Shown here: positions 1-64,000 of the stretch, one piece after another | How positions within the stretch are numbered: position 1 is the first letter of the stretch | Layout of the letters: every line of letters starts with the position of its first letter | DNA from: Rufibacter sp. LB8 | GTDB lineage: Bacteria; Bacteroidota; Bacteroidia; Cytophagales; Hymenobacteraceae | DNA length: 64,000 bases | Assembly (NCBI RefSeq): GCF_014876185.1 | Contig: NZ_JADALJ010000002.1 | Coordinates: forward strand, 1-64,000 | Direction of reading: 5' to 3' | Notes under the pieces: generated by a model | Told to the model about the DNA's origin: nothing | Databases searched by the model: none | What the model saw: only the letters and a program-made list of their open reading frames with translations | Made by a program: the position numbers and the translations under genes

Positions 1-504
1 TACCGCACCATCCGGAAAACCAACGGTTCGATTACCATTATCACGCAGGGGATTCAGGAAATCGTGGAAAGCAGAATAGGCTATGCGCTGATTAATAACA
101 GCTCCACCAAGATTATCCTGCGGCACTCGAATCCGGACTCCCTAGCTAAACTGCAGACCCCGCTGGGCTTCACCAACCACGAGATGGATTTAATCAAATC
201 CGTCCGTTCTACGGCTGATTTCCGGGAGTTCTTTATCAAGCAAGGCACCAAGGGGAAAGTGTACATCCTGGAGGCTGCCCCGGAACTGGGGGCCATCTTA
301 AGTTCCAAACCCGTGGAGCGTAATCACCTGAACCGCTTGGTGAAACGGTACCAACAACAGCACAAGCGGTTTGCCATGGATAAAAACGGCAAGGTGAAAA
401 TGGAAAACGGCTACCCTGTTTTTGAGACGTTCACCGAACAGCGATTGGATTATGCGGTGGAGCAATTCACGGAAGATAAAAGAGCGGGCCTATTAGGCAA
501 ATGA
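1..504 (+). CDS. traG: TraG family conjugation ATPase (VirB4-like), C-terminal part
   Basis: The frame is open from base 1 to a TGA at 502-504, so this is the last ~167 codons of a gene starting upstream of the window. The segment RKTNGSITIITQGIQEI is typical of the end of the VirB4/TraG ATPase core, where the residues after the last Walker-type motif contact DNA or the neighbouring subunit. VirB4 ATPases power assembly and operation of type IV secretion channels at the inner membrane. The call rests on this short motif plus the following genes, which form a Bacteroides-type tra operon. The next gene begins 1 nt after the stop, suggesting translational coupling. Confidence 0.8.
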   Translation, partial: YRTIRKTNGSITIITQGIQEIVESRIGYALINNSSTKIILRHSNPDSLAKLQTPLGFTNHEMDLIKSVRSTADFREFFIKQGTKGKVYILEAAPELGAILSSKPVERNHLNRLVKRYQQQHKRFAMDKNGKVKMENGYPVFETFTEQRLDYAVEQFTEDKRAGLLGK

Positions 505-505
505 A

Positions 506-1846
506 ATGGAGGCAGTATTACTCTTCGTAGCCCACGGAATTGATGACAGTTTCCTAAGAGCCTGTGACCGTTCCCTTGAGACTGTCCTGGCGGTGTGCCG
601 GTTCATTACGCCTACGTTTATGAGCATTGCCCTGATCATCTCCATAGGACGGGGGTATTTGTCTGGGCATGGTTTGCAGATTGACTTTTCGCCCATTATC
701 AAGGCTTTGGCCCTATTCCTGGTGCTCTTCTTTTATCAGGACCTGATGAATGTCCTGGGGGCTGGCATTAAAGGAGTGACGCAGCTATTCGATGGTTCGG
801 GCAACGTAGGCGAAGCCCTGCAGAAGCTGACAACGCCACCAGGCATTGCCGCAGCGGCTCAATCCGATCATGTAGCGCAGACAGACGTGGTAGAGCAGGG
901 TGGGGCCTGGTATTCTAAAATCTATAACAGCATCGCCAATTTTTCCCTGATGAACCTGATCACCCAGTTCTTTACCACGACTACGGTGATGCTGGTAAGG
1001 CAAATAGTGCTGTTTATCCGGCAATTCGTGCTAGGGTTCCTGTACGTAATCGGCCCCATCGCTATCTGCCTTTCCGTAATCCCCGCTTTTTCCGGGCTGG
1101 CCGGGAAATGGATGCAAAACTTTATCGCGGTACAGTTCTGGGCCCTGACCATGAATTTACTTGATTTGATCTATTCCAATTTTGCCGACCAGAATACTGC
1201 CGTAGGAGGTGTGTTTGGCGGTATGGTCACCCCAGGTCAAGGTTTCAATGACGTGCAATTCCTGCTAATGTCGGTCGCTTTCATTATTCTTTACTGCATG
1301 GTGCCTACCCTAACGGGCTATTTCATCGGCTCCACCGCAGTCCAAGGTTTTATGAGCGCGGCGGTAGGCGTTGCTGCCGGAGCGGCCAGCACGGCAGCGG
1401 GAGTGGTTGCCCCCCCTGCCGCAGGTGGCGGGGTCTCCGGCGTGCTTGGCAGGGCAATGGGATTCAGCAATTCTGGCGGCGGTAGTGCAGGCAGTGGGAG
1501 TTTGGGGGGAGAAACCGGGTCTGGTTCTGTTTTCTCAGGTGCGGCCCCGGCCATGCCCACGAGTGGTGGTGCCGGCACATCCGTTCGCTATAACGGCAGC
1601 ATGGCTACTGCTGCTCCAGCCATGGCTTCCGGCGGATACGCTGGTGGGGCTAGCAGAGACACTACCTATGATTCCGGCTTTGGCACCGATAGCACAGCGC
1701 CTTATGACGCTCCTGATGATGGTGCTTCTGCCCTCCCTTCCATGGGTTCCTCGGGATTTATGCGCAACTCAGTAAGGAGAAGGAGGGAAAACCGAAAACC
1801 TCCAGCGTGGGATGAGGATGATTTAGATGACATATTCATTGATTGA
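506..1846 (+). CDS. traJ: TraJ family conjugation membrane protein (VirB6/TrbL-like)
   Basis: This 446-residue polytopic membrane protein has hydrophobic segments near residues 33-53, 65-85, 150-195 and 250-277, followed by an Ala/Gly region and a long Gly/Ser/Ala-rich tail (about 300-420) ending in an acidic stretch. That architecture, with a hydrophobic core and low-complexity tail, is usual for VirB6/TrbL proteins that form the inner-membrane part of the type IV channel; in Bacteroidetes the equivalent is TraJ. It lies directly behind TraG and ahead of TraK, the expected order. The low-complexity tail is probably cytoplasmic or periplasmic linker. Family assignment is from architecture and context. 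Confidence 0.8.
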   Translation: MEAVLLFVAHGIDDSFLRACDRSLETVLAVCRFITPTFMSIALIISIGRGYLSGHGLQIDFSPIIKALALFLVLFFYQDLMNVLGAGIKGVTQLFDGSGNVGEALQKLTTPPGIAAAAQSDHVAQTDVVEQGGAWYSKIYNSIANFSLMNLITQFFTTTTVMLVRQIVLFIRQFVLGFLYVIGPIAICLSVIPAFSGLAGKWMQNFIAVQFWALTMNLLDLIYSNFADQNTAVGGVFGGMVTPGQGFNDVQFLLMSVAFIILYCMVPTLTGYFIGSTAVQGFMSAAVGVAAGAASTAAGVVAPPAAGGGVSGVLGRAMGFSNSGGGSAGSGSLGGETGSGSVFSGAAPAMPTSGGAGTSVRYNGSMATAAPAMASGGYAGGASRDTTYDSGFGTDSTAPYDAPDDGASALPSMGSSGFMRNSVRRRRENRKPPAWDEDDLDDIFID

Positions 1847-1877
1847 AAATTGATTCAGGAATTTAAAGCTGGGATAT

Positions 1878-2642
1878 ATGAGTAACATAAAAGATTTGAA
1901 CACCTCCTTTAAAACCATGAGAACCATTTCACTAGCCTGTATTATTGGGTTCGTGGTATTAGCGGTAAGCGCAGGATATGGGTTCTACAAGGTCACCCAG
2001 GATGCGGGGCGACGGGTGTACGTGGTAACTAATTCGGGTTCGGCAGCGGCTCTGGCCGTTGAGGAGGATACCCATACGCCGTTTGAAGCCCGGAACATGG
2101 TGAAAGGATTTATGAAAACTATGTTTGGCCATGACCAATACACTTTCAAGCAGAACCTTGATGCTGCTTTGCCTTTAATTGAAGGTGCAGGCGGCCGCAG
2201 GATCTTCGAGAACTTTAACCGGGGGCAAGTGTTGCAGAATTACCAGAGATACTCGGCACGCTCAGTACTGGACGTGGACAGCATCTATTTGGACATGAAA
2301 ACCCGGCCCTATTCGGGCAGAGTCTACACCAAACAGCGCATTTTTATCGGCGACCAGCAACGGCAGAGCCTGCCGATGGCGGCCAAGTTCAACCTCGTGG
2401 AGACGGACCGCTCTGATGAGAATCCTTATGGGCTGCTGATCACAAACTTTGACTACATCGCCTATAACCCACCGGTTTCGCGTGAAGAAAAAGAATTCCT
2501 GCAGCAACAGGAAGCTGAACGGCAAAGAAGACTCCGGGATGCCGCCGCAGGGGCAGGTGTAGCGCCACCTCCCGGCTATTCCACACCGGCACCGGCGGAT
2601 GGTTCACCGGCTGCCCCTGGAGCTGTACCGCCTAATCAGTAA
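1878..2642 (+). CDS. traK: TraK family conjugation protein (VirB8-like)
   Basis: 254 residues: a short cytoplasmic N-terminus, one membrane segment near residues 17-37, then a soluble periplasmic domain. The region MVKGFMKTMFGHDQYTF, a long helix after the membrane anchor, and the later ITNFDYIAYNPP segment match the Bacteroidetes TraK family, a VirB8-like scaffold linking inner-membrane and outer-membrane parts of the transfer channel. The C-terminal ~40 residues are Pro/Ala-rich and low complexity. It starts 31 nt after traJ and is followed immediately by traN, so it is part of one operon. Confidence 0.85.
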   Translation: MSNIKDLNTSFKTMRTISLACIIGFVVLAVSAGYGFYKVTQDAGRRVYVVTNSGSAAALAVEEDTHTPFEARNMVKGFMKTMFGHDQYTFKQNLDAALPLIEGAGGRRIFENFNRGQVLQNYQRYSARSVLDVDSIYLDMKTRPYSGRVYTKQRIFIGDQQRQSLPMAAKFNLVETDRSDENPYGLLITNFDYIAYNPPVSREEKEFLQQQEAERQRRLRDAAAGAGVAPPPGYSTPAPADGSPAAPGAVPPNQ

Positions 2643-2661
2643 ACTTCCAAAATTCCATGTT

Positions 2662-3522
2662 ATGAAAAATACATTCTTTGGGTTTGTTATTTTCCTCTTG
2701 TCTCTGGCAGCAGGTTCGGCCAGCGCGCAAAAAGTAACCCCGCTTTCGGATATAGCCGTGTCTGATTCCTCTACCACTTATATGGTCTTCAATGGCCCGG
2801 TTTCCTTGGTGGATGTGGGAATGGCCGGGAATTACCTGGTGAAGATCGAGGCAAACGCTGTCTTTGTCCGGGCCAGGAAAAAGAACACCGTGCCTACCCC
2901 TATCCTGATCCGTTACGGCTCTGAATACTGGATGGGACGGCTGGTGTACGCCCCTGGCCCTGTGATGCAGCTGTATGATTTCAAAGACGGCACACCCAGC
3001 TTGAATAACGGAACGGGTTCTGCCTACTCGGGAAGCACCCCGGATAATGAACTGGCAATGGATAAATCAGCGGAAAAGAAAGAAGTGATAGAAAGCAACC
3101 TGCTCAAGCTGCGCAAAGCCAAAGAAGAGAACCAATCGGTGGCGGTGGTGGAAAATGACCTGGTGCTGTCGCTGGCCAACATCCGCAACGACAAAGACTT
3201 CACATATCTGCGCTTTAAGGTTATCAATAAGACGAATATCGACTACAACGTGGATTTTATTGATTTCCAGCTGGTGGAGAATTCCGAGAAGAAATTCCTG
3301 GGGAGGAAAAAGAATGAAGCCAGACGGCCCCTGGCCCCGTCCGGTGGTGAATCAAACCAGAATATCACCGGGCGTTCCACTGGTTACCTTACCTATGCTG
3401 TCCCGCTTTATGCGGCCACGGAAAACGGTTACCTGGAAGTGACGCTGCGGGAACTTAACGGGGCACGGGTACTGGTACTCCCTATTCCTTCCAAAGTAAT
3501 AAACAGGGCTTCTACCATTTAA
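2662..3522 (+). CDS. traN: TraN family conjugation protein (VirB9-like)
   Basis: 286 residues from the ATG at 2662, chosen because it gives a clean signal peptide (MKNTFFGFVIFLLSLAAG, cleavage likely after SASAQ); the frame can be extended upstream to 2599 inside traK but that removes the signal. The body is beta-rich with segments such as YMVFNGPVSLVDVG and PILIRYGSEYWMG, as in TraN, the Bacteroides VirB9 counterpart that forms the periplasmic/outer-membrane core with TraM. It begins 19 nt after traK and ends 13 nt before traM. Confidence 0.82.
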   Translation: MKNTFFGFVIFLLSLAAGSASAQKVTPLSDIAVSDSSTTYMVFNGPVSLVDVGMAGNYLVKIEANAVFVRARKKNTVPTPILIRYGSEYWMGRLVYAPGPVMQLYDFKDGTPSLNNGTGSAYSGSTPDNELAMDKSAEKKEVIESNLLKLRKAKEENQSVAVVENDLVLSLANIRNDKDFTYLRFKVINKTNIDYNVDFIDFQLVENSEKKFLGRKKNEARRPLAPSGGESNQNITGRSTGYLTYAVPLYAATENGYLEVTLRELNGARVLVLPIPSKVINRASTI

Positions 3523-3535
3523 CGATATTGTAAGA

Positions 3536-4885
3536 ATGGATAACCTAAACGAGTATGGCCCTGAAAACGACTTCAGGGACTCCCCAACTACCAGTTATTC
3601 CGCGCCGGAGAAAGCGAAACGCACGCCTGTAGAAATACTGAAAGAGCACTGGTTCAAGTTACTGCTGGGCTTGGTGATGCTGATTTTCGCCGGGCTGTTC
3701 CTTTGGCTGAAATCGGCGCAGAACGCTGCTGAGCAAAACACGGTACCGGTGGCGGCGGCCTCCGAGAACATTGAGCAAGCTATCCCTGACGTGGTAACGG
3801 ATAACCTGGGAAACAAAACGCCTTCCGCTATTTTAGAGGAACAGCGCAAAGCCGAACAGGAGGCACAGTATGCGCAGGCTGCTCCGTCGGAAGAAGAGGT
3901 AGCCAATGCGTTTGTGGTAGACACGGCCGGGCAGGCGGCACGGAGGCGATATAATTTGCAATTGCAACAGCAGGCAAAGCTGGCAGCCCAGGAGGTCGAT
4001 ACTGTGGAAACCACGGTCCAAGACCAATCCACCGGTCAATACCGCACGCAACAAATCATCGTACCGCGTAATACCAACCGCCGGAGCGGGTCCCGCCCAA
4101 CCGCCAATAACATGGTGGCGCCTGCTTACGATGCGGACGGAACCCCCTTCGAGACAAACCCGGAAGTTTTGCGGATGCTGGCCGCCTCTTCCCCGCAGAC
4201 CCGCCGGATATATGAGCAGACGACTGGAAAGCGTTACCGGGAACCTGGTGCGGCCAATGCCCCCAGAGAGGCGCAGGCAGCCCTGCCCGGGGCCGACGGC
4301 TTCAATACCTATAAAGTGACGAATGCCCGTTTCAACCCAGGAGATTCGAATACCCGACAGGGAACCCTTACCCCTGATGTCTTTTATAAATGCGTGATTT
4401 CCGGGGAGCAAAAAATAAGAACCGGTTCTGTGGTAATCATGCGCCTGCTGGAGGATGCCGTGGTATCTGGGGTAACCTTCCCCAAAAACATGGTTTTTGC
4501 CGGTATCGCCAAGGTGGAATCCAACCGGGTGACGGTACAGATTGAGCGCTTAGGCCCTACCAGGGTGAAAGCTGACATTTTTGATTTCAATTATATGCCG
4601 GGTATCATGATAGACCCGGAAAAGAAAATCGCCAAGGATGCGAACCAGGGAATATACGATGCGCAGCGGCAAGCAAGCCAGGAACTGAGCACGGCCATTG
4701 ACCGTTCAGCCTCGGCGGCAAACTCGGTGGTAGGGGTGGCCGGTAGGGTTGCGGCCAACGTGGTCTCCAAACCCAGGTCCCGCCAACGGCTGAGGGATGT
4801 CCTTCTGCCAGACGGGTATCCGATATTAATTACTTCCGCTGCGGCGGGGCAAATGGCTCCCGCTGCCAGCGCAGGGGCAAATTGA
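3536..4885 (+). CDS. traM: TraM family conjugation protein (VirB10-like)
   Basis: 449 residues with the VirB10 layout: a cytoplasmic N-terminus of ~35 residues, one membrane helix (HWFKLLLGLVMLIFAGLFLW, about 38-58), a Gln/Glu/Ala-rich flexible periplasmic linker (about 60-250), then a compact C-terminal domain from about 265. The C-terminal domain includes GSVVIMRLLEDAVVSGVTFP and MVFAGIAKVESNRV, the usual TraM/TrbI beta-barrel pattern. VirB10-like proteins span the envelope and transmit ATPase-driven changes to the outer-membrane pore. Note that TraN precedes TraM here, the reverse of CTnDOT. Confidence 0.85.
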   Translation: MDNLNEYGPENDFRDSPTTSYSAPEKAKRTPVEILKEHWFKLLLGLVMLIFAGLFLWLKSAQNAAEQNTVPVAAASENIEQAIPDVVTDNLGNKTPSAILEEQRKAEQEAQYAQAAPSEEEVANAFVVDTAGQAARRRYNLQLQQQAKLAAQEVDTVETTVQDQSTGQYRTQQIIVPRNTNRRSGSRPTANNMVAPAYDADGTPFETNPEVLRMLAASSPQTRRIYEQTTGKRYREPGAANAPREAQAALPGADGFNTYKVTNARFNPGDSNTRQGTLTPDVFYKCVISGEQKIRTGSVVIMRLLEDAVVSGVTFPKNMVFAGIAKVESNRVTVQIERLGPTRVKADIFDFNYMPGIMIDPEKKIAKDANQGIYDAQRQASQELSTAIDRSASAANSVVGVAGRVAANVVSKPRSRQRLRDVLLPDGYPILITSAAAGQMAPAASAGAN

Positions 4886-4915
4886 TTTATTGAGTTCAAT
4901 TTAAAAAGGTGTTGT

Positions 4916-5800
4916 ATGAAAAGAGTGGTTATTACGGTATTGGCGGCAGGGCTGCTGGTATTCCGTCCCAGCAATACGGACGCCCAGATGGTGGTGAACG
5001 ACCCTATCCACATGGGAGTACATATCAGTGATTTTGCCAAACGCCTGGCGCAATGGGCGGAAACAGTGCAAAATTACCAGGTGATAAAAGATGCGAAAAC
5101 CATTGCCGGGGTGACCAAGGATATCACCGGGGAAGTAAAGGACCTGACTTCTGAGGGATTGGCCTTGCAAAAACAGATTCAAGAAGACCTGCGGAAAGTA
5201 AACAGCATCGTGGATCTGCGCATATCCAACCCGGCAGAGTTGTTCGCCCGGGCCCTGGCCATGTCCGGGGGCAATTCCGGCACGCACTACATGCCGCACT
5301 TCTCAAAGGCCCAGCGGCTGCGGGTGGCCCTGCAGAACAACAATCCGGAGGAAGACATCAAAACCATCTTCTCTGTGTTTTCACGGACTTCTGGGGATTC
5401 TGACAACAATGACCGCATGAGTTCGGCGGAATATGTAGAACGCCGGGAAGAATCTGCGGTTTCTGCCTACGCCTACGAGGAAATGAACCAGAAAAAGAAA
5501 ATCCAGACGGCTCTGAATTATTACAAGATTGCCGATGAAATGACCGAGCAAAGCATTGAGATGAACGCCACCCTGAAGAACCCCGGTCGGTATTCCATGA
5601 CCGAGGGGGAGCGCATGGCCATGATTAACTCCTCTAACGAGAACATGGTTCGGGCCATGCAACTGCGGCAGGAAGCTGACAGGCTGATTGCGGAAAGTTC
5701 CCAGAAAGGGCCTGCGCATATTGCCGCTGAAATGGTCTATACCGACCTGATTGCGCAAAAGCAGTTGATTGATTTGGAAAGAAGGACTAAAAATTATTAA
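4916..5800 (+). CDS. Periplasmic conjugation protein, VirB5/TrbJ-like
   Basis: 294 residues with an N-terminal signal-like segment (MKRVVITVLAAGLLVF, probable cleavage before QMVVNDP). The mature part is strongly helical, with the early motif VVNDPIHMGVHISDF and a following coiled-coil-like stretch (about 45-110), then a second helical block rich in Glu/Gln (about 165-290). VNDPxH followed by a long helix is the TrbJ/VirB5 pattern, and such minor-pilin-like proteins sit at the tip or periplasmic side of the transfer channel. It is located between traM and traO in the same operon. Family is inferred from pattern and place. Confidence 0.6.
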   Translation: MKRVVITVLAAGLLVFRPSNTDAQMVVNDPIHMGVHISDFAKRLAQWAETVQNYQVIKDAKTIAGVTKDITGEVKDLTSEGLALQKQIQEDLRKVNSIVDLRISNPAELFARALAMSGGNSGTHYMPHFSKAQRLRVALQNNNPEEDIKTIFSVFSRTSGDSDNNDRMSSAEYVERREESAVSAYAYEEMNQKKKIQTALNYYKIADEMTEQSIEMNATLKNPGRYSMTEGERMAMINSSNENMVRAMQLRQEADRLIAESSQKGPAHIAAEMVYTDLIAQKQLIDLERRTKNY

Positions 5801-5803
5801 GAG

Positions 5804-6343
5804 ATGAAGAAGGCGCTGCTCTCCCTGCTTTTATTTATCGGCCTCAGCACATTGTCACCTGCACTGGCACAACGGCACGTCAGACACATTTCCGCTTGGG
5901 GTGCGCATTATGGCCGTACCGAAAAGGGGAAATTTTACGAGGGTAGTTATATGAATTACCTGACTGATAAACTGAGCGTACGGGTCAGCGGTTTGAGGGA
6001 GTTTGGCGACTTAGAGGTAAGTGGGGAATACTCTGCCTTCAGTGGCCGGGGGTTCTTGGCACCGCAGTTATTCCGGATTGGTGAATTCGCCTATTTCCAC
6101 CTGCTCTTTGGAGGTGCCGCTTCCTATGAAAGGACGGGGGAAGATTCCGACGGGGAAGGGAGTAATTCGGGCAGACGCGAACGTTTTACCTACGGGCCTC
6201 AAGCTGGCGCCGAAGTGGACTTCTTCTTTGGCAATCGGATTTCGTTGGTTGCAACCGGGATAAAGGGGAAGACGTTTAACAAGACTCACTTGGACGAGTG
6301 GCCAGGCTTTTTCAGTCTCGGCCTTAGATACCACTTCAGATAA
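5804..6343 (+). CDS. traO: TraO family conjugation protein, outer-membrane barrel-like
   Basis: 179 residues with a signal peptide (MKKALLSLLLFIGLSTLSPALAQ). The mature protein shows alternating aromatic/hydrophobic strands and ends in LRYHFR, close to the aromatic C-terminus of small outer-membrane beta-barrels. Length, signal and position at the end of the tra block fit the Bacteroidetes TraO family. It starts 4 nt after the upstream stop and is followed by a strong terminator, so it closes the operon. Confidence 0.72.
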   Translation: MKKALLSLLLFIGLSTLSPALAQRHVRHISAWGAHYGRTEKGKFYEGSYMNYLTDKLSVRVSGLREFGDLEVSGEYSAFSGRGFLAPQLFRIGEFAYFHLLFGGAASYERTGEDSDGEGSNSGRRERFTYGPQAGAEVDFFFGNRISLVATGIKGKTFNKTHLDEWPGFFSLGLRYHFR

Positions 6344-6362
6344 TTTCCTATATTAATAGTAA

Positions 6363-6391
6363 AAAGTACCCTCCTTTTGGCAGGGTACTTT
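6363..6391 (+). terminator. Rho-independent terminator of the tra operon
   Basis: A 10-bp perfect stem (AAAGTACCCT / AGGGTACTTT) with a 9-nt loop, followed by a run of T residues to 6397. It lies 20 nt after the traO stop and marks the end of the conjugation operon. Confidence 0.85.
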
Positions 6392-6401
6392 TTTTTTAGC
6401 C

Positions 6402-6440
6402 ATACATTTATAATGTATATTATTTAAACTATAAATGTAT
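6402..6440. repeat. 11-bp perfect inverted repeat, possible operator
   Basis: ATACATTTATA (6402-6412) and TATAAATGTAT (6430-6440) are perfect reverse complements separated by 17 nt. They lie just after the tra terminator, upstream of a run of small genes. No T-run follows, so a protein-binding site is more likely than a terminator. The region is AT-rich, so chance cannot be excluded. Confidence 0.35.
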
Positions 6441-6559
6441 CATATTATATACAGACCTCGTATTATATGAAATGAACGCAGTTAAATTTATTACTTGCAA
6501 GCGAATAGAGAGCGGAGGAATAACTGCTTTCATATACAGCATTTATATAATTGCCAGCT

Positions 6560-6814
6560 ATGAAAATCTCGGATGAACCAGTTAAACTGTTTTTAGAATT
6601 GCAAAAAAAGCTTCCCGCAGTATTAGCCTCTTTTGGAATTAAACAGGTCTACGTCTATAAGGGGATTGGAATGCCACGCCCTACCTGGGAGGTGAAGAAG
6701 AGAAACCAAACCTTTACCATTTCAGAAATGCAGGACATCTGTGACTTGATTAATACTGGTAAAACCAAACCAAGGGAGCATAATAAAAGTAGAATCGTGG
6801 AAGTCAAAAATTGA
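6560..6814 (+). CDS. Small hypothetical protein
   Basis: 84 residues from the ATG at 6560; an in-frame TTG at 6551 would add three residues. Not recognised. The sequence is soluble and basic, with a helical N-terminal half (VKLFLELQKKLPAVLASFGI) and a segment VYKGIGMPRPTWEVKKR. No membrane segment or signal peptide. It is the first of four consecutive small plus-strand genes downstream of the tra operon, so a mobile-element accessory role is plausible but unproven. Confidence 0.55.
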   Translation: MKISDEPVKLFLELQKKLPAVLASFGIKQVYVYKGIGMPRPTWEVKKRNQTFTISEMQDICDLINTGKTKPREHNKSRIVEVKN

Positions 6815-6840
6815 TTTTATAATTTCAAAAATGTACGGTT

Positions 6841-7206
6841 ATGGGTAGTATGTTTTTGCAGGTAGATACCCCTAACATGATGTTCAGGGATTTATTGGAG
6901 CCTATAGCTGGGCCACTGACAATAATAGTAGTGGTGGGGGCAGTTGTCTATGCGTTCATAAGGAGAAGAAGCTATAACCGTAAACTTTATAACGCCATTA
7001 CCCGGCCTACGGTGATATACCAGCAAGGTGCGGCCCCTACTCCGGCTATTCCTGTAGATGGTTCGCCTGCTTTATCTACAGAAGAATTCCTTAGGCTATC
7101 CTGGGAGGAAAGAGAGGCCCTTTACAGAAATAGAATCATAGAGCTAAGGGATACGAACCGGAGACTGAGGGCCAGAATGAAAGAGGCAGGATTACCGACA
7201 GACTAA
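6841..7206 (+). CDS. Hypothetical single-pass membrane protein
   Basis: 121 residues (ATG at 6841; a second ATG at 6850 is possible). One hydrophobic segment (PLTIIVVVGAVVYAFI, about residues 25-40) is followed by a basic cluster (RRRSYNRK), a Pro-rich linker and a C-terminal helical, strongly charged region (EEREALYRNRIIELRD...RLRARMKE) that could form a coiled coil. The charge pattern predicts the C-terminus in the cytoplasm. Not recognised; it precedes the next small gene by 14 nt. Confidence 0.55.
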   Translation: MGSMFLQVDTPNMMFRDLLEPIAGPLTIIVVVGAVVYAFIRRRSYNRKLYNAITRPTVIYQQGAAPTPAIPVDGSPALSTEEFLRLSWEEREALYRNRIIELRDTNRRLRARMKEAGLPTD

Positions 7207-7220
7207 TTTACAATTGCAAA

Positions 7221-7532
7221 ATGAAACCTTTGGATATTGAGGGGCTGGCAAGGCAGTCTGATTTCGACTACAGTTTCAACGGGGATATACTAACTATCCG
7301 GGACCTGGATAAAGGCAACAAATCAGTAACCAATAACATTGATAACATCTTAGCTTATATCAATCTATTCATCCCTGTATCTGATTACCTGGTTATGTAT
7401 TTGGATTCCTCCGGAATTTGGGATGGTGTGGCCATTCAGGAAATTCCGGGTAGTTTCTCCTGCCGATTCTTCCCCTTGAATGAAAAGGACTATGATAAAG
7501 CAGTAGTTAAAATGAACTTTTTACAATTGTAA
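7221..7532 (+). CDS. Small hypothetical protein
   Basis: 103 residues, soluble, acidic, without a signal peptide. Not recognised. It follows the previous gene by 14 nt and precedes the next by 4 nt, so the small genes at 6841, 7221 and 7537 probably form one transcript. Confidence 0.5.
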   Translation: MKPLDIEGLARQSDFDYSFNGDILTIRDLDKGNKSVTNNIDNILAYINLFIPVSDYLVMYLDSSGIWDGVAIQEIPGSFSCRFFPLNEKDYDKAVVKMNFLQL

Positions 7533-7536
7533 CGCC

Positions 7537-7785
7537 ATGAACCTGTATCAATTTAATTTTTTAGACCGAAACGGTAGGGCCAATGTAGTTTGGGACTTAG
7601 GAAATTTCATTAAAACTATAAATCAAAACGGCGTATGCAAAGCACTCTATGCCATGGGTGATTTCTTTGCAGAAATACACTTTTCACCGGAAGATGGAAT
7701 TAAGGATGTGCGGGGGTTTAAAAGTAAAACCCGTTTATTACCCTATAAAAATATAGGATTGTCCCTGTTGACTGTTTTAAACTAG
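7537..7785 (+). CDS. Small hypothetical protein ending at a TAG with open frame beyond
   Basis: 82 residues ending at TAG (7783-7785). The same frame stays open after this stop for another 61 codons, to TAA at 7969-7971, and the added segment looks protein-like (it includes KYVIIRAVGENKIPEVG and FVFIISDYSS). The gene could be a nonsense-mutated version of a ~144-residue protein, or the downstream part could be chance or a separate product lacking a good start. Not recognised as a family. Starts 4 nt after the previous gene. Confidence 0.5.
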   Translation: MNLYQFNFLDRNGRANVVWDLGNFIKTINQNGVCKALYAMGDFFAEIHFSPEDGIKDVRGFKSKTRLLPYKNIGLSLLTVLN

Positions 7786-8134
7786 TTTAGCCCAAAATCA
7801 ACCGGCTCTCCTAGAAAAGACAGAAAGTATGTAATCATTAGGGCGGTAGGGGAAAACAAAATCCCTGAAGTTGGTTCTACCACAACCTACCTATCTAAAA
7901 TACAAAGTATAAACTTAAATCCGGAATCATTTGTATTTATTATTTCGGATTACAGTTCCAAGTCGGAGTAAGCATTCATACTTTAAATTTTAACCGATTT
8001 ATATAACTTTTATCAAAAATTATATAACATCATAATACAAAATTGTTTATACTTTTGCAAGATTGGAATTAGTATGTCGGCAACTCTCTTTGATTGTTAC
8101 CGTTTGATACTTAGACAAATAGATAGCATCTTAG
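7786..8134 (+). other. Intergenic region with read-through frame and promoter region
   Basis: No independent gene with a convincing start was found. The first part (to 7971) is the open-frame continuation of the preceding gene. The rest is AT-rich and leads into the promoter at 8050-8057. Confidence 0.5.
8050..8057 (+). promoter_or_regulatory. Bacteroidetes -7 promoter element of efflux module copy 1
   Basis: TACTTTTG matches the Bacteroidetes -7 consensus TAnnTTTG, in the context TATACTTTTGCAAG, 78 nt ahead of the HYC_CC_PP start. An equivalent TATCTTTG element sits 73 nt ahead of the copy 2 gene, which supports both. A clear -33 TTG is not obvious. Confidence 0.55.
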
Positions 8135-8530
8135 ATGAAGGCACTGCAAAAATTTATTCACCTTAGCTTAATTGCAGCCATTTTACTGGCTTCTTTTGGC
8201 TTCCGCGTGAATATCTCGCATTGCTCAATGAAAGAAGGCCAGTCTATTAGCTTTTTTTCATCCCCCACCTGTTGCTGCGGGAAAACCGCAAAAACCCCAA
8301 AGAAGTCCTGTAATGACATGTCTTGTGTCATGCAGAGGGGAGTAGCCACGCAGACAAATTTCAACTCCGCGGCCCAGCAGGTAGCAAAGACGGTGAAAGA
8401 ACCGGTACTGTCCCCAAACTTTACCGAAACAATCCGTCCTGCCATTCTTGAAGCTGAACCTCACTTTACATTGCCACCTCCGTTCTCCGGCAGGTTCATC
8501 GGCATTTTAAATCAGACGTTTATTATTTGA
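8135..8530 (+). CDS. HYC_CC_PP family small metal-associated protein, copy 1
   Basis: 131 residues with an N-terminal membrane/signal segment (FIHLSLIAAILLASFGFRV), an SHC motif (about residue 29), a CCC cluster (about 46-48), a later CxxMSC pair and a C-terminal PPP motif followed by GRFIGILNQTFII. The ordered HxC, CC and PP motifs define the HYC_CC_PP family, small Bacteroidetes proteins of unknown mechanism. It is the first gene of the efflux module and has a paralogue at 49593-49988 in the same position. The Cys/His content and the context suggest copper or silver binding in the envelope (inference). Confidence 0.75.
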   Translation: MKALQKFIHLSLIAAILLASFGFRVNISHCSMKEGQSISFFSSPTCCCGKTAKTPKKSCNDMSCVMQRGVATQTNFNSAAQQVAKTVKEPVLSPNFTETIRPAILEAEPHFTLPPPFSGRFIGILNQTFII

Positions 8531-8855
8531 GTACCCAATCTTTAGAAGTGGCCAATTATCCTTCCTTCGGCTTTCTTCTATCCTGTAAATTCATAACAGC
8601 TTTGTGCAACTAGGCTATTGGTCCAAAAGACTAATATGACTGCTTGCATTTCAACCTTGCTTTAGCCTCATGCTTTAGGCAAATCCGCATTCGCTGATTC
8701 CTGAATTTATAGCCTCTACTTATCTTATTTTTCTTTACAGTTAAACTGTCACTCAGAGCATCTGAAATGGCTAATCCTTCATTGATTGGCTTTTGGGTGC
8801 TTATGTGTCTGGAAGACTGATTATATGTATTTCAAATTTATAACCCTACCTAATT
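8531..8855 (+). promoter_or_regulatory. Conserved non-coding leader between HYC_CC_PP and lipoprotein genes, copy 1
   Basis: No gene seen in 325 nt. An 18-nt block, CTTCTATCCTGTAAATTC (8575-8592), is identical to 50035-50052 in copy 2 and sits at nearly the same distance from the upstream stop. TAAATTCA (8586-8593) can pair with TGAATTTA (8702-8709); copy 2 has a matching 8-bp pair at corresponding places. This suggests a structured leader or regulatory RNA between the first two genes of the module. Confidence 0.4.
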
Positions 8856-9134
8856 ATGAAATATTTAAAAGTAACAATGGCTGCGGTCTGCCTCGGCTTG
8901 ACTTCATTCTCAGCCTGTAACAGCTCTGGAACAGAACAAAAAGCAACTGAAGGAACAACTTCTGAGGCCCAGGTAGCCGGAGTAACCTACACTTGCCCCA
9001 TGCACCCAGAGGTGGTGAGTGACGTGAAGGGCAAATGCCCTAAGTGTGGCATGTTCCTAGAGGAAGTTAAACCAGGCGAAAAACTGGATTCTGCCGCCGC
9101 AGCCCAACAGCACCACGAAGGAGAACAGCACTAG
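8856..9134 (+). CDS. Lipoprotein with heavy-metal-binding domain (HMBD), copy 1
   Basis: 92 residues. A lipoprotein signal ends at SAC (about residue 21), then a short linker and one HMBD motif, YTCPMHPEVV...GKCPKCGMFL. The CPMHP and CPxCGM pairs form the small metal-binding unit found in Cus-type adaptors and ATPases. The tail is Ala/Gln/His-rich (AAQQHHEGEQH), adding possible ligands. It probably sits on the periplasmic face of a membrane and passes or buffers copper or silver for the pump encoded 113 nt downstream. The copy 2 counterpart is nearly identical from residue 23 on. Confidence 0.85.
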   Translation: MKYLKVTMAAVCLGLTSFSACNSSGTEQKATEGTTSEAQVAGVTYTCPMHPEVVSDVKGKCPKCGMFLEEVKPGEKLDSAAAAQQHHEGEQH

Positions 9135-9176
9135 TCTCTTCTGAATTTCTTACGGTCAAGACTTATTGCTACCGTC

Positions 9177-9212
9177 GTTTTGGGGTTGTCTTAAGTAAAG
9201 CAGCCCCAAAAC
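9177..9212 (+). promoter_or_regulatory. Intercistronic hairpin before cusA, copy 1
   Basis: GTTTTGGGG (9177-9185) pairs with CCCCAAAAC (9204-9212), extended inward by three more pairs including one G-U. No T-run follows, so it is not a standard terminator. Copy 2 has a longer hairpin of similar core sequence in the same gap, arguing for a role in mRNA processing, stability or attenuation. Confidence 0.5.
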
Positions 9213-9247
9213 ACTAAGCCATCAATGCCATATATCTTACTCATTTT

Positions 9248-10528
9248 ATGATTGGCAAATTAATTTCTTTTTCGCTCCGTAACCGGATGATTGTCTTGCT
9301 CATAGCCGCAGGCATGTTTGGGTGGGGAGCTTATTCCGTCACCACCAGCAAGGTAGACGCCATCCCTGATCTTTCTGAGAACCAGGTGATCGTGTTCACC
9401 GAGTGGATGGGTCGAAGCCCTCAAATTATTGAGGACCAGGTGACCTATCCCTTGGTGACCAACCTGCAGGGCATGCCCCAGGTAAAATATGTACGGGGTG
9501 TCTCTATGTTCGGGATGAGCTTCATCTACATCATCTTCGACGACCAGACAGATATCTACTGGGCACGTGAGCGGGTTCTGGAACGGTTAAACTACGCCAA
9601 CCGGCTACTCCCGGAGGGGGCCATACCCACCTTAGGCCCAGATGGCACCGGGGTTGGGCATATCCTTTGGTACACCCTAGATGCCCAAGGCATGGACCTA
9701 GGAGAGCAAAGGGCGGTCCAGGATTGGTACGTGAAGTTCGCCTTGCAGAATGTGCCGGGCGTGAGTGAAATCGCCTCTTTCGGGGGCTTCCAGAAACAGT
9801 ACCAAATTACCGTTGACCCTAACAAACTCACTTACTACAACCTGTCGGTGCCGCAGGTGATGGCCGCCGTGAGGGCCAACAACAATGAGAGCGGAGGGCG
9901 GAAGTTTGAGATGAGCGACATCGGCTACATCATCAAAACCACGGGCTATCTCGAATCCATGGAAGAGATAGAAAGCATTCCCATCACCACCCAAAATACC
10001 ATTCCCGTGAGTGTGCGGGATGTGGCCACCGTGCAGATGACGGGGGAAAGCCGCTTGGGCATCTTTGATCTGAACGGCGAGGGCGAGGCCGTGGGCGGTA
10101 TTGTGGTGATGCGGTACGGCGAGAATGCCGAGGAGGTCATCCGGAACGTCAAAGCCAAGATGGAAGAGGTATCGGCGGGTCTGCCGAAGGGCGTCAAGTT
10201 CAACATTGTCTATGATAGAAGCGGACTCATTAATGAGTCTGTGGATTCCATCAAAAAGACGCTGATAGAGGAGATGCTGGTAGCTTCTGCCATTGTGTTC
10301 CTGTTCCTTTTCCACTGGCGCAGCGCCCTTATTATTATTATTCAATTGCCGCTTTCCATAGCCATCGGGTTCATCCTTTTGAACGCCTTTGGTATTACTT
10401 CCAACATCATGTCCTTAACAGGAATTGCACTGTCTATTGGAGTGATTGTAGATGACGCCATTGTGATGGTAGAAAACGCATACCGGCACCTAGCAGATGC
10501 CCAATTAGAAGAAGAGAACCATGGATAA
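9248..10528 (+). CDS. cusA: CusA/CzcA-type RND efflux pump, N-terminal half, copy 1
   Basis: 426 residues corresponding to about the first 40% of a heavy-metal RND permease (intact relatives are ~1040). It contains TM1 (residues ~12-30), the first large periplasmic region (DAIPDLSENQVIVFTEW, GRSPQIIEDQVTYPL, YWARERVLERLNY) and TM2-TM4. The TM4 motif VIVDDAIVMVEN (about 399-410) carries the Asp residues of the proton relay. It stops in the cytoplasmic loop after TM4. The remaining half starts at 10521 in another frame, overlapping by 8 nt (ATGGATAA). The same split is present in copy 2, so it is not a chance sequencing error. RND pumps of this type export Cu(I)/Ag(I) or divalent metals. Confidence 0.88.
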   Translation: MIGKLISFSLRNRMIVLLIAAGMFGWGAYSVTTSKVDAIPDLSENQVIVFTEWMGRSPQIIEDQVTYPLVTNLQGMPQVKYVRGVSMFGMSFIYIIFDDQTDIYWARERVLERLNYANRLLPEGAIPTLGPDGTGVGHILWYTLDAQGMDLGEQRAVQDWYVKFALQNVPGVSEIASFGGFQKQYQITVDPNKLTYYNLSVPQVMAAVRANNNESGGRKFEMSDIGYIIKTTGYLESMEEIESIPITTQNTIPVSVRDVATVQMTGESRLGIFDLNGEGEAVGGIVVMRYGENAEEVIRNVKAKMEEVSAGLPKGVKFNIVYDRSGLINESVDSIKKTLIEEMLVASAIVFLFLFHWRSALIIIIQLPLSIAIGFILLNAFGITSNIMSLTGIALSIGVIVDDAIVMVENAYRHLADAQLEEENHG

Positions 10529-12413
10529 TAAAAAGCGACTGTCCATTATAGAGAAAGCCTCTAAGCAGGTGGGGCCCAGTGTGTTTTGGAGTACCATTAT
10601 CATTATAACCTCTTTCTTGCCAGTATTCCTTCTAACTGGGCAGGAAGGGCGTCTTTTCAGTCCCTTGGCTTGGACAAAGACCTTTATCCTTATTGTAGAT
10701 GCCTTTGTGGCTATCACGGTTACGCCGGTACTTTTGTCCCTTCTCTTAAAAGGTAAATTTAAACCAGAGAGCGCAAATCCCATCAACCGTGGGCTGGAGA
10801 GATTTTATGGTCCAATCCTACGCTGGTGCCTAAACTGGCGAAAAACCACTATTGGCCTCAATGTCCTCGCTTTGGCGGTGAGTATTCCGATGCTGATGAG
10901 CCTGGGTTCAGAGTTCATGCCTCCCCTGGATGAAAGTTCTATCCTATTTATGCCAGTGACTTTGCCTGACATCTCCAATGCCGAGGCAAAACGCATTCTG
11001 CAAGTGCAGGATAAGATTATCAAGTCAATGCCAGAGGTGGAGCAGGTATTAGGCAAGGCGGGGCGGGCAAATACTGCCACAGACAACTCCCCCATCAGCA
11101 TGATTGAAACCATCATCCTACTGAAGCCTCAGTCAGAGTGGCGGGAGGGCATGACCAAAGCTAAGATCATCGCAGAGTTGGACCAGAAACTACAGATACC
11201 GGGCGTGATCAATGGTTGGACCCAGCCCATCATCAACCGCATTAATATGCTGGCGACGGGAATCAGGACAGACGTGGGGGTTAAAGTATATGGCCAAAGC
11301 CTAGACTCAATCGCAGTGGTATCTGAGAAAGTTCGCAACGCCCTGCAACAGATAGAGGGGGTAAAGGATTTGTATATTGAACCCGTCACCGGTGGGCGCT
11401 ACCTGGAGATACAGACACGGCGTGAGGATTTGGGGCGATACGGCCTTTCCGTCAATGATGTGAACAGCGTGGTGGAGTCTGCCTTGGGAGGTGCCAGTAT
11501 CGGCAACACGATTGAAGGCCGGCAACGCTTCTCTATTAATGTTCGTCTGGCGCAGGAGTACCGCAATAGCATTGACCGCATTCGCCGCATCCCTATTCAG
11601 TCTGGGGTAGCTGGCACTGTGCCACTTTCCGCGGTAGCCGATGTAAAGTTTGTGGACGGACCGCCCATGATCACTTCAGAAAACGCTCAGCTGCGGGGGG
11701 CGGTACTATTTAATGTGCGCGACCGTGATTTAGGCAGCACGGTGCAGGAGGCCATCAAAACCATCAATCAGGAGGTGACGGGAATCCCTAACGGCTACCA
11801 CTTGGAGTGGAGCGGACAGTGGGAAAATCAGATCAGAGCCAACCAGACGTTGAAGATTATCATTCCCCTGGTAGTGCTCATCATCTTCCTGATCCTGTAT
11901 TTCTCCTTCGGTTCTTTCAAGGAGGCTTTGCTAAATCTCATCACCATTCCATTCGCTTTGGTGGGCGGGGTGTTCATCGTGTATTTCTATGGCATCAACC
12001 TGTCCGTGGCAGTGGCGGTGGGATTTATTGCCCTTTTCGGGATGGCTGTGGAAACCGGCATGCTCATGGTTGTGTACCTGAATGAGGCCATGAACGAGTT
12101 GGTGGCGAAAAAGGGAAACTCCAGCCAAACCATCACCAAGCAGGATATAAGGGAGTATGTATTTCAGGGAGCGGCTAAGCGGCTAAGACCTAAAATAATG
12201 ACCGTTTCAGTGTCGCTGTTCGGTTTGATACCTATTCTATGGGCCACTGGGGTAGGCACGGATGTGATGCTACCCATCGTGCTGCCGCTCATCGGCGGCG
12301 TCTTCACTTCTTCCATCCATATCCTGCTGGTAACCCCCGTGGTATTTGAGATGACCAAAGAGTATGAATTGCGAAAACACGGCAAACTAGAGATTTATGA
12401 TGTCAAACATTAG
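10521..12413 (+). CDS. cusA: CusA/CzcA-type RND efflux pump, C-terminal half, copy 1
   Basis: 630 residues starting with MDNKKRLSIIEKAS, which aligns with LDNKTRWQVITDAS of E. coli CusA directly after the TM4 loop, so nothing appears to be missing between the halves. It carries TM5-TM6 (VFWSTIIIITSFLPVFLLTG), the second periplasmic region with metal-site and docking segments, and TM7-TM12 ending in PILWATGVGTDVMLPIVLP. The ATG at 10521 lies inside the end of the upstream half, preceded by the purine-rich AGAAGAAGAGAA, a likely ribosome-binding site for coupled translation. The two chains probably assemble into one pump subunit (inference). Confidence 0.88.
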   Translation: MDNKKRLSIIEKASKQVGPSVFWSTIIIITSFLPVFLLTGQEGRLFSPLAWTKTFILIVDAFVAITVTPVLLSLLLKGKFKPESANPINRGLERFYGPILRWCLNWRKTTIGLNVLALAVSIPMLMSLGSEFMPPLDESSILFMPVTLPDISNAEAKRILQVQDKIIKSMPEVEQVLGKAGRANTATDNSPISMIETIILLKPQSEWREGMTKAKIIAELDQKLQIPGVINGWTQPIINRINMLATGIRTDVGVKVYGQSLDSIAVVSEKVRNALQQIEGVKDLYIEPVTGGRYLEIQTRREDLGRYGLSVNDVNSVVESALGGASIGNTIEGRQRFSINVRLAQEYRNSIDRIRRIPIQSGVAGTVPLSAVADVKFVDGPPMITSENAQLRGAVLFNVRDRDLGSTVQEAIKTINQEVTGIPNGYHLEWSGQWENQIRANQTLKIIIPLVVLIIFLILYFSFGSFKEALLNLITIPFALVGGVFIVYFYGINLSVAVAVGFIALFGMAVETGMLMVVYLNEAMNELVAKKGNSSQTITKQDIREYVFQGAAKRLRPKIMTVSVSLFGLIPILWATGVGTDVMLPIVLPLIGGVFTSSIHILLVTPVVFEMTKEYELRKHGKLEIYDVKH

Positions 12414-13662
12414 AATATACCTGGGTGCCTTGCTCTTGCTGTTGGCTATGTCTGCCAAGGCCCAAACACCAGTTCTGCCACTGGATACGGTGCTGAGCCG
12501 CATATCCCAGAACAACGGCATGCTCAAGGAGATTGAGTTTAGGGCCAAGGCCCAGAACGCCATGGCCAAGGGTGCAAGGAGCCAGATGGCCCCCATGGTG
12601 GGTGCCGGGGTCTTCATGTATCCCTATCCAGGGCAAATGAAAATGACGGGGGAAGAGATGGGAGGGCAGGACGACGCCATGTACATGACGGCGGTGGAGC
12701 AGGAGATCACCAACCCCGCCAAACTGAAAGCCCGTGAGAAGTACCAGCTGTCCAGAGCCGCTATTGAGGAGGCCGGAAGGGATATGACCTTCAACCAACT
12801 CAGGGCGCAGGCCAAGGCTGCCTACTACCAATGGGTAGTGCTGGAGAAGAAACGGTCTGTGCTGGCCGAGAGCCAGCGCATCATGCAGTTCATGCTCAAG
12901 CTGGGAAAGGTTCGTTATCCCTACAACCAGAGTTCCCTGGGTAGTATATACAAAGCAGAGGGAAGGATAGGGGAGGTAGAGAACATGCTCACCATGACCG
13001 ATAGCGAGATTGAGATGAAAAACATCCAGTTGAACATGCTCATGAACCTCCCTCCGGAAAATAGATTCAGGGTGGATACTACCGTGCGCGCACCTGAATT
13101 CATCGTGTTGCCAGACACTGGCGCTTTAAGCGCCGCCCGCAGTGACATACGCCAGATAGACCGAACCATCGAGTCTATGCAGCTTAACCTGCGGCTGGAA
13201 AACCTGCAGCGCAAACCGGATTTCGGGATTCGGTTCGAGAACATGATGCCCCGCGACAGGATGATGCCGCAGTCCTTTACCCTGATGGGCATGGTCTCCA
13301 TTCCCATTGCGCCCTGGTCCTCCAAAATGTACAAGGCAAACGCCTCTGCCATGAACCTGGAGATCCAGGGGATGCATAAAGGAAGGGAGAGTCTTTTGAA
13401 CGAGGCCCAAAACATGGTGGCGAGCATGGCTTTGGAACTGCAGGCGAAACGCACGCAGGTCCAGAACTATGAGAAAAAAATCATCCCGGCCCTGCGGCGC
13501 AACTATGAGACCACGCTCCTAAGTTATGAGCAGAACACAGGCCAATTGCCTTTGGTAATTGATGCATGGGAGGCCTTGAACATGGCCCAGATGGAATACC
13601 TCAATAACCTGGAGCAACTCTACCTAATAGGTGTGAACTATGAAAAAGAACTGGAAAAATAG
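12397..13662 (+). CDS. cusC: TolC-family outer-membrane channel (CusC-like), copy 1
   Basis: 421 residues with a signal peptide (IYLGALLLLLAMSAKAQ) and long helical repeats typical of outer-membrane efflux proteins. Markers include the two OEP repeats and the C-terminal YLNNLEQLYLIGVNYEKE. It would form the outer-membrane duct of the tripartite pump. The start overlaps the upstream pump gene by 17 nt (second ATG at 12400 also possible), and its end overlaps the adaptor gene by 23 nt, so the module is translated as a tightly coupled unit. Relative to copy 2 it has a six-residue insertion near residue 85. Confidence 0.85.
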   Translation: MMSNIRIYLGALLLLLAMSAKAQTPVLPLDTVLSRISQNNGMLKEIEFRAKAQNAMAKGARSQMAPMVGAGVFMYPYPGQMKMTGEEMGGQDDAMYMTAVEQEITNPAKLKAREKYQLSRAAIEEAGRDMTFNQLRAQAKAAYYQWVVLEKKRSVLAESQRIMQFMLKLGKVRYPYNQSSLGSIYKAEGRIGEVENMLTMTDSEIEMKNIQLNMLMNLPPENRFRVDTTVRAPEFIVLPDTGALSAARSDIRQIDRTIESMQLNLRLENLQRKPDFGIRFENMMPRDRMMPQSFTLMGMVSIPIAPWSSKMYKANASAMNLEIQGMHKGRESLLNEAQNMVASMALELQAKRTQVQNYEKKIIPALRRNYETTLLSYEQNTGQLPLVIDAWEALNMAQMEYLNNLEQLYLIGVNYEKELEK

Positions 13663-14968
13663 GTTACTTGGGTTGATTCTCCTGCTGTTGCCCTTCTCCT
13701 TTACCGCCTGTAACAAAGAAAAAGAGGAGGCTACCGGCATGGAATATACCTGCCCTATGCACCCGCAGATCGTGCAGAACAAACCCGGTTCATGCCCCAT
13801 CTGCGGCATGGATCTGGTGGCCAAGCAACCCGCCAATGCACCGGGAGTGGCCGTATCCACTGATTTAGATTATCTGTTGCAGCCATCTAACCAGGCGGTG
13901 GTTTCTTCTGTGCAGACCACGCACCCCGTGCAGAAACCGCTGGAGCAGGAAATCACCATGTCTGGCGTAGTGACCTATGACACGCGCCGGCAGTATATCA
14001 TCCCCGCTAGGTTTGGCGGACGCGTTGAGAAGTTGTACGTGCAGTTTAACTACCAGAAAGTAAGCAAAGGGCAGAGGTTGTATGACATCTACAGCCCAGA
14101 GCTGGTCACTGCCCAGAAGGAACTGCTGTACCTGCTCCAGAACGACCCCAGTAACACGTCCCTCATAGCCGGCGCGCGCCAAAAGCTACGCTTGTTGGGT
14201 GCCACTGATGGGCAGATAAGGCAGTTGGCCAGAACGGGTAAGGAATCTTATACCTTCTCAGTATACAGCCCCTATACCGGCTATGTGTTGGATCCGGCAG
14301 TGACGGCAACCCCAACAGTAGCGCCAGCATCCGCCTCCGCCACAGGTGGTAGCGAAGACGGCATGGGCGGAATGGGCGGTTCAAGCGGCAGTGCCTCTAG
14401 CACAACAAACGCACCCGTTTCGGCTCCCCAAGGATTCGCAATCCGGGAAGGCATGTATGTGACAACCGGGCAAGCACTGCTAAAAGTAATTGACGCCTCC
14501 CAGGTTTGGGCGCAGTTCAACGTGGCCAGCAATGTGGCGGGCCAATTAAAGAAGGGGACTCCCATCACTATTTCCTTTAACCAGGTGGAGGGTAAAACCC
14601 TGCAGTCCTCGGTGCATTTGGTGGAGCCTGTGTATGAGGAGGGGGATAATTTTGTGCAGGTGAGAGCCTTGCTTCCGGCGAAGGGAAATCCGATTCTAAT
14701 CGGCCAGGTCATTACAGGGAAAGTAACCTATGCCACTGGCTCCGCCCTGTGGGTTCCTAAGGATGCAGTTCTGGACCTCGGGGGCCAGTCGGTAGCATTC
14801 CTGAGAATGGACGGAATGTTCAAACCCATTGGTGTGCGCGTGGGGCAGAGGGCGGACGGTCTGTTAGAGATTGTGTCAGGGCTGAAAGTGAGTGACGTGA
14901 TAGCCGCCAATGCGCAGTTCCTGGTGGACAGCGAGAGTTTTATTAGGATAGCAGACACAAACAGATGA
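13640..14968 (+). CDS. cusB: RND efflux periplasmic adaptor (CusB-like) with one HMBD, copy 1
   Basis: 442 residues. A lipoprotein signal ends at TAC (about residue 24), followed by one HMBD (YTCPMHPQIV...GSCPICGMDL, about 36-62), then a membrane-fusion-protein body: barrel-sandwich segments (ITMSGVVTYDTRRQYIIPAR), helical hairpin (SPELVTAQKELLYLL) and beta-barrel domain. A Gly/Ser/Met-rich insertion (about 235-255) interrupts the lipoyl-like part. Adaptors of this type join pump and channel and, in CusB, bind Cu(I)/Ag(I). It overlaps the next adaptor gene by 4 nt (ATGA). Confidence 0.88.
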   Translation: MKKNWKNRLLGLILLLLPFSFTACNKEKEEATGMEYTCPMHPQIVQNKPGSCPICGMDLVAKQPANAPGVAVSTDLDYLLQPSNQAVVSSVQTTHPVQKPLEQEITMSGVVTYDTRRQYIIPARFGGRVEKLYVQFNYQKVSKGQRLYDIYSPELVTAQKELLYLLQNDPSNTSLIAGARQKLRLLGATDGQIRQLARTGKESYTFSVYSPYTGYVLDPAVTATPTVAPASASATGGSEDGMGGMGGSSGSASSTTNAPVSAPQGFAIREGMYVTTGQALLKVIDASQVWAQFNVASNVAGQLKKGTPITISFNQVEGKTLQSSVHLVEPVYEEGDNFVQVRALLPAKGNPILIGQVITGKVTYATGSALWVPKDAVLDLGGQSVAFLRMDGMFKPIGVRVGQRADGLLEIVSGLKVSDVIAANAQFLVDSESFIRIADTNR

Positions 14969-16296
14969 GACATATAAAAAACCTATTCACCGTTTTACTG
15001 GCAACTGTTTTTTTGATGGCCTGCACCAAGACGGACGAGCATGCCCACGCAACGGAAGATACCAGCTACACCTGTCCCATGCACCCCCAAATTGTGGAAG
15101 GCGAGCCTGGTTCTTGCCCCATCTGTGGCATGGACCTAGTTTTGGTCCAAAAACAGAAAAAGGAGCCAGAAACGGCCAGTGCCTTTACCTGTCCCATGCA
15201 CCCGCAGATAGTGCAGGACAAAGCAGGCTCATGCCCCATTTGCGGGATGGACCTGGTACCCGTGAAAAAGCAAAGCACCAAAGGTGAGGAAGTCAGTATC
15301 ATGCTGAGTGAAAGCCAGATCCAATTGGGCAACATCACCACGCAAACCTTGCGGCAGGGACAGGTAGGAAGCAATACGGTGCTTACGGGCAGGCTGGTGG
15401 TAGACCAGACGCAGGCCGACCTTATCAGCAGTCGGGCCGCTGGCCGCATAGAGAGACTTTATGTGAAAGAAACTGGTCAGCCCATCCGCAAGGGACAGCC
15501 CCTCTATGACTTATACAGCGAGACCCTGCTCACATTGGAACAGGAATACCTGCTGGCCTTGGACCAGGTGAAGGCGTTCCCTAGCGAGAGGCAGTTTGCC
15601 TCCATCCTGGATGCCGCCAAAAGAAAGCTTCTCTTAACCGGTCTCACTAATGCCCAGATCAGCCGCATTGCACAAACCCGTAAACTAGACGCCCGCATCA
15701 CCTTCGTAGCACCCAGTTCAGGTACTGTCACGGAGATAGCCGCCGCAGAAGGCGTGTATGTGGCCGAAGGAAGTCCGCTTTACCGCATAAGCCGGTTCAA
15801 CACCATTTGGGCGGAGGCCGAATTGTACGCCGGTGAAGCCGGAGCGCTAAAGATAGGGACTCCGGTAGACGTCATCGTAGCCGGAAGCAACATGCCCATC
15901 AAGACAAAGATCTCTTTTATCAACCCAGAGTTTAGGCAGAACAGCCAAGTGGTGATTGCCCGGGCTTCGGTTCCTAACCCAGGAGGAGGCCTGATCCCAG
16001 GCACCCAGGCCACCATGACGGTAGGTACCCAGGTGAGAGAAGCGTTAACACTGCCGCTGGATGCCGTGATCCGGGATTCCAAAGGTGCGCACGTCTGGGT
16101 GAAGATCGGGGAGAACACCTTTAGCCCCAGAAGGGTTGAGCTTGGGGAGGAAAGCGCGAACCGGGTGGCCATTGCCAGCGGCCTGCAATCCAGAGACACC
16201 GTGGTAGTGACGGGCGCCTATCTGCTGTACAGCGAATATGTACTCAAGCAAGGGGCAGACCCGATGGCGGGACTTAACCATCAGTCAAATCAATAA
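14965..16296 (+). CDS. cusB: Second RND efflux adaptor with two tandem HMBDs, copy 1
   Basis: 443 residues. A lipoprotein signal ends at MAC (about residue 20), then two HMBD units in series (YTCPMHPQIV...CPICGMDL, repeated about 45 residues later), then a complete membrane-fusion-protein body (NTVLTGRLVVDQTQADLISS, LEQEYLLALDQ, GTVTEIAAAEGVYVAEGSPL). It is not a duplicate of the preceding adaptor: the two share only family-level similarity outside the HMBDs. Both adaptors are conserved side by side in copy 2, so a mixed adaptor ring or stage-specific roles is plausible (inference). Confidence 0.88.
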   Translation: MRHIKNLFTVLLATVFLMACTKTDEHAHATEDTSYTCPMHPQIVEGEPGSCPICGMDLVLVQKQKKEPETASAFTCPMHPQIVQDKAGSCPICGMDLVPVKKQSTKGEEVSIMLSESQIQLGNITTQTLRQGQVGSNTVLTGRLVVDQTQADLISSRAAGRIERLYVKETGQPIRKGQPLYDLYSETLLTLEQEYLLALDQVKAFPSERQFASILDAAKRKLLLTGLTNAQISRIAQTRKLDARITFVAPSSGTVTEIAAAEGVYVAEGSPLYRISRFNTIWAEAELYAGEAGALKIGTPVDVIVAGSNMPIKTKISFINPEFRQNSQVVIARASVPNPGGGLIPGTQATMTVGTQVREALTLPLDAVIRDSKGAHVWVKIGENTFSPRRVELGEESANRVAIASGLQSRDTVVVTGAYLLYSEYVLKQGADPMAGLNHQSNQ

Positions 16297-16307
16297 ATCT
16301 ACTCTTA

Positions 16308-17384
16308 ATGATACACAGAACTTTTAAACTGACACTTACAGTAGCTCTTTTACTAACATTCACCGCCTGCAACCTCCATACAGAGGCAGACATGGATGGT
16401 ATGGAAGAGGACATGGACGGCATGGACTTGAACATTGACTACCCTGCCGCCTTTGTGGTAAACGGGGAGTCCAATGACGTGGACGTTATTAATCTGAATG
16501 ACCTCACCCACAAAGATCATATAAGTCTGAATGGGGCAAAGTTCCCACACCATATCAATCTGAGTCCAGACAAGACAAAGCTAGCGGTGGCCATCACCAG
16601 CACTGACCTGAGCGGTGGGCATGACGCTGGCGGGATGGATGGTATGGAAGGCTTCAGGGTTATCGTTCTGAATAGCTACTCCGGCAAGATCGAAAAGGAG
16701 ATCATGCTTTCCAAAATGCCACATAACGGTGCTTTCAATGCAGACGGTTCTGAGCTGTGGATTGCGCAGGAGGATGAGGTGAAAAGCCAGGTATTGGTTT
16801 ATAATACTGGTAATTGGACTTTAAAGAATATCATCAGCGTCGGGAAAGGGCTGTCAGAAGTTACTTTCTCAACTGACGGCTCAAAAGTGTTCGCATCCAA
16901 TACGACTGACGCCACCGTGTCTATCATCAACCCAGGCACTAAAATGGTGATGGGTACGGTGCCGGTGGGTAAGGATCCGGTTGGGGCTTGGCCAGCGGCC
17001 AACGGGCATGTATACGTGGACAATGAGACAGACCAGACCGTCACCGAGATAAATGTGGCCACCGGGGCAGTTACCGAGACGATTAACCTAGGGTTTAAGC
17101 CTGGCTATGTGGCCTATCACCCTTCCAGCCAAGAGCTATGGGTGAGTGACGCCACCAATGGCAGGGTCTTGTTTTACAAGGAGGAAAACAGCCTATGGAC
17201 TCTCAAAGGGAATATAATGACCGGGGCTGATGCACACGCCATTGCTTTTTCTCCAGAAGGCTCCACCGCCTATGTCACCAATCAGGGGGCGGGCACCGTC
17301 TCTGTTATCAATGTTTCTGACCATAGTGTACGCTCCTCCGTTTCGGTAGGGAAAAAACCAAACGGAATAGTACTCCGGCCATAG
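16308..17384 (+). CDS. YncE-like beta-propeller lipoprotein, copy 1
   Basis: 358 residues. A lipoprotein signal ends at TAC, followed by an acidic Met-rich stretch (MDGMEEDMDGMDLN) that could bind metal. The rest is a string of ~40-residue repeats with the pattern ...VxVINxxTxxVxxTIxVGxxPxxV..., as in YncE/YVTN propellers (for example SVINVSDHSVRSSVSVGKKP). Such proteins are usually periplasmic binding scaffolds without catalytic activity. It is retained in copy 2 immediately after the adaptors, pointing to a real role in the efflux module. Confidence 0.78.
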   Translation: MIHRTFKLTLTVALLLTFTACNLHTEADMDGMEEDMDGMDLNIDYPAAFVVNGESNDVDVINLNDLTHKDHISLNGAKFPHHINLSPDKTKLAVAITSTDLSGGHDAGGMDGMEGFRVIVLNSYSGKIEKEIMLSKMPHNGAFNADGSELWIAQEDEVKSQVLVYNTGNWTLKNIISVGKGLSEVTFSTDGSKVFASNTTDATVSIINPGTKMVMGTVPVGKDPVGAWPAANGHVYVDNETDQTVTEINVATGAVTETINLGFKPGYVAYHPSSQELWVSDATNGRVLFYKEENSLWTLKGNIMTGADAHAIAFSPEGSTAYVTNQGAGTVSVINVSDHSVRSSVSVGKKPNGIVLRP

Positions 17385-17422
17385 GCTCAACTTAACAAAT
17401 ACTAAACCTTATATTCCTTACA

Positions 17423-18115
17423 ATGAAAAAGAACATCACCTTCCTGAAACTTCTGGGCCTTCTATTCCTTTCTGCGCTTATGATTCCCGAAGGGGCCTCT
17501 GCGCACGGAGGGGAAAAGCACCCTAAAAAAACCAAATTGACGCAAGTAGACTCCCTAAAGAAAACGGCTGCCGCTGCCCAAGACACTATTGTATTTAGTG
17601 AGGTGGCTCCGGCGGATCATGCGGAGCACAAGGCAAACCCTGCAAAAGTCCATGCCTCTATCGCTGACTTCCCGCACATTCACCCGCTCATTGTCCATTT
17701 CCCGATCATGCTTTTAATGATCGCGGCGGCCATGCAGTTCGTGAACATACTTTTCCAGAACAAAGTGCTGAACTGGTCAGTGACCATCATGGTGCTGCTG
17801 GGTTTTGTGACGGCGTATGCCTCCACTCACTGGTCACACCCCCACACAGACGGACTTACAGAACACGCCGAGCTGGTCTTGGCGCAACATGACAAGTACG
17901 CCGACTACACCATATACCTGTCCGGGCTAGGACTGGTGGCACAGCTCTTGAGTCTGTTTTTATTCAAGGGCAAGCGCTGGAGCATTGCCGTGGCGGCTGT
18001 CATCCTGATTGGAGCGGGGTATGCCGTGGCAATGGCGGGCCATTATGGAGCACAGTTGGTGCATATAGAAGGTGTGGGCCCTCAGGGCAAATATCTGGAA
18101 CAGGACCATCACTAA
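17423..18115 (+). CDS. DUF2231 membrane protein, copy 1
   Basis: 230 residues with an N-terminal signal-like segment, a His-containing periplasmic linker (AHGGEKHPKK, DHAEHK) and a DUF2231 region starting at HPLIVHFPIMLLMIAAAMQF with four hydrophobic segments and a closing GAQLVHIEGVGPQG. DUF2231 is a membrane domain of unknown function; its HP-HF signature and the extra His residues suggest metal or haem binding (inference). Last gene shared by both efflux-module copies. A 113-bp tract (17615-17727) is identical to 59083-59195 in copy 2. Confidence 0.8.
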   Translation: MKKNITFLKLLGLLFLSALMIPEGASAHGGEKHPKKTKLTQVDSLKKTAAAAQDTIVFSEVAPADHAEHKANPAKVHASIADFPHIHPLIVHFPIMLLMIAAAMQFVNILFQNKVLNWSVTIMVLLGFVTAYASTHWSHPHTDGLTEHAELVLAQHDKYADYTIYLSGLGLVAQLLSLFLFKGKRWSIAVAAVILIGAGYAVAMAGHYGAQLVHIEGVGPQGKYLEQDHH

Positions 18116-18165
18116 GCTATAGTATTTGAATTGTTTATGTCATTTCTCTTGAATTTTTGAACACC

Positions 18166-18741
18166 ATGAAAAAAAAGATTCTTTTTCTTACAGTACTGGC
18201 AACTTCTTTACTTCAGGCAAAGGCGCAATCACACCACAAAGAGGTGGCTGGGAACAATAAAATTGAAAGCCGAGCAAAAAAGGGCAAGGAGGCTATCAAG
18301 CCTTTTCAGCGCCAGTTGACCACTCTCTTCAGTACTAGCATGACCCTTACCGATGCCCTTGTTTCTTCTGATGTGCCAAAAGCCCAAGCAGCCACAGCAT
18401 TGTTGACAGAGAGGCTGGCTATCGCTGATTCAGAATTGGCTAAAGGGCAGATAAAAAGTGGCGATTGGGCAGAACACCGGAAGACGATGCAAACGGCTCT
18501 GGAACAGATCAGTTGCAGCAAAGACTTAGGTACCCAGCGCAAACATTTTGCCCAATTCAGCGAGGCTTTATCACAAAGTATCAAAATATTTGGATTAGGT
18601 GGGGCTACGGCCTATTTGCAAAGCTGCCCGATGGCCTTGGGGAAAGGAGCCATCTGGCTTAGCACCTCAAAAGAAATCAGCAACCCCTACTTCGGAGACA
18701 GGATGCTTACCTGTGGTGCCAACAAAGAAATCCTTCACTAA
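18166..18741 (+). CDS. DUF3347 periplasmic protein
   Basis: 191 residues from the ATG at 18166 (signal peptide KKILFLTVLATSLLQAKAQ). The body matches DUF3347: a helical region and the C-terminal signature CPMALGKGAIWLS...NPYFGDRMLTCG. DUF3347 occurs alone or at the end of CusB-like adaptors; its CPM and TCG cysteines are likely metal ligands. It follows the DUF2231 gene of copy 1 and has no counterpart after copy 2, so it is specific to this locus. Confidence 0.8.
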   Translation: MKKKILFLTVLATSLLQAKAQSHHKEVAGNNKIESRAKKGKEAIKPFQRQLTTLFSTSMTLTDALVSSDVPKAQAATALLTERLAIADSELAKGQIKSGDWAEHRKTMQTALEQISCSKDLGTQRKHFAQFSEALSQSIKIFGLGGATAYLQSCPMALGKGAIWLSTSKEISNPYFGDRMLTCGANKEILH

Positions 18742-18753
18742 ATATTGTCAAAT

Positions 18754-19179
18754 ATGATGATGAAAAAATTCCTCTCAATATTGCCTGTGTTTCTAGGGCT
18801 AGGGTGTTTGTTCTTGGTTATGTCCTGTAACCGGCAATCTGGGCAGTCAGAGGACATGATAGGTGCTAAACCCTCTCAAACTGTTGCAGACCGGAAAATT
18901 CCCCTACCCAACGAACAGGTCTGCATGGTAAATAATGCCTTTATGGGGAAAAAGCAGATACCAGTAGTGTTTGATGGCAAAACATACTACGGCTGCTGCC
19001 AGATGTGTGTAGAGAAGATTCAAACTAAGCGGGATGCCCGGTTTGCGAAAGATCCCCTTAGCGGGAAAGAAGTAGATAAGGCAGACGCCTTTATTGTGCC
19101 GGCAGCTCCTGGCCAGGAACAGGTCCTGTATTTCGAATCAGAGGAGAGCTATCGTCAATATCTTCTTAATCAAGGCTAA
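18754..19179 (+). CDS. Lipoprotein with TRASH/YHS-like Cys motif
   Basis: 141 residues from the first of three ATGs (18754). A lipoprotein signal ends at MSC, then a domain with VCMVNNAFMGKKQIPVVF...YYGCCQMCVEKI and DPLSGKEVDKADAFI. The spaced Cys and the GKxYxxCCxxC arrangement resemble YHS/TRASH metal-binding domains. It begins 12 nt after the DUF3347 gene. A paralogue (48872-49327) precedes copy 2 of the efflux module. Probably a periplasmic copper/silver-binding lipoprotein. Confidence 0.7.
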   Translation: MMMKKFLSILPVFLGLGCLFLVMSCNRQSGQSEDMIGAKPSQTVADRKIPLPNEQVCMVNNAFMGKKQIPVVFDGKTYYGCCQMCVEKIQTKRDARFAKDPLSGKEVDKADAFIVPAAPGQEQVLYFESEESYRQYLLNQG

Positions 19180-19343
19180 AGGGGAAAAGCACTTGGTCAA
19201 CGGAAGGGCTTAGGGGATGACCAGTAAGAGTCGCCCTCAAAGCTCTTCCCAGCCAGTTAAGACTAAATTTCAATTCTGCCCTTTCCTTGGCAGATGATTA
19301 CCCCTTACTAAGACGTGGGCTTAACGAACCCTACCCCTATATT

Positions 19344-19937
19344 ATGGAGCAGCAAACTAGTCTATTAGTAGAAAACATTCTGTATATAAAGAATGTCGTC
19401 TGCCCTCGTTGCATACGAATAATCTGGGAGCAGTTGACGCTTCTTGGGATTCCAGTGGTGCAGGTTTCACTGGGACAGGCAGAACTTAGCCGCCCGCTGC
19501 TAGCGGTAGAGAAAGAAACGCTTAAATCGGCTTTGGAAGAGTATGGCTTCAGCCTGCTGGAGGACAGGAAGTCCCGACTGGTGGAGCAGGTAAAAAACCT
19601 CTTAATTGACGTAATCTATTACCGCCACGGCAAGGTTACCTGCAACTATTCCACCTATTTGTCCAATTCGTTAGGTAAGAACTATGGAACGATAAGTCAT
19701 GCCTTCTCATCCGAGGAAAGCACAACCATCGAGAAGTACGCTATTCTCCTGAGAGTGGAGTATATTAAAGCTCAGCTAGAATACGACGAACTGTCGTTGA
19801 GCGAAATCGCAACTCGCCTACAATACAGTAGCCTAAGCCATTTGTCCAAACAGTTTAAAGGGGTTACAGGGATCACGCCCTCTGAATATAAGAAAGTGCT
19901 TCCGAAATCCCGAAGGCCACTAAATATGTTGATATAA
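19344..19937 (+). CDS. CxxC (HMA-like) domain fused to AraC-type HTH regulator, paralogue 1
   Basis: 197 residues from the ATG at 19344 (a TTG at 19287 would extend it). The N-terminal ~75 residues look like a heavy-metal-associated fold with IKNVVCPRCIRII, then strands and helices ending in EEYGFSLLEDRK. The C-terminal half is an AraC HTH pair with SEIATRLQYSSLSHLSKQFK and TGITPSEYKK. No classical ligand domain is present, so the CxxC is the likely sensor, probably for Cu(I)/Ag(I). Two intact paralogues (20208, 61241) and one dead one (47406) lie in this window. It follows metal-binding lipoprotein genes and may control them. Confidence 0.8.
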   Translation: MEQQTSLLVENILYIKNVVCPRCIRIIWEQLTLLGIPVVQVSLGQAELSRPLLAVEKETLKSALEEYGFSLLEDRKSRLVEQVKNLLIDVIYYRHGKVTCNYSTYLSNSLGKNYGTISHAFSSEESTTIEKYAILLRVEYIKAQLEYDELSLSEIATRLQYSSLSHLSKQFKGVTGITPSEYKKVLPKSRRPLNMLI

Positions 19938-20207
19938 AATTGTTTCCATCATTGATAATAAGAATAGAATCGAATACGGCATCATATCGAAAGCAATATT
20001 TCTTGGCCATCAACTAGGATAGCCTTAAGGTTGAATATATTTTCCACATGAAATTCCAAGAGCATACACCAATTTATTCTGTTGTAGACGGGTTTCCTAT
20101 TCAAAGGCGGCAAGTTAGTTTCATACCCCGCTGGACCATGATGTTACATAAGCAAGGAATTTACACACTGCCAATCGCAATCAACTGTTAAACCACACTT
20201 GTAACTT

Positions 20208-20795
20208 ATGAAAATCAATTTCATTGCATCTGACCAAAGAAAAGAGACTCTAACCGAGGAAGTTTTTTACATAAAAAATATGGTTTGTTCCATCTGTATC
20301 AGGGTAATACAGGAAAAATTAATCTTCCTTGCTTTACCAGTACAAGAAGTCGAACTGGGGTGGGTGAGGTTTAAAAAGATATTGGAACCAGAGGAGTTGA
20401 ATAGAGTGGGCCAAGCTCTTGGGGAGGAGGGCTTTGAGATAATCTTATCCAATAAATCTAAGATTGTTGAACAGATAAAGGAGCTTATAGGACAGACCCT
20501 TTATCCGAATGAAAGCCCTAAAGGCCTGAAGTATTCGGAGTACCTCTCCAAAAGCATTGGAAGGGACTATAGCTTTCTAAGTCATACGTTTTCTGCTCTA
20601 GAGAATCTTACCATTGAAAAATATGTTATCTGCCAAAAGGCAGATCGCGCAAAAGAGCTACTCTGTAATGAAAGCCTTGCCTTGAATCAAATTGCCAGCC
20701 TGTTGGCTTATAGCAGTGTCGGGCACTTTTCCCTCCAGTTTAAAAAGGTAACTGGAAGTTCTCCTTCCATTTACCGAAAGCTGAAGAAAGAATAG
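20208..20795 (+). CDS. CxxC (HMA-like) domain fused to AraC-type HTH regulator, paralogue 2
   Basis: 195 residues, ATG at 20208. N-terminal motif YIKNMVCSICIRVI gives CxxC with SI between the Cys (PR in the other two), then the same layout ending in an AraC HTH (LNQIASLLAYSSVGHFSLQFK, TGSSPSIYRKL). It diverges clearly from paralogue 1 outside the CxxC and HTH. It is separated from paralogue 1 by 270 nt with no recognisable gene. The DNA is more AT-rich than in paralogue 1. Confidence 0.78.
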   Translation: MKINFIASDQRKETLTEEVFYIKNMVCSICIRVIQEKLIFLALPVQEVELGWVRFKKILEPEELNRVGQALGEEGFEIILSNKSKIVEQIKELIGQTLYPNESPKGLKYSEYLSKSIGRDYSFLSHTFSALENLTIEKYVICQKADRAKELLCNESLALNQIASLLAYSSVGHFSLQFKKVTGSSPSIYRKLKKE

Positions 20796-21236
20796 AACTG
20801 GGCATAGCTTAGTATTATACAACTAAACTTTACAAAAAAAAACCATGATTATGTATAACAAACATTACATATGTAAGTATATTTATTGTCCCTGACAGGG
20901 TCAAATATTCTCTAATATGGTGGCTTGAATTTCTTCATAGAAGAATAATTCCTAAGGGATAAAATCAGAATATTTTCTTAGATAGAATCTTACTACACAG
21001 TTTTTTAACAATATATTAAAATGATTTTTTTGTGCTTTGGTAGTTCTGTAAATTATTTTATAACAACTTCAATTGACAGGATGTAGCAATGTTTATAACT
21101 ATCGTATTATATTATTTTCAGAATTATTTTACAGTCAATTTTTCATAGCAATAATTTCTCTTTTTTGATTGCTTTTATTTTAAAAACACCATTTTTTTAC
21201 ACAACGACTTTAAATTTACTTTATTATTGGTTAACT
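20796..21236 (+). other. AT-rich intergenic region with short palindrome
   Basis: No gene seen. It contains CCCTGACAGGG at 20890-20900 inside a wider imperfect dyad, a candidate operator ahead of the DUF305 gene. A different but similar palindrome, CCCTATAGGG (36895-36904), precedes the first Csp gene. A frame open from TTG 21165 is an extension of the DUF305 gene and is not preferred as a start. Confidence 0.4.
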
Positions 21237-21908
21237 ATGAAAATGTTTGAAATGCTTCAAAAATTTATTTCCCCTAAAGTGTCAGGGCTAATAAAAGTAT
21301 TATCAATAGGGGTATTACTTTCTTTAAGTGCTTGCGATGAAGAAGATGAAGGTCTGAAAATCCAACCACATGATGAGAATAAGATGATGAGCATCATGCA
21401 TGCCATGATGGATAAAATGCATACAATGCAGATGAATGAGGATCCCGACATCGTTTTCGCTAGAATGATGATCATGCACCACCAAGGAGCCATCAATATG
21501 TCCGATGAAGTTCTAACATCTGGGGATAATGCAGCCATAAAAGCGATAGCCACAAAAATTAAAACCGATCAGCAAAAAGAGATACAGGATTTACAGTCCT
21601 TTATCAACTCATATCAACCTGATCAATCACCTGATAGCAAATTCAACATGGAGTTGATGGACTCGATGGAGAAATCTGACCGGCAGAGCGATCTCCAAGT
21701 CATAACAGGTGATACCGATCATGATTTTGCACAATTAATGATTGTGCATCACCAATCTGCAATTGAGAACGCTAGAGCCGTGCAAGAACATGGTACTAGC
21801 ACTTTTATCAAGAACATGGCCCATATGATGGTTGATGCACAGATGATGGAGATTAAAGAATTACAGACTTGGCTTTTAGCTAATTCTAACATGAGTGGAG
21901 GTCACTAA
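21237..21908 (+). CDS. DUF305 lipoprotein with two DUF305 repeats
   Basis: 223 residues from the ATG at 21237, chosen because it gives a normal lipoprotein signal ending at SAC. Two DUF305 units follow, each with the signature HHQ(G/S)AI (MIMHHQGAINMS and MIVHHQSAIENA) and many Met residues. DUF305 is a ferritin-like helical fold, often secreted and found in metal loci; the HH pair and Met residues are plausible copper ligands. It is a close paralogue of 37614-38249. Stand-alone, AT-rich upstream, terminator at 22079-22113. Confidence 0.82.
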   Translation: MKMFEMLQKFISPKVSGLIKVLSIGVLLSLSACDEEDEGLKIQPHDENKMMSIMHAMMDKMHTMQMNEDPDIVFARMMIMHHQGAINMSDEVLTSGDNAAIKAIATKIKTDQQKEIQDLQSFINSYQPDQSPDSKFNMELMDSMEKSDRQSDLQVITGDTDHDFAQLMIVHHQSAIENARAVQEHGTSTFIKNMAHMMVDAQMMEIKELQTWLLANSNMSGGH

Positions 21909-22078
21909 TCCACTCATGTCAATATTTGTATTATTCCTTCTATTTATATAGTAAGTTAATGTTAAGGAATTTAATAACAATATTTCCCTTAAGCTTTTTC
22001 AGAGAAGGCAATAGTGAGCGAACTTAGTTAGGTGTAGATTTTCAAATTTAAATTTAGGTCTAGCACTTGACCTTTGGG

Positions 22079-22113
22079 GAGCCTTCGGAAGGGAATAAAC
22101 CGGCCGAAGGCTC
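22079..22113 (+). terminator. Rho-independent terminator
   Basis: A 10-bp perfect stem (GAGCCTTCGG / CCGAAGGCTC) followed by TTTTTTA. It lies 170 nt after the DUF305 stop. From here to 22424 I see no gene. Confidence 0.8.
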
Positions 22114-22424
22114 TTTTTTATTATCAATAGTTTAATCAGTGTGGCCGATGAACTTTTCCTAATATCAAACGTCCAATCCGATTTCCCAATATAAAACATT
22201 GATACCCCCTTAACGCCATTTGACTGCATCACCTTGACATTAACCCGTCAATCGTAATACTATTGGAGGAGTTGCCGATTCAAGAGCAGTATATACCAAT
22301 TAATTGCCCTCTAAAGATTAATTGAAAGAACGTGTTACAGCCATCTCTTACATGTTGATTGAGAATATTCTTATATCACATCCTCCTACTTAAGCTGAAT
22401 GTTTACCACATTAACCAGAGAAAT

Positions 22425-23519
22425 ATGTTTGATGAGTTCCCAAATCTACATCCGCTAGTCGTCCATTTCCCAATTGTGTTGATTCTCTTAGGGGCTGGTT
22501 TGCAAGCGTTACTCATCTTCAAAGACTGGCAGCAGTTGCGTTGGGTCACTCTGGTTATCTTGGCCGGAGGGTTTTTAGGCGCTTTGGCCGCCAGTACTAT
22601 CTTCCATGCGATGCCAGAAGGCCTGTCTGTCCAAGCACAAGAGGTCTTCAGTGAACACGAGAAATACTCTAGTTACACCTTGTGGCTGTCAGGGATTACC
22701 TTTCTACTAAGGGGATTAGGGGAATACTTAAGAGTGTACCGCCGCCCCTATGAAATTCTGGTGCTGGGCTTCGCCTTACTTTCCTCCCTCTTCTTATCAT
22801 TGGCAGGTCACCGGGGGGCTCAACTGGTCTATGTGGAAGGAGTGGGGCCTAAAGGTAATTTATTGATGAAAGGTGACCACCATGGAGGTGGCATGCCGGG
22901 CATGGGGGAAGGTTCCGGTCATGAAATCCAGGATGAGCATACCATGAATTCCCTATCTAACCCAACAACCCCAGAAAATGCGGCAGGCACAGCTATGCCC
23001 GCTGGTCACTCCATGGAAGACATGACTACTGCTGAACCGCACAAGAATACAGGCACGGCAATCATGCCTGGTCATGAAATGTCATCTATTCCCAATTCAG
23101 CCACTCCTCCTGCCATGCCAGGCACGGATCACGCAAACATGGCAGGCATGCAGCGCCAGCCAGCCAACTCAGTAGGCAAGACGGGAACTTCTAAAATGCC
23201 GGAGATGGACCACTCCAAGATGACCCAGCCCATAGCCCCTAAAAAGAACGAGATGGATCATGGCAATATGCCTATGCCGAACCAAAGTCAGGGGACAGGT
23301 AAAACGCCTGCAATGGAGCACGGTAAAATGCCGGCTTCTGGAAAGGGACTATCTGGCGCTATGACGGGCATGGACCATGGAAATGAAACTATGAACAATA
23401 TGGATAGCATGAACAGAGGAGTCAAAACCGATCTAAACGGCCGCCCCCTGATTGATGCTAGGCAGCCCTACGATAATAACCCGGCCCGGGAACAAAACAG
23501 AGTCAAAGAAAAACAATAG
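22425..23519 (+). CDS. DUF2231 membrane protein with long Met/His-rich tail
   Basis: 364 residues from the ATG at 22425, preferred because it places the DUF2231 signature HPLVVHFPIVLILLGAG near the N-terminus as in relatives. Four hydrophobic segments end with GAQLVYVEGVGPKG, then a ~210-residue low-complexity tail with repeated MDH(S/G), MEHGKM and MPGH motifs. Such Met/His repeats bind Cu(I) and Cu(II) in periplasmic copper proteins. It lies 43 nt before the multicopper oxidase gene, so it may collect copper for, or hand it to, the oxidase (inference). Confidence 0.8.
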   Translation: MFDEFPNLHPLVVHFPIVLILLGAGLQALLIFKDWQQLRWVTLVILAGGFLGALAASTIFHAMPEGLSVQAQEVFSEHEKYSSYTLWLSGITFLLRGLGEYLRVYRRPYEILVLGFALLSSLFLSLAGHRGAQLVYVEGVGPKGNLLMKGDHHGGGMPGMGEGSGHEIQDEHTMNSLSNPTTPENAAGTAMPAGHSMEDMTTAEPHKNTGTAIMPGHEMSSIPNSATPPAMPGTDHANMAGMQRQPANSVGKTGTSKMPEMDHSKMTQPIAPKKNEMDHGNMPMPNQSQGTGKTPAMEHGKMPASGKGLSGAMTGMDHGNETMNNMDSMNRGVKTDLNGRPLIDARQPYDNNPAREQNRVKEKQ

Positions 23520-23562
23520 TAGGTTATCGACCGCGACTAATAAAGTTAAAAAGAAAGTATAA

Positions 23563-25893
23563 ATGACGAAAAATTTCAAAATACTATTCATAGTAGTGGC
23601 TTGTGGGTGGCACCCTTTTCTTTACGGGCAGCACCAGCATGGGCAAACCGCTCCCCAGCAACTTGCAGATCCGGTACAAGTCCAACCAGTGGCGTCTGCA
23701 AAAAATTATAAAGGCAAGCGGGTGGAGTACGATTTATATATTGCTGACACCATGGCAAACTTTACCGGCAAAGCCCGGATGGCCATTGCGGTTAACGGTT
23801 CTATCCCGGCACCTACCCTTACCTTTAACCAAGGGGATACGGCCATTATCCGAGTGCATAATAAAATGAAAATGGAAACCTCGGTTCACTGGCATGGTCT
23901 GCTGTTGCCGAACGAGGAAGACGGCGTTCCGTACTTAAATACTGCCCCTATCTTACCTGGCCAAACCCACACGTTTACTTTTCCACTTATTCAGAGCGGC
24001 ACGTACTGGTACCACTCGCATACCGGCGTGCAGGAACAAGCCGGTTTATACGGCTCCATTGTTATCAAGCGCCCGGAAGAGCCGCCGATGAAAGAATATG
24101 TCCTTCTATTATCTGATTGGACTGATGAAAATCCGCACCAGGTGTTGCGGTACTTAAAGCGAGGGGCAGAATGGTACTCTATCCGGAAGGGGGCATTGCA
24201 AAGCTACGGCGAAGCAATTGCCGCGGGCTACTTCAAAGACAAGGTAAACCAAGAATGGAAACGCATGACTCCCATGGATGTGGCCGATGTTTACTATGAT
24301 AAATTCTTGGTTAACGGGAAAGAGAAAGACATTTACAAAGATGTGCAGCCAGGGGAGAAAGTGAAACTACGGATCATCAATGGCGCTTCTTCTTCTTATT
24401 TTACCACTCAGTTTGCCGGTGGCCCAATGCAGGTAGTGGCAGCCGACGGTATAAACGTGATGCCGGTAGTAGTGGACAAGCTGGAGCTGGCTACAGCAGA
24501 AACGTACGATGTGATTGTTCAGATACCGGCGGGCGGTGCTTATGAGTTCCGAGCTACTTCTTGGGATGTTACCGGCTTTAGCTCCGTTTTTTTGGGTGAT
24601 GGGCCCGAGGTGAAGGCCCCAACAGTTCCTCGTCTGGATTATTTTGCCATGATGCGGGAGATGAACCAGATGATGGGCAGCATGGACATGAGCGGGGGCG
24701 GCATGAATATGGGGAATATGAAGGACATGAAAAACATGCAAATGGGCGGGGATAACCACCAGGACATGGGCCAGCCTAAAAAACAACCAGATGCCGGCAC
24801 AACAGGCAACCAGCATGACATGGGGAATATGCAGGGCATGCAGAATAATTCTGCCCACGGAGAAATGCCCGGCATGTTCATGCCCCTAGGCGGGGAGGGT
24901 ATCCTGCTCACCTATGATATGTTACGCAGTATCAACCCAAGTACGCTAGACTCCACCAGGAAAGTCCGGGAGGTAAAACTAACTTTAACGGGCAATATGC
25001 TGCGCTACGTCTGGTCCTTTGATAACAAAACCTTATCCGAGGCCGATGACATCTTGATTCGGAGGGGGGAGAATGTACGTTTTGTAATGACCAACACCAC
25101 TATGATGCGGCACCCGATGCACCTGCATGGGCATTTTTTCCGATTTGTAAATGCACAAGGCCAGTATTCGCCCATGAAGCATACTTTTGACATCAAACCA
25201 ATGGAGACCGTTACCATCGAATTTTATGCCAATGAAGAGAAAGATTGGTTTTTCCATTGCCATAACCTGTACCACATGATGACCGGTATGGCCCGCGTGG
25301 TAAGTTATGAGGGAGACCCTAAAAACGAGTTTGGTAAAACCGGCTATAAGGAGCTTAAAAAAGAAGACAAGCAATTGTATTCCTGGTTTGACCTGGTGCC
25401 GCATACCCAGGGCATCTGGGGCAATTATACGCTTTCCGGCAATAAGTACGCACTGGAGATGGAGGCAAGAGCCTCTTACAAGGGTGATTTCGAGGTAGAG
25501 AACCATGTCCTGCGGTACATTGGCAATCAACAATACCTTGCTGCTTTCATAGGCTTCGATTACCGGAACAACAAAAACTTGGAGGAGCTTGGGGAAGATG
25601 GCGTTAGGGAAACAAACACTAAAGATAACCGCCGCGTCTTCGATGCCGGGTTTTACTACTTGCTTCCTATGTTGGTTCGTTCTGAATGGAGAATTGACCA
25701 TACGGGAAAACTCCGGCTGCAACTGGAGCGCAGGGATCTGCCTTTGAGTAATAATTTCTTTGCCGACTTACGGGTAAACAGTGACAAAGAATACGAAATA
25801 GGTTTCCGGTATATGTTCAGCCGCTTTCTTTCTCTAAGCACTAACTATGACAGTGACTATGGCTGGGGAGCTGGCCTGACTTTGCACTATTAA
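23563..25893 (+). CDS. Multicopper oxidase fused to outer-membrane barrel-like domain, 1
   Basis: 776 residues with a signal peptide. All four copper-ligand motifs of a multicopper oxidase are present: HWHG (109-112), YHSH (150-153), HPMHLHGH (517-524) and HCHNLYH (565-571) with the axial GM. A Met-rich insertion (about 365-450, with repeated GNM, HDM and MQ) lies between the second and third cupredoxin domains. After ~585 the sequence changes to about 190 residues of alternating strands ending in LTLHY, the pattern of a CopB-like outer-membrane barrel. Expected role: oxidation of Cu(I) in the periplasm. Second fusion at 38327. Confidence 0.88.
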   Translation: MTKNFKILFIVVACGWHPFLYGQHQHGQTAPQQLADPVQVQPVASAKNYKGKRVEYDLYIADTMANFTGKARMAIAVNGSIPAPTLTFNQGDTAIIRVHNKMKMETSVHWHGLLLPNEEDGVPYLNTAPILPGQTHTFTFPLIQSGTYWYHSHTGVQEQAGLYGSIVIKRPEEPPMKEYVLLLSDWTDENPHQVLRYLKRGAEWYSIRKGALQSYGEAIAAGYFKDKVNQEWKRMTPMDVADVYYDKFLVNGKEKDIYKDVQPGEKVKLRIINGASSSYFTTQFAGGPMQVVAADGINVMPVVVDKLELATAETYDVIVQIPAGGAYEFRATSWDVTGFSSVFLGDGPEVKAPTVPRLDYFAMMREMNQMMGSMDMSGGGMNMGNMKDMKNMQMGGDNHQDMGQPKKQPDAGTTGNQHDMGNMQGMQNNSAHGEMPGMFMPLGGEGILLTYDMLRSINPSTLDSTRKVREVKLTLTGNMLRYVWSFDNKTLSEADDILIRRGENVRFVMTNTTMMRHPMHLHGHFFRFVNAQGQYSPMKHTFDIKPMETVTIEFYANEEKDWFFHCHNLYHMMTGMARVVSYEGDPKNEFGKTGYKELKKEDKQLYSWFDLVPHTQGIWGNYTLSGNKYALEMEARASYKGDFEVENHVLRYIGNQQYLAAFIGFDYRNNKNLEELGEDGVRETNTKDNRRVFDAGFYYLLPMLVRSEWRIDHTGKLRLQLERRDLPLSNNFFADLRVNSDKEYEIGFRYMFSRFLSLSTNYDSDYGWGAGLTLHY

Positions 25894-26095
25894 CCTGACT
25901 TCAAAATAATTAGCCATGGAATCCTTTTCAAATCCAACTCTAAATTTTACGGACAGAAAACAGCCTAGGCCATTTAGCATAACCAACAGCGGCTGCCGAT
26001 TTTAAGTAGATTCTGAACATCAAGGGTTATTAGAGGGCGGGGCAAGCACTGAATTCACCCTCAATAGAAAGCAGAGAAAATTGGTAAATGATTTT

Positions 26096-26887
26096 ATGAA
26101 AAATTGGTGGTTTAAAGGCAGCACATATTTTTTGGCGGTAATTCACGCAGTGGCGTCTTTTGGGTGCCAGAAGTCAGTTGAGAAGATGCCTGTTTCAATA
26201 GAACCTAAAAGCAAAGCCCAGGAAGTGGTAGACTTGTCTATAAAAGCCCACGGCGGCACGTTGGTTGATAAAACTTTGGTTAGTTTCACCTTTAGGGAAA
26301 GACAGTACACAGCTTTTAGAAACAATGGTATCTATCGGTATACAAGAGCGTTCAAAGATTCTACTGGCCATGTGAAGGACGTGCTGCAGAACGACGGCTT
26401 TTACCGTGAGGTGAACGGAAAGAGGATTGAGCTGCCGGAGGACAAGAAACTGGCCTATTCAAACTCTATCAACTCTGTTATTTATTTTGCCTTTTTGCCT
26501 TTTGGCCTGAACGATGCCTCTGTCCAAAAACAGTACTTGGGTCAGGCTATGGTGAAAAACGTTCTGTTCCATAAAATAAAGGTTACGTTCAACCAAGAAG
26601 GCGGAGGAACTGATTTTGAAGATGAGTTTGTGTATTGGGTACACCCGCAAACCTATAAATTAGGCTATCTGGCCTATAGCTTTAAAGTGAGTGGAGGGGG
26701 CCTGCGGTTTAGGGAAGCTTATAACGAAAGGGAAATAAACGGCGTGCTGTTTCAGGATTATAGTAATTATGAACCGCTGTCTGACACCACCACTCTGGAA
26801 CACCTGGACCATGCATTTTTTACCGGGGGCCTCAAAAAGCTTTTAGACATCAACTTGGAGAATATTACAGTAAAAATTAACAAGTAA
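26096..26887 (+). CDS. DUF6503-like lipoprotein
   Basis: 263 residues from ATG 26096 (a TTG at 26081 is unlikely). A lipoprotein-like N-terminus ends at FGC. The body resembles Bacteroidetes DUF6503 proteins: an early AIDKAHGG-like segment (IKAHGGTLVDKTLVSFTFR) and repeated beta strands, probably a LolA-like or cup-shaped fold. Function unknown. It is followed 10 nt later by the DUF2911 gene, suggesting co-transcription. Confidence 0.6.
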   Translation: MKNWWFKGSTYFLAVIHAVASFGCQKSVEKMPVSIEPKSKAQEVVDLSIKAHGGTLVDKTLVSFTFRERQYTAFRNNGIYRYTRAFKDSTGHVKDVLQNDGFYREVNGKRIELPEDKKLAYSNSINSVIYFAFLPFGLNDASVQKQYLGQAMVKNVLFHKIKVTFNQEGGGTDFEDEFVYWVHPQTYKLGYLAYSFKVSGGGLRFREAYNEREINGVLFQDYSNYEPLSDTTTLEHLDHAFFTGGLKKLLDINLENITVKINK

Positions 26888-26897
26888 TCGAAGAAGA

Positions 26898-27515
26898 ATG
26901 AAAACAACGTACTTAAAAATGCTGGCTGGCGCTTTGGCGGTTGTTACAGTTGTAGGCTGTAACAATGCCAGCGAACGCAAAGATGAAACCCAGGCCAACC
27001 AGACGATGCAGCCAGCTGAACATGCAGCCCCCCCTGCCTCTACGGAGTCTCAGCCAGACACTATCAGGAAAAGTATTCCGTCTGAAACTGCCGGTAAAAT
27101 AGGCGAGGCTAATCTGAAAATAAACTACCATTCGCCGGGGGTAAAGGGGCGGGTAATCTGGGGCGGTCTGGTTCCGTATGACCAGGTTTGGGTAACGGGT
27201 GCGCACCGGGCCACCACTCTGGAAACAGATAAAAACCTGACTATTGGCGGCAAAAAACTGGGCGCCGGTAAATATGCCTTGTTCACCATTCCTGGCAAAG
27301 AAAACTGGACAGTTATCATTAATAAAAATTGGGAACAGCACTTAGCGGATGACTATGCCCAGCAGGAGGATGTAGTGCGGGTGCAGGTGACACCCCAAAC
27401 CTTGCAAAGCCCTCAGGAGAGATTAAAGTATGATATTAAGGGTGGCCCTGGTAATACCGGTACCATAGATATTTCATGGGCAGATTTGTTGGTTTCTGTG
27501 CCAGTGAAAAGTTAA
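26898..27515 (+). CDS. DUF2911 lipoprotein, 1
   Basis: 205 residues with a lipoprotein signal ending at VGC and a DUF2911 domain: IKINYHSPGVKGR-like start, WVTGAHRATTLE, and GKYALFTIPGKENWTVIINK. DUF2911 is a small beta-rich domain of unknown function common in Bacteroidetes envelopes. A paralogue at 60603-61211 also follows a PepSY gene region and precedes an HMA-AraC regulator. Confidence 0.82.
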   Translation: MKTTYLKMLAGALAVVTVVGCNNASERKDETQANQTMQPAEHAAPPASTESQPDTIRKSIPSETAGKIGEANLKINYHSPGVKGRVIWGGLVPYDQVWVTGAHRATTLETDKNLTIGGKKLGAGKYALFTIPGKENWTVIINKNWEQHLADDYAQQEDVVRVQVTPQTLQSPQERLKYDIKGGPGNTGTIDISWADLLVSVPVKS

Positions 27516-27551
27516 GGCCGCCATTTGAGTTAACCCTTAAAAACCTTAGTA

Positions 27552-27868
27552 ATGGAAAACCTTAGTATCAGCTTTATCATCCATATTTTTCTGCATGTGG
27601 CGGTACCGGTGGGGTGGCGTGGGTTTTTTACAAAGAGCAGTTTAAACACGCCTTCCTTATTATGTTGGCCGGTATGCTGATAGACCTTGACCACCTGCTG
27701 GCAGACCCTATAGTAGATCCTAACAGATGCAGTGTCGGGTTCCATTTGCTCCAACAGTATTGGTTGGTTCCTGTTTACGTGGTACTGGCAATTGTGCCTA
27801 AAACAAGGCTTATTGGCCTAGGCCTTGTAATACATATACTTCTGGATTGGTTAGACTGTTATGTTTAA
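27552..27868 (+). pseudogene. DUF6122-like small membrane protein gene with frameshift
   Basis: The frame from ATG 27552 reads MENLSISFIIHIFLHVAVPVG and then shifts at the GGGG run 27611-27614; the rest continues in the next frame from GTG 27614 (AWVFYKEQFKHAF, MLIDLDHLLADPIVDPNRC, ending WLDCYV). Adding one G restores a single ~105-residue protein of the DUF6122 type (LIDLDHLLA, DPNRCSVGFHLL). This is either a real frameshift mutation or a miscounted homopolymer. Function of the family is unknown. Confidence 0.75.
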
Positions 27869-28253
27869 CTATACCAAGTAAGCTATTTAAAGTAAAATAA
27901 TAATTAGTACCCCAATATTGTTTAGGTATCGCGGGTGAACAGTACTTACATTTGAAAGATTAATTCTGATATTTAAAGGGCATTGATGGGTTTTGAATTA
28001 GTGAGAATAGATTGTCATGCCCTAATATCGAAATGTAATCAGACTTATGGGTTTAAGCCTTATTTTGATAAAAATAGGTTAAACCCGTAAGTCTGATCGT
28101 GAAATATAGATAGTTTTATTCTTTTGACACACACTAAAGATCTCATGATTAGGTTTCAAGCATTGGTAAAATCTAAAGCAAAATTTATTATGGTAATTGC
28201 AGGCAGGAACTAGCAGATGTGCAGTCTCAGAATGAAGATTTAGTCAAAATTCA
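27869..28253 (+). other. Intergenic region with 19-bp inverted repeat
   Basis: No gene seen. ATCAGACTTATGGGTTTAA (28038-28056) and TTAAACCCGTAAGTCTGAT (28079-28097) are reverse complements with one mismatch, around a partly self-complementary spacer. There is no T-run, so it could be a protein-binding site or a small remnant element. Confidence 0.5.
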
Positions 28254-29006
28254 ATGAACCGTAAAACCCACCTTTTTATCCGGAGGTCTCACCGTTATCT
28301 AGGGCTGTTCCTTGGTCTCCAATTTATGCTCTGGACAATGGGCGGGCTTTATTTTTCTTGGAATGACATGGATGAAATCCATGGCGACCATAACTGGAAA
28401 GCACCCCAGAATTTAAAAGCCGACCTGATAGTTGTCTCACCCACCCAAGTTATAGCTCAATTACCTGCGGCAGATTCTATTAAATCTATTCGCTTAATAG
28501 AGGTTTTTGGCAAACCTCACTATCAGGTACAATATTTTATGGCTGCGGCTGAAAAAGTAACGGTGAAAACTCAATTGGCTATTGCTTCCACCGGTAGCCT
28601 GCGTGCTGCGCTCTCCCGTCAGGAGGCTGTTCAGTTAGCCATGAATGCCTTTTCGGAGCCAACTCAAGTTTCAAAGGTGGAGTACCTTACGGAAAAATTC
28701 GTTAATGGCCACCATGAATACCGTGGGAGCCCGTTGCCTGCCTGGGCGGTTACCATGAAGCATCCTTCCCAGACAACGGTATATGTGGCGGCGGAGCTAG
28801 GAGAAGTCATGAAGTTCCGCAATAATAAATGGCGAATTTTCGATTTCCTCTGGATGCTACACACCATGGATTACCAAGGCCGAGACAACATCGGCAACGT
28901 CTTACTGCGTATTTTCTCTATTGCCGGAATGGTTACCATCCTTTCTGGCTTTGCCTTGTTCTATGTTTCTTCTGGTTTTAGGAGAAAAAAGAAATCCTTA
29001 GCGTAA
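28254..29006 (+). CDS. PepSY domain membrane protein, 1
   Basis: 250 residues: N-terminal membrane helix (RYLGLFLGLQFMLWTMGGLYFSW), a periplasmic part with two weak PepSY-like units, the conserved LHTMDYQGRDN segment and a C-terminal membrane helix with basic tail. PepSY-TM proteins with LHTxD motifs are found with metal and redox systems; exact role unknown. The paralogue at 59754 has a Gly/His insertion not seen here. Confidence 0.72.
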   Translation: MNRKTHLFIRRSHRYLGLFLGLQFMLWTMGGLYFSWNDMDEIHGDHNWKAPQNLKADLIVVSPTQVIAQLPAADSIKSIRLIEVFGKPHYQVQYFMAAAEKVTVKTQLAIASTGSLRAALSRQEAVQLAMNAFSEPTQVSKVEYLTEKFVNGHHEYRGSPLPAWAVTMKHPSQTTVYVAAELGEVMKFRNNKWRIFDFLWMLHTMDYQGRDNIGNVLLRIFSIAGMVTILSGFALFYVSSGFRRKKKSLA

Positions 29007-29069
29007 AAATGTCTACAAACCGTTACCTTGATACTTAAAATAAATTAGTCACCCTTTAAAACTATATAA

Positions 29070-29540
29070 ATGAAAAAGTGTCTTTATAGTGTGTTTTTGT
29101 TATTGTCATTTCTAGTCTCAGCAAGTCAGGTGTACAGTCAAGCAGCTGACACCCGTGAAGCCGAAGCGGCTAAAAAAGTCTTGCGTTCCTACAAGGAGGC
29201 CATTGAGGCGTTGAATGGCACCAAGGCATCTGCCTTATTTGCCAATAACTCCCAGATATATGAATCGGGCGGGGTGGAAGGTACATTTACACATTATCTT
29301 GAACATCATCTGGGTCCTGAATTTAAAGCATTCAAATCCTTTACATATAGTGATTACAAATCGGAGGTAATGGTAGACGGCCTTTACGCATTCGCAACCG
29401 AGACCTATACTTATACCATAATATTGGCAAAGGACGGTAGCACTATTAAAAGAAAGGGAGTAGCGACATCCACGCTGAAAAAGATTGATGGAAGCTGGCG
29501 TATCCTTTTTCATCATAGTTCTTCCCGGAACTCAAAATAA
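29070..29540 (+). CDS. Secreted NTF2-like (SnoaL/DUF4440-type) protein
   Basis: 156 residues with a signal peptide (CLYSVFLLLSFLVSASQVYS). The mature part has an opening helix pair, then a cone-shaped alpha+beta pattern ending DGSWRILFHHSSSR, as in NTF2-like ligand-binding or enzyme domains. Substrate unknown. Last gene of the plus-strand group before a convergent minus-strand gene. Confidence 0.65.
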   Translation: MKKCLYSVFLLLSFLVSASQVYSQAADTREAEAAKKVLRSYKEAIEALNGTKASALFANNSQIYESGGVEGTFTHYLEHHLGPEFKAFKSFTYSDYKSEVMVDGLYAFATETYTYTIILAKDGSTIKRKGVATSTLKKIDGSWRILFHHSSSRNSK

Positions 29541-29632
29541 GTTTCAATAGTCATAAACTGAAAATCGACCAACATACTCTAAAGCGGTTAGAATCTAAGG
29601 ATTACTCTATATATCCAAGCAGCTACTTCTTC

Positions 29633-29686
29633 TTTGCTTCTGTTTCCGGACTAGTCTTCAAAAAGCAGTTCGGAAACAGAAGCAAA
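29633..29686. terminator. Long inverted repeat between convergent genes
   Basis: TTTGCTTCTGTTTCCG (29633-29648) and CGGAAACAGAAGCAAA (29671-29686) form a perfect 16-bp stem. It separates the NTF2-like gene from the minus-strand channel remnant and may end transcription from both sides, although T-runs are short. Confidence 0.5.
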
Positions 29687-29711
29687 ACTTTAAACTCAAA
29701 GCTTAGGAGAT

Positions 29712-29891
29712 CTATACATTAAATATCAGCTTGATCTCCCTTCTTTCATCCGGGTAATGAAAGCCTAAAGTGATCCGGAACGCCTTAGTATCTACCCTAG
29801 TCATCCATAGCGGGTTCAATACCAAGGAAAAGATTTGATCCATCTTTTCGGAAGGTAACCTAGGGGTAGATATTACGCCAAGACCACCCAT
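29712..29891 (-). CDS. Possible 59-residue ORF overlapping the end of the channel remnant
   Basis: An ATG at 29891 (minus) opens a frame of 59 codons, MGGLGVISTPRLP... to LIFNV, ending at 29712. It overlaps the last codons of the channel remnant in another frame. The sequence has a plausible amino-acid makeup (LVLNPLWMTRVD, FRITLGFHYPDER) but no family was recognised. It could be a small gene or a frame-shifted tail. Confidence 0.3.
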   Translation of the reverse strand: MGGLGVISTPRLPSEKMDQIFSLVLNPLWMTRVDTKAFRITLGFHYPDERREIKLIFNV

Positions 29892-30882
29892 CCATTTCCA
29901 ACAGTGACGTAAGCTTCTTACGGTGCTCCTTCAGCTTCAAGTTAAAAGCATTTTTTACCTTGTCCTTTTCTTCTAGCGGAATACCCTTTGCACTTAGATT
30001 TTCAAGACTTGGCAAAGGCACTAATTCTTCAAGCTCCCTTTTCTCAATGAAATTCCCTTTTAACATCTTTAGAAAAGTGAACAGCGTAGTCTGAAGCATT
30101 TCCATCTTTAGTTCGTCTTTCGCCACGCTTTCAGAAACTGCATATCTGAGGAGTTTATGTGTCTCGTCTAGGAGCACAACACCTGGGGCTATTGCCATTT
30201 TTGGATCGTTATTATGAAAATAGTGGATGACGGGGTAGGAGTAATGGTTCAGAGTATGCTGTAGCAGCATTTGGCACAGCTCCGGGCTTCTGTCAAGAAA
30301 TGAAGCGAATCCTTCCCCATCCCAAGCATTGGCCAAGATCTGCTGTGGCGTCTTCCCCATGCTGCTGATATAAAGGCTAAGTTTACTTTCAAGGCCTACT
30401 GCAGAGAGTACTGGCACAAAATAGGTGATGGAGGCAGTAATAAAAGTCAAACCGGAGAAAGCCGCCGCCCCTGTCACGATACGCCAGGGATCAGTGGAGG
30501 CCACGAAATCCCCCACCCCCAGCGTGGACAGGGTGAAACCCGCTTAATAGAGCTTCTCCAGGACGTTGGCGTTGGCTTTGGTGGTGCTGTTGACGATGGA
30601 GCCGGCATCTGAAAGTAGCATCAGAAATAGGACTAGCCAAAGCCCCAGTATCCAGATCATAAGGATGCAAACAAGAATGGACGGCCCGGCATATGGCAAC
30701 AGCTTGGAACTGCCTTTTTTTCCTGAGAAAATAAAAAAAAAGTCCTAAACTGCCTTGGCCACCATAGCGGTGATCTTGCCGCCTCCATTGGAAGATAAGG
30801 TAGTTTTTATGATGTCTAGCGCAGTAGACATGAAAAGGATGGTACCTAGGCTGAAATATAAATATCCCATAGAATACTTCAT
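29860..30882 (-). pseudogene. K+-channel-like membrane protein gene with two in-frame stops
   Basis: Reading from ATG 30882 (minus) the frame continues without shift to 29860, but codon 46 is TAG (30747-30745) and codon 113 is TAA (30546-30544). The interrupted product has membrane segments (ILVCILMIWILGLWLVLFLML), then AGFTLSTLGVGDF, a K+-channel selectivity-filter-like TxGxGD motif, and a ~200-residue cytoplasmic part. With TGG for TAG and TAY for TAA it would be a ~340-residue channel. The longest surviving ORF is the filter and C-terminal part (29860-30516). Confidence 0.72.
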
Positions 30883-31132
30883 GATTAGTCCCGTGTTGGG
30901 TAAACGTATATGAAGGTAGATGAGTTGAAGCTCTTAATTCCAGGCTCTTGGGATATGTGACAGGCTTGCCTTGGCTAAAATACCTAATTGGATATTAAAG
31001 AGCAGTTTAGGACTTGTTCTCCCATTAGGTTATATATAATTATGCAGAAACAATCCATAATTATATATAACCGGTAAAAGAGGAGCAAGTATAGTGTAGC
31101 ATAAGTATACTGATTTTTCAATCCCTTCCTTG

Positions 31133-31645
31133 ATGCCTTCTATGCAACTCCGACACTATCTTCAAAAGTTCATCCACTATGCACGGGAGGCTAAGCAGGT
31201 TACCATTTACAATAAAGCAGGTTTGGTGCATGACCTTGCCAATTTCCTGCAAGAGAATCTGCCCAAGGAAAATTTTGGCGTACAGTTGCACAGGAAGGCG
31301 AAGGAAGTGGTGGTGAACACAAATGGTGAAGGATTAGCTAAAGAAGCCATTGATCTATACGTTTTTCATATAGCTGGAAAAGAACAGCACGCACTTCAGG
31401 TTATAGTATACGGTGGGCAGTCTAGCGAAAACATGACGTCTGAAATACAACATCAATTGCGTTTGATGAAATCCCTGAAAGAGGAAGGTTTTTTAGAAAC
31501 CCACCTCTTCTTGGCCTGCCAACAACACACACAAGAAGAAGAAGAAGAACATCCTTCTTTTCCTTTGCAGATGGAGTGGCAAGAACTGCAACCGGTCACC
31601 CAAGATAGAAACGGTTCTTGGATATGTGCCATCCAGACGCTGTAG
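31133..31645 (+). CDS. Hypothetical protein with Glu-rich segment
   Basis: 170 residues from ATG 31133; ATG 31142 and TTG 31130 are alternatives. Soluble, with an EEEEEH stretch near residue 138 and a helical N-terminal region. No recognised domain and no signal peptide. It lies between the decayed channel gene and the MATE gene, 59 nt before the latter. Confidence 0.5.
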   Translation: MPSMQLRHYLQKFIHYAREAKQVTIYNKAGLVHDLANFLQENLPKENFGVQLHRKAKEVVVNTNGEGLAKEAIDLYVFHIAGKEQHALQVIVYGGQSSENMTSEIQHQLRLMKSLKEEGFLETHLFLACQQHTQEEEEEHPSFPLQMEWQELQPVTQDRNGSWICAIQTL

Positions 31646-31704
31646 CAAGCACTCCTCCAGTCACTTGTACCTATTGATCAGCTACGCAACTAGATAAAGC
31701 ATAC

Positions 31705-33144
31705 ATGGAAGGTAAGAACGAGATTCTGCAGAAGATAAGGGATCCATCCCTTACAGGTAAAATGAAACTCATTTTGCTGCTTGCCCTGCCCGCGGTCATA
31801 GAGAACTTTTTTCAGACTTTCATCGGGTTTGTGGACGTTTATTTCCTATCTAAAATAGGTTTAGCCGAAGTGTCCGCCGTGGGTGCCACCAATGCCATCC
31901 TTGCCATCTACTTTGCTGTTTTCATGGCTATCGGGGTAGCCTCCAATATAAGGGTAGCCAACGCGTTGGGGGCAAACAACGCGGAGAGAGCAAGGCATAT
32001 AGGCCAGCAGGCGTTAATACTAGCCGTTCTCTTTGGGGTTCTTACAGGAGTTGTGACTTTGTTTTTTGCCCGGCCCCTGCTCATGCTCATGGGCCTTGAG
32101 GAACAGGTGCTGGACATAGGCGAGATTTACTTCAGGATCGTGGCCATTCCATCTATCTTCATGTCTCTCATGTTTGTGCTTAGCGCAAACCTCAGAGGGG
32201 CCGGAGATACCCGCTCTCCCATGAAAGTGAGTATCATCATCAATGTCATACACGCCGCCTTAGGGTATGCGCTAATCTTTGGGGTCTGGGGTTTCCCAGA
32301 AATGGGGGTGGCCGGCGCGGCGTTGGCGACAGTGGCCTCACGCCTGTTAGGCACCCTTCTGCTTATCTACTATATCCAACACTCAGAGAAGTTAGCCTTC
32401 AAGAAGAGTTACTGGCAGGTTGACTGGTTACATCAGAAAGAGCTTGCCTCCTTGGGAAGTCCTGCGGCAGCTGAGGTACTTTTCATGCGGGCGGGGCAGA
32501 TTGTCTATTTCGGTTTCATAGTATCCTTGGGGACCGACGTGTTCGCCGCCCATCAGATTGCCGGCAATGTGGAGGTGATATCTTATATGGTGGGGTATGG
32601 TTTCGCCACGGCCGTTACCATCTTGGCCGGGCAACAGATAGGCGCCGCAAAGACAGACGCGGCCGCCACGTATGCCAAGCTCGGCTCTTGGATGGCCCTA
32701 GGCTTAATGAGCGTCCTAGGGGCCTTCCTGTTTTTCTTTGGGGATTGGGCCGGCAGTTTATTCACCGAAGATGCCGCAGTGATCAATAACATTGGCATTG
32801 CGCTGAAGGTGTCTGGAGCCTTCCAGCCTTTCCTTGCGGTACTTATAACCCTGACAGGGGCCTACCAGGCAGCCAACAATACCACCTTTCCTATGTACCT
32901 TACAGCAGTGGGCATGTGGGTGATAAGGGCAGGCCTTGTTTATTTCCTTGGCATTTACCTTGGCTGGGGACTTACTGGGGTCTGGATAGCCATTGGCATC
33001 GATATTATCTTCCGGGCGGGTGCTCTGACCATTAACTTCATTAGGGGAAACTGGATGAAGCTGGAAAAAGCGGCAGAGCCGAAAACAGAATGCCACCCGC
33101 AAACCACCAAGGAAACAATGTCAGCATGTGTGAACAACTATTAA
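31705..33144 (+). CDS. MATE family efflux transporter
   Basis: 479 residues, twelve hydrophobic segments in two six-helix halves. Typical MATE features include LALPAVIENFFQTFIGFVDVYF at the start, SANLRGAGDTRSPM in the first half, and a second half beginning SLGSPAAAEVLFMRAGQ. MATE transporters exchange Na+ or H+ for organic cations and drugs. Here it is followed 10 nt later by a His-rich protein, so a stress-export role is possible; the substrate cannot be read from sequence. Confidence 0.88.
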   Translation: MEGKNEILQKIRDPSLTGKMKLILLLALPAVIENFFQTFIGFVDVYFLSKIGLAEVSAVGATNAILAIYFAVFMAIGVASNIRVANALGANNAERARHIGQQALILAVLFGVLTGVVTLFFARPLLMLMGLEEQVLDIGEIYFRIVAIPSIFMSLMFVLSANLRGAGDTRSPMKVSIIINVIHAALGYALIFGVWGFPEMGVAGAALATVASRLLGTLLLIYYIQHSEKLAFKKSYWQVDWLHQKELASLGSPAAAEVLFMRAGQIVYFGFIVSLGTDVFAAHQIAGNVEVISYMVGYGFATAVTILAGQQIGAAKTDAAATYAKLGSWMALGLMSVLGAFLFFFGDWAGSLFTEDAAVINNIGIALKVSGAFQPFLAVLITLTGAYQAANNTTFPMYLTAVGMWVIRAGLVYFLGIYLGWGLTGVWIAIGIDIIFRAGALTINFIRGNWMKLEKAAEPKTECHPQTTKETMSACVNNY

Positions 33145-33154
33145 AACTGAGAGC

Positions 33155-33847
33155 ATGATAGATATTAGGTTGCAAGAAGGGTCAACACCCATTAAAGCGC
33201 AAGAGGTTACCAACCTTCTGCTCATTCCTTCCACTACTGACGGAGGAAAGAACCCTGTAGCCTTGGAGGAAGTACATACCAAGGATGTCCACTTGATAGT
33301 AGTATCAGAGGATCTTACATTCTTTTCCCATGAGCATCCAAAAAAGGTAGGCACTGATTACAGCGTTGACCTCTTTTTCCCCCACGGGGGCAAATTCTTG
33401 CTCTATTGTGACATAAAGCCCTTAAATAATGCACCGGCAGTCATTAGGAGGACGGTGGAGGTGGAGGGCGTAGAGAAAAGTGCGCAACTGTTCCAAAATG
33501 AAGTGCTGGTGTCTAACGTGGGCGATGTAAGCGTATACCTGGAGGAGAGTGCCCCTGGGGCTTTCAAAGTACATATTACTCAGGATGGTGCTTTGGTACC
33601 GGTAGCTTCTTTGGGTGATTACCTAGGTGCCAAGGCGCATGTGGTGATGATCCCTCTGGAGAGCAAAGAGTATCTGCATGTCCACCCAATGGTGGAACAG
33701 AAAACGCTGGTACTGCATACTACCTTTTCTGCCAAGGGTATCTACAGGGCCTGGGTGCAGCTATTACTGGCAGGTAACCTGTACACCTTTGATTTTGTAT
33801 TGTCCGTAAAGGAACTGCCAAGCTCCCAGATGCATTCGCATCATTGA
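33155..33847 (+). CDS. His-rich beta-sandwich-like protein
   Basis: 230 residues without signal peptide, mostly beta strands. Two similar units contain FSHEHPKKVG and LHVHPMVEQ; each has an HxHP motif. The C-terminus is MHSHH. This resembles YtkA/cupredoxin-like families with paired HxHP ligands. Proposed role: cytoplasmic or exported metal binder (inference). Its start is 10 nt after the MATE stop. Confidence 0.5.
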   Translation: MIDIRLQEGSTPIKAQEVTNLLLIPSTTDGGKNPVALEEVHTKDVHLIVVSEDLTFFSHEHPKKVGTDYSVDLFFPHGGKFLLYCDIKPLNNAPAVIRRTVEVEGVEKSAQLFQNEVLVSNVGDVSVYLEESAPGAFKVHITQDGALVPVASLGDYLGAKAHVVMIPLESKEYLHVHPMVEQKTLVLHTTFSAKGIYRAWVQLLLAGNLYTFDFVLSVKELPSSQMHSHH

Positions 33848-34681
33848 GTTAATGATTTAAAGTGCTTTTCTGTAATGCAGGTATCCGCATTTTTAAGTAA
33901 AAGGTATCTAAGGAGATGCTTTAGCTGAACTAAAAATGATAATGACACACCCTAAAGTAGTTAATTTACCACAGCTTGAACAAGAAAAACCATTAAAAAG
34001 GGAAAGGCAATTGCTGTAACCTTCCCTCTCCAAAATTCTCACCACTGCTTTAAAGAGGATTTAAAATCAATCAATAAGCTAGTATAACCCCGGACATTGA
34101 CCAGCAGCTATAAAGCAACCGAAGTATTCTTATGCTCCTATTTACAAGTGACGGTTAGTTCTGGCGGTGTTGCCGACAAAAATTATTGCTAAATAACCAT
34201 TCCTCCAAATCTCGGATTAAGAGTTTGTTTATGATTTGGGATTTCAGGCGAGGAATGGTGGAGTGATGTTCTGCCATAGCATTTTTGAGGAGGGATAGCA
34301 GCTTGTTACGGAAAGATAAAAGGCAATATACCTTTTTACAGCGCAATGGCACTACTACAAAAACGGCACGTTGTGAACCGGCTAAAGAAAGAAGACATAA
34401 AAATCATGTTTTTTCAGGATATTCTCCCCAGCAACCGGAATAGCTCATGTGCTAGACGTTAGACCTAATAAATATGAAGTAAGGACTGCAGTCTCTCTTA
34501 TGTGCTTTACTAGACACACTCAGCTTTAGAAACCAATTTGTCTCCGATCAGGTAATTTTGTTTTTATTGTTCAACTAAAAGCGAAGTTGCAAGACAGTAA
34601 ACAACAAAGGGTTGATTGATTGGAAACTCCCTTGGACGTAACAAGTAACAATCATAGAACTAAAGTAAAGACTGAAATAGT
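33848..34681 (+). other. 834-nt intergenic region, promoter near its end
   Basis: No convincing gene. A 65-codon minus-strand frame (34155-34352) lacks family features. TAATTTTG at 34553-34560 matches the TAnnTTTG -7 consensus in the context GGTAATTTTG, the same 10 nt as in front of the HMA gene at 48489; it is 122 nt from the next start. Confidence 0.45.
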
Positions 34682-34921
34682 ATGGAAATCATAAAATTCA
34701 AAACAAACATTAGTAATCAAAGCGATGTAACGAACGTTGCTCCCTATCTGGAAAAAATCGAAGGTATATCCAACTGGCAAGTAGATACAGAGACGGAGGA
34801 AAATGTGCTGAGTGTTTCCGGCAAGGATTTAAATCCCCAGGCCATAGAGAATGCCCTTCAGGAAGCAGGCTTCCAAGCAGAGATACTAAGGGTAGTGGGC
34901 CTGAGCGGGGATGAACTGTAA
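34682..34921 (+). CDS. HMA-like small protein without the CxxC metal site
   Basis: 79 residues, aligning over its length with the small HMA proteins at 41054 and 48489 (KFKTNI..., WQVDT, LSVSG, ENALQEAGFQAE). The position of GCxxC is SNQSDV, so both cysteines are gone. The fold is probably kept but Cu(I) binding by CxxC is not possible; it could be a regulator, a decoy or a protein in decay. It ends with a terminator shared with a convergent DUF305 gene. Confidence 0.7.
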   Translation: MEIIKFKTNISNQSDVTNVAPYLEKIEGISNWQVDTETEENVLSVSGKDLNPQAIENALQEAGFQAEILRVVGLSGDEL

Positions 34922-34947
34922 ACCTAAATTGAAACATCCATAAAATT

Positions 34948-34982
34948 ACAAAGGAGAACCTCATTTGAAGGTTCTCCTTTGT
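34948..34982. terminator. Bidirectional terminator
   Basis: A 14-bp perfect stem (ACAAAGGAGAACCT / AGGTTCTCCTTTGT) with a 7-nt loop between the convergent HMA-like and DUF305 genes. Confidence 0.8.
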
Positions 34983-35003
34983 AAAACAATGTATAAATTC
35001 TTG

Positions 35004-35672
35004 CTATTGCGGATGCTCTTGCAGCCACGCATCCAACTCCTGCTTTTCCTTTTGCTGCTCATCCATGATTTTCTGAGCCATGGCTTTTATTTCCGGTGCC
35101 TTCGCCTGAGGCAGATAAACTTTTACCATGTCAATACCGCTTTGGTGGTGCATACTCATCAGGCTCGCAAAATGATGGTCGGTGGTACCAGCCATATTAT
35201 GGTTCATGTTGCCCATCATGCTTTTCATAGGCTGCATCATCTTCATGGTAGCAGCGGTATCGCCAGTTGCGGACTGGTTGTTTTGAGCAAAATCTCTTAA
35301 TCTGTCCTGCTCTTCCTTTTGCTTCGGCTGGCTCTTTTTAGCCATGTTGACGAGCATTGTATCACTCCCATTGCTTTCCTCTTCCTGGGCCATCTTAATC
35401 GCTCCTTCGTGGTGGGTGGCCATTAAATTGGCAAAATCCACATCCGGATTTCCGGTCATTTTGACCTCCTGCATTGCCGTCATATTCTCGTGCATCAGGT
35501 CCATCATCTCATTTGACTTCCCAGCTTCCATGTTGTGGCCGGAATGGTCTTCTGTTTTCTCCTTATCGGAGGCCACTTCCGTTTCACCGGAGTTTTGGCT
35601 ACAGGCGGTAAAGAACAAGGAGGCCCCGCAAAGCATCGCCACCCACTTAGAATTAAACTTATTGTTTTTCAT
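35004..35672 (-). CDS. DUF305 lipoprotein, two repeats
   Basis: 222 residues with a lipoprotein signal ending at TAC, a His/Glu-rich linker (DHSGHNMEAG), and two DUF305 units: LMATHHEGAIKMA and LMSMHHQSGIDMV. Rich in Met between the units (MKMMQPMKSMMGNM). Close paralogue at 62405-63079 in the same orientation next to a Csp gene. Likely a periplasmic or surface metal-binding protein. Confidence 0.82.
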   Translation of the reverse strand: MKNNKFNSKWVAMLCGASLFFTACSQNSGETEVASDKEKTEDHSGHNMEAGKSNEMMDLMHENMTAMQEVKMTGNPDVDFANLMATHHEGAIKMAQEEESNGSDTMLVNMAKKSQPKQKEEQDRLRDFAQNNQSATGDTAATMKMMQPMKSMMGNMNHNMAGTTDHHFASLMSMHHQSGIDMVKVYLPQAKAPEIKAMAQKIMDEQQKEKQELDAWLQEHPQ

Positions 35673-35897
35673 AGCCTTTGTTTAGAGATTAAAATGTAAA
35701 TCTTATGGGAAAAAGAAGATATGCTGCCGGCAGAAATAGAGGTGATCACCTAGTATAAGCTCACCTATCGTAGTAGCATTTTTAATTTCATGAAGAACTT
35801 ATTCTAGCACATCAATTACTTTCTCATCCTTAGTTCAAGAGAACCCTGATGGAGGTTTGTCTCGGTAAACAGCATCAGAACTATGTTTGGAAATAAA

Positions 35898-36353
35898 TTA
35901 TTCTTCATCCATTCTTTTCAGGATAGCCTTCATTTCGGCAATTTCCTTCACTTGGGACTTGATGATTTCGTCAGCCAGTTTTTTCAATTCAGGGTCACTG
36001 ATATTGGCTTTTTGGCTAACCATGATGGCGGAAGAGTGATGAGGGATCATTGCCTTCATGTATTGCTCGTCAGCAACTAAGACTTGGTTTCTTAAAAAAA
36101 GCAGGGCTACAATAAACACAATAGCGCTTGACGCATAAATTATCATGTTTAACTTTTTATCTTCATACATGTTCCGCATCATCAATAACATTACTACGGC
36201 CATAGGCGCTACCATCAATAAGGTAGTATAGACCCTTGTAGCACTTAGATAAATATGTTCTACTTGGTCCACATTTAAGAACATTACCGCGTACATGATT
36301 GCAAACGATACTGTTAGCATGTAAAAGAACTTCTTATAATGGTTGTTTTTCAT
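35898..36353 (-). CDS. Membrane-anchored DUF305 protein
   Basis: 151 residues with three N-terminal hydrophobic segments, then one DUF305 unit (YMKAMIPHHSSAIMVSQ and ADEIIKSQVKEIAEM). Differs from the lipoprotein DUF305 members by this membrane module. Role unknown; probably presents the DUF305 unit in the periplasm. Confidence 0.78.
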   Translation of the reverse strand: MKNNHYKKFFYMLTVSFAIMYAVMFLNVDQVEHIYLSATRVYTTLLMVAPMAVVMLLMMRNMYEDKKLNMIIYASSAIVFIVALLFLRNQVLVADEQYMKAMIPHHSSAIMVSQKANISDPELKKLADEIIKSQVKEIAEMKAILKRMDEE

Positions 36354-36951
36354 TTGGAGTAGTTGTTTCTATCCTGAATCATATTTTGCCAATTCCCAAT
36401 TCCCTCTTTGGTGCATAGCTTATTGTAGCCCTATATATTAGAATACAGCTATACTCTTTGGATAAGCGTTTTATACGAAGTGCTCAGGGACTAGTTATTT
36501 AGGGCGGATAGAGCAAAAGGATTTAAAATATGGAATTGTGGTTTTCTAGCCAATAAATGCCCATAAATAGGGAGACAGGAGATAACCACTATATTAATCT
36601 GCATTATTATATCATCCTTTTCTTAAATTATACAAATAGATTCCCCCATCATTTAGCCTCAGAAGCTCTATCGGTAGTACATGGTGTCATTTTACTTTAT
36701 AAAGACGCTCCTCCGAATTAATATAATAGGCATAAGTATCCAAAGGCTCCTGTACCCCTGCTGCTGATGGAGATAAAATATTGAAAGATGAAGCATCTTT
36801 GGTCGGTGGTCCCATAACAGTAAAGTTTGCTGAAAAAGTACAACAACGCCCAAATTATATAAATCTAATCAAGGATAATTAAAAACATATATTTCCCTAT
36901 AGGGTAAAACTATAGAGTTTACAATGTTAAAAAACCTAACTAATTACTACC
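36354..36951 (+). promoter_or_regulatory. Intergenic region with shared Csp upstream motif
   Basis: No gene seen. CAAGGATAATTAAAAACATA begins at 36870, 82 nt before the Csp start. CAAGGACTGTACAAAACATA (61859) and CAAGGATTGTATAAAACTTA (63549) sit 83 and 75 nt before the other two Csp genes. The palindrome CCCTATAGGG (36895-36904) lies just after. A shared regulator is likely. Confidence 0.5.
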
Positions 36952-37281
36952 ATGCACAATTCTCAATATCAATCCGTTATACAAGCCCTTAATGCTTGTG
37001 CTGCTGCCTGTGACCATTGTTACGATGCCTGTTTACAGGAGCAGGATGTTAAAATGATGGCCCGCTGTATTCGCCTGGACCGTGATTGCTCCGACATCTG
37101 TAAGCTTACCGCCAGCGCATTGGCACGCAATTCAGAAGTAGCTAAAACACTGTTGCAAGCCTGTGCCGATATCTGCCGGGAATGTGGAATTGAATGCGCA
37201 AACCATAAACACATGCAGCATTGTTTAGAGTGTGCAGAAGCTTGTAAAGCCTGTGAAGAAGCCTGCCGGAGCGCGTTATAA
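36952..37281 (+). CDS. Four-helix-bundle copper-storage protein (Csp3-like), 1
   Basis: 109 residues, no signal peptide, 16 Cys on helical faces (ACAAACDHCYDAC, CIRLDRDCSDIC, ACADICRECGIEC, HCLECAEACKACEEAC). This is the pattern of cytosolic Csp proteins, which store many Cu(I) ions inside a four-helix bundle. Two paralogues at 61942 and 63624. A single gene with its own terminator. Confidence 0.88.
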   Translation: MHNSQYQSVIQALNACAAACDHCYDACLQEQDVKMMARCIRLDRDCSDICKLTASALARNSEVAKTLLQACADICRECGIECANHKHMQHCLECAEACKACEEACRSAL

Positions 37282-37300
37282 TTTAATGTACCAATACTGA

Positions 37301-37340
37301 AGGGATGTAAATGGCAATATTACTGCCTATTTACATCCCT
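37301..37340 (+). terminator. Terminator-like hairpin after Csp gene
   Basis: A 12-bp stem (AGGGATGTAAAT / ATTTACATCCCT) extended inward by GGCA/TGCC, followed by AT-rich sequence with a T-run 15-20 nt later. Confidence 0.65.
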
Positions 37341-37613
37341 ATTTAGTTAAAAACTTTTTTTCAAGAAGTACAGATTACTCATTTGAGATTCACTTTCAAA
37401 ATCATAATGGCATTTTCTAGAAAGTCTTTATGTCTTTGATTATTGTATTCTGTTAATTATCCTGCTCAACTGATATTTCCCTAAAAGCCATTTGAAGTGA
37501 TGTGTGCGCTTCCTAAAGACACCATAAAATATATAAGTCTAATCCTTAATTGTGCAAAACTAATCATGAAGGTATAAGTAAGATAATAGTATTTTGACTT
37601 ATAAAAATCTACT

Positions 37614-38249
37614 ATGAATATGAAAAATTTATTATCCTTTCGGTTAGGCTTGGTACTTCTTTCCGCTTCATTGCTTTTAACATCTTGTGATGATGAAGAT
37701 GATGGGCTTGCGATTCAACCTCATGACCAAAATGCAATGATGTCTATTATGCATAGCATGATGGATAAAATGGAAGCTATGTCCATGAACGAAGACCCTG
37801 ATATTGCCTTTGCCCGAATGATGATTATGCACCACCAGGGAGCCATTGACATGTCAAATGAAGAATTAAATACTGGAGATGATGCAACCATCAGAGCCAT
37901 GGCTCAGAAGATAAAAGAGGAGCAGCAGAAAGAAATAGCGGAATTGCAGGCTTTTATCACCTCTTATCAGCCTGACCAGCCAGCCGACAACACTTTCAAT
38001 ATGGAGCTGATGAGTTCAATGGAAAAATCTGGTAAACAGAGCGACTTGCAGGTATTGACCGGAGACACAGACCAGGACTTTGCCCAACTAATGAGTGTAC
38101 ACCACCAATCCGCTATTGAGAACTCCAGGTCTGTAATGGAGCATGGCACCAGCGCCGAAATCAAAGAAATGGCACATATGATGATAAACGCTCAGATGGC
38201 GGAGATTCAGGAATTGCAAGAATGGCTGTTGGCTAATAAAAGCTACTAA
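37614..38249 (+). CDS. DUF305 lipoprotein, two repeats
   Basis: 211 residues, lipoprotein signal ending at TSC, then two DUF305 units (MIMHHQGAIDMS, MSVHHQSAIENS). It is very similar to the gene at 21237, including DEDDGLAIQPHDQNAMMSIMH. The segment ATTGTGCAAAACTAA at about 37549-37563 resembles the Csp upstream motif. It ends in a strong terminator and lies just before an oxidase gene. Confidence 0.82.
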   Translation: MNMKNLLSFRLGLVLLSASLLLTSCDDEDDGLAIQPHDQNAMMSIMHSMMDKMEAMSMNEDPDIAFARMMIMHHQGAIDMSNEELNTGDDATIRAMAQKIKEEQQKEIAELQAFITSYQPDQPADNTFNMELMSSMEKSGKQSDLQVLTGDTDQDFAQLMSVHHQSAIENSRSVMEHGTSAEIKEMAHMMINAQMAEIQELQEWLLANKSY

Positions 38250-38263
38250 CGTTTAATCTGATT

Positions 38264-38301
38264 AAAAAAACGTCTCCGCCATAAAGCAGAGACGTTTTTT
38301 T
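38264..38301 (+). terminator. Rho-independent terminator
   Basis: A 13-bp stem, AAAAAAACGTCTC (38264-38276) / GAGACGTTTTTTT (38289-38301), directly after the DUF305 gene. Confidence 0.85.
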
Positions 38302-38326
38302 ATATAAATTATGTAAGGACCTGAAT

Positions 38327-40822
38327 ATGAAAAAACTCACTCCCCCGGTTGTAGCACTGGTTATATTACTTTTAATGTTTGGAAAAGAGGCGACTGCCCA
38401 AACTGATACCGTTACCTATCACATCTCCATTAGCCAGAAAAATGTAAATATTGCTGGTAAAGAGAGTATGGGCCTGACCATAAACGGGTCTATCCCAGGA
38501 CCTACGTTGCGGTTTCCTGAAGGAGGCTACGCTGTCATATACGTCAAAAATGAGATGGATGTGGAAACTTCCGTGCACTGGCATGGCTTGCTGCTGCCTA
38601 ATTTCCAGGATGGTGTTCCTTATCTGACCACACCTCCCATTGAACCGGGCAAAACCCTTAAATATGAGTTTGCCTTAAGGCATGCGGGCACCTATTGGTA
38701 CCACTCCCACACCGGCCTGCAGGAACAGTCTGGCGTATATGGTTCCATTGTTATCGAACCCAAAGAAAAAACGTTGGACTACGCCCGAGACTTTTTCGTG
38801 GTTCTGTCTGACTGGACTTATGAAAAGCCAAAGAATGTCTTGAAGAACCTGAAACGCGGGCTAGAGATCTATGATATACAGAAAGGTACGTCAACCCCGC
38901 TGGGCATGGTCATAGCAAGGGGGGCCTTGGGGGCGCAGCTTGACTTCTGGAGGCAACGGATGGAAGGGGCCGATATAGCCGATATTTACTACCCTGCTTT
39001 TCTTACCAACGGTCAACCTGTGCAGGAATACCCGGAGTTTACACCGGGTGAGAAAGTAAGGCTACGCATCATAAATGCCGCCGCCTCCAGCCAATTCTGG
39101 CTGACCTTCGGCGGAGAAGAACCGCTGCTGGTAGCCGCCGACGGTTTGGATGTAGTGCCTGTGCAACGGAACAAGACATTCATTGCCGTAGCTGAAACCT
39201 ATGATTTCATTGTCACTATTCCGCAAAACGGCAGAATGGAGGTAAGGGCTACCGTGCAGGATGGCTCCGGTCAAACAAGCGCCTTCTTCGGGAAAGGTCC
39301 TGCCCTTAGCGCGCCAGATGTGCCCCGGCCAGATAAAGTAGCCATGATGCAGCAAATGGCCGGGATGAAAATGAGAATGGGGGCTCCTGCCTCCAAGTTC
39401 AATCCGGGCAAGGAAGAACCTGTTGAAATGATGAACAAGTGGGGGATGCAGATGGAAGGAGAAATGGCCATGGGGCAAATGGGCGGAATGAATCACGACC
39501 CGGCTAATGTTGGCAAGATGCAGAAAGGGAGAAAAGATGGGATGAGTAATTCTAAAGATTCTCTGGCCACCTCTAAAACAAGCCATGCCAACATGTCCCA
39601 CCAAGGAGCAAACCGGCAGGCAAACAAGATGGAAATGGAAAAATCGGGGGAGAAAATAAAAACGGATTCGGTGTCCGCTAGTGGAATGGACCATGGGAAG
39701 AATACTGCCTCCATGAGAAAATCAGCCACAAGCTCCGGAATGCCTATGGCAGGGATGGGTCAGGAAAGTAGTGAGCAAGGCATGGCCGGCATGGGCATGT
39801 TCGCTGAATACAACTATGATTACTTAAAATCGCGGGAGAAAACAGATTTCCCAACCGGTAAACCGGTTAAGGAAATGGTGCTGAACCTAACCGGTAACAT
39901 GGTGCGCTACATTTGGAGCCTGAACGGAGTGCCCTTAAAAGAAGCGGACAAAATAAAAATCAACAAAGGCGAAGTAACGCGCATTACCCTTAACAACCTG
40001 ACCATGATGCACCACCCCATGCACTTGCACGGGCATTTTTTCAGGGTTATCAACGGGAACGGAGAATATTCCCCTCTGAAGCATACCGTAAACGTGGCTC
40101 CCATGCAAAAGGTAGTCATTGAATTTGATGCCAATGAGTACGGCGACTGGTTCTTCCACTGCCATGTCCTGTACCACATGGACGCGGGCATGGCACGGGT
40201 CTTTAGTTACGGTACCCCCAGGGACGAAAGGCTGGAACGCTATCCTCTATCTATCCTCACAAACAAAAGCAATCATTTTTTTACCTGGGGTGTCGTTGAC
40301 GCAGCCTCCCATATGACTGAACTTAACCTCGTGTCCTCCAACATAAGGAACCAGTTTGTTTTAAACGCAGAATACGGTTGGAATAAGAACCTGGAAGCAG
40401 AATTTACCTACGGGCGGTTCCTATATGACTACCTCAGTGTTTTCGGAGGCGTCAACGTGGAAAACGAAGAGGACAATAGCCTTGACGAAATACAACCCAC
40501 GGCCATTGTAGGCTTCAGGTACTTAACTCCGTACCTTTTTAACCTGGACGTTCGGATTGACAACAAACTCCGGCCCCAGGTAAGCTTAGCCCGGGAGGTA
40601 CTTGTATTCCCCCGGACTTTCCTGTTCGGGGAGTTTGAATACCAAGCTGACTTTGGTTGGGTAAAAGATACGCGAGAAGGCAATGTAAGCAGCGGAGATG
40701 GTTACACGAGGGAAATAGTCTGGAGAATCGGTTCTGAATATCTTATCTCTAAAACCTTCTCGCTTATGGCAAACTATGATAACAGGTTTGGTGCGGGGGG
40801 AGGATTGACCGTCAGGTTCTAA
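38327..40822 (+). CDS. Multicopper oxidase fused to outer-membrane barrel-like domain, 2
   Basis: 831 residues with a signal peptide (to about TAQ). Copper motifs: SVHWHGLLLP, YWYHSHTG, HHPMHLHGHFF, FHCHVLYHMDAGM. The Met/His-rich insertion is longer than in the other fusion (about residues 340-490, with MDHGK, MGGMNHD, HANMSHQ). The C-terminal ~200 residues are strand-rich and end in GGGLTVRF, consistent with an outer-membrane barrel. Expected role is Cu(I) oxidation. The two fusions are clearly diverged, so this is an old duplication or separate acquisition. Confidence 0.88.
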   Translation: MKKLTPPVVALVILLLMFGKEATAQTDTVTYHISISQKNVNIAGKESMGLTINGSIPGPTLRFPEGGYAVIYVKNEMDVETSVHWHGLLLPNFQDGVPYLTTPPIEPGKTLKYEFALRHAGTYWYHSHTGLQEQSGVYGSIVIEPKEKTLDYARDFFVVLSDWTYEKPKNVLKNLKRGLEIYDIQKGTSTPLGMVIARGALGAQLDFWRQRMEGADIADIYYPAFLTNGQPVQEYPEFTPGEKVRLRIINAAASSQFWLTFGGEEPLLVAADGLDVVPVQRNKTFIAVAETYDFIVTIPQNGRMEVRATVQDGSGQTSAFFGKGPALSAPDVPRPDKVAMMQQMAGMKMRMGAPASKFNPGKEEPVEMMNKWGMQMEGEMAMGQMGGMNHDPANVGKMQKGRKDGMSNSKDSLATSKTSHANMSHQGANRQANKMEMEKSGEKIKTDSVSASGMDHGKNTASMRKSATSSGMPMAGMGQESSEQGMAGMGMFAEYNYDYLKSREKTDFPTGKPVKEMVLNLTGNMVRYIWSLNGVPLKEADKIKINKGEVTRITLNNLTMMHHPMHLHGHFFRVINGNGEYSPLKHTVNVAPMQKVVIEFDANEYGDWFFHCHVLYHMDAGMARVFSYGTPRDERLERYPLSILTNKSNHFFTWGVVDAASHMTELNLVSSNIRNQFVLNAEYGWNKNLEAEFTYGRFLYDYLSVFGGVNVENEEDNSLDEIQPTAIVGFRYLTPYLFNLDVRIDNKLRPQVSLAREVLVFPRTFLFGEFEYQADFGWVKDTREGNVSSGDGYTREIVWRIGSEYLISKTFSLMANYDNRFGAGGGLTVRF

Positions 40823-41053
40823 AGGGACAGTTATTAGGGTCTATCAGTAGTTCAAGGGAAACTATAATGGCTGTACGGAAAGACAACAATAGTCAATCGT
40901 TTTTTCAGATGAACAAAATAGTATAACGCTTTTTAAAAATTATGTCACACATTAACCTAAGTCAATGGGTATTTTTATGAAAGAAAGCTGAGTGCCTAAA
41001 TGAGTACTTGTGCCATATGTCTTAGTTGAAAACCAAACAATAATTGAACGATT

Positions 41054-41266
41054 ATGGAAACTCTGAAATTTAAAACCAATATCAAATGCGGTGGATGTAT
41101 AGCCACTGTTACCCCCTTCCTAAACAGTGAAAAAAGTGTGGAGAAGTGGCAAGTAGACACTAATAACCCTGATAAAATTTTAACTGTCGAAGGAAGTACC
41201 GTAAGCGAGCAGGAAGTAGTAGAGGCGGTTGAGAAAGCTGGCTTCAAAATAGAGCCACTTCAATAG
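41054..41266 (+). CDS. Small HMA metallochaperone (CopZ-like), 1
   Basis: 70 residues, a single HMA domain with KCGGC near the start (TNIKCGGCIATVTPFL) and the beta-alpha-beta pattern ending EKAGFKIEPLQ. Such proteins carry Cu(I) to P-type ATPases. It lies 95 nt ahead of the CopB-type ATPase gene but a terminator separates them. Confidence 0.82.
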   Translation: METLKFKTNIKCGGCIATVTPFLNSEKSVEKWQVDTNNPDKILTVEGSTVSEQEVVEAVEKAGFKIEPLQ

Positions 41267-41290
41267 AGCCACTTTAATAGAAGAGCAGAA

Positions 41291-41323
41291 ACAAAGGGGT
41301 AATCTACAAAATTACCCCTTTGT
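41291..41323 (+). terminator. Rho-independent terminator
   Basis: 13-bp stem ACAAAGGGGTAAT (41291-41303) / ATTACCCCTTTGT (41311-41323), then a run of T. Confidence 0.85.
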
Positions 41324-41361
41324 TTTTTATTCCGAATCATCCTCAATTAAACCCGTAGACT

Positions 41362-43467
41362 ATGGACCACTCCCATCATAACCACCATCCGAACAACGAA
41401 AGGAATGCTAAAGGCACAGAGGCAGCGGAGAAAATAGCCGAGAAAACCTTACATGCCCATAACCGGGCGATACCCAACGAGGGACAGCACCCTTCTGGGC
41501 ACGGGGAGCACGGCCACGACCATCATGCCATGATGATCGATGATTTCCGGAAAAGGTTTTGGGTCTCTCTGCTACTATCGGTACCGGTCATCATCATTAG
41601 CCCGATGGTACAGGATATTTTGGGGTACCGGCTGGAAATACCCTTTAACATGTACATCGCCTTTGTCCTGTCTTCTGTCATCTTCTTTTACGGGGGGTGG
41701 CCGTTCCTGACCGGTTTTAGGGATGAGGTAAAGAAGGGGGCTCCCGGCATGATGACGTTGATTGCAATTGCAATAACGGTAGCTTACCTCTACAGTACCG
41801 CTATCGTCTTCGGACTGGAGGGAATGGATTTTTTTTGGGAACTGGCTACCCTCATCGTCATCATGCTCTTGGGCCACTGGATAGAAATGAAATCCGTTTT
41901 AGGAGCTTCCCGCGCCTTGGAGCTGTTGGTTAGTCTCATGCCCTCCGAAGCGCATGTCATAAGAGGGGGGGAAACAGTAGATGTCAGGATTGATGCCCTG
42001 CAAAAAAACGACCTGATACTGATAAAGCCAGGCGAGAAGATCCCGGCTGATGGCCTTATAGAGGAGGGGGAAAGCTATGTGAATGAAAGCATGCTCACCG
42101 GCGAAAGCAAGCCCGCGCAGAAGGTAAAAGACGATAAGGTGATAGGGGGCTCCATAAATGGGACCGGCTCTCTGAAAGTAAAGGTGCAAGGAACCGGTGA
42201 AGAGAGCTACTTGAACAAAGTCATCAGCCTGGTGCAGGAAGCCCAGAAAACTAAATCAGACACGCAGCACCTGGCGGATAAAGCCGCCCGTTGGTTGACG
42301 TATATCGCCCTCTTCTCAGGTTTTGCCACCTTTACCGTTTGGCTCTTGATTGGAGCAGAATTGGCCTTTGCCCTGGAGCGGATGGTGACGGTAATGGTAA
42401 TCTCCTGTCCGCATGCGCTCGGTTTAGCGGTACCTTTGGTAGTAGCCATATCTACGGCAATTTCCGCTAAAAACGGCCTGTTAATCCGGAACCGGACGGC
42501 CTTTGAAAACTCCCGCAAGATAACCACTATCATCTTCGATAAAACCGGTACGCTTACCGAAGGCTCCCACCAACTGGCCCGGATTATTTCCTTCCATCCG
42601 GCCTATCCGGAAAAAGAGCTGCTGCGACTTGCCGCTGGGGTGGAGCAAAATTCAGAACATTATATTTCCCAAGGCATCTTAAAGCAGGTAAAGGCGGAAA
42701 ATATTACCATTCCCACTGCAGAAAGCTTCAATTACCTGCCTGGAAAAGGTTTGGAAGGCACCGTGGAGGGCAGGTCAGTAAAGGTAGTAGGCCCTAATTA
42801 TATTTCAGAATTCGGTATTCAGGTTCCGGAAAGCGATGCGGAGGAAGGGGTAGAAACGGTAGTCTATGTGTTGATAGATGAAACGGTAGCTGGCTTTATC
42901 AGCCTGAGGGATAAGATTCGTCCGGAATCCGCCGAGGCAATAAGGATCCTCAAGGCCAACGGCATCAAGAACCTTTTACTGACCGGTGATAATGACCGGG
43001 TGGCGAAGAGCGTGAGCGACACCTTGCAGATGGATGGCTTTCTGGCCAACGTATTACCCCATCAGAAGCAGGAGAAGATAAAGGAATTACAAGCCAAGGG
43101 TGAATTTGTGGCTATGACTGGCGACGGAATCAATGATGCCCCAGCATTGGCGCAAGCGGATGTGGGTATTGCTGTTGGCTCCGGAACAGATGTTGCTGCT
43201 GAAACCGCCGATATTATCCTGGTCAACAGCAACCCAAAGGATATTGCTTCTTTGATTCTTTTCGGCAAAGCTACTTACCGTAAGATGATTCAGAATATCA
43301 TATGGGCCACTGCCTATAACGTCATAGCTTTGCCTTTGGCGGCAGGAGTTTTATATAAACAGGGTATTATGGTATCACCGGCCATCGGAGCCGCTTTGAT
43401 GAGCATGAGTACGGTTATTGTGGCCATCAACGCCCAGTTGTTACGGAACCAGATTAAAAACCAATAG
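41362..43467 (+). CDS. copB: CopB-type heavy-metal P-type ATPase (CPH)
   Basis: 701 residues. The N-terminus is His-rich ([17 protein letters not shown]) in place of an HMA domain. The membrane metal motif is CPH (349-351), the phosphorylated Asp is in DKTGT (393-397), and TGES and [10 protein letters not shown] are present. CPH and a His-rich N-terminus identify the CopB (P1B-3) class, which exports copper (Cu(II) or Cu(I), depending on species) from the cytoplasm. Converges on the CopA-type gene with a shared terminator. Confidence 0.9.
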
Positions 43468-43471
43468 ATTT

Positions 43472-43512
43472 AAAAGCCTAGGGCCTGCCAGTCTGACCAG
43501 CCCTAGGCTTTT
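43472..43512. terminator. Bidirectional terminator between the two ATPase genes
   Basis: 13-bp perfect stem AAAAGCCTAGGGC (43472-43484) / GCCCTAGGCTTTT (43500-43512). Confidence 0.85.
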
Positions 43513-43536
43513 ACAATTGGGAAACGCATTATAAAC

Positions 43537-45804
43537 TTATAGCTGCTGCGCTTTCAAACGCAGGCTGTTAGCAACTACTGAAACCGAACTCAGCGCCATC
43601 GCCGCCCCGGCAATCATAGGGTCCAATAAGAAACCATAGAAAGGATAGAGCAAGCCAGCTGCGATTGGAATGCCGACGAGGTTATAGATAAAAGCCCAGA
43701 ATAAATTCTGCCGGATGGCATTCACGGTCAACCTGGATAACTTCAGGGCCTTCGGTAACAATTGCAAATCAGAGGTAATGAGAGTCATCTTGGCTACGTC
43801 AATGGCTATATCCGAACCTTTCCCCATTGCGATGCTTACATCTGCCTGCGCCAGTGCCTGAGAGTCATTAATCCCGTCCCCTACCATCCCTACGACTTTG
43901 CCTTGGCTTTGAAGAAGCTTCACAAAATCAGCCTTCTCGCTTGGCATTACCTCGGCTTGGAAATGCTGAATCCCCACCTGCCGGGCAACTGAAGCCGCCG
44001 TTCGGGCATTATCACCAGTCAGCATATAAACCTCGATTCCCCTTTGCTGCAGTAATTCAATCGCCTTAGCCGATGTCTCTTTCACTTTGTCGGCAATGGC
44101 CAAGATAGCCACTACCTCTCCCTCCTCTGCAAAATAGATCACGGTTTTGGCCGCCTCTGCCCAATTTTCGGCCACACTGGACAGTTCGCCTGAAACCGAT
44201 ATTTCCTCTGCAGCCATGTACTTAGGGCTGCCCACTAAGTAGAAGCGTCCCTGCCAGCTTGCCTTCACCCCTTTTCCGGTTACGCTATCGAACCCATCTA
44301 TCTCCACAGATGGGACCGCGCCTTCCCGCAGGTGGCGGGCTACGGCTTCCGCTAAAGGGTGCTCTGACAGCTGTTCCAGGGAGAAAAGCACGGATTGCAG
44401 TTCTTTGAAACGTGGGCGGGCTTCTTCCGACCAGAAAACATCCGTTACTACTGGCTTGCCTTCGGTAATGGTGCCGGTTTTATCTAGAATAACAGCATTC
44501 AGGCGGTGTGCCTGTTCCAAGCTCTCGGCATCTTTTATCAGGATACCATGTTCGGCTCCCTTCCCTACCCCTACCATGATAGCCGTGGGGGTGGCCAGAC
44601 CTAAAGCGCAGGGGCAGGCAATAACCAACACCGTTACGAAAGCCAGTAATCCTTGTGAAAGGCCGTTATCACCGCCTAAAAACAGCCAAGTAGCCAAAGT
44701 GACAAGAGCAAAAACAAACACAACGGGCACGAAAATCCCGGCTATTTTATCGACTAATTTCTGCACCGGGGCTTTAGAACCCTGGGCATCCTGCACTAAT
44801 TTAATGATTTGCGCTAAAAGAGTCTCACTGCCCACCTTTTCAGCCGTAAAGCGGAAGCTGCCTTTTTGGTTAATTGTTCCGGCAAACACTTTGTCTCCCA
44901 TTTTTTTGGAAACCGGCACCGGCTCCCCGCTTATCATCGATTCGTCAACATAAGAAGAGCCGGAGGACACTTCACCGTCTACCGGTACTTTTTCGCCGGA
45001 ACGCACGAGAAGAACATTTCCTTTCTGGATAGTTGAAATGGGCACTTCGCGTTCCTGGTCTCCCTCAACAAGCCAAACTGTTTTAGGCTGCAACCCGATC
45101 AGTTTTTTAATCGCTGAGGAGGTACTGGATTTTGCCCGCTCTTCCAGCAATTTTCCCAGCATAATAAAAACAATGACAACCGCAGCTGCCTCGAAATATA
45201 CGTGGGGATGTAAGTTCCGCGCATGCCAAAAACCCGGATTTACCGTATTGAAGACACTAAAAGCAAAAGCAGTACCGGTACTTAGAGCTACCAGCGTATC
45301 CATGTTGGCCTTGCCATGGCGGGCTTGCTTAAAGGCATTGACAAAGAAATTTCGCCCAAATACAAACAGTACCGGGGCGCTTAAAGCCATCATTATCCAA
45401 TTGCCATAAGGCATATCCATAAAGAACATCCCGATGACTACCACAGGCAACGTAAGTAGCCCCGCCATAACAGTCTTTCTTTTGAGCTCCCGGTAATGGT
45501 TCTGCTGGGTTTGCTCTTGGATTTCCTGGGCGTTTTCAGTGTCTATTATCAAGTCATACCCGACCGATTGAAGCGCCTTTTGCATATCCGTTACCTGCAC
45601 CTTCTCCGGATTATAGGTCACCTGTAAAGTCTGGGTCGCAAAGTTGACATTGGCCTGGGTAACGCCCGGCGTGCTGGCAACCATGGATTCCACACTAACC
45701 GCACAAGCTGCACAGGTCATGCCGGTAACTGGCATGGAAACCTGTGAAGCCACTCCCTCTGAAGCCAAAACCGGTGCTTGTGGAGCTTTTATATCATTTC
45801 CCAT
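43537..45804 (-). CDS. copA: CopA-type Cu(I) P-type ATPase (CPC)
   Basis: 755 residues. One N-terminal HMA domain with GMTCAAC (28-34), the CPC metal motif (397-399), DKTGT (Asp441), GDGINDSQAL, and eight membrane segments. This is the P1B-1 class that exports Cu(I) to the periplasm. A Bacteroidetes -7 element TAAATTTG (minus strand, 45838-45831) lies 26 nt upstream of the start. A decayed relative of the C-terminal end of such an ATPase is present at 48159-48391. Confidence 0.92.
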   Translation of the reverse strand: MGNDIKAPQAPVLASEGVASQVSMPVTGMTCAACAVSVESMVASTPGVTQANVNFATQTLQVTYNPEKVQVTDMQKALQSVGYDLIIDTENAQEIQEQTQQNHYRELKRKTVMAGLLTLPVVVIGMFFMDMPYGNWIMMALSAPVLFVFGRNFFVNAFKQARHGKANMDTLVALSTGTAFAFSVFNTVNPGFWHARNLHPHVYFEAAAVVIVFIMLGKLLEERAKSSTSSAIKKLIGLQPKTVWLVEGDQEREVPISTIQKGNVLLVRSGEKVPVDGEVSSGSSYVDESMISGEPVPVSKKMGDKVFAGTINQKGSFRFTAEKVGSETLLAQIIKLVQDAQGSKAPVQKLVDKIAGIFVPVVFVFALVTLATWLFLGGDNGLSQGLLAFVTVLVIACPCALGLATPTAIMVGVGKGAEHGILIKDAESLEQAHRLNAVILDKTGTITEGKPVVTDVFWSEEARPRFKELQSVLFSLEQLSEHPLAEAVARHLREGAVPSVEIDGFDSVTGKGVKASWQGRFYLVGSPKYMAAEEISVSGELSSVAENWAEAAKTVIYFAEEGEVVAILAIADKVKETSAKAIELLQQRGIEVYMLTGDNARTAASVARQVGIQHFQAEVMPSEKADFVKLLQSQGKVVGMVGDGINDSQALAQADVSIAMGKGSDIAIDVAKMTLITSDLQLLPKALKLSRLTVNAIRQNLFWAFIYNLVGIPIAAGLLYPFYGFLLDPMIAGAAMALSSVSVVANSLRLKAQQL

Positions 45805-45830
45805 ATAGTTTTATCATTATTTCTTCTTAT

Positions 45831-45838
45831 CAAATTTA
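45831..45838 (-). promoter_or_regulatory. Bacteroidetes -7 promoter element of the CopA gene
   Basis: TAAATTTG on the minus strand matches TAnnTTTG exactly, 26 nt upstream of the CopA start codon. A matching -33 TTG at standard spacing is not obvious. Confidence 0.45.
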
Positions 45839-46026
45839 CGGCTGACCCAAGATGAAGTCGTTACAGAATTTGGGAAAAGAGTAATATGTTTTTGCGGTAC
45901 CATACAAACAACCGACTCTTAGATATTATATATAAAGAGTGGATGGGAAATTAGAATAGAGAGTTGTTAAAGAGAAAAGCATGCTTATAAATTAATTTAA
46001 CATAATTTTCTAGATAACACACATCC

Positions 46027-46079
46027 ACCCCTATTTTACAAATCAGGAACGTTCGTTGCTGATTTGTAAAATAGGGGGT
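46027..46079. repeat. Long near-perfect inverted repeat upstream of serine recombinase
   Basis: ACCCCTATTTTACAAATCAG (46027-46046) and CTGATTTGTAAAATAGGGG plus GT (46059-46079) pair over 19 bp without mismatch, with a 12-nt spacer GAACGTTCGTTG. It lies 104 nt before the recombinase start. It could be a recombination site, an operator, or a strong terminator. The rest of 45839-46182 holds no gene. Confidence 0.6.
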
Positions 46080-46182
46080 AACTTAGCAAAAAGTAAAATT
46101 AAAAGGGCGGCAGGGGAGAAAAGCCATATGTTTTTGCAGTTGCAAAACAGCACCTGAAATTCCAGCTGCCACTCTTATATAT

Positions 46183-46905
46183 ATGGAGTATCAGAAGTAC
46201 ATCGCCTACTACCGGGTATCAACCGTCAAGCAGGGCAGGAGCGGCCTGGGTCTGGAGGCCCAGCGCGCCGCCGTCATCTCCTTCACCAAAAACCCGGACG
46301 GTATCATTCGGGAGTTCACCGAGCATGAGTCGGGCAAGAACGACGACCGCCCGCTTCTGGAGCAAGCGATACTGGCGGCGAAAAAGCAAAATGCCACTTT
46401 GATCATCGCCAAGCTGGACCGGCTGAGCAGGGAGGGGGCCTTCCTTTTCCAGCTTAAGAAAAGGGTGGAGAAGAACAACATCAACTGGCTGTGCCTGGAC
46501 ATCCCTGAGATGAATACGCTCAACATCGGTATATGGGGAACCATGGCCCAGCACGAGCGGGAGCAGATAAGCAAGCGCACCAAGGCGGCGCTCCAAGCGC
46601 TGAAAGCGCGGGGCCGGAAATTGGGCAACCTGGATAACCTGACCGATACCGGCCGGGAACTTGGGGTGGAGGCCATCAAGAAAAAAGCCGCGGACAATGA
46701 TAATAATCGAAGAGCGGCCGAGCTGATCCGTCTTTATAAGGAGCAAAAGCTGACCTGGCTGGCCATTGCCGGGAAACTGAACCAATCCGGTTTCAAGGCA
46801 AGCAGAGGAGGGGAGTTTCAGGCTGTTCAGGCACAGAGGATCTTTAATCGATATTGTACGGAAGACTTAAAAGAGCCTTCCTCTTTTTCTAACATGTCTG
46901 GATAA
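46183..46905 (+). CDS. Serine recombinase (resolvase/invertase family)
   Basis: 240 residues with the resolvase N-terminal domain: AYYRVSTVKQGRSGLGLEAQ (catalytic Ser in RVST), the LDRLSREG segment and EREQISKRTKAAL on the long E helix, followed by a C-terminal HTH-like region (LTWLAIAGKLNQSGFKASRGG). Such enzymes resolve cointegrates, invert DNA or excise small elements. It borders a zone of gene relics. No target element was identified with certainty; the palindrome at 46027 is a candidate site. Confidence 0.85.
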   Translation: MEYQKYIAYYRVSTVKQGRSGLGLEAQRAAVISFTKNPDGIIREFTEHESGKNDDRPLLEQAILAAKKQNATLIIAKLDRLSREGAFLFQLKKRVEKNNINWLCLDIPEMNTLNIGIWGTMAQHEREQISKRTKAALQALKARGRKLGNLDNLTDTGRELGVEAIKKKAADNDNNRRAAELIRLYKEQKLTWLAIAGKLNQSGFKASRGGEFQAVQAQRIFNRYCTEDLKEPSSFSNMSG

Positions 46906-47405
46906 GGAGAAAAGTCTGATTATGCTACGTCAGCTATTCGTTTCCCACTCTTCAACCCCAATAGCTCCCTTATAATCACGTTGCTCTATTTTTCAAACCA
47001 ATAAATAGAAAAAATCCGTGCAATTGGTCTTGTGCCTTTTGTCAACCTGATAGAAGGCTTTTTATTCTAGAAATCTTGGAAGGTGCTTTACAAATAGACG
47101 CTGTTTGAAAACTTCAACTGTTTGTACCGTAACCAGAACAGGTTTTCTGCTGAACATAACCTTCTTTCTTAGTCGGCTTTCAGAAAATTGCGCAGTAAGC
47201 GTAAGGCAAAGATCGGTCTAAGTGTAAGGTTCAATACCCGCCTTCCCCATGATAGCAAGACCTTTAATACAAGCACCTCATTTAAAACTAGACATTGACA
47301 TCTCCTCAGGATATCTTACTTAATAAAGTGTGACAGGCCCCATTATAAATCTCCAGCTCATTGTTTTCTTTAAGCACCATCACCGATACTTAATACCTTT
47401 GGCAT
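46906..47405 (+). other. 500-nt region without recognisable gene
   Basis: Frames are short in all six readings. TACCTTTG (47394-47401) fits the -7 promoter consensus but is immediately in front of the decayed regulator. Probably decayed DNA. Confidence 0.4.
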
Positions 47406-47967
47406 ATGCACCTCATGGTTAAAAATATGGTCTGACCCGCTGTTGTAACATCAGTTGGAGAAATTCTAAAGAAGAATAAACTGCAGGCAAGCTATGTGCG
47501 GCTGGGTGAGGTGGGGCTGACCGAGGAACCATTCAATGACCAACTGCAGCAGCTTGCTTAAGATTTGAAAGCAATGGGCTTTGAATTGCTGGACGACCAT
47601 AAAAACAGATGATGGAACAGGTCAAAAGCCTACTTATCCCGAAAGTGCGGTCCGGAAGGATAGAGGAGCATTTTATGATAAGTAAATACTGGGGCGAAAA
47701 TATCTATAGGGACTACTCTGCTATCAGCAAGTTGTTCTCGGAGGTGGAGGGCATCAAAATTGAGCAGTTCTTCATCCTGCAGAAGACTGAGAAAAAACAA
47801 AGCTGCTGGCCTACAATGGGGAGACGCTGAGCCAAATCGCTTTTAACCTGGGGTGTAGCAACATCCAGAACCTCTCCAACCAGTTCAAGAAGATTGCCGG
47901 CATTACCCCATCCCAGTTCAAGCTACTCGGCTTGCCTCTCCTCAGACCCATAGACAGCCTCACATAA
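47406..47967 (+). pseudogene. Decayed CxxC-AraC regulator
   Basis: Pieces in different frames line up with the intact regulators: HLMVKNMV then TGA exactly where the first Cys of CxxC should be; ASYVRLGEVGLTEEP; a second stop; DLKAMGFELLDDHKNR; then, after a frameshift, MEQVKSLL and YWGENIYRDYSAISKLFSEVEGIKIEQFFILQ; after another frameshift, GETLSQIAFNLGCSNIQNLSNQFK and AGITPSQF to TAA 47965-47967. At least two nonsense changes and two frameshifts. Confidence 0.85.
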
Positions 47968-48158
47968 AAGGGCTGACACGGATACTTATTATTTCATCCG
48001 TAGAGTAATCTATACATCTTTTCAAAATTATGTACAGCCTACACTTTGCATAAATGGCACCTTTGTTTTGTCTCAATGGAAAAACATGGAAGAGACAAAG
48101 AAAATAGGCAAACCATCCAACCTTCCGCTATCCGGGTGGAAAGCGAGCACTGCGCCCG

Positions 48159-48391
48159 GATGCCCTGATCGATGACAAAGGGCTCGCCAAGATGACCATT
48201 ATTCCCTCTGAGCTATCCAAGATACCGAAGGCCATCAGACTCCCCCAAAAGACGTTGCAACCATCAGGCAGAACCTATTCTGGGCTTTTATCTAAAACGT
48301 CAACGGATACCCTTGGTAGCGGGCGACAATGGCCTTGAGCAGTGTCAGCGTGGTGAGCTACAGTTTGCGCTTGAAATGGCTGAAACTGTAG
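48159..48391 (+). pseudogene. Relic of the C-terminal end of a CopA-type ATPase
   Basis: DALIDDKGLAKMTIIPSELS and KIPKAIRL (from 48159) align with DIAIDVAKMTLITSDLQLLPKALKL of the intact CopA. After a shift, RQNLFWAFI ends at a TAA; after a deletion, ATMALSSVSVVSYSLRLK (from about 48325) matches AAMALSSVSVVANSLRLK, ending at TAG 48389-48391. The middle transmembrane segment is lost. A 16-bp perfect inverted repeat, TGGTGAGCTACAGTTT (48351-48366) / AAACTGTAGCTCACCA (48383-48398), spans its end. Confidence 0.8.
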
Positions 48392-48451
48392 CTCACCAAT
48401 ATAGTATAAATCTTTTCCAAAATACTGTAACATCCTTAGGGATTACATAGG

Positions 48452-48459
48452 TAATTTTG
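48452..48459 (+). promoter_or_regulatory. Bacteroidetes -7 promoter element of the HMA gene
   Basis: TAATTTTG, in the context GGTAATTTTGCAG, fits TAnnTTTG and lies 29 nt before the HMA start. The same GGTAATTTTG occurs at 34551-34560 before another HMA-like gene. Confidence 0.45.
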
Positions 48460-48488
48460 CAGTGTTAGAACCAAAGAAACAAACAGCT

Positions 48489-48701
48489 ATGAAGACGCTA
48501 GAGTTAAAAACAAATATCATGTGCGGTTCATGTATTGCCAAAGCGACGCCTTCTCTCAATGAGGCGATCGGCGAGGGCAGTTGGCGAGTAGATACCCAAA
48601 GTCCGAAGAAAATCCTTTCTGTGACCAGCGATAAACTGAGTGAGGAAGAAGTGATCAAGGCCGTAGAAAAATCAGGTTACAAGGCTGAAAAGCTTTCCTA
48701 A
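48489..48701 (+). CDS. Small HMA metallochaperone (CopZ-like), 2
   Basis: 70 residues from ATG 48489. HMA domain with MCGSC (TNIMCGSCIAKATP) and ending VEKSGYKAEKLS. Close to the 41054 protein. Followed by a tiny di-Cys membrane ORF and a TRASH-like lipoprotein, so it appears to head a small copper-handling operon just ahead of efflux module copy 2. Confidence 0.82.
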   Translation: MKTLELKTNIMCGSCIAKATPSLNEAIGEGSWRVDTQSPKKILSVTSDKLSEEEVIKAVEKSGYKAEKLS

Positions 48702-48718
48702 GCCAAAGAACCATATAG

Positions 48719-48847
48719 GTGAGGGATTGCTGTAAAACGGGCGATGAACAACCCGCAAAGAAGTGGTATAAATGGGCGAGATGGCTAATCTATGTGGCTG
48801 TAGCGCTAGTATTTTTCTTTGTAGTACTAAGGCAGATTGAATATTAA
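48719..48847 (+). CDS. Tiny di-Cys single-pass membrane protein
   Basis: 42 residues from GTG 48719, the only possible start because TAG (48716-48718) precedes it in frame. It reads MRDCCKTGDEQPAKKW, a basic/aromatic segment, and one membrane helix (LIYVAVALVFFFVVL). A CC pair next to a short membrane anchor suggests a small metal-binding membrane peptide working with the HMA protein 18 nt upstream (inference). The GTG start and small size make the call tentative. Confidence 0.5.
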   Translation: MRDCCKTGDEQPAKKWYKWARWLIYVAVALVFFFVVLRQIEY

Positions 48848-48871
48848 TCTTTTGATACCTAAAACAAAATA

Positions 48872-49327
48872 ATGAGAGTAATAACTTTTCTCCCTTCAGT
48901 TTTTGTTGTACTTGTACTGACTTCCTGTTTGTCTGGGCAAGAATCAAATCAACCTGAAGAAGTGGTTTCAACGATGGGTCGTACAGATTTAAAGTCTGGC
49001 CCAAAAGCACTTGGTCAGAATGAACAACTACAACCGACTATGACAGTAGAGGGATTACCCAAAGACCTTGTCTGTATGGTGAATGATGCCTATATGGGGA
49101 AGAAACAACTCCCCATTAAGTTTGAAGGAAGAATGTACTACGGTTGCTGCGAGATGTGTGTAAAAAATATCATGTCCGACCGCAAGGTTCGTGTAGGCCT
49201 AGACCCAGTGTCAGGGCAGGAAGTGGACAAATCCAATGCGTTTATAGCTTTGAAAGAGGGTGCCATTGATGATGAAGTTATTTACTTTGAATCAGAAGCA
49301 AACTATAAACAATATATTGAAAAGTGA
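48872..49327 (+). CDS. Lipoprotein with TRASH/YHS-like Cys motif, 2
   Basis: 151 residues, lipoprotein signal ending at TSC, domain with VCMVNDAYMGKKQLPIKF and YYGCCEMCVKNI. Paralogue of 18754-19179: the copper domain is similar but the linker after the lipobox differs. It lies upstream of module copy 2, whereas the other paralogue lies downstream of copy 1, showing rearranged flanks. Confidence 0.7.
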   Translation: MRVITFLPSVFVVLVLTSCLSGQESNQPEEVVSTMGRTDLKSGPKALGQNEQLQPTMTVEGLPKDLVCMVNDAYMGKKQLPIKFEGRMYYGCCEMCVKNIMSDRKVRVGLDPVSGQEVDKSNAFIALKEGAIDDEVIYFESEANYKQYIEK

Positions 49328-49512
49328 TATTTAAAGTAATAGACACAGGGGTACTAAATGGGCTTACATCATTACGGATACAGCTTTTTATCAATTTTTG
49401 GCACTGTTTCTTTAAGCAGTCAACATTAATCCAGTAATGTATTGACATTGAGGCTTTACCTAATTGTATAAACTATAAAAATATATATAATTAGATAATG
49501 CATAATAATTTT

Positions 49513-49520
49513 TATCTTTG
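49513..49520 (+). promoter_or_regulatory. Bacteroidetes -7 promoter element of efflux module copy 2
   Basis: TATCTTTG, followed by CACAAAG, matches TAnnTTTG exactly, 73 nt ahead of the HYC_CC_PP start, parallel to copy 1. Confidence 0.6.
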
Positions 49521-49592
49521 CACAAAGAACTTGGCTAGTCTGACAACAATTCTGGCCGGCTAACGTTTTGGCACTGAATCAAATCCCACAGG

Positions 49593-49988
49593 ATGACCTT
49601 ACTACAGAGATTCATACACCTTAGCCTGATCGTTGCCATCTCAATGGCCACGATGGGGTTCCGCGTGGCCGGGTCTCAATGTTCAGGGGGTAAAGATGCT
49701 GAGATAGGCTTTTTTGCAGAACCAAGCTGTTGCTGTAAAGAGGGTTCGAAAGGCCCGATGAAGTCCTGTGGTGACTTCTCCTGTGTGATGCCCAGAGGTG
49801 CGACAGCCCAAGCCAGCTTTAACTCTCCTTCCCAACAGGTTGTCCAGATAGCGAATGTGCCCGTAAGCTTTCCAAGCTTTACCGAAACCATCCGCCCGGT
49901 TATCCTGGAATCCATTCCCCATGTTACCCTGCCCCCGCCCATCTCCGGGCGAGACATTGGCATCCTGCATCAGACTTTCCTTATTTGA
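49593..49988 (+). CDS. HYC_CC_PP family small metal-associated protein, copy 2
   Basis: 131 residues, same length and motif order as copy 1: membrane/signal segment, QCS (copy 1 has HCS), CCC cluster, CGDFSC, and PPPISGRDIGILHQTFLI. The first motif's His is replaced by Gln, so the HxC ligand is weaker here. This is the most diverged protein of the duplicated set. Confidence 0.75.
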   Translation: MTLLQRFIHLSLIVAISMATMGFRVAGSQCSGGKDAEIGFFAEPSCCCKEGSKGPMKSCGDFSCVMPRGATAQASFNSPSQQVVQIANVPVSFPSFTETIRPVILESIPHVTLPPPISGRDIGILHQTFLI

Positions 49989-50320
49989 TTTCCTTTCTTT
50001 TTAGAAGCCGCGCCTAACCTTTCTATTGGGCTGCCTTCTATCCTGTAAATTCGATTCAGCGATCTAGATCAGAGCGATTGGCTTCCTTGGCCGATATGTA
50101 ATCTGACGTTTAAAGGCGTTGCTTTTACCCCTGCCTCTAAGGGGCAATGATGTCCTGATTCCGGAATTTACGGCCTTATCTTCTTATAACCCTTGCCAGA
50201 TAGAGTCCCTTCAGTTTAGAACCACTGAGGCTGACTCCTGTCTATTTTTATTGTTTGCAGAGCGCTTTTGGGCCCTGTAGGCTAAGTCTGTGTTTTTTAA
50301 ACTTCCAACCATACCTTTTT
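49989..50320 (+). promoter_or_regulatory. Conserved non-coding leader, copy 2
   Basis: No gene preferred; an in-frame upstream start at 50255 for the lipoprotein lacks a signal peptide. The block CTTCTATCCTGTAAATTC (50035-50052) is identical to copy 1, and GTAAATTC (50045-50052) can pair with GAATTTAC (50164-50171), equivalent to the pairing in copy 1. Confidence 0.4.
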
Positions 50321-50602
50321 ATGAAAACTCTGAAAGTAACCATTGCATTGGCCTTCTTCGGCGTGACTTTATTCTCATCATGCGACAGCTCTGGAACTGA
50401 GCAGAAAACAGCCGAGGGGACAACCTCAGAGGCACAGGTGGCGGGCGTTACCTACACATGCCCCATGCACCCGGAAGTGGTGAGCGATGTGAAGGGCAAG
50501 TGCCCTAAGTGCGGCATGTTCCTAGAGGAGGTGAAGCCAGGCGAAAAGCTGGATTCTGCCGCCGCTGCCCAACAGCACCATGAGGGCGAAGAGCAACACT
50601 AA
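50321..50602 (+). CDS. Lipoprotein with heavy-metal-binding domain (HMBD), copy 2
   Basis: 93 residues from ATG 50321, giving a lipoprotein signal ending at SSC. The HMBD (YTCPMHPEVV...CPKCGMFL) and the His-rich tail are almost identical to copy 1, while the signal peptide differs. Same place in the operon. Confidence 0.85.
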   Translation: MKTLKVTIALAFFGVTLFSSCDSSGTEQKTAEGTTSEAQVAGVTYTCPMHPEVVSDVKGKCPKCGMFLEEVKPGEKLDSAAAAQQHHEGEEQH

Positions 50603-50653
50603 TCGCTTTTGATTTAATGGTTAAACCGTAAGGTGAGACCAAAGCGTTTATGC

Positions 50654-50691
50654 CGTTTTTGGGGTGTTTTACAGAAAACACCCCAAAAACG
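50654..50691 (+). promoter_or_regulatory. Intercistronic hairpin before cusA, copy 2
   Basis: CGTTTTTGGGGTGTTTT (50654-50670) and AAAACACCCCAAAAACG (50675-50691) form a perfect 17-bp stem with a 4-nt loop. The core TTTTGGGG/CCCCAAAA is shared with copy 1 but stem length and flanks differ, so pairing rather than exact sequence is preserved. No T-run. Confidence 0.6.
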
Positions 50692-50725
50692 CATGGCAAA
50701 TGATGCCAAATAACTTACCTATTTT

Positions 50726-52006
50726 ATGATTGGCAAATTAATTTCCTTTTCCCTCCGCAACCGGATGATTGTCCTGCTTATTGCGGCAGGCATGTTTGGT
50801 TGGGGAGTCTATTCAGTCACCACCAGTAAGGTAGACGCCATCCCTGACCTCTCAGAGAACCAGGTGATTGTGTTCACAGAGTGGATGGGCCGCAGCCCGC
50901 AGATCATAGAGGACCAGGTGACTTACCCGCTGGTGACCAACCTGCAGGGCATGCCGCAGGTCAAGTATGTGCGGGGCGTCTCCATGTTCGGGATGAGCTT
51001 CATCTACATCATCTTTGATGATAAAACAGATATCTACTGGGCGCGGGAACGGGTGCTGGAGCGCCTCAACTACGCCAACCGCCTTTTGCCGGAGGGGGCA
51101 ATTCCTACTTTAGGGCCAGACGGTACCGGTGTGGGGCACATTCTCTGGTACACCCTGGACGCCTCAGGTATGGACCTTGGCGAGCAGCGCGCGGTGCAGG
51201 ACTGGTATGTGAAGTTCGCGCTGCAGAACGTGCCGGGTGTGAGTGAGATCGCCTCCTTCGGTGGTTTTCAGAAGCAGTACCAAATCACCATTGACCCCAA
51301 TAAACTCACCTATTACAACCTATCCGTGCCGCAGGTGATGGCCGCCGTGCGGGCCAATAACAATGAGAGCGGTGGCCGCAAGTTTGAGATGAGCGACATC
51401 GGCTACATCATCAAGACAACGGGCTATCTGCAGTCCATGGAGGAGATAGAGAGCATTCCCATCACCACCCAAAATACCATACCCGTGAGTGTGCGTGACG
51501 TGGCCACCGTGCAGATGACGGGGGAAAGCCGCCTGGGCATTTTTGACCTGAACGGCGAGGGTGAGGCCGTGGGCGGTATTGTGGTGATGCGCTACGGTGA
51601 GAATGCCGAGGAGGTGATCAGGAACGTGAAAGCCAAGATGGAAGAGGTCTCAGCGGGTCTGCCGAAGGGGGTCAAGTTCAACATCGTCTATGACCGCAGC
51701 GGGCTCATCAATGAATCTGTGGATTCTATCAAAACTACATTGATAGAAGAGATGCTGGTGGCCTCTGCCATTGTGTTCTTGTTCCTATTCCATTGGCGCA
51801 GTGCCTTGATCATCATCATTCAACTGCCGCTTTCCATTGCCATCGGCTTTATTCTGTTGAATGCCTTTGACATCACCTCCAACATTATGTCCCTGACTGG
51901 GATCGCCCTGTCTATCGGGGTGATTGTAGACGATGCCATTGTGATGGTAGAAAACGCATATCGGCACCTAGCCGATGCCCAAATAGAAGAAGAGAACCAT
52001 GGATAA
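50726..52006 (+). CDS. cusA: CusA/CzcA-type RND efflux pump, N-terminal half, copy 2
   Basis: 426 residues, differing from copy 1 at only about eight positions (for example GWGVYS, DDKTD, LDASG, AFDITS), while many third codon positions differ. Ends EEENHG at the same place after TM4, overlapping the second half by 8 nt. Low protein change with high silent change means both halves are under selection to stay functional. Confidence 0.88.
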   Translation: MIGKLISFSLRNRMIVLLIAAGMFGWGVYSVTTSKVDAIPDLSENQVIVFTEWMGRSPQIIEDQVTYPLVTNLQGMPQVKYVRGVSMFGMSFIYIIFDDKTDIYWARERVLERLNYANRLLPEGAIPTLGPDGTGVGHILWYTLDASGMDLGEQRAVQDWYVKFALQNVPGVSEIASFGGFQKQYQITIDPNKLTYYNLSVPQVMAAVRANNNESGGRKFEMSDIGYIIKTTGYLQSMEEIESIPITTQNTIPVSVRDVATVQMTGESRLGIFDLNGEGEAVGGIVVMRYGENAEEVIRNVKAKMEEVSAGLPKGVKFNIVYDRSGLINESVDSIKTTLIEEMLVASAIVFLFLFHWRSALIIIIQLPLSIAIGFILLNAFDITSNIMSLTGIALSIGVIVDDAIVMVENAYRHLADAQIEEENHG

Positions 52007-53891
52007 TAAGAAACGACTGTCCATCATAGAGAAAGCCTCCAAGCAGGTAGGCCCCAGTGTGTTTTGGAGCACCATCATCATTATTACCTCCTTCTTGCCG
52101 GTGTTCCTTTTGACCGGGCAAGAGGGACGCCTTTTCAGCCCATTGGCCTGGACCAAGACATTTATCCTCATTGTAGATGCCTTTGTGGCCATCACAGTGA
52201 CTCCTGTGCTGCTGTCACTCCTACTCAAAGGCAAGTTCAAGCCCGAGAGCGCCAACCCCGTTAACCGCGCCTTGGAACGGGTGTACTCGCCTATTCTGCG
52301 CTGGTGCCTTAAATGGCGCAAAACCACCATTGGAGTAAATATTCTGGCTTTGGCGGTGAGTATTCCTATGCTTTTGAGCCTGGGGTCTGAGTTCATGCCG
52401 CCCTTGGATGAGAGCTCCATCCTGTTCATGCCCGTAACCCTGCCAGACATCTCCAACGCCGAGGCCAAGCGTATTCTGCAGGTGCAGGACAAGATTATAA
52501 AATCAACGCCGGAGGTAGAACAAGTGTTGGGCAAGGCCGGGCGGGCCAGCACGGCCACGGACAACTCGCCCATCAGCATGATTGAGACCATCATCCTGCT
52601 GAAGCCTCAGTCAGAATGGCGCGAGGGGATGACCAAGGCCAAAATAATCGCGGAACTGGACCAGAAACTGCAGATCCCTGGCGTGATCAACGGCTGGACC
52701 CAGCCCATCATCAACCGCATCAACATGCTGGCCACGGGCATCAGGACAGACGTGGGCGTGAAGGTGTATGGCCAGAGCCTGGATTCTATTGCGGCGGTTT
52801 CTGAGAAAGTTCGCAATGCATTGCAACAGGTGGAAGGCGTGAAAGACCTGTACATTGAGCCGGTGACCGGTGGACGTTACCTGGAGATCCAGACCCGCCG
52901 GGAGGATCTGGGGCGCTACGGTCTTTCCGTCAATGATGTGAACAGCGTGGTGGAGTCTGCCCTCGGTGGGGCCAGCATCGGCAATACCATTGAAGGAAGG
53001 CGACGTTTCTCCATCAATGTGCGTCTGGCGCAGGAGTACCGCAATAGTTTGGATCGCATCCGCCGCATCCCCATTCAATCCAGTACCAACGGAACGGTGC
53101 CGCTTTCAGCGGTGGCTGATGTGAAATTTGTGGACGGACCGCCTATGATTGCCTCAGAGAACGCCCAACTGCGGGGCGCGGTGCTATTCAATGTGCGTGA
53201 CCGCGATCTGGGCAGCACGGTGCAGGAGGCCATCAAAACCATTAACCAGGAGGTGACCGGAATCCCCAATGGCTATCATTTGGAGTGGAGCGGACAGTGG
53301 GAAAACCAGATCAGGGCCAACAAGACCCTAAAGATTATCATCCCGCTGGTGGTTCTCATCATCTTCCTTATCCTTTATTTTTCTTTTGGGTCTTTCAAAG
53401 AGGCGCTGCTCAACCTGGTCACCATCCCATTCGCTCTGGTGGGTGGGGTGTTCATTGTGTATTTCTACGGCATCAATCTGTCCGTGGCGGTGGCGGTGGG
53501 CTTCATTGCCCTGTTTGGGATGGCGGTAGAGACGGGTATGCTTATGGTGGTGTACCTGAATGAGGCCATGAACGAACTTGTGGCTAAAAAGGGTAACTCC
53601 AGTGAGACCATCACCAAGCAGGATATAAGAGAGTATGTGTTCCAGGGGGCGGCCAAGCGCCTACGACCCAAGATCATGACGGTTTCTGTGTCCCTTTTCG
53701 GCCTGATTCCCATTCTGTGGGCCACCGGGGTGGGTACTGACGTGATGTTACCAATTGTGCTTCCTCTTATAGGTGGTGTTTTCACCTCCTCCATTCATAT
53801 CCTGCTGGTGACTCCTGTGGTGTTTGAAATGACCAAGGAATATGAACTCAGGAAACACGGCAAATTAGATATTTATGATGTCAAACATTAA
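51999..53891 (+). CDS. cusA: CusA/CzcA-type RND efflux pump, C-terminal half, copy 2
   Basis: 630 residues, start MDNKKRLSII as in copy 1, preceded by AGAAGAAGAGAACC. Differs from copy 1 by scattered conservative changes (for example PVNRALERVYSPIL, SSTNGTVP). Codons just after the start differ between copies (AAAAAG versus AAGAAA), so no shared slippery heptamer is preserved at the junction; coupled re-initiation is the better explanation. Confidence 0.88.
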   Translation: MDNKKRLSIIEKASKQVGPSVFWSTIIIITSFLPVFLLTGQEGRLFSPLAWTKTFILIVDAFVAITVTPVLLSLLLKGKFKPESANPVNRALERVYSPILRWCLKWRKTTIGVNILALAVSIPMLLSLGSEFMPPLDESSILFMPVTLPDISNAEAKRILQVQDKIIKSTPEVEQVLGKAGRASTATDNSPISMIETIILLKPQSEWREGMTKAKIIAELDQKLQIPGVINGWTQPIINRINMLATGIRTDVGVKVYGQSLDSIAAVSEKVRNALQQVEGVKDLYIEPVTGGRYLEIQTRREDLGRYGLSVNDVNSVVESALGGASIGNTIEGRRRFSINVRLAQEYRNSLDRIRRIPIQSSTNGTVPLSAVADVKFVDGPPMIASENAQLRGAVLFNVRDRDLGSTVQEAIKTINQEVTGIPNGYHLEWSGQWENQIRANKTLKIIIPLVVLIIFLILYFSFGSFKEALLNLVTIPFALVGGVFIVYFYGINLSVAVAVGFIALFGMAVETGMLMVVYLNEAMNELVAKKGNSSETITKQDIREYVFQGAAKRLRPKIMTVSVSLFGLIPILWATGVGTDVMLPIVLPLIGGVFTSSIHILLVTPVVFEMTKEYELRKHGKLDIYDVKH

Positions 53892-55122
53892 AGTATACCT
53901 GAGTGCCCTGCTGCTGTTGCTGGGAGCTTCTGCCAAGGCCCAAACACCGGTTCTTCCACTGGATACAGTCCTTAATCGCATCTCCCAGAACAACGGCATG
54001 CTCAAGGAGATTGAGTTCCGGGCGAAGGCGCAAAATGCCATGGCAAAGGGAGCCAGAAGCCAGATGGCACCCATGGTGGGCGCCGGGGTCTTTATGTACC
54101 CGTACCCGGGCCAGATGAAAATGGAGGAGGATGACGCCATGTACATGACGGCCGTGGAGCAGGACATCACCAACCCAGCCAAACTGAAAGCCCGGGAGAA
54201 ATACCAGCTCTCCAGGGCGGCCATTGAGGAGGCAGGCCGTGACATGACCTTCAACCAACTCAGGGCGCAGGCCAAAACCGCCTATTACCAGTGGGTGGTG
54301 CTGGAGAAGAAGAAGGCCGTGCTGGCCGAGAGCCAGCGCATCATGCAGTTCATGCTCAAGCTGGGCAAGGTGCGCTACCCCTACAACCAGAGCTCCCTGG
54401 GCAGTATCTACAAAGCCGAGGGACGGATAGGGGAGGTGGAGAACATGCTCACCATGACCAACAGTGAGATTGAGATGAAGAACATCCAATTGAACATGCT
54501 GATGAACCTGCCTCCGGAAAACAGATTCAGGGTAGATACCACCGTGAGCGCACCTGAACTTACCGTGCTACCTGACACCGCCTCTCTGAGCGCCGCCCGC
54601 AGTGACGTGCGCCAAATAGACCGTACCATAGAGTCTATGCAGTTGAACCTGCGACTGGAGAAAATCCAGCGCAAGCCAGATTTCGGGATACGTTTTGAGA
54701 ACATGATGCCGCGTGACAGGATGATGCCCCAGTCGTTCACCCTCATGGGCATGGTCTCTATTCCCATTGCGCCCTGGTCCTCCAAAATGTACAAGGCCAA
54801 TGCCACTGCCATGAACCTGGAAATACAGGGTATGCAGAAGGGCCGGGAGGCCCTGTTGAACGAGGCCCAAAACATGGTGGCCAGCATGGCCCTGGAACTA
54901 CAGGCAAAGAAGACCCAGGTCCAGAATTATGAGAAGAAAATCATTCCGGCCCTGCGGCGCAACTACGAAACCACGCTCCTGAGCTATGAGCAGAACACGG
55001 GCCAGTTGCCGCTGGTGATTGACGCCTGGGAAGCCCTGAACATGGCCCAGATTGAATATCTCAATAACCTTGAGCAACTCTACCTAATAGGTGTGAATTA
55101 TGAAAAAGAACTGGAAAAATAG
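53875..55122 (+). CDS. cusC: TolC-family outer-membrane channel (CusC-like), copy 2
   Basis: 415 residues; same signal peptide and repeat layout as copy 1, but shorter by six residues near position 80 (KMEEDDAMYM against KMTGEEMGGQDDAMYM). Overlaps upstream gene by 17 nt and downstream gene by 23 nt, exactly as copy 1. Confidence 0.85.
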   Translation: MMSNIKVYLSALLLLLGASAKAQTPVLPLDTVLNRISQNNGMLKEIEFRAKAQNAMAKGARSQMAPMVGAGVFMYPYPGQMKMEEDDAMYMTAVEQDITNPAKLKAREKYQLSRAAIEEAGRDMTFNQLRAQAKTAYYQWVVLEKKKAVLAESQRIMQFMLKLGKVRYPYNQSSLGSIYKAEGRIGEVENMLTMTNSEIEMKNIQLNMLMNLPPENRFRVDTTVSAPELTVLPDTASLSAARSDVRQIDRTIESMQLNLRLEKIQRKPDFGIRFENMMPRDRMMPQSFTLMGMVSIPIAPWSSKMYKANATAMNLEIQGMQKGREALLNEAQNMVASMALELQAKKTQVQNYEKKIIPALRRNYETTLLSYEQNTGQLPLVIDAWEALNMAQIEYLNNLEQLYLIGVNYEKELEK

Positions 55123-56437
55123 GCTGATTGGGTTTCTGATTCTGCTGTTACCCTTCTCCTTAACCGCTTGTAATGACCAGGCTGAAAAGGGAGATGAGGC
55201 GCATGCGATGGAATACACCTGCCCCATGCACCCCCAGATTGTACAGGACAAACCCGGATCCTGCCCCATCTGCGGCATGGACCTGGTGGCCAAGCAACCC
55301 GCCAATGCACCGGGAGTGGCCGTATCCACAGATTTAGATTATTTGTTACAGCCCTCCAACCAGGCCGTGGTTTCCGCTGTGCAAACCACGCACCCGATGC
55401 AGAAGCCGCTGGAGCAGGAAATCACAATGTCTGGGGTGGTGACCTATGACACCCGTCGGCAGTACATCATCCCAGCCCGGTTCGCAGGGCGGATAGAGAA
55501 GCTGTACGTGCAGTTCAACTACCAAGCGGTGCGCAAAGGCCAGAAGCTGTATGACATCTACAGCCCCGAACTGGTCACCGCCCAGAAAGAGCTTCTCTAT
55601 CTGCTCAAAAACGACCCGGGCAACTCGGCGCTCATTGCCGGCGCGCGCCAAAAATTACGTCTTCTGGGTGCCACAGAGGGACAGATAAATCAGCTTGCAC
55701 GCACGGGGAGAGAGTCCTATACCTTCTCAGTCTTTAGCCCTTACTCGGGGTATGTGCTGGATCCGTCGGTGACGGCAACCCCAACAGTAGCGCCAGCCGC
55801 CGCCTCTGCCACAGGCGGTAGCGATGACGGTATGGGCGGCATGGGCGGTTCTAGCGGCGGTGCTTCAGGCACTATAACCACACCCGCCTCGGCCCCCCAA
55901 GGATTCGCCATCCGGGAAGGCATGTATGTGACCACGGGGCAGGCACTGCTAAAAGTAATTGACGCCTCCCAGGTTTGGGCGCAGTTCAACGTGGCCAGCA
56001 ATGTGGCGGGCCAATTAAAGAAGGGGACTCCCATCACTATTTCCTTTAACCAGGTGGAGGGTAAAACCCTGCAGTCCTCGGTGCATTTGGTGGAGCCTGT
56101 GTATGAGGAGGGGGAGAACTTCGCACAGATAAGGGCCTTGCTTCCGGCAAAGGGGAATCCAATTCTAATCGGCCAGGTCATCACCGGGAAAGTAACCTAT
56201 AGCACTGGCTCCGCCCTTTGGGTTCCCAAAGATGCTGTGTTGGACCTTGGGGGCCAGTCGGTAGCATTCCTGAAAATGGACGGAGTGTTCAAACCCATTG
56301 GTGTGCGCGTGGGGCAGCGGTCAGGCGGTCAGGTAGAGATTGTGTCAGGGCTGAAAGCCAGTGACGTGATAGCGGCCAACGCGCAGTTCCTGGTGGACAG
56401 TGAGAGTTTTATTAGGGTACCAGACACAAGCAGATGA
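55100..56437 (+). CDS. cusB: RND efflux periplasmic adaptor (CusB-like) with one HMBD, copy 2
   Basis: 445 residues, organised as copy 1. The segment between lipobox and HMBD differs (NDQAEKGDEAHAM). A 173-bp tract, 55943-56115, is base-for-base identical to 14474-14646 in copy 1, while flanking codons differ at silent sites; this points to recent gene conversion. Overlaps the next gene by 4 nt. Confidence 0.88.
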   Translation: MKKNWKNRLIGFLILLLPFSLTACNDQAEKGDEAHAMEYTCPMHPQIVQDKPGSCPICGMDLVAKQPANAPGVAVSTDLDYLLQPSNQAVVSAVQTTHPMQKPLEQEITMSGVVTYDTRRQYIIPARFAGRIEKLYVQFNYQAVRKGQKLYDIYSPELVTAQKELLYLLKNDPGNSALIAGARQKLRLLGATEGQINQLARTGRESYTFSVFSPYSGYVLDPSVTATPTVAPAAASATGGSDDGMGGMGGSSGGASGTITTPASAPQGFAIREGMYVTTGQALLKVIDASQVWAQFNVASNVAGQLKKGTPITISFNQVEGKTLQSSVHLVEPVYEEGENFAQIRALLPAKGNPILIGQVITGKVTYSTGSALWVPKDAVLDLGGQSVAFLKMDGVFKPIGVRVGQRSGGQVEIVSGLKASDVIAANAQFLVDSESFIRVPDTSR

Positions 56438-57765
56438 GACATATAAAGAACCTATTCACCGTTTTACTGGCAACGCTCTTTCTGATGGCCTGCGCCAAGA
56501 CCGACGAGCATGCCCACGCTGGGGAGGACGCCAGCTACACCTGCCCCATGCACCCCCAAATTGTGGAAGGCGAGCCTGGTTCTTGCCCTATTTGTGGCAT
56601 GGACCTGGTTTTGGTCCAGAAACAGAAAAAGGAGCCAGAAACGGCCAGTGCCTTTACCTGCCCCATGCACCCACAGATAGTGGAGGACAAAGCCGGCTCA
56701 TGCCCCATCTGCGGGATGGACCTGGTACCCGTGAAAAAACAAAGCAACAAAGGCGAGGAAGTCAGTATCATGCTGAGCGAAAACCAGATCCAACTGGGCA
56801 ACATCACCACGCAAACCATCCGGCAGGGACAGGTGGGAAGCAGCACGGTGCTTACGGGCAGGCTGGTGGTGGATCAGACGCAGGCCGACCTTATTAGCAG
56901 TCGGGCCGCTGGCCGCATAGAGAGACTGTATGTAAAGGAAACGGGACAATCCATCCGTAAGGGGCAACCCCTCTATGACTTATACAGTGAGACCCTTCTC
57001 ACATTGGAACAGGAATACCTGCTGGCCTTGGACCAGGTGAAGGCGTTCCCCGGCGAGAGGCAGTTTGCCTCTATTCTGGACGCCGCCAAAAGAAAGCTCC
57101 TCTTGACCGGGCTCACCAATGCTCAGGTCAACCGGGTCGCCCGCACCCGGAAGTTGGACGCGCGTATCACATTTGTCTCCCCGTCCTCTGGCACGGTAAC
57201 AGAGATAGCTTCCGCCGAAGGTATTTATGTGGCTGAGGGAAGCCCGCTTTACCGGATCACCCGCTTCAGCTCCATCTGGGTAGAGGCGGAACTTTATGCG
57301 CAGGAGGCAGACCAGATGAAGGTGGGAACGCCTGTTGAAGTCTCTGTTCCCGGAAATGCGGCACCTATCAAAACCAGGATCTCCTTCATCAACCCAGAGT
57401 TCAGGCAAAACAGTCAGGTGGTGGTTGCACGGGCCTCCATCCCCAATCCGCAGGGGCGGTTGATTCCAGGTACGCAGGCCACCATGACCCTCGGGGCTCC
57501 CGTGAAGCAGGCTATGACCCTGCCTTTGGATGCCGTGATCCGGGATTCCAAAGGTGCGCACGTTTGGGTGAAGATCGGGGAAAATACATTTAGCCCCAGA
57601 AGGGTGGAGCTTGGGGAGGAAAGTTCAAACCGGGTAGCCATTGCCAGTGGGCTACAACCAAGAGACACCGTGGTAGTGACGGGCGCCTATCTGCTGTACA
57701 GCGAATATGTACTAAAGCAAGGGGCAGACCCGATGGCTGGACACAACCATCAATCTAATCAATAA
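56434..57765 (+). CDS. cusB: Second RND efflux adaptor with two tandem HMBDs, copy 2
   Basis: 443 residues, two HMBDs then the adaptor body, as in copy 1. Divergence is concentrated in the middle of the protein (about residues 280-370, for example VEAELYAQEADQMKVGTPVEVSVPGN versus the copy 1 version), the region that would touch pump or channel, while the ends are nearly identical. Confidence 0.88.
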   Translation: MRHIKNLFTVLLATLFLMACAKTDEHAHAGEDASYTCPMHPQIVEGEPGSCPICGMDLVLVQKQKKEPETASAFTCPMHPQIVEDKAGSCPICGMDLVPVKKQSNKGEEVSIMLSENQIQLGNITTQTIRQGQVGSSTVLTGRLVVDQTQADLISSRAAGRIERLYVKETGQSIRKGQPLYDLYSETLLTLEQEYLLALDQVKAFPGERQFASILDAAKRKLLLTGLTNAQVNRVARTRKLDARITFVSPSSGTVTEIASAEGIYVAEGSPLYRITRFSSIWVEAELYAQEADQMKVGTPVEVSVPGNAAPIKTRISFINPEFRQNSQVVVARASIPNPQGRLIPGTQATMTLGAPVKQAMTLPLDAVIRDSKGAHVWVKIGENTFSPRRVELGEESSNRVAIASGLQPRDTVVVTGAYLLYSEYVLKQGADPMAGHNHQSNQ

Positions 57766-57775
57766 ACGTAATCTT

Positions 57776-58852
57776 ATGCTGTACAGAACATTTAAATTGC
57801 CACTTATCACTTCTTTCTTAATGGTGTTCACCGCCTGTAACCTTCATACAGAGGATGATATGGGAGACATGGAGGAAGATATGGACGGGATGGAATTGAA
57901 CATCAACTACCCGGCCGCCTTCGTGGTGAACGGGGAGTCCAATGATGTGGATGTCATTAATTTGAATGACCTAACCCACAAAGACCATATCAGCCTTAAC
58001 GGAGCCACTTTTCCGCACCACATCAACATGAGCCCGGACAGAACCAAGCTGGCCGTGGCCATTACCAGCACTGACCTGAGCGCCGGGCATGACGGCGGAG
58101 GCATGGACGGGATGAGCGGCCTGAAGGTCATTGTGCTCAACAGCTACACCGGCAAGATTGAGAAGGAGATTGTGCTCCCTAAGATGCCGCATAACGCCGC
58201 CTTTAACGCAGACGGTTCTGAGCTGTGGGTCTCACAGGAGGATGAGATGAGGAGCCAAGTACTGGTATATAACACTGGGAATTGGGCGTTGAAGAACACC
58301 ATCTTGGTGGGGAAGGGATTGTCTGAGGTTACGTTCTCAACTGACGGCTCAAAAGTGTTTGCTGCCAATACGGCTGACGCCACCGTCTCCATCATCAGCC
58401 CAGCCACTAAGATGGTGATGGGTACAGTGCCGGTGGGCAAGGATCCGGTTGGAGCTTGGCCAGCTGCCAATGGACATGTGTACGTGGACAATGAGACAGA
58501 CCAGACCGTCACCGAGATAAATGTAGCGACCGGAGCGGTCACCGAGACAATTAACCTAGGCTTTAAACCGGGATACGTGGCCTACCATCCTGACCAGCAA
58601 GAGCTATGGGTGAGTGATGCCACCAATGGTAAGGTGGTCTACTACAAGAAGGCAAACGGCCTTTGGGCCAGGCAAGGAGCCATCACCACGGGCGCAGATG
58701 CCCACGCCATAGCCTTTTCCCCAGATGGCACAATAGCCTATGTCACAAACCAGGGGGCCGGCACAGTTTCCGTTATCAATGTTTCTGAACATAGTGTACG
58801 CACCGCCATTTCGGTTGGGAAAAAACCGAACGGAATAGTTCTCCGACCATAG
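57776..58852 (+). CDS. YncE-like beta-propeller lipoprotein, copy 2
   Basis: 358 residues, same length as copy 1 with an acidic Met-rich start after the lipobox (MGDMEEDMDGMELN) and the same propeller repeats ending SVISVGKKPNGIVLRP-like. Conserved synteny supports a function inside the efflux module. Confidence 0.78.
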   Translation: MLYRTFKLPLITSFLMVFTACNLHTEDDMGDMEEDMDGMELNINYPAAFVVNGESNDVDVINLNDLTHKDHISLNGATFPHHINMSPDRTKLAVAITSTDLSAGHDGGGMDGMSGLKVIVLNSYTGKIEKEIVLPKMPHNAAFNADGSELWVSQEDEMRSQVLVYNTGNWALKNTILVGKGLSEVTFSTDGSKVFAANTADATVSIISPATKMVMGTVPVGKDPVGAWPAANGHVYVDNETDQTVTEINVATGAVTETINLGFKPGYVAYHPDQQELWVSDATNGKVVYYKKANGLWARQGAITTGADAHAIAFSPDGTIAYVTNQGAGTVSVINVSEHSVRTAISVGKKPNGIVLRP

Positions 58853-58890
58853 GCTCAACTTAACTACTACTAAACCTAATAATCCTTACA

Positions 58891-59580
58891 ATGAAAAAAA
58901 AATTCACCTTCCTGACCCTTCTGGGCCTTATATTCCTTTCTGCGCTAATGATTCCCGAAGGGGCCTCTGCGCACGGAGGGGAAAAGCACCCTAAAAAAGC
59001 CAAAGTGGCGCAAGTAGACTCACTAAAGAAAACGACTGCCGTTGCCCAAGACACTATTGTATTTAGTGAGGTGGCTCCGACAGATCATGCGGAGCACAAG
59101 GCAAACCCTGCAAAAGTCCATGCCTCTATCGCTGACTTCCCGCACATTCACCCGCTCATTGTCCATTTCCCGATCATGCTTTTAATGATCGCGGCTGCGA
59201 TGCAGTTCGTGAACATCCTTTTCCAGAACAAAGTGCTGAACTGGTCAGTGACCATCATGGTACTGCTAGGTTTTGTGACCGCTTACGCCTCCACCCACTG
59301 GTCACACCCCCACACAGACGGGCTTACAGAACACGCCGAGCTTGTTCTGGCGCAACATGACAAGTACGCCGACTATACTATCTACCTGTCCGGGCTAGGG
59401 CTGGTGGCACAGCTCTTAAGTCTGTTTATATTTAAGGGCAAGCGCTGGAGTATTGCCGTGGCTGCCGTGATCCTGATAGGAGCGGGGTATGCCGTGGCAA
59501 TGGCGGGCCACTACGGAGCACAACTGGTGCATATTGAAGGCGTGGGCCCTCAGGGGAAATACTTGGAACAGCATCATTAA
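58891..59580 (+). CDS. DUF2231 membrane protein, copy 2
   Basis: 229 residues, nearly identical in protein to copy 1, with long DNA tracts unchanged (59083-59195 identical to 17615-17727). Last shared gene of the duplication; beyond it the two loci have different genes. Confidence 0.8.
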   Translation: MKKKFTFLTLLGLIFLSALMIPEGASAHGGEKHPKKAKVAQVDSLKKTTAVAQDTIVFSEVAPTDHAEHKANPAKVHASIADFPHIHPLIVHFPIMLLMIAAAMQFVNILFQNKVLNWSVTIMVLLGFVTAYASTHWSHPHTDGLTEHAELVLAQHDKYADYTIYLSGLGLVAQLLSLFIFKGKRWSIAVAAVILIGAGYAVAMAGHYGAQLVHIEGVGPQGKYLEQHH

Positions 59581-59615
59581 AAACACCTGTACGGGTGCTT
59601 TATTAGTTCTAGAAG

Positions 59616-59669
59616 CACTAATCTGTTTTTGGCTTGTTTTCTAAAAGGGAGGCCGAAAACGGATTAGTG
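59616..59669 (+). terminator. Hairpin closing efflux module copy 2
   Basis: CACTAATCTGTTTTTGGC (59616-59633) pairs with GCCGAAAACGGATTAGTG (59652-59669) over 18 positions, two of them G-U in RNA. No strong T-run follows, so terminator or processing site. Confidence 0.6.
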
Positions 59670-59753
59670 TTCTGAATAAATTATAACTTTTTCAACTGTT
59701 GGCTTATAAAATGAAGGCCTGAGCTGGCAAATGGGACACTCAAATCAAGCTAC

Positions 59754-60557
59754 ATGGCTAAGGGTAAACACTATTACATACGCAAACTCCACCGGTATTT
59801 GGGGCTTATACTGGGTGTCCAGTTTCTGTTCTGGACCTTGGGGGGGCTGTATTTCAGTTGGAACAATATAGATGAAGTGCATGGAGACCAACTAAGGAAA
59901 GAAAAACGTTTCCTGCCAGCCAACCTGAACCTGGTTTCGCCGCAAGTGGCTTTACAAGAGCTGAAGAAGACAGCCACAGTAGATTCCATCAAAGCAATTC
60001 AACTGATAGAGATTTTAGGTGTTCCTACCTATCAGATGAGTTATTTCACCAAAACAGAGGATGTCAAAAAAGGCTTAGGATTATCTGGTGCACATGGGGG
60101 AGGACATGCTGGGGGCGGAAGCAAGACTCGACTGGCCAACGCAGAGACCGGGCAACTAAGATCCGCGCTGGGCAAAGACGAGGCTGTGCAACTTGCCCAA
60201 TACAATGTGGTGGAGCCTGCCCTGGTCGGAAAGGTTGAATACTTGACTGAGGTGGGGTCTCACCATGAGTACCGTGAGAAGCCTTTGCCTGCTTGGGCCA
60301 TTACGTTTAAGCAACCTAGCTGCACCGTTTACATCTCCGCAGAATACGGCACCTTTCAGGCCATCAGGCATAACCAGTGGCGGGTGTTTGACTTCCTGTG
60401 GATGTTGCACACCATGGACTTCCAGGGCAGGGATAATTTTGGGAATCTCCTTCTGAAAGTCTTCTCAGTGCTGGGTCTGGTCACGGTCCTCTCTGGTTTT
60501 GCACTCTATTTTGTGTCTTCTCCAACCTTCCGAAAGAAAAGGAGAACAGGTAGCTGA
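59754..60557 (+). CDS. PepSY domain membrane protein, 2
   Basis: 267 residues. As at 28254: N-terminal membrane helix (RYLGLILGVQFLFWTLGGLYFSW), PepSY-like periplasmic part, LHTMDFQGRDN, C-terminal helix and basic tail. It has an extra Gly/His segment (GAHGGGHAGGGSK, about 110-122) that could bind metal. It is followed by DUF2911, as in the first locus, although the order there is reversed. Confidence 0.72.
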   Translation: MAKGKHYYIRKLHRYLGLILGVQFLFWTLGGLYFSWNNIDEVHGDQLRKEKRFLPANLNLVSPQVALQELKKTATVDSIKAIQLIEILGVPTYQMSYFTKTEDVKKGLGLSGAHGGGHAGGGSKTRLANAETGQLRSALGKDEAVQLAQYNVVEPALVGKVEYLTEVGSHHEYREKPLPAWAITFKQPSCTVYISAEYGTFQAIRHNQWRVFDFLWMLHTMDFQGRDNFGNLLLKVFSVLGLVTVLSGFALYFVSSPTFRKKRRTGS

Positions 60558-60602
60558 TCCACTAAACTGACTTCATAAAATTCATATCTCTAATACATCG
60601 AA

Positions 60603-61211
60603 ATGAAAAGAACACTGACCCTTCTGTCATTGACTACCGCTTTGGCAGTTACCATGGTCGCTTGCAACCAGCAAAGCCCAAAAAAACAGTTAGAAGCATC
60701 TGCGCCGACTCAGAATATTGGAGAACTTGACAGTGCCGATATGGTGCAGGACACTATCAAAAAAAGCATCCCCTCTGAGTCGATTGGGAGGATAGGGGAC
60801 GCCACAATAAAAATCGAGTACCATTCCCCGGGGGTGAAGGGCCGGGTAGTCTGGGGCGGGTTGGTGCCTTATGATCAGGTTTGGGTGACCGGTGCGCATA
60901 AAGCCACCACCGTAGAGTTCGACAAGGACTTGTTGATAGCAGGAAAATCGGTTGCCCCGGGGAAATATGCGCTTTTCACCATTCCAGGCCGAGAGGAGTG
61001 GACAATTATTCTTAATAAGAATTGGGACCAGCACTTAGCAGATGAATATGACCAGAACGAGGATATTCTGCGGACAAAAGTGAAGCCGTACAGCTTGAAG
61101 CATCCTCAGGAAAGACTGAAGTACAGGGTTGAGGATAGCGGGGAGGCAGAGGCAGGAATCAGGATCTCCTGGGAAAAAATTGGAATCAGGTTACCCGTTG
61201 CCGGTGAGTAA
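60603..61211 (+). CDS. DUF2911 lipoprotein, 2
   Basis: 202 residues, lipoprotein signal ending at VAC, and DUF2911 signature (IEYHSPGVKGRVVWGGLVPY, GKYALFTIPGREEWT). Paralogue of 26898-27515. It lies 30 nt before the HMA-AraC regulator start used here. Confidence 0.82.
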   Translation: MKRTLTLLSLTTALAVTMVACNQQSPKKQLEASAPTQNIGELDSADMVQDTIKKSIPSESIGRIGDATIKIEYHSPGVKGRVVWGGLVPYDQVWVTGAHKATTVEFDKDLLIAGKSVAPGKYALFTIPGREEWTIILNKNWDQHLADEYDQNEDILRTKVKPYSLKHPQERLKYRVEDSGEAEAGIRISWEKIGIRLPVAGE

Positions 61212-61240
61212 AGCAGTTGGGGCTTTCCCAGGTAAGTAGG

Positions 61241-61828
61241 ATGGAATCAAAAAACCAAAATATGACCACCATTTGCATTAAAAACATGGTGTGCCCTCGC
61301 TGCATCAGAATCATGAAGGAGCAGTTTGAAGCGATGGGTCTTCCTGTGGTTGAGGTGCGTTTAGGCCAGGTTGACTTAGAGCGTCCATTGCTTCCTGAGG
61401 AAACGGCACAGGTGGACATTTTCCTGAGGGACTATGGGTTTGAATTATTGGAAGACCAAAAAGCGAAACTGGTGGAGCGGATAAAGACCCTTCTGATTGA
61501 GCTGATTCATTATCGTAAAGAAAAGACAGGCTTAACCTACTCTACTTTCCTAGCTCAGTCCATCGGCAGGGATTATAGTACGCTGAGCCATACGTTCTCA
61601 TCTTTGGAGAACACTACCATTGAGAAATTTATCATCCTACAGAAGGTGGAGTATATCAAAGCCCAGCTGGAGTACGAGGAGCTTTCGCTGGGGGAGATTG
61701 CCACGAGGCTGCATTACAGAAGCTTGAGCCATTTATCCAAACAGTTCAAGGCGGTGACTGGGTATAGCCCCTCTGAATACAGGAAGCTACAGATAATGAA
61801 CCGCTTGCCCCTTGACCAGGTCAGCTAA
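61241..61828 (+). CDS. CxxC (HMA-like) domain fused to AraC-type HTH regulator, paralogue 3
   Basis: 195 residues from ATG 61241 (ATG 61262 and TTG 61217 are alternatives). N-terminus CIKNMVCPRCIRIM, closest to paralogue 1 (same PR between Cys and HTH LGEIATRLHYRSLSHLSKQFK). It is followed by a Csp gene and may control it; the Csp upstream motif starts 31 nt after its stop. Confidence 0.8.
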   Translation: MESKNQNMTTICIKNMVCPRCIRIMKEQFEAMGLPVVEVRLGQVDLERPLLPEETAQVDIFLRDYGFELLEDQKAKLVERIKTLLIELIHYRKEKTGLTYSTFLAQSIGRDYSTLSHTFSSLENTTIEKFIILQKVEYIKAQLEYEELSLGEIATRLHYRSLSHLSKQFKAVTGYSPSEYRKLQIMNRLPLDQVS

Positions 61829-61941
61829 GTGTTTGACCCGTAATTATGCAAGTCTAAACAAGGACTGTACAAAACATAACTAGACGAATGATGGTAAAAT
61901 AGTGCAGTGGTATTATTTATTAACTAAAAATTCATCCAACC

Positions 61942-62274
61942 ATGCACAATTCAAACCAATATCAATCTGTAATTGCGGCCTTGAATGCCTGCGCCGCTGC
62001 CTGTGACCATTGTTATGATGCCTGCCTGCAGGAGGAGCATGTGAAAATGATGGCCCGCTGTATCCGTCTTGACCGTGACTGTGCAGAAATATGCAAGCTT
62101 ACCGCCAGTGCGCTTGCACGAAACTCAGAGACAGCAAAAGTTTTGTTGCAGGCCTGTGCCGAAATATGCCGAGAATGTGGGATTGAGTGCGCTAGCCATA
62201 AAGAAATGCAACACTGCCTACAGTGTGCTGAGGCCTGTAAAGCTTGTGAAGAGGCCTGCCGTAGTGCATTCTAA
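61942..62274 (+). CDS. Four-helix-bundle copper-storage protein (Csp3-like), 2
   Basis: 110 residues, 16 Cys in the same positions as the Csp at 36952 and highly similar to it (CYDACLQEEHVKMMARCIRL). No signal peptide, so cytosolic. The Csp upstream motif is at 61859-61878. Ends in a strong hairpin. Confidence 0.88.
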   Translation: MHNSNQYQSVIAALNACAAACDHCYDACLQEEHVKMMARCIRLDRDCAEICKLTASALARNSETAKVLLQACAEICRECGIECASHKEMQHCLQCAEACKACEEACRSAF

Positions 62275-62285
62275 AAACAGGAGGA

Positions 62286-62343
62286 CATAGTAAGGGTTGA
62301 AATCTCGAGCAGTGTTGCCTGCGGGGCTTCAACCCTTACTATG
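62286..62343. terminator. Terminator hairpin after Csp 2
   Basis: Perfect 16-bp stem CATAGTAAGGGTTGAA (62286-62301) / TTCAACCCTTACTATG (62328-62343) with a 26-nt loop, followed by ATTTTGTTT. It lies between convergent Csp and DUF305 genes. Confidence 0.75.
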
Positions 62344-62404
62344 ATTTTGTTTCAACGTATTCTTTGTCCTAATCAACTAAATTAAAAGGCTTTTGGCTGC
62401 AAGA

Positions 62405-63079
62405 CTACTGTTGATGCTCCAGCAACCAGTCGTCTAACTTCTGCTTCTCCCTCTGTTGCTCGTCTATAATCTTCTGGGCCATCGCCTTGATTTCCGCTGA
62501 TTTCGCTTGTGGCATATAAGCCTTGGCCATGTCAATTCCGCTTTGGTGGTGCATGCTCATGAGCGAGGCGAAGTGATGGTCTATGCCTCCCTTCATGTCG
62601 TGGTTCATCTTCGCCATCATGTCTTTCATGGGGGCCATCATCTGCATTGTTTTAGAGGTGTCTCCTTTAGCGCTTTTCTGGGCGTCGGCGAACCGCTCCA
62701 ACCTGTCCATTTCATCCTGTTGCGTCTGCAAGGTCTTCTTCGCCATATCCACCAGCATGGTGTCCTGCCCACTGTCCGCTTCTTCCTTGGCCATGTCAAG
62801 TGCGCCATTATGGTGGGTCGCCATCAATAGGGCAAAGTCACGGTCTGGATCTCCCGTCAATTTTATTTTTTGCATATCGTTCATGTTGTCATGCATGAGG
62901 TCCATCATCTTGTTATTGGATCCGGAGGCTGACATGTCATGCCCAGAACCAGCGTGTTCCTCTGTTTGGTCAGCGGAAGTAGATTCGGATTTTTCAGAGT
63001 TTCCGCTACAGGCAGAAAAAACTAGGGACACACCAATGGCTAAAACTGTCCACTTACTAGTCAATTGTTTGATTTTCAT
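62405..63079 (-). CDS. DUF305 lipoprotein, two repeats
   Basis: 224 residues from ATG 63079 (a longer frame from 63163 lacks a signal). Lipoprotein signal ends at SAC; linker rich in His/Ser (EEHAGSGHDMS); two DUF305 units (LMATHHNGALDMA, LMSMHHQSGIDMA). Paralogue of 35004-35672. It faces a Csp gene on either side. Confidence 0.82.
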   Translation of the reverse strand: MKIKQLTSKWTVLAIGVSLVFSACSGNSEKSESTSADQTEEHAGSGHDMSASGSNNKMMDLMHDNMNDMQKIKLTGDPDRDFALLMATHHNGALDMAKEEADSGQDTMLVDMAKKTLQTQQDEMDRLERFADAQKSAKGDTSKTMQMMAPMKDMMAKMNHDMKGGIDHHFASLMSMHHQSGIDMAKAYMPQAKSAEIKAMAQKIIDEQQREKQKLDDWLLEHQQ

Positions 63080-63623
63080 AGCTGTATAAGTATAAGATAA
63101 ATTATTTTGTAGTTGATGCAAGGAGAAAGAGCCCTTTATCTGTAAGCGTATTTTAACCAACATTTTCAGGCTAATTTCCGAGAATTAATCTAAAAACAAA
63201 AGCCTTAAGTATAGAACATTACCCTTCTCAGACAATAGAAAATTATAGTAAATAGGCTAAGAACTATTAGAATTATTAATCACCTATAAATATAATTATA
63301 AGCCTTTTATACGGCTGGAAAATCGAGGAGTTCAATAAGTAATAGATTATAGCGTAAAGTAGTATATATGCATCGTAATACCCTTTTATAAGCCTTATGC
63401 GGAATAGTGAGTATATAATTTATATAAAATTATCATTCGGGTTAGCATCATTGTACAACATTTTCTGTAATTATATAATTATGCACCAGATTTTTATTAG
63501 CGTTTGGATGGATTGTCTCTCTTAGCTACAGAATATCATCAATTATATCAAGGATTGTATAAAACTTACAAGTTGCAATAGAGTAAACAGTAGCTGTAAA
63601 CATTTACCTAAATCTTATACTAT
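63080..63623 (+). promoter_or_regulatory. AT-rich intergenic region with Csp upstream motif
   Basis: No gene seen. CAAGGATTGTATAAAACTTA at 63549-63568 is 75 nt before the third Csp start. The rest is AT-rich with several TATAATTA-like runs that could hold promoters for both the DUF305 and Csp genes. Confidence 0.45.
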
Positions 63624-63959
63624 ATGCATACCTCTCAAAACCAGAATATCATCCAAGCGCTGATCGAATGCGCTGCGGCCTGTGACCATTGCTTTGATGC
63701 CTGCCTTCAGGAACAGGATGTGAAAATGATGGAAGCCTGTATTCGGCTGGACCGTGACTGTGCTGATATCTGCCGGCTGGCGGCCAGTGCATTAACCAGG
63801 AATTCTCCGGCTTCCCAGGCGCTCCTTAGGGCCTGTGCCGAAATCTGTAAAGCTTGCGGGGATGAGTGCGAGAAGCATGGACACATGCAACACTGTCAGG
63901 AGTGCGCAGCGTCCTGCCGCCGTTGTGAGGAGGCTTGCCGATCTGCTGTACAATCTTAG
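63624..63959 (+). CDS. Four-helix-bundle copper-storage protein (Csp3-like), 3
   Basis: 111 residues, 16 Cys, same helical pattern but more diverged (CFDACLQEQDVKMMEACIRL, RACAEICKACGDEC, CRRCEEACRS). No signal peptide. Likely cytosolic Cu(I) store with somewhat different surface. Confidence 0.88.
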   Translation: MHTSQNQNIIQALIECAAACDHCFDACLQEQDVKMMEACIRLDRDCADICRLAASALTRNSPASQALLRACAEICKACGDECEKHGHMQHCQECAASCRRCEEACRSAVQS

Positions 63960-64000
63960 GTTCAGTACACTTCATACCTATTCCCCTAAAAGATTTTGCT

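Follow-up and report, generated by a model that had tools for sequence, protein, structure and literature searches.

A two-gene form of the CusA-type heavy-metal RND permease, probably divided once between TM4 and TM5, is common in Bacteroidota

CusA, AcrB and similar RND efflux permeases are known to be single chains with 12 transmembrane segments (TM). The multidrug RND MdtB/MdtC is heteromeric, and in having more than one RND polypeptide per pump it resembles the permease described here; however, MdtB and MdtC are each a full-length permease, whereas the two chains described here are each a part of one. SecD and SecF, members of the RND superfamily, form an RND-type membrane unit that can consist of two chains, which PMC8277102 describes as a set-up of 2 x 6 TM. 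SecD and SecF divide between the two 6-TM repeats and are not a heavy-metal pump, whereas the cut reported here lies inside the first repeat (4 + 8 TM) and the divided unit is, on our reading, a heavy-metal pump. E. coli CusA, the HME-RND permease of CusCBA, is one polypeptide. The passages of PMC8092243 on CusA function report that D405, E939 and K984 are needed for export, place the Cu(I) site at M573/M623/M672 with E625, and name the methionine pairs M391-M1009, M410-M501 and M403-M486. The permease described here is like CusA in its near full-length sequence, in the methionine triad with its acidic residue and in D405/E939/K984, and TolC-type and CusB-type genes adjoin it just as CusA has TolC-type and CusB-type partners. 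It differs from CusA in being encoded by two genes, with an extra basic N-terminal peptide on the C chain of many relatives. We found no account of a heavy-metal RND permease divided in this way in the literature searched, which mostly lay outside the subscription journals; the parts of PMC6532875 that treat czcA describe an expression study in Chryseobacterium by PCR fragments and contain nothing on two genes. We propose, with a probability of roughly 0.88, that the products of the two genes are the two chains of a single CusA-type (heavy-metal RND) permease that was split once between TM4 and TM5.

The window, the whole stretch of 64,000 nucleotides of Rufibacter sp. LB8 that was analysed, is the start of a 155-kb contig in a genome of two contigs. 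It carries two copies of the gene pair, both on the forward (+) strand. In copy 1, the N half (9248..10528, +; 426 aa) comprises TM1, the first porter domain and TM2-4 and was assigned from its ORF, the CusA alignment, TIGR00914 and PF00873, while the C half (10521..12413, +; 630 aa) comprises TM5-12, the second porter domain and the methionine triad and was assigned from its ORF, the CusA alignment and TIGR00914. The start of the C half and the stop of the N half share the 8 nt ATGGATAA (10521..10528, +). The ORFs of copy 2 likewise encode an N half of 426 aa (50726..52006, +) and a C half of 630 aa (51999..53891, +), joined by the 8-nt overlap ATGGATAA (51999..52006, +). ORFs and junctions thus confirm the first-pass annotation, which had described two copies split at one place into 426 + 630 codons with an 8-nt overlap. 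A third split copy, 59% identical, lies on the same contig at positions 72337-74211, with its N half just upstream and 9 nt between the end of that half and the ATG of the C half. A search of the 20 kb around this third copy (stretch L014, E <= 1e-6) gave no copy of the window's outer-membrane factor.

Alignment with E. coli CusA places the N half at residues 2-422 (chain positions 9-429) and the C half at residues 430-1038 (chain positions 437-1045); the chain index exceeds the residue number by 7 in these chains of 1,054 residues, which agrees with the entry numbering 430-1043. Judged from this alignment, the break is between CusA residues 422 and 430, after TM4. Only a few loop residues of CusA are missing from the pair and the tail of the N half fills them, which bears out the earlier statement that nothing is lost between the halves. 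In predicted models the last helix of the N half spans 387-425 and the first helix of the C half 3-31, i.e. TM4 and TM5; these single-chain models are moderately confident, with mean pLDDT of 68.2 and 68.8. The CusA alignment and the modelled helices both support the earlier placement of the break between TM4 and TM5, in a loop that we take to be cytoplasmic from RND topology. The pair also jointly spans the family profile TIGR00914 (1051 profile positions), the N half covering 1-429 and the C half 432-1038. Their scores are 467.8 and 626.6 bits, and neither chain alone reaches the NCBIfam cut-off of 701.45; the pair is therefore classed as a two-chain variant, with neither chain alone a member. 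Sub-cut-off TIGR00914 scores are what is expected of halves.

All three residues equivalent to those needed for export by CusA are present in the window, D405 as D402 in the N chain and E939 and K984 as E511 and K558 in the C chain. The equivalents of M573/M623/M672 and E625 are M144, M194, M243 and E196, all in the C half. Among the relatives aligned, D402 is kept in 45/45 N chains, and E511, M144, M194, E196 and M243 in 44/44 C chains. K558 is kept in 38/44 and replaced in 6/44, so the known relay is not kept by every member. The methionine pair M391-M1009 corresponds to M388 in the N chain (kept in 44/45) and M583 in the C chain (43/44). Inferred from these alignments, both the proton relay and the M388-M583 pair would straddle the chain boundary. 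Of the pair M410-M501 only the N-chain member is kept in the window (M407; L72), and of M403-M486 neither member is kept (I400; L57).

Adaptor and outer-membrane channel genes adjoin the permease pair. Just upstream of the pump, a family profile match identifies a small heavy-metal-binding domain (HMBD) protein (8856..9134, +). Copy 1 is accompanied by a TolC-type outer-membrane factor (12397..13662, +; PF02321 match) and, by profile matches, by a CusB-type adaptor 1 with an HMBD (13640..14968, +), a CusB-type adaptor 2 with two HMBD stretches (14965..16296, +) and, after the adaptors, a YncE-type beta-propeller protein (16308..17384, +). Comparison with copy 1 identified the outer-membrane factor (53875..55122, +), adaptor 1 (55100..56437, +), adaptor 2 (56434..57765, +) and beta-propeller protein (57776..58852, +) of copy 2. 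Given the TolC-type, CusB-type and HMBD genes around it, the predicted job of the pump is likely Cu(I)/Ag(I) export.

Comparison of the two cassettes revealed strong constraint on both halves. The N halves differ at 8/426 residues and silently at 149 codons (dN/dS 0.016), in agreement with the first-pass count of about eight residues and many silent changes, and the C halves at 22/630 residues with 279 silent differences (dN/dS 0.015), the C-half dS of 1.49 being near saturation. Among the six genes compared, constraint is strongest on these two halves; for the outer-membrane factor, adaptors and propeller, dN/dS ranges from 0.043 to 0.117. On the basis of the reading frames and this codon comparison, both window ORFs are intact and under strong purifying selection.

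It had been suggested that other genomes be searched for such splits, and the outcome was strongly positive. The family scan (120 genomes; E <= 1e-150) yielded 82 matches in 63/120 genomes, and 82/82 were half-length frames of 630-752 aa, with none full length. At E <= 1e-130, matches were found in 53/291 genomes of the order scan and in 155/395 genomes of the phylum scan. Among the matches listed in these two scans that extend over almost all of the C half, those with at least 56% identity are half-length, except three with frames of 1051-1056 aa (G284, G304, G190), and those with at most 54% identity are nearly all full length. Among the matches listed in the phylum scan there are also full-length pumps with 56-59% identity over residues ~10-370 only (e.g. 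G690, G419, G531, G606), and these partial matches were left out of the trees described below. One half-length frame of the phylum scan (G709, 43% identity) begins within TM5, and the 1,087 nt preceding it contain no N half; it resembles a truncated gene and was left out of the counts. The short frame of G679 is cut by the contig end.

In a scan of named organisms, the best 80 of at least 586 confirmed matches comprise 68 split loci, 10 fused loci and 2 cut by a contig end. A protein (L018) of G048, a genome under the same genus code as that of the window, is identical to L098 of Rufibacter immobilis, in agreement with a Rufibacter source. These best 80 of at least 586 include the genera Rufibacter, Adhaeribacter, Pontibacter, Larkinella, Runella, Cytophaga, Chitinophaga, Niastella, Pedobacter, Mucilaginibacter, Sphingobacterium, Flavobacterium, Chryseobacterium and Epilithonimonas, among others, and the NCBI classes Cytophagia, Chitinophagia, Sphingobacteriia, Flavobacteriia, Saprospiria and others. 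Since the split is common to relatives in several Bacteroidota classes, it is older than the duplication in the window. The first-pass claim that selection kept the split after the duplication is therefore true but understated.

Database records treat the pair in two ways. Plasmid records of Adhaeribacter, Fibrella and Haliscomenobacter annotate it as two adjacent 'efflux RND transporter permease subunit' genes. Both halves are also present in the records of Pontibacter actiniarum and Spirosoma linguale, with no feature listed there; the feature table omits pseudogenes, and the halves may have been called such. If these two plasmid records lack a feature because the locus was taken for a frameshifted pseudogene, they would favour the reading that the split stems from faulty sequencing or assembly, or that the gene is a pseudogene broken only recently. 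However, many assemblies made independently, complete plasmid records among them, show the identical split, dN/dS is low in both halves, and the functional residues, K558 apart, are invariant. Long single-frame RND permeases (frames of 1,034-1,490 aa) are also present elsewhere in the same genome, which is therefore not generally broken. Assembly error and pseudogene are refuted by the spread and conservation of the split, and we give them practically no weight.

We then compared the junctions of 174 distinct loci, which remained from 207 records after identical C proteins had been removed; they are the best rows of each scan plus hand-chosen regions, so they are not a random sample, and they are related rather than independent. 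The halves are split and lie within 1.5 kb of each other in 150, are fused in 19, and have no nearby N half in 5. The two-gene subunit proposed in the first-pass annotation is thus supported far beyond the two copies of the window. Of the five loci lacking a nearby N half, three sit at a contig end. The remaining two (G549, G564) have their N half 3.6-3.9 kb downstream, behind the genes for the outer-membrane factor (OMF) and two adaptors (MFP), so that the cluster reads C half, OMF, MFP, MFP, N half. Measured to the ATG nearest the N stop, the junctions of the 150 split loci range from an overlap up to a 662-nt gap. The genes overlap in 58 (24 by 4 nt and 20 by 8 nt), and the ATG follows the N stop by 0-15 nt in 56, 16-60 nt in 14, 61-200 nt in 11 and more than 200 nt in 10, with no ATG in 1. 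Two values are to be read with care: at L164 the N-half alignment runs through the stop and the gap (-29) is misread, and at L052 the chosen ATG belongs to an inserted gene. A whole gene lies between the halves in 8 loci. Five of these (L031, L036, L046, L048, L050) carry a four-helix-bundle gene of the 23S rRNA intervening-sequence family, the match having been run on the L031 protein, to which the other four are 67-76% identical. The remaining three (L052, L059, L060) carry a methyltransferase-type gene, matched with the L059 protein, to which the other two are 80 and 83% identical. A short inverted-repeat element is found at several Pontibacter-type junctions.

These junctions bear on programmed frameshifting, in which the ribosome would slip near ATGGATAA and make one long protein, the two ORFs being merely its frames. 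The C frame is open for 4 codons upstream of its ATG in both window copies, where a +1 shift would give a continuous protein, and 20/20 loci with the 8-nt overlap would permit such a shift in principle. Frame phase, however, is not conserved across the 150 split loci, the C frame being in phase 1 relative to the N frame in 66, phase 2 in 63 and phase 0 in 21. In 33/150, a stop that lies past the N stop closes the C frame, and in 10 more the N stop itself does so. Because of these stops, the genes inserted between the halves and the N halves moved in 2 genomes, there can be no frameshift at these loci and the halves are separate genes. In the window, the bases 3' of the overlap also differ between the copies (TAAAAAG in one, TAAGAAA in the other), with no common slippery run, as had been pointed out from the first inspection. 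Variable phases, closed C frames, inserted genes and reordered halves refute frameshifting as a general mechanism, and we consider it very improbable for the window. Read-through was rejected on the same junction and conservation evidence. The earlier preference for re-initiation over frameshifting is upheld by this evidence together with the ATG in the window overlap, and the most likely route to translation of the window C chain is termination-coupled re-initiation at that overlapping ATG.

The TM4-TM5 linker differs between fused and split pumps. In fused pumps, the motif that closes TM4 and the one that opens TM5 are 21 residues apart in 18/19, and 19 in the other. In split pumps, with the ATG nearest the N stop taken as start, the N tail and C head together have a median of 40 residues and exceed 21 in 144/148; the count covers 148/150 loci, as one has no ATG in the searched stretch and one no motif match. 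The C chain carries at least 8 extra N-terminal residues in 93/148, and this extension is net positive in 85 (e.g. MNWFKRLFKK, MKKLFNKLKRK, MTFIKKIFSK). The window copies are without it (12 + 14 residues). The extension may be a membrane-surface element gained after the fission. Outside the split clade, the closest full-length relatives that were found share 52-54% identity in the C half; they are fused pumps of the same phylum (L092-L097) and of Geobacter, Desulfuromonadaceae, Chlorobiaceae, Ignavibacteria, Nitrospirae and one deltaproteobacterial MAG (L169-L177). Unlike the split pumps, they are encoded in one frame (1049-1051 aa for L092-L097), and their TM4-TM5 stretch is a constant 21 residues in 15/15.

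Trees of the C half and N half were built by a quick method from 80 chosen rows each; fused pumps of other groups served as outgroup in the C tree, and the N tree was made without L175 and L192 and has L177, L091 and L151 as long branches. In the C tree the split pumps form a clade (base support 100) with four fused sequences inside it. One of these, from a Saprospiraceae MAG (L131), stands beside split Runella (99), and the other three (L178, L067, L070; family f15, which includes Cytophaga by L141/L183) stand beside three split sequences including Pedobacter, with weak support (83). Three changes between fused and split are needed and three are forced (starred branches). The N tree is similar: L131 groups with two Runella (99) and L178/L067/L070 with a Pedobacter pair (72), with three changes of which two are forced. 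One fission followed by two re-fusions fits these trees as the simplest reading, the branching order inside the clade being uncertain in such quick trees. The two re-fusions nested among split pumps are a sign that the halves belong together.

The same trees bear on whether the chains are independent transporters, or one of them a regulatory half-pump, rather than parts of one protomer. Separate genes can act separately, and in two genomes the halves are not neighbours; even there, however, the pairs remain within one operon-like cluster. Against independence, the chains jointly cover one CusA, the relay residues are shared out between both, the fused forms are placed similarly in the N and C trees, and two lineages have re-fused the halves. 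We regard independent chains as improbable, although somewhat less so than frameshifting. Collectively, these results suggest that the N and C chains very probably assemble into one pump.

The two-polypeptide permease could have arisen and could work as follows. An ancestral single gene would have undergone one break in the TM4-TM5 loop, in an early relative of the pumps of these Bacteroidota, and both pieces would then have been kept as separate genes. The N chain (TM1-4 and first porter domain) and the C chain (TM5-12 and second porter domain) would insert separately and pair into one protomer, and three N/C pairs would form a trimer working with the products of the adjoining TolC-type and CusB-type genes. 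The substrate would be Cu(I)/Ag(I), and the proton relay would be built from two chains (D402 of N; E511 and K558 of C). A further step is tentative and, in our judgement, rather doubtful: the pump might be an obligate two-chain RND pump (3 + 3 chains) in which the basic, often aromatic C-chain peptide, acquired in many lineages where the TM4-TM5 loop used to be, anchors the chain or regulates pairing, and relay assembly acts as a control point.

Together, these results are best summed up as a CusA/HME-RND permease in a two-chain variant that is old and common in Bacteroidota. They carry a warning for annotation, as methods that go by length or family cut-off can miss such Bacteroidota pumps or call them pseudogenes. 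The variant offers a natural tool for the study of RND assembly, since its chains can be tagged, removed or depleted singly and fused and split relatives can be compared. The existence of a stable, widespread two-gene version indicates that an RND permease can assemble in trans. If the relay is indeed assembled from two polypeptides, these pumps might have a control point that is absent from single-chain RND pumps.

Most aligned relatives of the C half (TM5-12) carry a lysine at position 558, the equivalent of the proton relay lysine K984 of CusA. Six of the 44 (loci L155, L157, L160, L162, L166 and L200), five of which belong to the second clade, have L, I or V instead. From sequence comparison, the proton relay is possibly altered in the relatives that have lost this lysine.

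The arrangement of the two halves was also examined at loci collected from other genomes. Complete genes are placed exactly between the N half (TM1-4) and the C half at L031, L036, L046, L048 and L050, where the intervening gene encodes a four-helix bundle protein, and at L052, L059 and L060, where it encodes a methyltransferase-type protein. A family match, run on the L031 protein, places the four-helix bundle proteins in PF05635, the 23S rRNA intervening-sequence family. Several Pontibacter-type loci (junctions of L039, L040, L043 and L044) have a short inverted-repeat element between the halves, which in most reads GTCATTTCGA ... TCGAGATGACA. The gene cluster is reordered in two genomes from the same phylum as the window but a different class. 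The order in these is C half, outer-membrane factor, two adaptors and N half (L218, C half 1504-3420 and N half 7327-8595; L219, reverse complement, C half 2482-4440 and N half 8006-9271).

Both halves are present as sequence in two plasmid records whose feature tables have no entry for them (L223, 5001-8204; L224, 5001-8364); a possible reason is that annotation treated the pair as a pseudogene. A distant, half-length C frame (43%) at L225 (G709:C77, 1088-2932) starts inside TM5, and no N half was found in the 1,087 nt preceding it. This C frame looks truncated.

Conjugative-transposon-type genes (DUF4138, TraM) occupy 2599-4885, at the window start. The two copies of the pump cassette (8856-17384 and 50255-58852) are ~41.5 kb apart, and their adaptors and propeller proteins have diverged more at the amino-acid level than the permease halves. 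Situated between them are two multicopper oxidases and two P-type ATPases (23563-25893, 38327-40822, 41362-43467 and 43537-45804), one of the ATPases having an HMA domain. The stretch between the cassettes looks like a copper/silver resistance region.
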